Origin: a virus
Strand: one strand, 5' to 3'
Virus record (IMG/VR): IMGVR_UViG_3300025151_000232
Location: 1-27,372 of that record
DNA: 27,372 bases
In this document: positions 1 to 27,372 of the stretch, in pieces
How positions within the stretch are numbered: position 1 is the stretch's first letter
Layout: each line of letters opens with the position of its first letter
Position numbers and translations under genes: made by a program
Notes under the pieces: generated by a model
The model's input: the letters and a program-made list of their open reading frames with translations, nothing else
Databases searched by the model: none
What the model was told of the DNA's origin: nothing

Positions 1-1820
1 CCCCACATGCTTAACGCTGCATATAGAGCCCCTGTCTTACCTGCACCTGTGTCTCCTGTCAAAGATATACTGACACCAGAAGTAGAAGTATAAGGCATCA
101 ATGCAGAGCTAAGACCTGTTAACGCTACGAAAGCATGTATCTCTAAGCCCTCTTGATTGAGTTTATTAGCTACCTCTTTCCATTTATCAAAGCTACCTGC
201 TCGCACAATATGCCTAGCTATATTACGACATAAGGCAGATGTAGGACTACTGACTTCTTTGCCATTACGCTTAATTTCTAAATCGCCAATAACAAAAGCG
301 TCTTCTTTAGGTGTCCAACCCATCTGCGTTCTCATTCTTGAGGCTGCCTTATCAGCTTGTAGATAAGAACCCCATGCAACTAAATAATCCATAATAAGTT
401 TCCATTGGTTGTTTTTAGGGTTAAATAATACCCCATGACTAGATATCAACTTCCTCAGCTCATTACCATCATAGATTGCACTAAATGGTACATAGAACTC
501 TTCAGGTTCATCGTGAGGGGGGTCTACTTTCATCAGCATACAATTACCATCGTGTGCACTAATGACTCTCTTCAAAGAATAAAAATCATAGGTAGATACT
601 AGCTGTGTCTTTTGTTCTACTAAGTCTCCATTCTCATCAAATACTGGTTTAGGTTTAAAATATATACCACCTTCTTGCCCTCTATAAAATCCTTCTCTTT
701 CTATCTCTGCAGGTAATCCTTGTAAAGTAGTGACTACTAATGGTTTGCCGTTAGGTAGTGTTTGTACCTCAGTTTTTACAGGATTCATAGTAGTAGGTGC
801 AGGTACAAATACTTTACCTAATATTAAAGGATTAGTTATCTTTCCAAAGTGAGGACAGCTTGGGCAGACATCAGGGTTTAAGTTGTTAAATACCGTGCAT
901 GACTGTGGTTTATCTTGTGTCTGTGTTGCTTTTCTCTCTGTGCCCTCTCTACTATAGTCTGGGTAATCTTCAGATAATGCATGTATAGCTCTGTCCCTGT
1001 CTACACAATGTTGAGCAATAGACAGTCCTGCGTACCACAAAGGCTCAGGTAGTGATGCTCTGTTTCTAATTATATGTCTTATCTGAAGACATCCTTCACT
1101 AGATGTCTCATCTAAACTTTTGTCAGCAATCGTACTAAATTTTGAAGCGTAATTACTTAAGCCATTCATTTGCTTAGTTATCTCAGTCATCTTAGGACTT
1201 TTTAATATGTCTTCAAATGATATTGTGCCTAAAAACTCTTTAAACATATCAAACTTATATACCTTAATATCCCCACTTATTATTTTTGTTGGTGTTGGTG
1301 GGTTGGATTTAAAGTTAAATGTATTAGGACATCTAAGTATCCTAGCTTTATCTGCGGTTACAGCAGGGTCTATTTGTAACCCATTGTCAATACATAGTTG
1401 TTTAAATTTGTCTGCATATAGTTTCCATTCCTCTACAGAAACTGCAGTATCTAACATCCAATATGCATGGATACCATTCCCACTATCTACGACCACAGGC
1501 GGTGGTAGCTGTTGTGACTGTATAAATTCTCCTAAGGCGTTAACAGCTTCTCCCTGGGTGCTAAACTCCTTAGTATCCCCTACGTCTAAGTCTACAAAAA
1601 AAGACCTTAACGACTTAGCTTTCTTTCTACTGTGACCATCAAAATTAGCCATACCAATAAACACATGGCTATCGTGCTTTCTCTCCTCAACTCTATCAAC
1701 AAGTTCGTCAATAGAATCTACAAAGATATGTCGCATACGCTGTCCCTCACCTGCAGGTAACACAGCTACACAGTAAGTACCTTCATCAGGTAATAATTTA
1801 CTGTAAAACTCTACACTCAT
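1..1820 (-). CDS. PrimPol / DUF927 primase-helicase (C-terminus cut by window edge)
   Basis: Replicative primase-helicase, partial: 606 residues are visible and the frame runs off the left edge. The N-terminal third looks like an archaeo-eukaryotic (PrimPol, RepB-like) primase: catalytic DLD at residues 77-79, SGNGIHAYW at 113-121 with the conserved His, D151, and an ILRCPNTFNF block near 161-170. A CPSCPH Cys/His patch lies in the middle. The following region resembles DUF927, ending in the Walker A motif GDTGAGKT (589-596) just before the edge, so the ATPase core lies mostly outside. The ATG overlaps the upstream stop as ATGA, indicating translational coupling. It probably primes and unwinds phage DNA together with the polymerase and ssDNA-binding protein encoded upstream. 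The domain call rests on motifs read by eye. Confidence 0.82.
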   Translation of the reverse strand, partial: MSVEFYSKLLPDEGTYCVAVLPAGEGQRMRHIFVDSIDELVDRVEERKHDSHVFIGMANFDGHSRKKAKSLRSFFVDLDVGDTKEFSTQGEAVNALGEFIQSQQLPPPVVVDSGNGIHAYWMLDTAVSVEEWKLYADKFKQLCIDNGLQIDPAVTADKARILRCPNTFNFKSNPPTPTKIISGDIKVYKFDMFKEFLGTISFEDILKSPKMTEITKQMNGLSNYASKFSTIADKSLDETSSEGCLQIRHIIRNRASLPEPLWYAGLSIAQHCVDRDRAIHALSEDYPDYSREGTERKATQTQDKPQSCTVFNNLNPDVCPSCPHFGKITNPLILGKVFVPAPTTMNPVKTEVQTLPNGKPLVVTTLQGLPAEIEREGFYRGQEGGIYFKPKPVFDENGDLVEQKTQLVSTYDFYSLKRVISAHDGNCMLMKVDPPHDEPEEFYVPFSAIYDGNELRKLISSHGVLFNPKNNQWKLIMDYLVAWGSYLQADKAASRMRTQMGWTPKEDAFVIGDLEIKRNGKEVSSPTSALCRNIARHIVRAGSFDKWKEVANKLNQEGLEIHAFVALTGLSSALMPYTSTSGVSISLTGDTGAGKTGALYAALSMW

Positions 1821-2128
1821 ATCTGTATGCGTCCATCAGATTCTACAAACACTATAGCAGAGGCTATATCATTAGCAGGGAGCACTCCATCTGCTAACCC
1901 TTGCTCTACTGCATCCATAAATTTTATTACTTTCTGATGGTTTTGGTGTTTCATAGGTCCGCCTCTGAACCATGAATGCACTGTCATACGAGATGTGCCC
2001 ACTCCTTGAGCTACATATTTAATTGGTAAGTTTGCTTTTAGACATAATTTAGCTAACTGTATTCCTAAAATACTATCATCAGCTTTATCTAATCCTAAAA
2101 CAAATCTATTACTGTAAGGTCTTGGCAT
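1817..2128 (-). CDS. Small helix-turn-helix protein
   Basis: A 103-aa protein. Residues about 33-56 (NLPIKYVAQGVGTSRMTVHS) have the shape of a helix-turn-helix, so it probably binds DNA, as a regulator or replication accessory. I chose the ATG at 2128 rather than the one four codons earlier: a GGAG lies six bases before it and it overlaps the upstream stop as TAATG. The stop overlaps the primase start as ATGA. It therefore sits translationally coupled between the Cys-cluster protein and the primase. No partner domain is seen. The target site is unknown; the dispersed palindromes to the right are one possible target, but nothing in the sequence proves this. Confidence 0.7.
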   Translation of the reverse strand: MPRPYSNRFVLGLDKADDSILGIQLAKLCLKANLPIKYVAQGVGTSRMTVHSWFRGGPMKHQNHQKVIKFMDAVEQGLADGVLPANDIASAIVFVESDGRIQI

Positions 2129-2961
2129 TATTTTCTCCATTTATCCATTATTTTATTAACATCATCAGCTTCTTCAGCTGTCTTTACTTTTGCTTTCTCT
2201 TCATCTGAAGCTTCAAATGCTTCAAACTTAACAGGCTCTCTATCCTCTGTGTCATCAACTTGATACACAGTTAATTTAATAGCATTATGAGCCGCTTGAT
2301 TTTCTGCTTGGTCTTTTACAACCTCTAATACCCAATCCTCTGCTGCCTCTACAGGCGAAAACAATGCTCTGGGTTTAGCTGAGTTGGGGTCAAACTGCAT
2401 TCTAGTAATAATTCTACCCGCACTCACGTTATTATCAGCTAACATTTGGATGTATGTTTTGAATGGCCATTTACTTTGCTCCTCTTTACCAAAACAAGAG
2501 TTAGAAGGAAGAACTAATTCTAAAATATCTCCTTCTGGGTCGTTAGCTAAAACAATAGCTACTCTCCATGATAGTCTGCAAGAAGTTCCAACACCGCCAG
2601 AACCAGAGCCTCGCACACTGTTAGGACAAGTATGACAAGACTTGGCTTGGGGTTTCCTCACTTCTACATCTGGTTTTTTAGAGTCGTTTGACCAACATAC
2701 AGGGCTTACTCTTTTTCCTTCCTCATAAGAATCTTTATAATATACCCTTGATGGATTGTGTGCCATCTTGATAATTATTATATTCATTACAGCAGAGTCG
2801 GCTGTACTGACTTCCTTGCCCCCAACTATTTTTCTAAACACACCACCTCGTAAGGATATGCGTTTTGTCTGGTTAGAGAAGCTACTATTAGCAACAGCTA
2901 TAGTATCTTCATCTAACCCGATATTAGGGTTTCTCTCTAATATGCCCTTAAGTTTATCCAC
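2128..2961 (-). CDS. Unknown replication-block protein with a four-cysteine cluster
   Basis: A 277-aa protein I do not recognise by name. It starts at GTG, three bases after the stop of the ssDNA-binding gene. It carries Cys at about 89, 109, 112 and 128 (CHTCP in the middle), spaced like a zinc site, within an otherwise beta-rich stretch, followed by an acidic, lysine-rich tail (about 235-277). Position between the ssDNA-binding protein and the primase suggests a role in replication or recombination, for instance a single-strand binding or annealing accessory. An acidic C-terminal tail is a usual feature of ssDNA-binding proteins, which fits but is not proof. Confidence 0.75.
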   Translation of the reverse strand: MDKLKGILERNPNIGLDEDTIAVANSSFSNQTKRISLRGGVFRKIVGGKEVSTADSAVMNIIIIKMAHNPSRVYYKDSYEEGKRVSPVCWSNDSKKPDVEVRKPQAKSCHTCPNSVRGSGSGGVGTSCRLSWRVAIVLANDPEGDILELVLPSNSCFGKEEQSKWPFKTYIQMLADNNVSAGRIITRMQFDPNSAKPRALFSPVEAAEDWVLEVVKDQAENQAAHNAIKLTVYQVDDTEDREPVKFEAFEASDEEKAKVKTAEEADDVNKIMDKWRK

Positions 2962-2964
2962 TTG

Positions 2965-3636
2965 TTAATCTTTAGCTCCCCACTTATCTACGATGTCAGC
3001 AATATCTGTGCTTCCATCATCTTCTGGTTTGCTTTTAACAACTTCTGGTTCAGCTACTTTGATATCAGGAACTGCTGTAGGCTCATTAAAAACCTCTGCT
3101 CCCTCATCTTTTTCTTTCTGAACATAGCCTGTGGTTTTCTCAAAACCAAAACGACCTGCACCTTCCGAACCTTCAACAAGGGCAATAACTTGTACTGCTC
3201 TTAGTTTTAAAGATACCCCTGCTCCTATACTAGAAACAAAGTATGGATATAGTGCTGCGTTTACTCTGATTTCAGAGCCACCCCATATTTGTGTATCAAT
3301 CAAAGTCTCTCCGTTTGCATCAAAGATAGCAGGTTTATATGCTGCTTTTGATTTAAACTTAAAGATAACATTCCCTGTTGGTTTACCATCATCGTCTAAC
3401 TCATCTGCATAAGGTGGGTTAGCTGTCTTGAGGGTTTTCTTTTTTTGTTTCTTCATCTCATCTTTTAGATTTTCTGAAAAAACTTCATTGATAGTGTCAA
3501 TGATAGGCTGTGCCTTTTCTTTAGAAAGTACAAGATTAACTTTGTACTCTCCATCCTTATTGTACTCTGTATCTGGTTTACTTAACCATGGATATAGAGC
3601 TACACCTTGCGGTGTGGTTATGGTTTGTTTTGCCAT
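2965..3636 (-). CDS. Phage single-stranded DNA-binding protein (gp2.5/DUF2815-like)
   Basis: A 223-aa protein. The N-terminal pattern (TPQGVALYPWLSKPDTEYN, then GEYKVNLVLSK) and the later blocks GNVIFKFKSKAAYKP and GVSLKLRAVQVIAL match my recollection of the OB-fold ssDNA-binding proteins of phages related to T7 gp2.5 and DUF2815. The C-terminal 50 residues are acidic and end in a short hydrophobic/charged tip (DIVDKWGAKD), as expected of an SSB that recruits partners. The start has a strong SD (AAGGAG, eight bases before ATG). It lies within the block polymerase - nuclease - helicase - SSB - primase and would coat single-stranded phage DNA during replication and recombination. Confidence 0.75.
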   Translation of the reverse strand: MAKQTITTPQGVALYPWLSKPDTEYNKDGEYKVNLVLSKEKAQPIIDTINEVFSENLKDEMKKQKKKTLKTANPPYADELDDDGKPTGNVIFKFKSKAAYKPAIFDANGETLIDTQIWGGSEIRVNAALYPYFVSSIGAGVSLKLRAVQVIALVEGSEGAGRFGFEKTTGYVQKEKDEGAEVFNEPTAVPDIKVAEPEVVKSKPEDDGSTDIADIVDKWGAKD

Positions 3637-3648
3637 AATATTTACTCC

Positions 3649-4092
3649 TTATTTACTTGGTTTACGAACTACTATACTGAACGCCCTCATGGAACTAATT
3701 CCTGGAGGTAGTCCTTCTTCTGTACGACTAGATAAAAACTCTTTAAAGTTTGCCTGATGTATACGCTGTTGTAGTAATTCTGGTGCTTCATTCTCTAAAA
3801 TAAAGTCCTTAAAATTACTCCAGTCAGAACATACGTAGTTCTCTTTAAGAGATTTAATAATCGTACCCCTTGAAGTTTTAATGCTATCTGCATTTACTTC
3901 ATTACAAGAGTTAAGCATCACTTGCTCTAACTGCTCAAGGTCATTCTTTAGCTCTTGGTCTTTCTTTTGAAACTCTCTAGCTCGTCTCTCTTTCTCGTTG
4001 CGAATCGTTATATAAGTGCTTACCACTTCATCTAACGGAATCTTCTCGTGTCCAACAGACTTCTCTAGAACTTCACTTACTTCATCACTCAT
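3649..4092 (-). CDS. Coiled-coil protein resembling Gam-type nuclease inhibitors
   Basis: A 147-aa protein. Residues about 25-65 are charged heptad-like coiled coil (RNEKERRAREFQKKDQ onward); the C-terminal half has the pattern 'TSRGTI...W..F..FI.EN...LL..RIHQANFKEFL....GLPPGI....FSIVVRK'. This layout, long helix then a short alpha/beta domain, resembles the Mu Gam / host-nuclease inhibitor family that binds double-strand ends and blocks RecBCD-type enzymes. The match is by eye and I hold it loosely. It overlaps the helicase gene upstream as ATGA and has its own SD (GGGAGG, about ten bases before ATG). Alternative: an unrelated SSB accessory or coiled-coil scaffold. Confidence 0.5.
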   Translation of the reverse strand: MSDEVSEVLEKSVGHEKIPLDEVVSTYITIRNEKERRAREFQKKDQELKNDLEQLEQVMLNSCNEVNADSIKTSRGTIIKSLKENYVCSDWSNFKDFILENEAPELLQQRIHQANFKEFLSSRTEEGLPPGISSMRAFSIVVRKPSK

Positions 4093-5654
4093 AGGCTTAA
4101 TTCCTCCCTATATAAATCAACTAATTTAGTATGCTGGTCTACTTTACCTTGTAACATAGCATACATTCTTTTTTCAACATCAGAACCTTGTAAGTGGACA
4201 ACTGTCATCTTGTTCTTTTGCCCTACTCTATCTATCCTAGCAATACATTGTAGGTAAACTTCCACTGACATTACAGGAGACCAAAACACTACTGTGTCTG
4301 CTGCGGTCAACGTAACTCCATGAGAAGCTGACTGTGGCTGTATAATTAAAACTTTAGGTTCGTTCTGAGTTTGAAACTTATTAATGATGTTTGCTCTACG
4401 ACTTGGAGTTACATCTCCATTGATAACATCATTACTAATATTTTTATCTGTTAAGTATTCTGCTAAAAATTCTATAGTATGTCTATATGGAACAAATAAA
4501 AGAATTTTATGGTCAGTATCTCCTAGAACTTCCATCAAAGCGTTTAGTCTAGGTTTGACATCAAACTTAATTGTTTCATGTTCGTCTGTATAAACTGCAC
4601 CACCAGAAATTTGTAATAGTTTATTCATGCCTGTTGCTGCGTTTACCGCAGTTACTGATTCATTCCCTGCAGCTATAATCATTTGTGTCTTAAGCTGTTT
4701 GTAATATTTTTCTACTTGTTTAGTCAAAGGCACAACCCTAGTTTGATATGTAACCTCTGGTAAATCTAAACATTGGTCTTTTGCAAATCTTATAGATGGT
4801 TGCAAAGCTGCAAATACTGAATCTTTTGAGTTAGGTTTAGGTAGCCATTTAAATCTAGATATCTGATACATAACTTTTTCTCTCCATGCGGCTGACAGTC
4901 TAGGTAATCTTTCAGGACATATTAACTTACCAAGACCGAAAGCATCTACAGGAGACTGACATGCAGGTGTGCCTGTCATCATCCACACTCTAGTGTTAGG
5001 ATTTAATATTTTATTAAGTGTTTTCCATCTCACTGTGGTGTGAGATTTATATGCATTACATTCATCAACTATAATTAAATCAAAGTTTGCTTTTTTGATT
5101 TCATCTTTAATAATTTTAACCCCATCATAGTTTATGATAGTAAAATCATAGTTACCCTCAACAATCATTTTTCGTTTATCTGCTGTACCATAACAAACAA
5201 CAGAGCTTCTATGCATACAAGTGTTAAATACATCTCCTTGCCATGCAGAATACATAATAGATAAAGGACATATAATTAATACCTTTTTAATTTTACCTTG
5301 TTCCATTAAATAATCAGCCGCCCAAAGAGCAGATGAAGTCTTTCCTGTACCTGCTTCATTAAAACAAAAAGCTTTTTTGTTTATACTTAAAAACTCAGCA
5401 GTAGCAGCTTGATGCTTAAATGGTTTATATAATCCTGGATATGAATAGTCTCTCCTCATAGGAGAAGGAAGATGAGATTTTAGTCGCATAAGTGTATTAA
5501 GTTTAGTCATTTCATCTAAACCCCAATAAACTAATAAGTCTGAGACTTTATCTTTTGTATTTAAAATTTTGCTCTGTGTAATATGGTCTTTAACCAATTC
5601 ACCTAAATGCTCAGGCAAGACGAGCTTAACAGCTTTCTCTCCAACTAATTCCAT
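4089..5654 (-). CDS. SNF2-family DNA helicase/translocase
   Basis: A 521-aa superfamily 2 ATPase of SNF2 type. RecA-like domain 1: Q-motif region FKHQ at 79-82, Walker A AGTGKTS (101-107), motif Ia LIICPLS, Walker B IVDECN (195-200, so DECN rather than DEAH), motif III TGTP (227-230). Domain 2: LFVPYRHT, VINGDVTPSRR, LIIQPQSASHGVTLTAAD, and motif VI QCIARIDRVGQK from 469. Length is usual for compact phage SNF2 proteins, with no extra nuclease or chromo domain. Such proteins are thought to remodel replication forks or clear proteins from DNA. The gene follows a good promoter at 5706-5735 and is coupled by ATGA overlap to the next gene. Confidence 0.93.
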   Translation of the reverse strand: MELVGEKAVKLVLPEHLGELVKDHITQSKILNTKDKVSDLLVYWGLDEMTKLNTLMRLKSHLPSPMRRDYSYPGLYKPFKHQAATAEFLSINKKAFCFNEAGTGKTSSALWAADYLMEQGKIKKVLIICPLSIMYSAWQGDVFNTCMHRSSVVCYGTADKRKMIVEGNYDFTIINYDGVKIIKDEIKKANFDLIIVDECNAYKSHTTVRWKTLNKILNPNTRVWMMTGTPACQSPVDAFGLGKLICPERLPRLSAAWREKVMYQISRFKWLPKPNSKDSVFAALQPSIRFAKDQCLDLPEVTYQTRVVPLTKQVEKYYKQLKTQMIIAAGNESVTAVNAATGMNKLLQISGGAVYTDEHETIKFDVKPRLNALMEVLGDTDHKILLFVPYRHTIEFLAEYLTDKNISNDVINGDVTPSRRANIINKFQTQNEPKVLIIQPQSASHGVTLTAADTVVFWSPVMSVEVYLQCIARIDRVGQKNKMTVVHLQGSDVEKRMYAMLQGKVDQHTKLVDLYREELSL

Positions 5655-5705
5655 AACTTCTCTACTATATTATTAACTATGTACTTTTTACTTTACTAAA
5701 AAATT

Positions 5706-5735
5706 ACTATACCACTATTTTTAAAAATAGGTCAA
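5706..5735 (-). promoter_or_regulatory. Sigma-70-type promoter before the helicase gene
   Basis: On the minus strand: TTGACC (5730-5735), an 18-base spacer, then TATAGT (5706-5711). The -35 overlaps the stop of the upstream gene. Spacer sequence (ending in AGTGG before the -10) resembles the two stronger promoters at 16134-16162 and 17613-17641, so the three look like one promoter family. It would drive the helicase gene and the block to its left. Confidence 0.65.
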
Positions 5736-6040
5736 GTTTTTCTTTTAACTTTTTTTGATTTTTTTCTTTCCCTAGTGCTTGTTTCTGATACTAGCTTACG
5801 CTGTGAGTTTCTTTTGAAAGAACGATTTTTAGATTTAGATTGCACTACTAAACCATCAGAGTTTTTACCGCCTTTTGATAAAGCTTTTTTATGTGATACA
5901 TCTTTACCCTTACGGTCTATGCCTTTTGCATCTATTTTTCTACGGGCTCTTGCACGAGTAGCCCTAGCTTTCTTTTCATTTCTAGCTTTTTGCTGTTGAT
6001 ATTCCTTTTTATAAGGTCTTTTTTTATTTACATAAGGCAT
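5732..6040 (-). CDS. Small basic HNH-like phage protein
   Basis: A 102-aa, extremely Lys/Arg-rich protein. The core GKDVSHKKALSKGG (about 45-58) followed by NSDGLVVQSKSKNRSFKRN matches a family common in marine phages that carries a degenerate HNH pattern: D-x-H, then GG, then N-R at the end. It may be an HNH nuclease or only a nucleic-acid-binding relic; the usual Cys pairs of HNH enzymes are absent. Downstream it is followed by a helicase promoter, so this gene ends a transcription unit. No clear SD precedes the ATG. Confidence 0.65.
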   Translation of the reverse strand: MPYVNKKRPYKKEYQQQKARNEKKARATRARARRKIDAKGIDRKGKDVSHKKALSKGGKNSDGLVVQSKSKNRSFKRNSQRKLVSETSTRERKKSKKVKRKT

Positions 6041-6058
6041 AATGCTGATTTTATCACA

Positions 6059-6730
6059 TCAAAATGGTGATGTCTTGGGTCTATTAAATTCACAAGTATC
6101 CACAGAACACCAGCCGCATAACGGTGTAGGGTTAGGCACCCATTGGTCATAGTCATAACTTGCCTCTAATCTTTCTAAAGGTCTTTCAAATGACTTCCAT
6201 AGTTTATCCATATCGCTTCTATGATATTCTTCGTTTAAAAAACTGTTCTTCATAATAAACAGTAGTCCTGCTTTAATTTTTACTATATCTGGCATTTGTG
6301 TAAACAACATAATAGCCATAAGCTTTAACTGTTTAGGGTCAGGGTATTTGTTACTGCCTGTCTTGTAGTCAATAATATATGCTTGGTCATCATCAACAAT
6401 AACTAAGTCAGCAATACCTCTTACCCATCTATTTTTGTCGTGAAAGTCGCAAGGCTCTCTGTTGTAGTTAAGTGCCATTTCATACTCACAAAGTTTTTCA
6501 CCTTTTATGTTAATTAAAGAATCAACTACAGGTTTAAATCTTAAATAATTCTTAGCTAATGGTTTACCGTCTCGCACATATTCTTCTAAGGCTGTATGAA
6601 CTTCCTTACCATAAATCATAGCTTCGTTTTCTTTGACAGTATAATTTTTTGCAACACGAATTTCGTAGTATTGTTTAGGACAGTTTTGATATTGTTTTAA
6701 AGATGAATAACTCCATGTAAACTCCGACAT
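6059..6730 (-). CDS. Cas4/RecB-like PD-(D/E)XK exonuclease with probable Fe-S cluster
   Basis: A 223-aa nuclease. N-terminal SSLKQYQNCPKQYY gives the S-x-L-x-x-Y-x-x-C-P signature (Cys17); H45 follows in GKEVHTALE; the catalytic core is GIADLV with D108 and IDYKTGS with D121 and K123. Near the end CGWCSVDTC supplies Cys205, 208 and 213. One Cys before and three after the nuclease core is the ligand layout of Cas4/AddB-type 4Fe-4S nucleases. I start at 6730 because AAGGGA lies five bases before that ATG; a longer TTG-initiated frame to 6793 has no such support. It follows the polymerase gene and likely processes DNA ends in replication or recombination. No cas genes or CRISPR array are nearby. 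Confidence 0.88.
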   Translation of the reverse strand: MSEFTWSYSSLKQYQNCPKQYYEIRVAKNYTVKENEAMIYGKEVHTALEEYVRDGKPLAKNYLRFKPVVDSLINIKGEKLCEYEMALNYNREPCDFHDKNRWVRGIADLVIVDDDQAYIIDYKTGSNKYPDPKQLKLMAIMLFTQMPDIVKIKAGLLFIMKNSFLNEEYHRSDMDKLWKSFERPLERLEASYDYDQWVPNPTPLCGWCSVDTCEFNRPKTSPF

Positions 6731-6789
6731 ATTGTTCCCTTTATTTTTATAGTTACCTGATATTCCCATAAATTTATATTGTTTGCAAC

Positions 6790-8655
6790 TCAACAGTCGC
6801 CATAGTTATCTGCATATCCACCCTCACATGCTATCGGACAATCCTTTGCCCAACCTGGCGGTTTAGACATTTCTGCCATGATATAATTTAGAGCATCATC
6901 TTTATCTTCTTCCGCAGCCAGGCAGACAATAGCGTCATGCACTGTTAACGCAGGTCTATACTTATGACTTATGTTTACCATTTGTTCTCCAATTACAATT
7001 CTAGCTAATGCTTGTACTATATTCTCAACTACACTACCACCCCAAATGCCTACTCTGCCATGTCTCCTTTTGTAAGTGTATCTACTTTTAGCTTCAGAGG
7101 TGTCCCATTCTAAGTCTGGGTAATAAATATATAAACCATTCGGTAACTTTATTCCCTCTGGTGTAATCATTACACACTCACCCTTACCAATGTAGTACGG
7201 TTTTTTGCCTTCAGGCCATGACGCTATGTCTGCTAATGCGTTATCACATTCTTGCCACAACTCAATTACTTTATCGTTTACTTCTCGGTATACTTTAACT
7301 AAGCGTTTACATTCTGACTCATCAAAGTCAACTCCTGCACCTAGCTTTAAAACATTCTGTAGTTTCACAGCACCTGTGCCATAACCTAAACCGAGAATAC
7401 AAGTCTTACCTACGGCTCGTTCTGTTTTATTCTTTTTAGTAATCTTCTTGTTATATACTTTACTAGCAAACTCACAGTACACATCTCTGCCCTCTCTGTA
7501 CCACTCAGTAACATCTTCTTGGCCTGCCAGCCAGACCAATAGTCTTGCCTCTATCTGTGAAGAATCTATGTTCATACAAACATAACCTTCAGGCGGCACT
7601 ATGGCTTGCTTCAATGCTTTCTTTTTAGCGTCTCTTGACGGTAAGTTTTGAAAGTTAACTTTATCTAAACCACTCCACCTACCTGTGTGTGCACCGTAAT
7701 ACTTTAAGGGTATAGGAAGGTTGCCTTTGTTTCTTGCACCTATGCCTATAAAGCGTTCTATTCTAGACTCCTCAATCGTTGACTTTGTTCCTAGACGTAC
7801 TGCACATAGGTCTTGTATAAAAGGGTCTTCGTGATTTTGTAGGGCAATAAAACCCTCATCAGTTTTTGCTAAAGCGAATGTTGGTTTGCCTGTGGTAGGG
7901 CTTTCTTTCATAGGTACGACCACTTTGAGTTCTTCAAGTAGTTCAGCAAACTGTTTATTACTTGCCAACTTTTTGCGTACACTTTCTTCATCTTCGCATT
8001 TAAGTTTTGCTTTCAAACCAGACAACAAGTCCTCTTTCTCTTGTTTAACTTCTTCTAGTCTATCTATTAACAAAGCGTCATCTACTTGTAACTGTGGCTG
8101 TGTAAACATTCTTATGGTTAAATCAATAAGTTTTAACTCTCCAGGGGGATAGTCTTTCTTTAAAATATTAAAGAGTTTATAAGTTAACTCCACGTCATTA
8201 ATACAGTAAAGACCATACTGATGTAAGTCCTCACTATCAAAGTCTTCTAAGCGTTTACCTTTTGCGTCTAATACTTCTGTGCCTTTCTGTCCTAGCTGAT
8301 AACGTTCTGCAAGTGCTTTCAAAGAGCCACCAGCATTAGTGCCATGATAGGCACGAGCCATACAAAGTGTATCAAAGTAAACTTTAGGTGTGATATTAAA
8401 TTTAAAGGATAGGATTGCACCGTCAAACATCATATTATGACACACTAATGCCGCTCCGTCCCAGTCGATAGTGTCTAGAACAGCCTGAATTTTATCGTGT
8501 GAGCCTGTGTACCAATGAGTTATACCATTATCAATTTTAATACCTACGCCTATGACCTGAAAGCGTGGGTCTCTTATGTATTCTTCTGTGGTGAGTTTGT
8601 TAAGACCATACCCAACATCATAAAAAGTCTCAAAGTCAATCGTTATCAACTGCAT
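6790..8655 (-). CDS. Family A DNA polymerase with 3'-5' exonuclease
   Basis: A 621-aa replicative polymerase. The N-terminal DEDD exonuclease shows IDFET (D7, E9), CHNMMFDGAIL and YCINDVELTYKL. The polymerase domain shows NLPSRD, motif A NIDSSQIEARLLVWLAGQ, motif B region TERAVGKTCILGLGYGTG, and motif C TVHDAIVCLA. There is no 5'-3' exonuclease domain, as usual for phage enzymes. I start at the ATG at 8655 (an AGAGAG lies upstream); the frame also extends to a TTG at 8691. The start overlaps the upstream small gene by 20 bases. It is the phage replicase, working with the primase-helicase and SSB. Confidence 0.95.
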   Translation of the reverse strand: MQLITIDFETFYDVGYGLNKLTTEEYIRDPRFQVIGVGIKIDNGITHWYTGSHDKIQAVLDTIDWDGAALVCHNMMFDGAILSFKFNITPKVYFDTLCMARAYHGTNAGGSLKALAERYQLGQKGTEVLDAKGKRLEDFDSEDLHQYGLYCINDVELTYKLFNILKKDYPPGELKLIDLTIRMFTQPQLQVDDALLIDRLEEVKQEKEDLLSGLKAKLKCEDEESVRKKLASNKQFAELLEELKVVVPMKESPTTGKPTFALAKTDEGFIALQNHEDPFIQDLCAVRLGTKSTIEESRIERFIGIGARNKGNLPIPLKYYGAHTGRWSGLDKVNFQNLPSRDAKKKALKQAIVPPEGYVCMNIDSSQIEARLLVWLAGQEDVTEWYREGRDVYCEFASKVYNKKITKKNKTERAVGKTCILGLGYGTGAVKLQNVLKLGAGVDFDESECKRLVKVYREVNDKVIELWQECDNALADIASWPEGKKPYYIGKGECVMITPEGIKLPNGLYIYYPDLEWDTSEAKSRYTYKRRHGRVGIWGGSVVENIVQALARIVIGEQMVNISHKYRPALTVHDAIVCLAAEEDKDDALNYIMAEMSKPPGWAKDCPIACEGGYADNYGDC

Positions 8656-8833
8656 AGTTTCTATCTCTCTTTTCGTTTTTACATTTCCCAACTAAGTTAT
8701 ATGCACCTATCTTGTTTTCCCATGCACACCACCAAGTTCCTCTATCTAAAAATCTTCCTCGTCCTCCACATTTATGACATACTTCCCCGTCATAGTGTTT
8801 TCTTAAACTAATTGTTTCCGTTTGTTTTTTCAT
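8636..8833 (-). CDS. Small Cys-motif (zinc-binding) protein
   Basis: A 65-aa protein with CHKCGGRG at 19-26, then Cys36 and Cys51. CxxCGGRG resembles the DnaJ zinc-centre motif or a small zinc knuckle. I chose the ATG at 8833 because AGGGA lies about six bases before it; a longer frame to 8872 lacks an SD. It overlaps the genes on both sides, so it belongs to the polymerase transcript. Function unknown. Confidence 0.65.
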   Translation of the reverse strand: MKKQTETISLRKHYDGEVCHKCGGRGRFLDRGTWWCAWENKIGAYNLVGKCKNEKRDRNYAVDND

Positions 8834-9002
8834 AGTTATCCCTACAATCTGCGTTACACCACCTTCTTTCATTTGTTACATTTCTACCACAAGCCAAACA
8901 TTTTCCTGTTTTATTTTTTGGTATTGTGGTATCAATATTTTTTAATGCAGTCTCTATTTCTTTTTCTACATTTTTATTTGCTAAATCTACTTCATCAACC
9001 AT
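8808..9002 (-). CDS. Small treble-clef-like zinc protein
   Basis: A 64-aa protein: a charged N-terminal helix, then CLACGRNVTNERRWCNADC with Cys at 35, 38, 49 and 53, and a short helix after it. This C-x2-C-x10-C-x3-C pattern is that of small treble-clef or zinc-ribbon proteins. The ATG at 9002 overlaps the upstream stop as TAATG; an earlier TTG at 9032 is less likely. It is one of several small zinc-type proteins encoded by this phage. Confidence 0.65.
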   Translation of the reverse strand: MVDEVDLANKNVEKEIETALKNIDTTIPKNKTGKCLACGRNVTNERRWCNADCRDNYEKTNGNN

Positions 9003-9247
9003 TACCTTAATTTTCCTAGTGTTTTTGCCCAATCTACTGTTCTTCTTTTTCTTGCTTGTTGTCTAGTCAAAGGTTTTGGAAGTTCTAGTTTGCCTTGTTT
9101 TTCTAGTTTTCTCAACACTGATATATCAACACCTGCGTATCTTGCAAGACTAGCACGAGTTGCATCAGAGTTTTCTGTTTTGTACTGTTGTACTCTTTCT
9201 ACTATGACATCTAACTGTTCTGGCGTATACGTTGACCCTCTAGGCAT
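9002..9247 (-). CDS. Small basic protein with HTH-like core
   Basis: An 81-aa protein. Residues about 8-50 (TPEQLDVIVERVQQYK, then SLARYAGVDISVLRKLEKQG) look like a helix-turn-helix with the recognition helix near 43-50; the C-terminus is basic (QQARKRR). Likely DNA-binding. SD AGAGGT lies four bases before the ATG, and the start overlaps the upstream gene by eight bases. No family name recognised. Confidence 0.65.
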   Translation of the reverse strand: MPRGSTYTPEQLDVIVERVQQYKTENSDATRASLARYAGVDISVLRKLEKQGKLELPKPLTRQQARKRRTVDWAKTLGKLR

Positions 9248-9533
9248 TTTTACCTCTGGCTTTTCTCAATGACTCTTTACCTTTCTTAAATATAGAGGCG
9301 ACCTCTGTTTTACCCATAACTTTAGCTCGTTGCTCACCAACTGTTAGGATTTGTATTTTACGAGCATAAGGCTTATTTATCTTTTTAACTTTAGCTACAG
9401 TCTTTCTTGCGTCTGTCGGAGTCGCAAACTTTATACCTACAGTGTCCTTTGGGTTTTCGTCAGTATATAACCTACGACCACTACCCTTTGGTTTTTTACC
9501 TGTGCCTACTTTTGGGTCTCTTTTTTTATTCAT
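9240..9533 (-). CDS. Conserved marine-phage KPKGSGRR protein
   Basis: A 97-aa basic protein beginning near GTGKKPKGSGRRLYTDENP and continuing with KDTVGIKFATPTDARKTV, KINKPYARKIQILTVGEQRAKV. I recognise this as a family recurring in marine phages and some large eukaryotic viruses (I believe DUF5872-like), of unknown function. Its Gly/Lys-rich head suggests nucleic-acid binding. No SD is evident. A weak TTGACA lies 40 bp upstream at the end of the preceding gene, but its -10 is poor. Confidence 0.75.
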   Translation of the reverse strand: MNKKRDPKVGTGKKPKGSGRRLYTDENPKDTVGIKFATPTDARKTVAKVKKINKPYARKIQILTVGEQRAKVMGKTEVASIFKKGKESLRKARGKNA

Positions 9534-9580
9534 TTTAACTTGAAATCGTTTGCTTTATTCATAACCAGTTCCCCCACCTG

Positions 9581-9778
9581 TCAATGTTTTAATAAAAATT
9601 CTTTATCAGTTCTTTCAATAATTTCTTCGTGATTATGTGGGTGTAGTTTCTTGCTTTCTTGAACATATATAGTTAAATATCTCAATCTCTCTTCTACATT
9701 CAATCGGTCATAAACTTTAGTTTCTCGCCCTTGACTAATGACATCACTTAAGGTTGTAGGTTTTTTATTTTTACTCAT
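9581..9778 (-). CDS. Hypothetical 65-aa protein
   Basis: A 65-aa charged, helical protein (DVISQGRETKVYDRLNVEER and LRYLTIYVQESKKL). No motif recognised. It lies in line with the leftward genes, five bases after the VRR-NUC gene, which supports its being real. No clear SD precedes the ATG. Confidence 0.55.
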   Translation of the reverse strand: MSKNKKPTTLSDVISQGRETKVYDRLNVEERLRYLTIYVQESKKLHPHNHEEIIERTDKEFLLKH

Positions 9779-9783
9779 AATTT

Positions 9784-10080
9784 TTAAATGTTACTTTCAC
9801 TTGATAGTATTAAACACTCTAGCATGTCTACATTCTTCTCGTCAATAACTAATGATTGACCTAGTGAATTTTTTATATCGTTGAGGTTTTTTTCTTGAAG
9901 TGCTGTGGGTTTGTTGCCATTGGCTTTGCATTCAATGCCAATGAATTTACCACGATAAGATACGATGAAGTCTGGTACACCACTTGAGCCATAACCATTC
10001 GTTGAGGGCATACAATAATAACAACTAAGTTCTTTGAGTATATGTTTGACTTTCTGCTTGACTTTCTTCTCTGGTGTCAA
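9784..10080 (-). CDS. VRR-NUC domain nuclease
   Basis: A 98-aa stand-alone VRR-NUC nuclease (PD-(D/E)XK fold). TPEKKVKQKVKHILKEL opens the domain; GSSGVPDFIVSYRGKFIGIE holds Asp37 and Glu50, with Lys52 in ECK completing the D-ExK active site; the typical TALQ follows. The length is normal for phage VRR-NUC proteins, which act as structure-specific nucleases. The start is TTG, decided by AAAAGGA with a seven-base spacer just before it; no in-frame ATG precedes the domain. It overlaps the upstream gene by 56 bases. Confidence 0.88.
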   Translation of the reverse strand: MTPEKKVKQKVKHILKELSCYYCMPSTNGYGSSGVPDFIVSYRGKFIGIECKANGNKPTALQEKNLNDIKNSLGQSLVIDEKNVDMLECLILSSESNI

Positions 10081-10462
10081 TACTAATTCCTTTTAGTTCG
10101 GATAGTTCATCTTCGGACATGATTATAACATATATACTATCAGATACACACCAACCAATGTATTTAAACTCTGGATTGTTTTGTGTATGATTTTCAGGTA
10201 GGTAGCAATCTAATTCGTTGAATAATTCATCATCTTTGTAAGCATTCCATTCTTCTTTCGGAATAGATTTAATCATAGCTAACTTTGATTTAATAAAGGT
10301 GGGTAGTGTTTTCGGCTGGAATATTCTTTTAGTGTTATCACCAATGTAAACATTATATGTGTATGATTTTTGTAGTGAGTTCACTACAATTTCCATTTCA
10401 AGAATTACCATATAGTTATCTTGAAATGGATAGGGACTGTGTAATATTTGATTAGCTCTCAT
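10025..10462 (-). CDS. Hypothetical protein containing a TGTAGTGA palindrome in its coding sequence
   Basis: A 145-aa protein not recognised. It is mixed alpha/beta, with a block at WCVSDSIYVIIMSEDE and a polar C-terminus. Start is uncertain: the ATG at 10462 has no SD and lies in the loop of a small hairpin; ATGs at 10411 and 10396 are alternatives. Residues 25-31 (IVVNSLQ) are encoded by one copy of the dispersed 18-bp palindrome, so the N-terminal sequence here may be dictated by a DNA or RNA signal. The 3' end overlaps the VRR-NUC gene by 56 bases. Confidence 0.55.
   Translation of the reverse strand: MRANQILHSPYPFQDNYMVILEMEIVVNSLQKSYTYNVYIGDNTKRIFQPKTLPTFIKSKLAMIKSIPKEEWNAYKDDELFNELDCYLPENHTQNNPEFKYIGWCVSDSIYVIIMSEDELSELKGISIDTREESQAESQTYTQRT
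10371..10388. repeat. Dispersed palindrome, in-gene copy 1
   Basis: TGTAGTGA-GT-TCACTACA, perfect 8-bp arms (9 with flanks). It lies inside the 10025-10462 gene. Together with flanking bases it is identical over about 26 bp to the copy at 14483-14500. Confidence 0.85.
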
Positions 10463-10480
10463 AGTATAAGAGCTAGTGTA

Positions 10481-11218
10481 CTATTTTTTCTTTTTGAAAG
10501 GAATACCTTTTTCTACTGCCTCAATTTGTCTTTTAGCTATCTGATATGTTACTGCATTTTTAATAGCATTTGTGCCATAAGTACAAAAGGCAACATTAGT
10601 TTTTCTTCTACCCCTTGCTGTTACATATCCAATACCACTTGAATGAGGTTGTATTCTATCCACTGATATATTAGTCATTGGTCTTAATTCTGTCTTAATA
10701 TCCCAATGTATAAAAGTCATTGGCTCTCCTGTGTAATAATCTACACAACCATAAGTCTCTACATAGTCGTAAAAGTATTTTACAAACTTTTGCCACCCTG
10801 TACTTGTTTTAGTATCTACAAAAGAGCAAGGTATGTTTTGTTCCTTACATTTAGTTTTCATACGATTGTATGAATATATAAGAAATCCCTCTGCGACTCC
10901 ATTCTCTCTCAACAAACGAATTTCATCTCTTTTCTTTTTGTTACCTTTTTTAAGTACCTCTTGACCTTTCGGTGTTTTATGATATGCATTTTTCTTCATC
11001 TTTATTTCCTCGTCATTAAATTGATAGTATCTTTTAGAATAATGTTTCTCTTGTTTCTGACCTTTCGTTGTATTACGATAAGTTTGTTTAGCTGTCTTTA
11101 GAGATTGTTCACCCTCAGGAGTTTTTGCCCAGAGTTTTTTATACTCTTTTCTGTACTCCTCATAGCTATCAAAATCTTCCCTATTTAAGCCAAGTTTATT
11201 AATATAAGTTCTTTTCAT
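10481..11218 (-). CDS. HNH-type endonuclease with N-terminal repeats
   Basis: A 245-aa protein. The N-terminal 100 residues carry repeated TPEG / TTKG / TPKG units in a Lys-rich helical context (near 33, 51 and 82), a DNA-contacting repeat often seen before phage HNH domains. The C-terminal part has YTGEPM (162-167), SVDRIQP (185-191), then NVAFC with N208 and C212 and a closing NAIKN. This fits the His-Me/HNH pattern with Asp in place of the first His. It may be a free-standing homing-type nuclease. The start follows the shared leader GGAGTAAAAACTATG, and the repeat element at 11248-11298 lies upstream. Confidence 0.75.
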   Translation of the reverse strand: MKRTYINKLGLNREDFDSYEEYRKEYKKLWAKTPEGEQSLKTAKQTYRNTTKGQKQEKHYSKRYYQFNDEEIKMKKNAYHKTPKGQEVLKKGNKKKRDEIRLLRENGVAEGFLIYSYNRMKTKCKEQNIPCSFVDTKTSTGWQKFVKYFYDYVETYGCVDYYTGEPMTFIHWDIKTELRPMTNISVDRIQPHSSGIGYVTARGRRKTNVAFCTYGTNAIKNAVTYQIAKRQIEAVEKGIPFKKKK

Positions 11219-11247
11219 AGTTTTTACTCCGAATTTTTCTTCGTTAT

Positions 11248-11298
11248 TTGCGATTTAAGGTACTTAAAAAAACTTTCGCTTATCCAAGTACCCCCCAA
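11248..11298 (-). repeat. Intergenic GGTACTT element, copy 1
   Basis: About 50 bp between two leftward genes, nearly identical to 12741-12790. Inverted arms GGTACTT (11259-11265) and AAGTACC (11286-11292) enclose a 20-base loop with a run of seven A (T on the transcript) and CTTTCGCTT. It ends 30 bp before the nuclease gene start. It could be a structured leader or processing site; it lacks a T-run after the stem, so it is not a classic terminator. Confidence 0.7.
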
Positions 11299-11299
11299 A

Positions 11300-12511
11300 T
11301 TATTGTGGTTTAGCCATTAGTAGCCATACGATTGAAAAAGGATTAAGTTTAGCACCATATACACCACGAGGTGCATAGTAACAACCTAGCTCTTCAATCC
11401 AATTACTATCATCGTATCTACCATATTCAGACTTAAAGTATTCTCGTTCAATCTTGTTCCTATCTTCTTTGTTTTCCCAATCTTGTAAATAAACTTTAAG
11501 CATTGTGAGTGTAGGTTTTAAACTATCAAAGAAATCTAGCTGTTCCAAATGACGCACCCTTTGTGTCTTATGTATTATTAGCTGACCAAACTTCTTATCA
11601 TACTGTCTAAAATCTCTACAATCATTATTGTTTGCATAATATACATCTTCGCCATTAGGTACTTTATAATCACCTTGATGTTCGTATGCCTCGCCAACTA
11701 TCCAACCACCACTATGAGTTATACCAATCGCAGTAAACTTATTATCAAGTTCTGCTTTAACTTCTTTAAATATAGAATGAACTTTATTATCAAGTTCTTC
11801 ACAACTTTTAAACTGTTTTGCGTAATGCTCATTAGTAGCATGGGATATAGAATTTTTATTACCATACAAACTGTTTAATACCTCAGCAAGTTTATCTCTG
11901 TTATCATAAGTTAACTCGCTTATAGCAGAGTCATGTTTTGATATAGCTTTAGATAAAGATAATTCCTCAACTCTAAAATCTCGTATCATATCTTTAGTAT
12001 TAATTTTCATAGCCTCGTAGTTATCTCTGTTTGATAAGGGTTTCCATTCCTTTCGTCTCAATGTCTTTAAGACCTGTGATACTTTGTTTGAATTAATGGT
12101 ATATCTATCCCAAGTATTTCTACCTCTATCTTTGATATGATAGTTAGCTTGAAAACAAAAACTATCATCATCATAATATACAACAGCTTGAGGTATGCCT
12201 TGATAGTCTAATACAAATGCCTCGTTATAAAATATAGTAACATTATCACTATAACCTACCTTATTATCTTTGTTTAATTGCTCGTCTTGTTTAGCAGAGT
12301 AATTAATATCATTAAATTTGTCGTAGTCTTTTGTTTCGGCAAACCCTCTTTCCCAATCATCATCATATCTATACTTAGTAAGCATAAGTCTTTGACTTAC
12401 TCGTAGGTCATACCTGTAACATAAGTCTTTTACCAGAGGAAAAACTTTACTCTCACTCAAACTCTGTTCCAGCTCTGGCGTGTGCATATTGTCATTTATA
12501 TATTTATTCAT
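11300..12511 (-). CDS. Hypothetical 403-aa protein
   Basis: A 403-aa protein with no motif I recognise. It is soluble, rich in Tyr, Asp and Asn, with blocks such as DNVTIFYNEAFVLDYQGIP and QAVVYYDDDSFCFQANYHIK near 90-128, a helical centre (KAISKHDSAISELTYDNRDK, about 190-210) and GITHSGGWIVGEAYEHQGD near 268. It starts two bases after the preceding small gene, so both are probably one transcript. Between the GGTACTT elements it forms, with the 69-aa gene, a discrete unit. Function unknown. Confidence 0.75.
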   Translation of the reverse strand: MNKYINDNMHTPELEQSLSESKVFPLVKDLCYRYDLRVSQRLMLTKYRYDDDWERGFAETKDYDKFNDINYSAKQDEQLNKDNKVGYSDNVTIFYNEAFVLDYQGIPQAVVYYDDDSFCFQANYHIKDRGRNTWDRYTINSNKVSQVLKTLRRKEWKPLSNRDNYEAMKINTKDMIRDFRVEELSLSKAISKHDSAISELTYDNRDKLAEVLNSLYGNKNSISHATNEHYAKQFKSCEELDNKVHSIFKEVKAELDNKFTAIGITHSGGWIVGEAYEHQGDYKVPNGEDVYYANNNDCRDFRQYDKKFGQLIIHKTQRVRHLEQLDFFDSLKPTLTMLKVYLQDWENKEDRNKIEREYFKSEYGRYDDSNWIEELGCYYAPRGVYGAKLNPFSIVWLLMAKPQ

Positions 12512-12513
12512 AG

Positions 12514-12723
12514 TTATTTACCCCATTGTTTATTTTTAAGATTAGTTTCTGTTGGTTTACTTTCATAAATACCAACTGCCATAATTTCTACACGATTAGG
12601 CTCACCCCAAGTGAAATGATTTTGCACTAAAGTTTCTGCCTCTTCATTACTATTAGCCATTACAGAAATCGGCTTATAGTGTTGTGTAATGTATACTTCG
12701 TACTTTTTCTTTTCTTCATTCAT
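12514..12723 (-). CDS. Hypothetical 69-aa protein
   Basis: A small protein beginning MNEEKKKYEVYITQHYKPIS; residues about 7-50 (KYEVYITQHY, NSNEEAETLVQNHF, VEIMAVGIYE) suggest a small alpha/beta fold of the kind phage 'sensor-like' 70-residue proteins have. SD GAGGT lies seven bases before the ATG. It lies immediately upstream of the 403-aa gene with a two-base gap. Function unknown. Confidence 0.7.
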   Translation of the reverse strand: MNEEKKKYEVYITQHYKPISVMANSNEEAETLVQNHFTWGEPNRVEIMAVGIYESKPTETNLKNKQWGK

Positions 12724-12740
12724 AATTTTTACCTCGTAGT

Positions 12741-12790
12741 TTGCGTTTTAAGGTACTTAAAAAAACTTTTGCTTATCATAGTACCCCCAA
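12741..12790 (-). repeat. Intergenic GGTACTT element, copy 2
   Basis: Near-identical to 11248-11298: TTGCG then TTTTAAGGTACTTAAAAAAA, then AGTACCCCC. Inverted arms GGTACT (12752-12757) and AGTACC (12780-12785). It lies between the DUF3150-like gene and the 69-aa gene, next to a TGTAGTGA palindrome. Confidence 0.7.
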
Positions 12791-12793
12791 AAA

Positions 12794-12811
12794 TGTAGTG
12801 ATTTCACTACA
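12794..12811. repeat. Dispersed palindrome, intergenic
   Basis: TGTAGTGA-TT-TCACTACA, perfect arms, four bases past the stop of the DUF3150-like gene and 70 bases before the next start. Confidence 0.9.
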
Positions 12812-12815
12812 ATAC

Positions 12816-13745
12816 TTAACTGAACTTAGATAATATATCATCAATACCTTGCTTAACTTCTGCCCTAGTGCTATCACTATCTCTTAGTAGTTCAGTAGAT
12901 ACTCCACTCATTACTTTTTCTATGTCATTAGCAACATTAGATAAGTTACTGTCGTTAGAGGGATTAAAGTCTTTGGTAGTTTTTACCCAATCTCTAATCT
13001 CATTGACTAGCTTTCTTTTAATAGGTTTTTTCTTGTAAGTAGTATTACCATTCTTATCTACTTTTTCATCTTCATTAATGTTAGAAGATAACCTACTTAG
13101 AAAATCTACTATCCTTGCTTTTTGTTGTGCAAGTACCTTATCCACAATATCATTCGCTTGTTGCTGATACTCTGCTTTCAAGTCATCTGCTGTATCTTGC
13201 GATACTTGACATCTGAAATCGTGGCTCGGTACTTCTGCCACATACAATCGCATTTTAAATTTTTGTCGTAATGTCTCAACACTTGGATAGTCATTCTTGT
13301 CAAACATATCACCTTGTTTGAATGCCTCATCACTTACAAGTGTTTGATAGTTCTCAAGGAAGTCCTCTACTGCTGTATTAAACTCACTCTCATACTTATC
13401 ATACTCTTTTTTGAACTTCTCAAGGTCAACTGTTGGTAATAAGTTTTGTGTCTTATTCCAACTGTAAGTAGACTCTTTCGCCCATTTATGTATCAACTGT
13501 CGTAACTTCACAATCCTATGGTGTTTAGGATTTTTAGCAAAGAGATACTTAGTAAACTTACCTGTACCCAACTCTGCTTTTTTCATAGTCGTTACTTCAT
13601 CAGAGATACCTCTGTCTTGCTTGGTTGCAGTCCATACATTCACATCAACTGACACCAACATACTTGATGTAGCCAATGACACAATGTGTTCTGGTTGCTG
13701 CAGTTCGTAACTTTCAGTCGTTACATTACTTTCTTTTAGTCTCAT
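12816..13745 (-). CDS. DUF3150-like protein of the AAA/vWA module
   Basis: A 309-aa protein. The opening LVSVDVNVWTATKQDR, the helical centre with LLPTVDLEKFKKEYDKYESE, the block DYPSVETLRQKFKMRL and PSHDFRCQVSQDTADDLKAEY match my memory of DUF3150, a phage family of unknown function often encoded beside CobS-like AAA ATPases and CobT-like vWA proteins, as here. It is mostly alpha-helical with a Lys-rich insert near 235-250. The start follows the shared leader GGAGTAAAAACTATG. It probably forms part of a complex with the two upstream gene products. The role of the complex is unknown. Confidence 0.75.
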   Translation of the reverse strand: MRLKESNVTTESYELQQPEHIVSLATSSMLVSVDVNVWTATKQDRGISDEVTTMKKAELGTGKFTKYLFAKNPKHHRIVKLRQLIHKWAKESTYSWNKTQNLLPTVDLEKFKKEYDKYESEFNTAVEDFLENYQTLVSDEAFKQGDMFDKNDYPSVETLRQKFKMRLYVAEVPSHDFRCQVSQDTADDLKAEYQQQANDIVDKVLAQQKARIVDFLSRLSSNINEDEKVDKNGNTTYKKKPIKRKLVNEIRDWVKTTKDFNPSNDSNLSNVANDIEKVMSGVSTELLRDSDSTRAEVKQGIDDILSKFS

Positions 13746-13771
13746 AGTTTTTACTCCATAGTTTAAATTAT

Positions 13772-14956
13772 TTAATCATACTGAACTACTCTACTTCCAG
13801 CAGTTCCCTCAAAGTTTGTCCTGTCTGTTACAATATATAGTGTAGGTGTAGACATATTCCATTGAATATCATGTTCCACCCAACCGTCAGTAAACACAAT
13901 AATTGCCTCAGCTTTTATCTGTTCCTTAGTAATGTATTCACTAACACAAGATAGTCTAGTCCCACCTCCACCTGCAACCTTAAGTAACTTATGTAAGTCT
14001 TGGTATTGGTCTGGTCTGAATGTCTGCTCACTACATACATTATAATCCCACCACAATATGCGTATAAAGTCTGGTGTAACTGTGTCTACGATACTCTGCA
14101 ACTCGGTGGCAAAGATTGTGAGTTCATCTTGTCCAATACTTCCAGAAGTATCACATGCAATCACTAGCTCACCTACACTTTCGTTTTCCATAGAGGGAAG
14201 ATACAAGTCATTAGGTAACATTCGCTTGTTAAACTTTCGCCAAGTAAACTCATCATTACCCTTACAGGTTGATGATATAAACTCTCTCATCACTTCTCGC
14301 CAATCAATCTTCGGCTCAAAGAGTTCATCAATGGCTCTAGGTATCTTGCCACCAACTTTCCCAGCAAGTATGCTACCCTCTTTGAGTGCATTCTCAATCT
14401 TCTGTGTCATTTCTTTTTGCTCTTGAGGTGTCATCTCTTGACCACTACCCTCAAAGTCATGCTCATCAAGAGTATCAAGATTTGTAGTGAGTTCACTACA
14501 ATTTCCGTCTGAGTTATCTTGCTTTTCCATATCTTTAAGTATCTCGTTGACTGACCAATTATGATACTTCTCTTCATACAAACAACCCTCTGGTAGCTGA
14601 CACAAGTCCTTATCTTCCAAGTGATTGATAACATCATTGACCACATAATCAGCACATACATTCATGTTATGTGGATTTTTGCGATACTCTTTTTTAAATC
14701 TACCCACATGATTAAGTGCCACATGTAAGTTCTCATGTAGTATCAATGCTCGTAACTCTAAGTCTGATAGTCCCTCAATAAACTTTCTACCATAATATTT
14801 ATTAAAGCCGTCAGTCTTAGCAGTCGGACAATCGTCAACCACCTCTGACTTACCCAACATCATCACTCCACTATACAGAGCTGTCTCTGGGTGTTTCATC
14901 AAAGCAATATGAGCTTTCTTAATTCTATCCTCTGGGGATAGTCTGTGTGTCGTCAT
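13772..14956 (-). CDS. Metallopeptidase-like / vWA (DUF2201, CobT-like) protein
   Basis: A 394-aa protein. N-terminal metallopeptidase-like domain with HENLHVALNH (His74, Glu75, His78, His83: HExxHxxxxH). A polar linker follows (about 143-180). The C-terminal vWA domain has a complete metal-ion-dependent adhesion site: DTSGS (269-273), Thr333 in GGGGTRLS and Asp357 in VFTDGW. This is the DUF2201 / vWA-like architecture paired with MoxR or CobS-like ATPases. I start at 14956, after GGAGAAATACT; a longer frame to 14998 overlaps the ATPase gene without SD support. The linker residues 153-158 are encoded by a copy of the dispersed palindrome. Confidence 0.9.
   Translation of the reverse strand: MTTHRLSPEDRIKKAHIALMKHPETALYSGVMMLGKSEVVDDCPTAKTDGFNKYYGRKFIEGLSDLELRALILHENLHVALNHVGRFKKEYRKNPHNMNVCADYVVNDVINHLEDKDLCQLPEGCLYEEKYHNWSVNEILKDMEKQDNSDGNCSELTTNLDTLDEHDFEGSGQEMTPQEQKEMTQKIENALKEGSILAGKVGGKIPRAIDELFEPKIDWREVMREFISSTCKGNDEFTWRKFNKRMLPNDLYLPSMENESVGELVIACDTSGSIGQDELTIFATELQSIVDTVTPDFIRILWWDYNVCSEQTFRPDQYQDLHKLLKVAGGGGTRLSCVSEYITKEQIKAEAIIVFTDGWVEHDIQWNMSTPTLYIVTDRTNFEGTAGSRVVQYD
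14483..14500. repeat. Dispersed palindrome, in-gene copy 2
   Basis: TGTAGTGA-GT-TCACTACA inside the vWA gene, in the stretch encoding the linker between its two domains; read there as C-S-E-L-T-T. It shares about 26 identical bases with the copy at 10371 but is read in a different frame. Confidence 0.88.
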
Positions 14957-14975
14957 AGTATTTCTCCTGTCATAA

Positions 14976-16034
14976 TTACATAATGTTAAAGTTATCAACA
15001 GACCAGTCTGCTATCTCTTTATTACCCCTAGCAATCTTGACTGTGCGTGTATTTCTCATCATCATAGTAAAGAAAATAGCTTGTATTTCGCTACTCTTAA
15101 TTCTACCAATGTACTTCATAAATGCTGTCAAGTCGCTTTGCTGTTTGATTTTATCAACAGCTTGGAACATCAACATCAGTTGAGCAGAAATACTCTCTGG
15201 CATATTGGTTGTTTCTGGTTTTTCAAGTATCTCGGTAAAGGTTGGTAGTTCTTTTTCAAGTCGCAAGAATGCTGACATATCGGCACTCGCACTCTGACCA
15301 ATCGTACCAGCAAGAGCCACCATTGTTGCATTGTCGCCTAGCTTATCCCTGTTATCCACAATCACACTAGCTTTTTCTAGTGAACGAGGACTGACAAAAG
15401 ATAGCATTGGTTTTTTAGGATTGAAGATGTATGGATTATCTTCTTGCCCACTATCCCTGTAACTTGCAAGGACTCTAGGGAATGTATGCACAAAGGCTCG
15501 TATCAAAGGACTTACTCCATTTTCAGTCGCCCACACTAGCCAATCTTCTACTTCTGGTTTTTGCATTTCTAAGATACACACTCTGTTACCTGCGTGTGCT
15601 AACATAGTGTCGCCCAATCCGTCTGACTGATTGTTTGATGTACCAAATACAAGACTGCCTTTCGGTAGAGGTGTATCGCCAACAGTCCTCTCAAGCATTA
15701 GTCTAGTAAAGATAACTTGCAGTAACTTTGGTGATTTCATAAACTCATCTAGCAGTATGACCTTAGGTTTATCGCTATCAAGTTTAAACAATGAGCCAAC
15801 ATAGCTCTCTAATGTTTTGGTATCGTGATTAGGGATAGTCATAGCAATATCTGACATATCCTTGACTGGACAATCTACATAGATGTAATCGTATTTGTCC
15901 CCTAGTTTTTTCTCAATCGCTTTAAGTAGGCTAGTCTTACCACACCCTGCCTCACTTTGTATGATTGGTGTTAGAGTTTCTGCGATAGTAGGTATCAAAG
16001 TCTCTAACTCTTTTATGGTTACTCTCTGTTGCAT
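14976..16034 (-). CDS. MoxR/CobS-like AAA+ ATPase
   Basis: A 352-aa single-domain AAA+ ATPase. Walker A EAGCGKTS (28-35), Walker B VILLDEF (92-98), sensor 1 VFGTSNN (129-134), and an SPRSLEKAS block that fits the sensor 2 region. The pattern is that of MoxR/CobS-type ATPases, which act as chaperone-like partners for vWA proteins. In cyanophages related proteins are labelled CobS, but no cobalamin genes are seen here. It is the first gene of the AAA - metallopeptidase/vWA - DUF3150 unit, driven by the consensus promoter at 16134-16162, with a palindrome in its leader and GGAGTAAAAACTATG at its start. Confidence 0.9.
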   Translation of the reverse strand: MQQRVTIKELETLIPTIAETLTPIIQSEAGCGKTSLLKAIEKKLGDKYDYIYVDCPVKDMSDIAMTIPNHDTKTLESYVGSLFKLDSDKPKVILLDEFMKSPKLLQVIFTRLMLERTVGDTPLPKGSLVFGTSNNQSDGLGDTMLAHAGNRVCILEMQKPEVEDWLVWATENGVSPLIRAFVHTFPRVLASYRDSGQEDNPYIFNPKKPMLSFVSPRSLEKASVIVDNRDKLGDNATMVALAGTIGQSASADMSAFLRLEKELPTFTEILEKPETTNMPESISAQLMLMFQAVDKIKQQSDLTAFMKYIGRIKSSEIQAIFFTMMMRNTRTVKIARGNKEIADWSVDNFNIM

Positions 16035-16065
16035 AGTTTTTACTCCTGTGGTTTCCCACTATTTT

Positions 16066-16083
16066 TGTAGTGAAATCACTACG
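16066..16083. repeat. Dispersed palindrome in the AAA gene leader
   Basis: TGTAGTGA-AA-TCACTACG, one mismatch in the last base. It lies 32 bp upstream of the AAA gene start and about 45 bp after the predicted transcription start. Confidence 0.88.
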
Positions 16084-16133
16084 ATTAGTTAATAAATCTT
16101 TATGTATCCTGTAAAGTTTTTACTGTAATAAAT

Positions 16134-16162
16134 ATTATACCACTTTACATATAATATGTCAA
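16134..16162 (-). promoter_or_regulatory. Consensus sigma-70 promoter for the AAA/vWA/DUF3150 module
   Basis: Minus strand: TTGACA (16157-16162), 17-base spacer, TATAAT (16134-16139), both hexamers perfect. The spacer TATTATATGTAAAGTGG differs from that of the 17613-17641 promoter at only two positions. The -35 lies just after the stop of the upstream gene, so this starts a new unit. Confidence 0.9.
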
Positions 16163-16163
16163 G

Positions 16164-16625
16164 TTACTGTGTTAATTTATTGTCTGGGTCAAACTTAACA
16201 TCTGTAGTTTCAATATAAGGTGTTGATATATAAGCCAAGTCGTACCCATACGCACCATAGCACTCTTCTACTACATCATTAGTCTCTTCACCTACTCGCA
16301 GAAAACAAGCCGACATTCCAAACTTATTGTCCTCGCAGTAATGACTTGCTTTACCAATGATACGATTATAACTCTGTACCCATTCATCTGTGTCATACCA
16401 CTTGACATCATCAAACCTCACATATAAAGAGCAGTTTTTCATATCAATGCCCTCTTCAGCATTTGTCCCCTCACCATTTTTACCATTCGTAAGGTCTCTC
16501 ATAGCCATATCACATTTAGGGTCAGCTTTGAGTTCAGCGATAAACAAGTGCCAATTTCTGATACTTTCCTCATCTTCATGGTCGTCCATTTGTACAGCTA
16601 TCAAAACTTCACTACGATAACCCAT
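16164..16625 (-). CDS. MGYRSEV-type conserved phage protein
   Basis: A 153-aa acidic protein opening MGYRSEVLIAVQ. This start is typical of a conserved phage family of unknown function that I recognise by its MGYRS(D/E)V head. The remainder has an RFDDVKWYDTDEWVQSYNRI block near 70-89 and CYGAYGYDLAYISTPYIETT near 122-141. It is the last gene of the coupled small-gene operon; its ATG overlaps the stop of the membrane-protein gene as TAATG. No catalytic motif is apparent. Confidence 0.75.
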   Translation of the reverse strand: MGYRSEVLIAVQMDDHEDEESIRNWHLFIAELKADPKCDMAMRDLTNGKNGEGTNAEEGIDMKNCSLYVRFDDVKWYDTDEWVQSYNRIIGKASHYCEDNKFGMSACFLRVGEETNDVVEECYGAYGYDLAYISTPYIETTDVKFDPDNKLTQ

Positions 16626-16735
16626 TATAACCCCCCTACTCTATGCACATAGAGTCCTATTCCACAAGACACCATAACCAACAATGGTATGAGTACAAGT
16701 ATCGTTAGCTTTAAATACAATATAAATTCATTCAT
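16625..16735 (-). CDS. 36-aa single-span membrane protein
   Basis: A very short gene: 36 residues, almost all of it one hydrophobic segment (ILYLKLTILVLIPLLVMVSC, about 5-24) followed by GIGLYVHRVGGL, so probably one transmembrane helix with a basic tip. Supported by a strong SD (GGAGG, six bases before the ATG), an eight-base overlap with the gene before it and a TAATG overlap with the gene after it. It could be a small membrane effector or lysis-type peptide, but nothing fixes its role. Confidence 0.7.
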   Translation of the reverse strand: MNEFILYLKLTILVLIPLLVMVSCGIGLYVHRVGGL

Positions 16736-16898
16736 CTTTCACCTCCAATGGTATTACTTTATCGTATACACTCAAGGTATACCCTAATTGTTCTAGGTCT
16801 TTATTTAAGAAATGACTACACATACCCCTTTCAAAATTGGTACTACATTTTCTTAATGCTTGGTCTACTTCTTTCTGTAATTTATTTATTTTACTCAT
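16728..16898 (-). CDS. Hypothetical 56-aa protein
   Basis: A 56-aa helical protein (MSKINKLQKEVDQALRKCST, then CSHFLNKDLEQLGYTLSVY) with two Cys and an N-terminal helix that could form a coiled coil. The ATG overlaps the upstream stop as ATGA and is preceded by GGGAGG nine bases away; the end overlaps the membrane-protein gene. Evidence for reality is the SD plus coupling on both sides. Function unknown. Confidence 0.68.
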   Translation of the reverse strand: MSKINKLQKEVDQALRKCSTNFERGMCSHFLNKDLEQLGYTLSVYDKVIPLEVKDE

Positions 16899-17110
16899 CT
16901 GTGAAATCCTCCCTTGTTGTTAATACCCTCTAAGTCTTTTAAGTCGCTAATCACGACATAGTTTGATTTATGCATTGGTGCAATCGTATGCTTTACTCGT
17001 TTGGCTTGAGTTTCCCCACAGTTTAGGCAAATATCGTACCCAGCTTGTAATCTTTTCTTACTGTATGGACTCCCACAGTCAGAGCAGATTGGTTTGATTG
17101 ATTTACTCAT
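16895..17110 (-). CDS. Zinc-ribbon protein
   Basis: A 71-aa protein with a zinc ribbon: CSDCGSPYSKKRLQAGYDIC then LNCGE, giving Cys 9, 12, 28 and 31 (C-x2-C-x15-C-x2-C). Related ribbons occur in phage regulators and in DksA/TraR-like proteins, but no such family can be claimed. Its leader holds a palindrome 20 bp before the ATG, then two copies of AAAAACTATGAG, the second containing the start codon after GAGG. First of four tightly coupled small genes. Confidence 0.75.
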   Translation of the reverse strand: MSKSIKPICSDCGSPYSKKRLQAGYDICLNCGETQAKRVKHTIAPMHKSNYVVISDLKDLEGINNKGGFHR

Positions 17111-17129
17111 AGTTTTTCCTCATAGTTTT

Positions 17130-17147
17130 TGTAGTGATATTACTACA
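17130..17147. repeat. Dispersed palindrome before the zinc-ribbon gene
   Basis: TGTAGTGA-TA-TTACTACA (one mismatch), 20 bp upstream of the start at 17110 and just past the stop of the 17152-17523 gene. Confidence 0.85.
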
Positions 17148-17151
17148 TTTA

Positions 17152-17523
17152 TTATCGTGTTAAGAATGCGACCTCTTGTCTTGCTTTGCGTTCCATATAT
17201 TTCATCAAAGAGCCACAACCAATGTAGCTTTTCATTTCATCAGCAGTATCTAGCCAACAACCACCATTTTCTATACTAGGTAAAGCACTAGGTCTACATT
17301 GTGATTGGTGTCTTGAAGTTGAAGATGAATAGCTATCGTTACTCCCTATCCATATACCAGCTTGTCGGTCATAGATATACATAGGGAAGTGATAGCCATA
17401 GCTGTATACGACATATAACCCCTCGTCATCAAATGACACTTTATTTTCTGCAAAGGTATTGCTACCCTCAAAGACTTTTAGTTCGTCAACATATTGACTT
17501 GCGTTTTTGTTTGCTACTTTCAT
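17152..17523 (-). CDS. Conserved phage protein of unknown function (SYGYHFPMYIYD family)
   Basis: A 123-aa protein. The blocks VYSYGYHFPMYIYDRQAGIW and SNDSYSSSTSRHQSQCRPS are ones I have seen in phage proteins of unknown function (possibly DUF8033-like). The rest is a helical C-terminus ending YMERKARQEVAFLTR. I start at 17523, where the shared leader GGAGTAAAAACTATG occurs; the longer frame to 17556 begins inside the palindrome and is rejected. It is driven by the consensus promoter at 17613-17641 and leads the small-gene operon. Confidence 0.75.
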   Translation of the reverse strand: MKVANKNASQYVDELKVFEGSNTFAENKVSFDDEGLYVVYSYGYHFPMYIYDRQAGIWIGSNDSYSSSTSRHQSQCRPSALPSIENGGCWLDTADEMKSYIGCGSLMKYMERKARQEVAFLTR

Positions 17524-17542
17524 AGTTTTTACTCCTGTTTTC

Positions 17543-17560
17543 TGTAGTGATTTCACTACA
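17543..17560. repeat. Dispersed palindrome in the 17152-17523 leader
   Basis: TGTAGTGA-TT-TCACTACA, perfect arms, 20 bp before the start codon, with TAACTAAT on its upstream side as in the AAA gene leader. Confidence 0.9.
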
Positions 17561-17612
17561 ATTAGTTAGTATTAGTGTGATAAGAATTGTGTATATTTTT
17601 ACCACTATAACT

Positions 17613-17641
17613 ATTATACTACTGTACATATAATATGTCAA
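17613..17641 (-). promoter_or_regulatory. Consensus sigma-70 promoter for the small-gene operon
   Basis: Minus strand: TTGACA (17636-17641), 17-base spacer TATTATATGTACAGTAG, TATAAT (17613-17618). Both hexamers are perfect. Start of transcription is predicted near 17606, so the palindrome at 17543-17560 lies in the untranslated leader. Confidence 0.9.
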
Positions 17642-17690
17642 GTAGCATATAACTTTTATGTAAAAAAGTCGTACAGTTAATTTACTACTT

Positions 17691-17730
17691 CAGAGTCTTC
17701 GCTATCTGTACAGAGTCTTCGCTATCTGTA
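17691..17730. repeat. 20-bp tandem duplication
   Basis: CAGAGTCTTCGCTATCTGTA occurs twice in direct succession (17691-17710 and 17711-17730), identical. It lies about 50 bp upstream of the small-gene operon promoter. Confidence 0.95.
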
Positions 17731-18046
17731 AATTTATTATTATATAAATCTCACTATCATATAAAACTATTTGCCAAGGGGGATTTTGAGGGGTTAGCTA
17801 TTCTATGGTAGTGCATAACGCACAGCGATAAATACATAGTGAGAGCCAGTCCGAGATGCGATGGAAATTTAGTGTCCCTATCCAAATACTTAGAGGGGGT
17901 TTCCCATCTCAGCCCCAGCCCACTTACTGTACATATTATGGTAGAAACTTTACTTATAGAAAAACATAGTGAGAAGCCGTCCCGAGCGTTAGTGTACTTT
18001 GTGGGGTGGGTGGTCGTATTCTTTAAAGTGTATAACTCTTTGTTTT

Positions 18047-18064
18047 TGTAGTGATATTACTACA
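18047..18064. repeat. Dispersed palindrome, orphan copy
   Basis: TGTAGTGA-TA-TTACTACA, identical in core to the copy at 17130, but with no gene start within reach on the minus strand. It abuts AGTTCAC repeats (18064-18070, 18071-18077). Confidence 0.85.
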
Positions 18065-18213
18065 GTTCACAGTTCACAAGGGGGTTAACTTTACTTATAG
18101 AACTGGAACTGGACTTATTGTTTTATGTAAAGTAAACTTAAGTGTCTGTATCTATTAGTATTTCTATAGTTATATTATATTATATATTAGTTTATTATAC
18201 TTATTTTTTTAGT

Positions 18214-18347
18214 AGTTCATAAGTTCACTCTTTTTTGATAGGACAATACCTTTCTGCAACAAATAATTACATCGCAAAAACCAGACGAAAGACCACAGAA
18301 AAACCAAAAGTTATATCCTATTTAAAAAAAGTGTGAACTTGTGAACT
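18214..18347. repeat. Long imperfect inverted repeat built on AGTTCAC
   Basis: Left arm 18214-18243 and right arm 18316-18347 are complementary at about 25 of 30 positions: AGTTCA(T/C)AAGTTCAC, C-T6/7 tract, then TAGGA. The loop is 72 bases. Each arm contains two tandem AGTTCA units; further copies lie at 18064-18077 and 18407-18413. It could fold as RNA or extrude as a cruciform. Confidence 0.75.
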
Positions 18348-18530
18348 TTATAACAATATCAAACACTTAAGTATGAACTGAAAGTGGAACTTTAGGAACG
18401 CAAATCGTGAACTTTAACTTTAGTCAAAGAACTGGTTATGTTAAGAACTGGTTACTATAGTAACTGGTACTATAATAAATAAAAAAGACTTTACATATAA
18501 AAAAGAAAACTAAAGTTTACATATAAAAAA

Positions 18531-18584
18531 TTGGCGAAAAATTTTAGACAAAAAAAATTGGCGAAAAATTTTAGACAAAAAAAA
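18531..18584. repeat. 27-bp tandem duplication
   Basis: A unit beginning TTGGCGAAAAATTTTAGACA and followed by A7 or A8 occurs twice, at 18531-18557 and 18558-18584. It lies directly downstream of the terminator of the 225-aa gene, whose T-run is formed by the second copy's A-run. Confidence 0.9.
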
Positions 18585-18606
18585 TCCCCTCAGAAATTCT
18601 GAGGGG
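18577..18606 (-). terminator. Intrinsic terminator of the 225-aa gene
   Basis: Perfect stem CCCCTCAG / CTGAGGGG (18586-18593, 18599-18606; up to 10 bp with the inner pairs), followed on the minus strand by eight T. It lies about 30 bp after the stop at 18639, so this gene is a monocistronic unit. Confidence 0.93.
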
Positions 18607-18638
18607 ATAAAGTGCGACAAGGTGTCGCTATTAGGAAT

Positions 18639-19316
18639 TTATAACATTTTTTGGATATCCTTAAATGTATATTTTGACTTATCCATTTCAAGAAATACCT
18701 CAGCAAGTTTTTTAAGTTTACCTTGTGCCAATACACTTTCTTGTATACTAACTTTGGCACTTGTAGATTTTCCTTTATTGCCTATGGTTTTATGTTGTTG
18801 AGCTAATGCCTTAGCAATCTGCTCAAACTCCTTAAGAGTAACCTTATTAACCTCAACCTCAACTGTCTCAACCTCTGGACTATTTACAGCTCTTAAGTCT
18901 GCTTTAAATTCAGCCCATTTGTCTTTAATGTTGGTATCTAAATTTCTCATAAACCCTAATGGCTTTGAGTTACTTCTAAAATATGCTGATACTTCTGCAT
19001 TAAAGTCTTTTTTCAAAGTTGGTGCGTCTTTCATGCAATCAGTAATTTTAAAATCGTAGGTTTTATCCTTAATTTTTATTCCCTTAAGATTGATTTTATT
19101 TTTAGTTAAAAACTTATTAATAAAAGTCTCGTATAATTCCTTATGGATTTTAGGGAATGCTGTTTTAACTTGACCAAATGTAGAGCAATTTTTTAATTTA
19201 GGCTCAAAATCATCAAGCATTTTAGCTTGTGCTATTTGTTGAGCTTGTATGTCTCGTCCTTGTTCATTCAAGTCAAACCATTTACTAGCTATTTCTTTAA
19301 TATTTACTTTTTTCAT
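18639..19316 (-). CDS. 225-aa early protein of unknown function, monocistronic
   Basis: A 225-aa, Lys-rich, largely helical protein with no family I recognise. Residues 1-75 are helical; a central block LKGIKIKDKTYDFKITDCMK (about 78-97) could be a beta hairpin; residues 150-170 are Val/Glu-rich (VETVEVEVNKVTLKEFEQIA). The gene stands alone: palindromes in its leader (19348, 19374, with another at 19488), SD GAGGA about seven bases before the ATG, and its own strong terminator. Such isolation next to the repeat-rich tract would suit a regulator or origin-binding protein, perhaps one that recognises the palindromes. No HTH is visible, so this is a guess. Confidence 0.8.
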   Translation of the reverse strand: MKKVNIKEIASKWFDLNEQGRDIQAQQIAQAKMLDDFEPKLKNCSTFGQVKTAFPKIHKELYETFINKFLTKNKINLKGIKIKDKTYDFKITDCMKDAPTLKKDFNAEVSAYFRSNSKPLGFMRNLDTNIKDKWAEFKADLRAVNSPEVETVEVEVNKVTLKEFEQIAKALAQQHKTIGNKGKSTSAKVSIQESVLAQGKLKKLAEVFLEMDKSKYTFKDIQKML

Positions 19317-19347
19317 AATATATCCTCTATTTAAAGTTTAAAATTAT

Positions 19348-19365
19348 TGTAGTGATATCACTACA
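19348..19365. repeat. Dispersed palindrome, perfect copy
   Basis: TGTAGTGATATCACTACA, a fully symmetrical 18-bp palindrome 32 bp upstream of the 225-aa gene start: the same offset as at the AAA gene. Confidence 0.93.
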
Positions 19366-19373
19366 GCTTTTTA

Positions 19374-19396
19374 CTGTAGTAAAATTTCTACTACAG
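19374..19396. repeat. Dispersed palindrome, widened variant
   Basis: CTGTAGTA, seven-base centre, TACTACAG. Eight-bp arms; the centre is longer than in the other copies. It is eight bases from the perfect copy, making a tandem pair of sites. Confidence 0.75.
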
Positions 19397-19487
19397 TTAA
19401 TAATCAGTTTACCAGAAAATAAGTAAAGTACAACCCTTATATCACTTTAATTTTATTTTAATCATATCAATAACTTATAAACTTTTT

Positions 19488-19505
19488 TGTAGTGGAATGA
19501 CTACA
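19488..19505. repeat. Dispersed palindrome, degenerate variant
   Basis: TGTAGT-GGAATG-ACTACA: six-bp outer arms kept, inner bases changed. The flanks (T-run before, ATT after) are like those of the other copies. Confidence 0.65.
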
Positions 19506-19813
19506 ATTCTCAAATGAAATTTAAAATTGAAAACTATCAGTAAATTAGAGTATTCTAATATACCCACATATCCCCTATATCCCACATCACGCATAGCACT
19601 AGCGTTTACTATATACAGTTAGATTTACATAAATAATTGGCAAAATATGTAAAGCCAAAGACCTACCCTCGTTATATGTAAAGTAGCCCCCCTTATGAAA
19701 TAAAAAGGCAAACCAAAAAAATTTTCTGCAAAATTTTCAAAAACCAAGGTATACTGATTGAAGCCATAAAGCATGGGAGAAAAGCTTACCTAAGTTTCAA
19801 CAAGGGAGGCAGT

Positions 19814-19903
19814 ATGTATTACACACTCGCAAAGATAATGGCGGCACATCCAAACCGTAAAAGAAGATTATACTATCGTGGATTGATGCCTCATAAACTG
19901 TAG
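19814..19903 (+). CDS. Candidate 29-aa basic plus-strand peptide
   Basis: ATG to TAG, 29 residues, basic (HPNRKRRLYYRG in the middle), preceded by AAGGGAGG with four bases to the ATG, one of the strongest SDs in the window. A TATACT (19750-19755) lies upstream with a poor -35 (TGCAAA, 17 bp). It runs against the surrounding leftward genes. It may be a real small gene or a leader peptide; the only support is the SD and position. Confidence 0.4.
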   Translation: MYYTLAKIMAAHPNRKRRLYYRGLMPHKL

Positions 19904-19905
19904 AC

Positions 19906-19934
19906 AAAAAAACCCCCAGCGTTAAACGTGGGGG
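19906..19934 (-). terminator. Intrinsic terminator after the 20046-20613 genes
   Basis: CCCCCA (19913-19918) pairs with TGGGGG (19929-19934), extended by CGTT/AACG; the minus-strand transcript then has seven T. It closes the two-gene unit that starts at 20613. Confidence 0.88.
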
Positions 19935-20045
19935 AAAGAAAGTAACGACAATAAACTTAAACTCGAGGTTTGGGCTGAAAAATAAATACAAAAAGACCCA
20001 AAAATTATCGTTACGTAGGGGACTGTATTTGTCCTAAAACTTTAC

Positions 20046-20318
20046 TTATTCCATTTCTACCATATACATCTCAACAATGCAAGACTTTAGTATCAAGTCT
20101 AATCCACCCCAACCGTCATCAGAAGTGTAGGTATTACATAGTTTTACGCATTCTTTATCTTGGTGCAGTAAATATCCTATACTGTAAGCGAGGACATATT
20201 TTTCTTTTGCTATCTCTTCTATACTTTTCCATGAACTGTCAGCCGTGTGGTCTTTCCAAACTACAATATACAAAGGGTAATTTGGTTTCTTATAATCAAA
20301 AGGTTTATTCGTTTTCAT
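20046..20318 (-). CDS. Hypothetical 90-aa phage protein
   Basis: A 90-aa protein: YPLYIVVWKDHTADSSWKSI, then VLAYSIGYLLHQDKECVKLC, then DGWGGLDLILKSCIVEMY. This layout (short strand, W-x-D, a 'S-G-Y-L' turn) is one I associate with a phage family of unknown function found in many marine phages. It overlaps the upstream gene by 14 bases and is followed by a terminator. Together they form the first leftward transcript from the divergent region. Confidence 0.7.
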   Translation of the reverse strand: MKTNKPFDYKKPNYPLYIVVWKDHTADSSWKSIEEIAKEKYVLAYSIGYLLHQDKECVKLCNTYTSDDGWGGLDLILKSCIVEMYMVEME

Positions 20319-20613
20319 CTTCTACGACAATATCTCCTGATAAGGTTTGTTTTATCATTCTCAAGTTTTTAAGTATGTCGTTAGGGTGCACTTCAATGTG
20401 AGTTACACCGTTTAAGTCTGTGTGAATAAGCTGTGCTTCTGGTTCAGCTAAAAGTTTTTTGTTGTATAAGCTGTAGTATGCGTTTTCAAATTTCTTTTTG
20501 ATAGGTCTTGACAATCCCAAATAGTAGTATATAAATTGGTCTTGCTCTTCTTGAGTCTCTACATCAAATAAATCTAGATGTAAAACTCCCTCTTTGTTCA
20601 TGTCCATTCTCAT
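20305..20613 (-). CDS. Hypothetical 102-aa protein, first leftward gene
   Basis: A 102-aa protein with FDVETQEEQDQFIYYYLGLS and an acidic C-terminus (SGDIVVEDENE). No family recognised. SD GAGGA lies six to seven bases before the ATG. As the gene nearest the divergent promoters it is likely among the first expressed in the leftward direction. Translationally coupled to the 90-aa gene. Confidence 0.7.
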   Translation of the reverse strand: MRMDMNKEGVLHLDLFDVETQEEQDQFIYYYLGLSRPIKKKFENAYYSLYNKKLLAEPEAQLIHTDLNGVTHIEVHPNDILKNLRMIKQTLSGDIVVEDENE

Positions 20614-20635
20614 AATAAATCCTCATAGTATTTTG

Positions 20636-20664
20636 TTGTCAACACTTATATTATATATTATACT
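20636..20664 (+). promoter_or_regulatory. Promoter of the head-gene operon
   Basis: Plus strand: TTGTCA (20636-20641), 17-base spacer, TATACT (20659-20664), five of six matches in each hexamer. Predicted start near 20671, 47 bases before the first rightward gene. Confidence 0.7.
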
Positions 20665-20677
20665 CGGAGTAAGTAAA
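20650..20677 (-). promoter_or_regulatory. Overlapping leftward promoter
   Basis: Minus strand: TTTACT (20672-20677), 16-base spacer, TATAAT (20650-20655). The -35 is weak, the -10 perfect. It overlaps the rightward promoter, so the two cannot easily fire at once. Confidence 0.5.
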
Positions 20678-20717
20678 GTAAGCTGCAATTAATGTACATA
20701 GGTGTAAACAGCGACAC

Positions 20718-21308
20718 ATGCAAGATAATTCTGAACATCCAGTTATTATACCTCATATTGAAGACAATATTGAATTGCCTAAGAATGCCCGTGAGGCCTT
20801 ACCCGACATGTCTCCCGAAGAAGAACTCAGTATGAGGTCTAATACAGTTAAGCTTATATCAGACTTAGCAGGTGAAACTATAGAACCATCTCAAGATAAT
20901 ATGGAGCAAGCAGAAGAAGTTGCTAAACAAATGATGGAAAAACCAGAGTTAAAACCAGATTTTGGTACATATCCTAATGAAACTATAGCTTATCTTGCTG
21001 GTATGGTGGCACAAACTAGCCATATGGTAGCTAAAGACCTGGCAGATATAAAACTTACTGTACTAAACGGCCTACTACAAGAAGCAACTCTAGCAAAATC
21101 ATCAAGAGAACGTATTGCAGCATACAAAGCTGTGGGTGAAATAGACGGAGTTGACGCATTTAAGAGAAAAACTGAGGTTACACACATTAATAAGTCAGGT
21201 GATGAGCTAGAAAAAGAACTATTAGCTACTATTAATGAACTAAAAGGCAAAGTTATTCACACTAAAGAAGTAGTTGAAGTAGAAGATATTGAGGTTGATG
21301 ATGATTAG
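20718..21308 (+). CDS. Probable terminase small subunit
   Basis: A 196-aa acidic protein directly before the large terminase. The centre (PNETIAYLAGMVAQTSHMVA, then LNGLLQEATLAKSSRERIAA) is helical and could be the oligomerisation core; the C-terminus ends acidic (VEVEDIEVDDD). Position and size are those of a small terminase, which binds the packaging site; no HTH is visible. The SD is weak (AGGTG, 12 bases upstream). It overlaps the large terminase by eight bases. Confidence 0.6.
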   Translation: MQDNSEHPVIIPHIEDNIELPKNAREALPDMSPEEELSMRSNTVKLISDLAGETIEPSQDNMEQAEEVAKQMMEKPELKPDFGTYPNETIAYLAGMVAQTSHMVAKDLADIKLTVLNGLLQEATLAKSSRERIAAYKAVGEIDGVDAFKRKTEVTHINKSGDELEKELLATINELKGKVIHTKEVVEVEDIEVDDD

Positions 21309-22824
21309 CCCTAAAGATTTAGAGTTATTAGAACAAGCACTCCCACAAATGAGCGAATCCGAAAGGCAACGCAACTTAAAATTACTTCAAGACTACAAAG
21401 CAGAGCTTGTTAAAGAAGCTGGTGGTAAAACTTTTCTAGAATTTATTAAACATGTCTATCCAGACTACAAAGTAGGAGCACATCATGCAAAACTTGCTAA
21501 ATTATTTGAAGAAATCGCTGAAGGAAAGCGTAAACGGGTTATTGTTAATATTGCACCTCGTCATGGGAAAAGTGAGCTTATATCTTATCTCGCTCCTGCG
21601 TGGTTCTTGGGAAAACACCCAGCCAAAAAGGTTATCATGGCTTCGCACACTGCAGATTTGGCTGTCAACTTTGGCCGTAGAGTTAGAAATTTGGTTGGTT
21701 CGGACTCGTACAAGGATATATTCCCAGATGTCTCGCTCCAAGCAGACTCTAAGTCAGCGTCCCGTTGGGGTACAAACTTTAATGGCGAGTATTTTGCTAT
21801 TGGTGTGGGTGGTGCCTTGGCTGGTCGTGGTGCCGACTTATTCATTATTGACGACCCTCACTCGGAGCAAGACGCTAAGTTAGGAAAGCCAGATGTTTTT
21901 CTACCCGCATGGGAATGGTTCCAGTCAGGACCCCTACAACGTCTAATGCCAGGTGGTGCGATTATTGTAGTGATGACTCGTTGGTCTAAATTAGACTTGA
22001 CGGGGCAGATTGTTAATCAAATGATAAAGAATGATGAAGTAGATGATTGGGAAGTAGTAGAGTTCCCAGCAATACTAGAAGAAGATGGCGAGGAGAAACC
22101 ATTATGGCCTGAGTTCTGGCCATTAGAAGAACTCACAGCTAGACGTGCGGCTTTAGACATAAGATATTGGAACGCACAATACATGCAAAACCCAGTGTCT
22201 GAAGAAGGGGCACTTATTAAGAGAGAATGGTGGAACATGTGGGAAGGAGAGAATCCTCCTGGCTGTGAATTTATTATAATGACGCTTGACGCTGCTCAAG
22301 AAGCAAACAATCGTGCTGACTATAATGCATTAACCACATGGGGTGTCTTTATGAACGAAGAGACCAACAACTACAACATTATGTTACTAGATGCTATTAA
22401 ACAAAGACTAGAGTTTCCAGAACTCAAAGAGTTATGTCTTGAAGAATATTCATCATGGGAGCCAGATGCGTTTGTGGTAGAGAAGAAATCTAATGGTGCT
22501 GCACTTTACCAAGAGTTTAGACGTATGGGCATACCAGTAGGAGAGTTTACACCAGGCAAAGGACAGGATAAAATTAGTAGAGTAAATGCTGTGTCTGATT
22601 TATTTAGTTCAGGTATAGTATGGGCACCAGATAGAAGATGGGCACATGAAGTAATAGAAGAATGTAACGATTTTCCATCAGGTGCGAATGATGACCTAGT
22701 GGATGCGACAACGCTTGCCTTGATGAGATTCAGGCAGGGCGGATTTATTAGGTTGCCTAGTGACGAAGAAGATGACATTCGTAGTTTTAAAAGGTACAAT
22801 CAGAAACGTCTGTATGTTATTTAA
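21301..22824 (+). CDS. terL: Terminase large subunit
   Basis: A 507-aa packaging motor. ATPase domain: Walker A APRHGKS (85-91), Walker B FIIDDPHS (181-188), with RWGTNFNGEYFAIGVGGALA (156-175) between. C-terminal RNase H-like nuclease: TLDAAQEANNRADYNALTTW with the first Asp, VVEKKSNGAALYQEF, and the closing NDDLVDATTLALMRF. I start at 21301, six bases after GAGG; an ATG three bases earlier is also possible. It cuts and translocates DNA into the prohead at the portal encoded next. Confidence 0.95.
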   Translation: MISPKDLELLEQALPQMSESERQRNLKLLQDYKAELVKEAGGKTFLEFIKHVYPDYKVGAHHAKLAKLFEEIAEGKRKRVIVNIAPRHGKSELISYLAPAWFLGKHPAKKVIMASHTADLAVNFGRRVRNLVGSDSYKDIFPDVSLQADSKSASRWGTNFNGEYFAIGVGGALAGRGADLFIIDDPHSEQDAKLGKPDVFLPAWEWFQSGPLQRLMPGGAIIVVMTRWSKLDLTGQIVNQMIKNDEVDDWEVVEFPAILEEDGEEKPLWPEFWPLEELTARRAALDIRYWNAQYMQNPVSEEGALIKREWWNMWEGENPPGCEFIIMTLDAAQEANNRADYNALTTWGVFMNEETNNYNIMLLDAIKQRLEFPELKELCLEEYSSWEPDAFVVEKKSNGAALYQEFRRMGIPVGEFTPGKGQDKISRVNAVSDLFSSGIVWAPDRRWAHEVIEECNDFPSGANDDLVDATTLALMRFRQGGFIRLPSDEEDDIRSFKRYNQKRLYVI

Positions 22825-22838
22825 CAACGGAGATAATT

Positions 22839-22952
22839 ATGTTATATCAATTTATAAGAGAGAAACTTAAGTGGTTAAAGAAGACTCACACTAAATATAA
22901 TTTAATAATAAATGTAGTACTAGTAGTGCTAGTAATGATTTGTATACTATAG
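22839..22952 (+). CDS. 37-aa single-span membrane protein
   Basis: Between terminase and portal: 37 residues, basic N-terminus (REKLKWLKKTHTKYN) then a hydrophobic segment (LIINVVLVVLVMICIL) to the end. SD GGAG lies six bases before the ATG. The layout, positive N-terminal tail plus one helix, is seen in small phage membrane proteins. Its placement in the head operon is unusual for a lysis gene. Function unknown. Confidence 0.65.
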   Translation: MLYQFIREKLKWLKKTHTKYNLIINVVLVVLVMICIL

Positions 22953-22961
22953 GAAAAAATT

Positions 22962-25409
22962 ATGGCAGATGTTGATAAGGGTTTATATGAAGCTCCAAAA
23001 AGTATGGAAGAATTGGCTCAAGATGAGCCTGATTTAGAGATTGAAATTGTAGACCCAGACGAAGTTAACATCAGTGTTGACGGTATGGAGATTAATATTG
23101 ACCCAGACCGTATGGATGATGATGAGTTTAATCAAAACCTTGCTGAAGAAATTGATGATGATGACTTAGAAAAATTAGCAAGTGATTTAATTGATGATTA
23201 CTCAGGTGATGTAAGTTCTCGTAAAGATTGGCTAGATACTTATGTAGATGGCTTAGAACTTCTAGGTCTTAAGTTAGAAGATAGAAGTGAACCGTGGGAA
23301 GGAGCATGTAATGTCTACCATCCACTATTAACAGAAACCCTTGTCAAGTTTCAAGCAGAGACTATGACCGAAACATTTCCAGCAGCAGGTCCAGTAAAGA
23401 CACAAATCATTGGTAAAGAAACTGAAGAGTGTAAAGATGCAGCAGCTCGTGTTCAAGAAAACATGAACTATCAGCTGACTGAGAAGATGACAGAATATAG
23501 ACCAGAGCATGAGAGAATGTTATGGGGTTTAGGTCTTGCAGGTAACGCATTTAAGAAAGTTTACTATGACCCTAGTTTACAACGTCAAGTATCTATGTAT
23601 GTTCCAGCTGAAGATATCGTTGTACCATATGGTGCTTCGGATTTAGAAACAGCAGAACGTGTAACTCATGTTATGCGTAAGACAGGGAATGATTTACGTA
23701 AGTTACAAGTTGGAGGATTTTATAGAGATATAGATTTAGGAGAGCCAACTTACGATTTAGATGATGTTGAGAAAAAGATAGCTGAGAAGATGGGCTTTAG
23801 TGCAACTACTGATAGTCGCTTTAAGATATTAGAGATGCATGTTGACTTAGATTTAGAAGGCTATGAAGATAAAGATAAAGATGGGAAAGTTACAGGAATA
23901 GCTTTGCCATATGTGGTAACTATAGAAAAAAGCACAAACACAGTTTTATCTATTAGACGTAACTATAGTCAAGACGATAAGACTAAACAAAAACGCCAAC
24001 ACTTTGTGCATTATGGTTATGTCCCTGGTTTTGGTTTTTACCACTTTGGTTTAATACACTTAATAGGTGCGTTTGCTAAATCAGGTACTATGATATTAAG
24101 ACAATTAGTTGATGCAGGTACACTATCTAACTTACCAGGCGGGTTTAAGTCTAGAGGACTTAGAATCAAAGGTGATGAAACACCAATATCCCCTGCTGAG
24201 TTTAGAGATGTAGATGTACCATCAGGTAGCATTAGAGATAATATATTACCACTCCCTTATAAAGAGCCAAGTCAAGTTTTAAATTCATTGATGAATCAAA
24301 TTATTGATGAAGGTAGAAGGTTTGCTAGTGCAGCTGATTTAAAAGTTTCTGATATGTCAGCTAATGCTCCTGTAGGAACAACACTTGCTATCTTAGAAAG
24401 AACATTAAAAGTTATGTCTGCGGTGCAGAGCCGTATTCACTATGCTATGCGACAAGAGTTTAGATTACTCAAAGGTATTATTAGAGATTTTACTCCTGCT
24501 GATTATGCCTATACACCTGAGACAGGTTCAAGAATGGCTAAACAAAGTGACTACGATAAGGTAGAAGTTATACCTGTCAGTGACCCTAATGCTGCAACTA
24601 TGTCACAAAAAGTAGTTCAGTACCAAGCAGTCATGCAGTTAGCACAACAGAATCCAGATATCTACGACATGATAGAACTTAACCGTCAGATGTTAGATGT
24701 GCTGGGTGTTAAGAATGCAGAAAAACTAATACCACAAAAAGATAATATGAAACCTATGGACCCTGTTACAGAGAACATGAATATTATTAACAGTAAACCT
24801 GTGAAAGCATTTATTTATCAAGACCATGAGGCACACATTAAAACTCACTTAGCATTTATTAACGACCCTAAAATTAGAGAACTTATAGGACAAAGTCCAA
24901 ATGCTAATAAAGTATTTGCAGCGATGGAAGCACATATCGCAGAACATATTGCCTTTGCATATAGAAACAAAATTGAAGAAGAGCTTGGAGCTCCTCTACC
25001 ACCGCCAGGTGAACCATTACCTGAAGATGTGGAAGTTGAACTATCTAGACTTGTTGCTAAATCAGCTGACCAATTACTACAGAAAAATACAGCTGAAGCT
25101 AAACAAGAGCAGATTGCTCAACAACAGCAAGACCCATTAATACAAATGCAACAACAAGAGCTTCAAATTAAACAAATGGAAGCTCAAGCAAAAGCTAAGA
25201 AAATGACAGATGATGCTGCTATTGATGCAGCGAGACTCCAGTTAGAAAAAGCAAAAATGGAGTCGCAAGAAAGAATCGCTGGTGCCAAGATTGGTGCTGA
25301 CGCAGTCAACCAACAAAAAGAGTTGGATGCAAAAGAATTTATGGAAGGCACTAAGTTAGGTGCTGAAGCCGTAAAGCAACAGAAGGAACGTAATAATACG
25401 CAAACTTAA
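22962..25409 (+). CDS. Portal protein
   Basis: An 815-aa protein. The acidic N-terminus (about 1-80) is followed by RKDWLDTYVDGLELLGLKLE, SEPWEGACNVYHPLLTETLV, and ERMLWGLGLAGNAFKKVYYD: the pattern of P22-type or marine-phage portal proteins. The middle has GFYHFGLIHLIGAFAKSGTM and PSQVLNSLMNQIIDEGRR. The last 125 residues are Gln/Lys/Ala-rich coiled coil (EQIAQQQQDPLIQMQQQELQ) with repeated GAKIGADAV / GTKLGAEAV units, probably the barrel helix. It forms the dodecameric DNA gate at one vertex. SD AGGA before ATG. Family by pattern and context. Confidence 0.88.
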   Translation: MADVDKGLYEAPKSMEELAQDEPDLEIEIVDPDEVNISVDGMEINIDPDRMDDDEFNQNLAEEIDDDDLEKLASDLIDDYSGDVSSRKDWLDTYVDGLELLGLKLEDRSEPWEGACNVYHPLLTETLVKFQAETMTETFPAAGPVKTQIIGKETEECKDAAARVQENMNYQLTEKMTEYRPEHERMLWGLGLAGNAFKKVYYDPSLQRQVSMYVPAEDIVVPYGASDLETAERVTHVMRKTGNDLRKLQVGGFYRDIDLGEPTYDLDDVEKKIAEKMGFSATTDSRFKILEMHVDLDLEGYEDKDKDGKVTGIALPYVVTIEKSTNTVLSIRRNYSQDDKTKQKRQHFVHYGYVPGFGFYHFGLIHLIGAFAKSGTMILRQLVDAGTLSNLPGGFKSRGLRIKGDETPISPAEFRDVDVPSGSIRDNILPLPYKEPSQVLNSLMNQIIDEGRRFASAADLKVSDMSANAPVGTTLAILERTLKVMSAVQSRIHYAMRQEFRLLKGIIRDFTPADYAYTPETGSRMAKQSDYDKVEVIPVSDPNAATMSQKVVQYQAVMQLAQQNPDIYDMIELNRQMLDVLGVKNAEKLIPQKDNMKPMDPVTENMNIINSKPVKAFIYQDHEAHIKTHLAFINDPKIRELIGQSPNANKVFAAMEAHIAEHIAFAYRNKIEEELGAPLPPPGEPLPEDVEVELSRLVAKSADQLLQKNTAEAKQEQIAQQQQDPLIQMQQQELQIKQMEAQAKAKKMTDDAAIDAARLQLEKAKMESQERIAGAKIGADAVNQQKELDAKEFMEGTKLGAEAVKQQKERNNTQT

Positions 25410-25424
25410 AAACAGGAGAGAGAA

Positions 25425-25616
25425 ATGGACGAAACGTTAAAAGTTCTCGCTAGTCAATTAGGCGAGGAAGAGCAACGCATGAAAGACGATATGGCACAAG
25501 GTAGAGCCGAAGAGTACGCACAATACATGCACGCATGTGGTGTTATCAGAGGCTTTCAAATAGCTCAAGGTCTTATTGCTTCTATGATGAGAAATATGGA
25601 GGAAGACGATGAGTGA
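25425..25616 (+). CDS. Hypothetical 63-aa head-region protein
   Basis: A small acidic helical protein (LGEEEQRMKDDMAQGRAEEY, then ACGVIRGFQIAQGLIASMMR). Similar small genes often follow the portal gene in podovirus-like genomes, with no known role. SD GGAG precedes the ATG; the stop overlaps the next gene by eight bases. Confidence 0.72.
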   Translation: MDETLKVLASQLGEEEQRMKDDMAQGRAEEYAQYMHACGVIRGFQIAQGLIASMMRNMEEDDE

Positions 25617-26031
25617 AATACAAACCCCAACTAAAGAAATAGTATCTGCATCTGGTGCACCTATAAATACACCAAAAGTAGATACACAAGAAACTAGACC
25701 CACTCAGTTACCTGATGTCCAAGGCTATCGCATATTATGCATGGTCCCGCAGGTAGATGAAGCATACGATAGTGGGTTAATCAAATCAGATAAAACTAGA
25801 AATATTGAAGAGCATTCAACAGTAGTTTTATTTGTAATGAAGTTAGGAGATATGTGTTACTTGGATAAAGACAGATTTCCTACAGGTCCTTGGTGTAAAG
25901 AAGGAGACTTTATTATAGCTAGGGCATATTCTGGAACTCGAATCAAGATACACGGACAAGAGTTTCGCATTATTAATGACGACACAGTAGAAGCCGTAGT
26001 GGATGACCCACGTGGCTACGAACGTGCATAA
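25609..26031 (+). CDS. GroES-like co-chaperonin
   Basis: A 140-aa protein with a cpn10-like core from about residue 38: GYRILCMVPQVDEAYDSGLI, THVVLF-like strand (STVVLFVMKLGDMCYLDKDR), CKEGDFIIARAYSGTRIKIH, then EFRIINDDTVEAVV at the end. These correspond to the GroES beta-barrel blocks; the first 37 residues are an extra polar tail. The mobile loop (DSGLIKSDKTRNIEEH) is altered from that of GroES. Phage GroES-like proteins (T4 gp31) help host GroEL fold capsid protein. Here it lies between portal and scaffold, which suits a head-assembly chaperone. Confidence 0.8.
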   Translation: MSEIQTPTKEIVSASGAPINTPKVDTQETRPTQLPDVQGYRILCMVPQVDEAYDSGLIKSDKTRNIEEHSTVVLFVMKLGDMCYLDKDRFPTGPWCKEGDFIIARAYSGTRIKIHGQEFRIINDDTVEAVVDDPRGYERA

Positions 26032-26045
26032 CATGGAGAGCAAAC

Positions 26046-27104
26046 ATGGCAAAGATAATCAATGAAATCCCTGATGAACTAGAGATGGAGGGAGAGGAAG
26101 TTGAGGTAAGGGCTAGTGAATCTGAAAAGGTTGCTTCTGAGGAGAAGACAGGTGACGTTGAAGTTGCTGAAAAAGCTCCTAAAAAAGAAGCTGAACCTGA
26201 ACAGTTGGAGTTAGATTTTGATATTGAGATTGAAGATGACACTCCTAAAGCTGATAGAAACAGAGACCCTTTACCTGAGAATATTAAAGAAGAGCTTGAA
26301 GCTGATACTTTAGATGAATATTCAGATAGAGTAAAAAACAGAATGTCACAACTTAAAAAAGCATGGCATGACGAAAGACGTGAGAAAGAAGCTTCTCAAA
26401 GACGTGAAAAAGAAGCTAGTAGAGTTGCAGCACTTTCTGTGCAAGAAAATCAAAAGCTTAAAGAAACCCTTTCATCAGGAGAAGAAGATTATATTAAGAC
26501 TCTTCAAGATAAATATGCAGGTGATTTAGCTGTTGCTCAAAGAGAGTACAGAGAAGCTTATGATGCGGGTGATAGTGAAAAATTAGTAGAAGCTCAAACT
26601 AAAATGAACGAAGCTCAATATAAACTTGGACAAGCTCAAGATAGAAAGCCTCAATTTGCTAAAGAGACTTTACAAACTGAAGCAAATGCGGTATCTTCAG
26701 AGCAAGAAACAGTTAGACCAACGGTTCCACAGCCAGATGCAAAAGCTCTTGCTTGGCAAGATAAAAACAAATGGTTTGGACAGGACGAAGAAATGACTTC
26801 ATTGGCATTAGGACTGCATGAGAAATTAGTTAGAAGAGGGGTAGACCCATCGTCTGACGAATATTATCGTAGTATTGATAGTACTATGCAAAAACGATTC
26901 CCAGAAAATTTTGGGACTGATACGTTGGAAGAGGCTAAACCTGCCCAACGCAAACCTTCAACTGTAGTTGCTCCAGCAACAAGGTCAACTGGCCCTAAAA
27001 AGGTTAGATTGACAAAAACACAGTTAGCTTTAGCAAAGAAATTCAAGCTAACACCAGAGCAATATGCACGCGAACTAATTAAAACGGAGAATACAAATGG
27101 ATAA
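26046..27104 (+). CDS. Capsid scaffolding-like protein
   Basis: A 352-aa, highly charged protein. The first 80 residues are acidic; 90-230 form a helical coiled coil (KKAWHDERREKEASQRREKE and KALAWQDKN region), and the C-terminus has a basic helical end (KVRLTKTQLALAKKFKLTPE, QYARELIKTE). The composition and position after portal, before the capsid region, match phage scaffolding proteins, whose C-terminal helix contacts the major capsid protein. SD GGAG lies before the ATG. The call is by composition and order. Confidence 0.7.
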   Translation: MAKIINEIPDELEMEGEEVEVRASESEKVASEEKTGDVEVAEKAPKKEAEPEQLELDFDIEIEDDTPKADRNRDPLPENIKEELEADTLDEYSDRVKNRMSQLKKAWHDERREKEASQRREKEASRVAALSVQENQKLKETLSSGEEDYIKTLQDKYAGDLAVAQREYREAYDAGDSEKLVEAQTKMNEAQYKLGQAQDRKPQFAKETLQTEANAVSSEQETVRPTVPQPDAKALAWQDKNKWFGQDEEMTSLALGLHEKLVRRGVDPSSDEYYRSIDSTMQKRFPENFGTDTLEEAKPAQRKPSTVVAPATRSTGPKKVRLTKTQLALAKKFKLTPEQYARELIKTENTNG

Positions 27105-27372
27105 CAAAGCTAAAAGTCGTACAAGTAGAGAAGCAGTAACTCGTGAAGATACTGATGTTCGAAACAAAGTATGGGAACCTCGTTCAACGTTACCAGAAAT
27201 CAAGCATCAAGCTGGATGGGCGTATCGTTGGGTCCGAGTATCATTATTGAATGATGCTGATAATCTAAATGTATCCTCACGTATGCGTGAAGGCTGGGAG
27301 CCTGTGAAACATTCAGACCACCCAGAAGTAAATTTACCAGCAGACCCTAACTCAAGATTCAAGGACGGTATA
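27097..27372 (+). CDS. Head-region protein, 5' part only
   Basis: Ninety-two codons to the window edge, with no stop. SD GGAG seven bases before the ATG; it overlaps the scaffold gene stop by eight bases. Contains TSREAVTREDTDVRNKVWEP, IKHQAGWAYRWVRVSLLNDA and MREGWEPVKHSDHPEVNLPA. I recall similar sequences in marine phages just upstream of the major capsid gene, with unknown function. This stretch is not itself a capsid fold. Confidence 0.78.
   Translation, partial: MDNKAKSRTSREAVTREDTDVRNKVWEPRSTLPEIKHQAGWAYRWVRVSLLNDADNLNVSSRMREGWEPVKHSDHPEVNLPADPNSRFKDGI

Follow-up and report, generated by a model that had tools for sequence, protein, structure and literature searches.

The window (the whole 27,372-nt stretch of viral DNA analysed here) carries a dispersed set of palindromes at which a sequence-specific DNA-binding protein of the phage itself probably binds; the early gene at 18639-19316 is the most likely source of this protein. 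This reading is based on the observations that each genome has a near-uniform set of sites, that the positions are stable between relatives, and that the sequence switches as a set, alongside the early operon's top gene. The data are best read as a system of dispersed operators resembling stoperators, in which no integrase, ParA or helix-turn-helix repressor could be recognised.

Palindromic sites of the early region

The first-pass annotation had described the same palindrome inside two genes, with about 26 bp shared. Both intragenic copies (10371-10388 and 14483-14500) are exact copies of one 20-bp palindrome, TTGTAGTGAGTTCACTACAA, and their alignment confirmed 26 identical bases (14481-14506). 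As had been stated, they are read in different codon phases, giving E-I-V-V-N-S-L-Q-K in the 10025-10462 gene and G-N-C-S-E-L-T-T-N in the vWA-like gene, where the copy indeed falls in the variable stretch that links the DUF2201_N domain to the VWA-like domain. The true start of the vWA-like gene is probably the ATG near 14956. The two copies first noticed are part of a larger set. When matches to TGTAGTGANNTCACTACA with at most three mismatches were counted, nine sites were found in the window, whereas the dinucleotide shuffles that set the chance level averaged 0.23 and never exceeded 2 (Table 1). All of them lie within the leftward early region (10370-19506), and the copies beyond the two intragenic ones are mostly in 5′ leaders. 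The arms of the sites are 89-98% alike within one genome.

Promoters were found 49-53 bp upstream of sites in the window and in the related genomes G4, G1, G2 and G5. Counted from the predicted transcription start, the leader sites stand at about +43 to +64; their usual distance to the start codon is 14-22 nt, and they lie just ahead of the ribosome-binding site, on the transcribed side. Intrinsic terminators were rejected, as most sites have no T run on the minus strand and only those at 12794 and 19348 were flagged.

Table 1. Palindromic sites, promoters and associated genes of the window
Feature	Position	Strand	Match start	Remark
Palindromic site in 145-aa gene	10370..10389		10371	Exact TTGTAGTGAGTTCACTACAA; G2, G3 and G5 carry other palindromes at the aligned position
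Intergenic palindromic site	12793..12812		12794	70 bp before start of 12514-12723 gene
Palindromic site in vWA gene linker	14482..14501		14483	Exact copy
Palindromic site, AAA ATPase gene leader	16065..16084		16066	
Palindromic site, leader of 16895-17110 gene	17129..17148		17130	
Palindromic site, leader of 17152-17522 gene	17542..17561		17543	
Palindromic site, conserved non-coding stretch	18046..18065		18047	
Palindromic site, leader of type-specific 225-aa gene	19347..19366		19348	
Second palindromic site upstream of 225-aa gene	19487..19506		19488	Less perfect
Consensus sigma-70 promoter	16134..16162	-		TTGACA-17-TATAAT; palindrome begins 49 bp past -10
Consensus sigma-70 promoter	17613..17641	-		TTGACA-17-TATAAT; palindrome begins 51 bp past -10
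145-aa early gene, function unknown	10025..10462	-		Holds first intragenic copy
vWA-like gene	13772..14998	-		DUF2201_N + VWA-like DUF2201; holds second intragenic copy
225-aa top-of-operon gene	18639..19316	-		Candidate site-recognising protein; co-segregates with palindrome type; no Pfam or PHROG match

Palindrome types and the top-of-operon gene

Palindromes are kept at the same places in relatives, both coding positions included, and each phage type has its own sequence. The types seen were TCGTCGT, TTCCCGT, TGTATCG, TGTCGA and CCCACG, together with GTTACCT in the cultured Rhizobium phage RHph_TM3_14A, which carries 37 sites against about one expected by chance. G1 (8 sites) and G4 are of the window's type, and G2, G3 and G5 are of other types, with their own sets at matching places. 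More distant phages with a vWA gene showed TGTCGA, CCCACG and TTCCACG types, and the site is often in the vWA linker. Compared with the window's, the arms at orthologous sites were 86-100% identical in same-type genomes but only 50-79% in other types, even where the flanking sequence was 78-94% identical. A comparable set was not found in the parts covered of the Pelagibacter phages HTVC023P/HTVC027P, 023Pt_psg01 and DSL-LC04, which are terminase relatives, and a literature search found no report of these palindromes in the library covered.

Within the two genes, the orthologues keep a palindrome in place with other sequences and other residues, which agrees with the earlier proposal that identity is kept at the nucleic-acid and not the protein level. 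For the 145-aa gene, the residues at the palindrome are EIVVNSLQ, DFVVSSRR, EVPVSKRE or DNVSHTIH. G5 has no site within the vWA gene and has one directly upstream of it instead.

We found that the palindrome type tracks the top-of-operon gene, that is, the site consensus changes together with the gene of the putative repressor, as in stoperator systems. The 225-aa gene is present in the same-type G1 and G4, and BLASTP did not find it in G2, G3 or G5, of which the G5 contig stops short of this position. The palindrome is present in each of the six viral contigs in which the gene was found, and every contig with at least two exact palindrome copies encodes the gene. Similarly, the G2-type top gene accompanies CGTCGT palindromes in two further contigs, and marine-group genomes with another palindrome have a different or unrecognisable gene at the top-of-operon position. 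The L090 contig has flanks 93-99% identical to those of G4, a TGTAGTGA-type phage, yet it carries another palindrome set and another top gene. The difference in its top gene had been predicted ahead of the search. Some of the co-segregation could reflect linkage of adjacent DNA. A single HTH_3-like gene was recognised (1817-2140), and it does not track type, being 98-99% identical in G1 and G2 although their palindromes differ.

Pfam and PHROG searches of the 225-aa protein returned no domain and no recognisable DNA-binding domain, and its predicted structure was poor (pLDDT 46). The positional counterpart in CCCACG phages gave a good model (pLDDT 89), with which a fold search matched no known fold; homology between this counterpart and the 225-aa protein was not established by sequence. 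Matches that are only suggestive of homology were obtained between the top-of-operon proteins of the window and G3 (phmmer E ~1e-4 in a small set) and between the L090 top protein and the window family (E ~4e-4 against 29 sequences), and the remaining between-type comparisons gave no significant sequence match. The 225-aa and G2-type proteins had no match among annotated phages, nor did the 225-aa family in bacterial genomes.

Probable DNA operators and alternative readings

The sites in transcribed leaders, at about +43 from promoters and before start codons or ribosome-binding sites, might also act as RNA hairpins in early transcripts. An RNA-binding protein specific to each type would then recognise them, serving for instance in antitermination (as lambda N does at boxB), in the processing of leaders or in the control of translation. 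Each site can be folded into a 5-8 bp hairpin of -5 to -12 kcal/mol, all seven G5 sites (7/7) have the same core orientation, and lambda-type boxB is likewise type-specific and adjoins the N gene. We nevertheless consider this unlikely. The arm mismatches comprised 29 G-U and 36 A-C, showing no G-U preference, and deviations were equal between the 5′ and 3′ half-sites (56:54). Moreover, recurrent A-C variants are kept across relatives (TGTAGTAATATCACTACA), and up to 37 copies, many of them intragenic, are more than antitermination needs. Stems kept through G-U pairs or compensation were not found, and an Rfam search gave no match. The wobble and polarity tests weakened the RNA hairpin reading: with no bias of the mismatches towards G-U pairs or towards either half-site, the palindromes resemble DNA targets of a dimer rather than RNA hairpins.

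That a different protein, and not the 18639-19316 product, binds such DNA operators is doubtful. Co-segregation alone is compatible with a linked small gene, and the function of most early genes is unknown, but in every marine genome and contig that allowed the test, the 225-aa gene is present or absent in step with type. Centromere-like, replication or nucleoid-organising sites of the ParB-parS kind would share the near-perfect dispersed palindromes and their length; this seems very improbable, however, as ParA (PF13614) was not found in nine related records and the marine-group sites occur in the early region only, in association with leaders and promoters. PF00589 and PF00239, searched together with PF13614 as signs of integrase/parABS and a temperate lifestyle, likewise had no match in these nine records, some of which are fragments.

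Promoter hairpins for an N4-type virion RNA polymerase are hardly credible. The vWA and ATPase genes do have relatives in N4-like phages, and a 2021-aa protein of G1 partially matches the virion RNA polymerase profile, but this match spans only profile positions ~2005-2287 as against 560-3398 in a true N4-like phage, and PF00940 was unmatched in the window's relatives. Consensus sigma-70 promoters explain transcription start better, and the N4-like phages SABI and D505 have no comparable palindrome sets in the parts covered; N4-type promoters were rejected, as the virion RNA polymerase they call for was not recognised. Finally, the mobile palindromic repeat inserted into two genes that the first-pass annotation had envisaged, which would suit the identical copies in several contexts including a protein linker, is scarcely tenable and was rejected, since it is contradicted by the alignments: in relatives the aligned positions hold different palindromes and no corresponding indel is seen, and the late region of a 58.9-kb relative has no copies. 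In the 145-aa gene, palindromes of four types share aligned columns and conserved flanks (no indel in three, 6 nt in one); the palindrome was replaced without an indel and the encoded residues differ. In the vWA gene, G3 carries a palindrome of its own, with identical bases on either side (GGAAA ... AATCTTGA). The vWA linker varies in length among relatives, but not in a way that a unit is present in some and missing in others.

Proposed mechanism and comparison with known systems

For the dispersed-operator reading, we propose that the 18639-19316 protein, the early operon's own top product, would recognise the palindrome, for example as the TTGTAGTGANNTCACTACAA duplex, would bind as a dimer, and would then act on transcription by host RNA polymerase. 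Since the leader sites lie at a distance downstream that would not allow promoter binding to be blocked, and other sites are intragenic, an elongation roadblock is proposed, in which polymerase would be stopped or slowed at bound sites, as at stoperators. Roadblocking would serve to switch off the early operon or set its timing, and superinfecting same-type phages would perhaps be silenced. Lysogenic immunity does not suggest itself as a role, since no integrase was found. The whole set may switch together because of selection for new specificity. We tentatively suggest a new phage specificity system, found with several hosts and apparently without lysogeny genes, whose dispersed palindromic roadblock sites, some conserved in coding sequence, would be recognised by an early protein that evolves fast and has a DNA-binding fold of a new kind; such phages might escape one another by swapping the gene for this protein and changing all the sites.

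In Cluster A mycobacteriophages (L5, Bxb1, TipsytheTRex), stoperators are many copies of a short site scattered over the phage genome, in and outside promoters and also at the repressor locus, with an own consensus per subcluster that cognate repressors discriminate (PMC6550527, PMC9283540). They are 13-bp, asymmetric, transcription-oriented sites, and the temperate phages that carry them encode an HTH repressor that binds there as a monomer (PMC9283540). Our sites resemble them in that one site occurs in many copies per genome (9 in the window, 8 in G1 and 37 in RHph_TM3_14A). In contrast, they are 18-20-bp palindromes lacking half-site polarity, with one core orientation only in G5; they are conserved within two coding sequences; their types differ far more; and no integrase, ParA or HTH repressor was recognised.

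Lambda has few nut/boxB sites per genome, type-specific hairpins that lie downstream of early promoters and are served by the type-specific early gene N. The present sites are similarly hairpin-capable, type-specific, near a type-specific early gene and downstream of early promoters, but they are numerous and their mismatch pattern does not favour RNA pairing. The immunity regions of lambdoid cI have palindromic dimer sites of exchangeable specificity. The putative dimer sites described here share these properties, whereas they are spread over 9 kb, in leaders and genes and not clustered at promoters, and the candidate protein has no cI-like domain.

DNA-binding activity in the candidate families would be new, because they have no known domain. 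G4 and L090 form a natural swap pair for a whole-set change of specificity, and RHph_TM3_14A, being in culture, would allow the sites to be studied. Stoperators have mainly been described in temperate phages of actinobacteria. If the present system is comparable, dispersed-operator control would extend to phages without recognisable lysogeny genes, which raises the question of a role in the lytic cycle, as early shut-off or as exclusion of like phages.

Palindrome copies and their position in leaders

With up to three mismatches allowed, a pattern search of the window identified nine palindrome copies, compared with a mean of 0.23 in shuffled sequence. All nine were located within 10371-19505, the leftward early region, while none was found in the terminase and portal genes, which lie on the right side and on the opposite strand. 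The first-pass annotation had described one palindrome inside two genes, read in different frames; we confirmed that both intragenic copies are real, share 26 identical bases and are read in two codon phases on the minus strand.

Coordinates of palindromes and other features
Feature	Position	Context
Palindrome TTGTAGTGAGTTCACTACAA	10370-10389	145-aa gene; EIVVNSLQK
Palindrome TTGTAGTGAGTTCACTACAA	14482-14501	vWA gene; GNCSELTTN
Palindrome	12794	between genes
Palindrome	18047	conserved non-coding stretch
Palindromes (five)	16066, 17130, 17543, 19348, 19488	upstream of minus-strand gene starts
48-bp repeat	17596-17643, 16117-16164	85% identical
Leader copies	11234-11311, 12727-12804	83% identical
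Gene-poor stretch	17560-18640	about 1 kb, one palindrome
225-aa gene	18639-19316	minus strand
Helix-turn-helix-like gene	1817-2140	
Tandem paralogues	L036:3448-4977	
2021-aa protein	L062:12523-18585	ART-PolyVal and DarB-like matches

In the leaders, the palindrome typically ends 14-22 nt ahead of the start codon. Consensus TTGACA-17-TATAAT promoters were identified upstream of palindromes 16066 and 17543, with 49 and 51 bp, respectively, between the end of the -10 element and the palindrome, and a spacing of 49-53 bp was also found in the related genomes G4, G1, G2 and G5. Taking transcription to start about 6-7 nt past the -10, the palindromes would lie at about +43 to +64, indicating that they are transcribed and too far downstream for promoter blocking. 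Both sigma-70 promoters lie inside the 48-bp repeat. Of the two leader copies that are 83% identical, the one ahead of the 10481-11218 gene, whose sole match is weak (26%) and in G2, has lost its recognisable palindrome. The gene-poor stretch, in which no gene is convincing, shows DNA-level conservation across all relatives (main blocks 72-89% identity) and gave no Rfam match; it might represent an origin or encode a non-coding RNA.

No integrase, resolvase or ParA was found in nine related records, several of them fragments, so lysogeny is not indicated; no phage RNA polymerase was found in the related records either, and the early genes are therefore probably transcribed by the host polymerase. 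For the "putative integrase" gene of the cultured Rhizobium phage RHph_TM3_14A (L083), the sole match is DUF927, and that record gave no hit to an integrase family. The 2021-aa protein of the contig L062, apparently a polyvalent protein judging by its matches, also shows a short match to part of a virion RNA polymerase profile.

Exchange of palindrome types at conserved positions

Using the vWA and 145-aa proteins as queries, we gathered 39 loci. The TGTAGTGA palindrome was common to G1 (58.9 kb), G4 and several fragments; the other relatives lacked it and each carried its own set, with TCGTCGTGAGCTCACGACGA in G2, TTCCCGTNAGCNNACGGGAA in G3, TGTATCGCATACGATACA in G5, and TGTCGA, TGTCGT, CCCACG or TTCCACG in more distant relatives. 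RHph_TM3_14A, which has the same ATPase, vWA, PolA, exonuclease and SNF2 helicase genes, carried 37 sites of GTTACCTNNNNAGGTAAC against about one expected.

We found that four types occupied identical aligned columns of the 145-aa gene, with conserved flanks. The vWA linker carried a type-specific palindrome in G1, G4, G2, G3, L024-L028 and many CCCACG-type phages (in the last with two mismatches), while G5 has it directly ahead of vWA instead. Within one genome, arms were 89-98% similar and the central six bases usually variable. At orthologous sites, arms were 86-100% identical to those of the window in same-type genomes and 50-79% in other types, even where the flanks were 78-94% identical. 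Since the site sets are uniform and switch together, a trans-acting factor that reads the palindrome sequence would be needed.

A role at the RNA level is possible, given that sites lie in leaders and that all cores in G5 point the same way. However, an RNA stem should favour G-U pairs, whereas arm mismatches among about 125 distinct sites comprised 29 G-U and 36 A-C pairs, and deviations showed no half-site bias (5′ to 3′, 56:54).

A candidate reader at the top of the early operon

The candidate for the sequence-reading factor is the 225-aa gene, positioned behind the two uppermost palindromes. Orthologues were present in G1 and G4, and none was detected by BLASTP in G2, G3 or G5, the last being an uninformative contig that stops before this position. 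G2 and G3 encode proteins of 214 and 220 aa there, and the latter is perhaps distantly related to the 225-aa protein (E about 1e-4). All six viral contigs found to encode the 225-aa protein carried the palindrome, and every contig with at least two exact palindromes encoded the protein; beyond these, contigs had single copies. Contigs L073 and L074 combine the G2-type top gene with palindromes of the CGTCGT type. A different top gene was predicted in advance for a contig with TGTATCG sites, and the search gave L090, which is 93% identical to G4 over the terminase-side 3.2 kb (neighbouring proteins 97-99%); its sites are TGTATCG in five of five cases and its top gene is unlike that of G4. This co-segregation supports a link between the 225-aa gene and the palindromes. 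The sole helix-turn-helix-like gene was ruled out as type determinant, because both G1 and G2 have it at 98-99% identity.

The corresponding gene of CCCACG and TTCCACG phages forms a family (A5) of 18 sequences. In some phages it is present as two tandem copies; several CCCACG-type phages, L036 among them, carry two such paralogues and TTCCACG-type phages one, and a second specificity is possible. AlphaFold2 gave a good model for A5 (pLDDT 89, pTM 0.66) and a poor one for the 225-aa protein (pLDDT 46). The A5 model, for which Foldseek returned no match in PDB or a viral library, runs from N-terminal helices through short strands and a long helix to C-terminal helices, a predicted order similar to that of the poor model; sequence comparison did not establish common ancestry.

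Comparison with stoperators

The early region carries a palindrome set, and this set is switched between relatives. The interpretation that fits best is that the palindromes are dispersed binding sites whose specificity can be exchanged, and that they act in the manner of stoperators; that a protein binds them, forms a roadblock and perhaps contributes to exclusion is what we infer. Defining features of the Cluster A stoperator system include asymmetric sites, an HTH repressor and temperate life (PMC6550527, PMC9283540), and the system here differs from it in all three.
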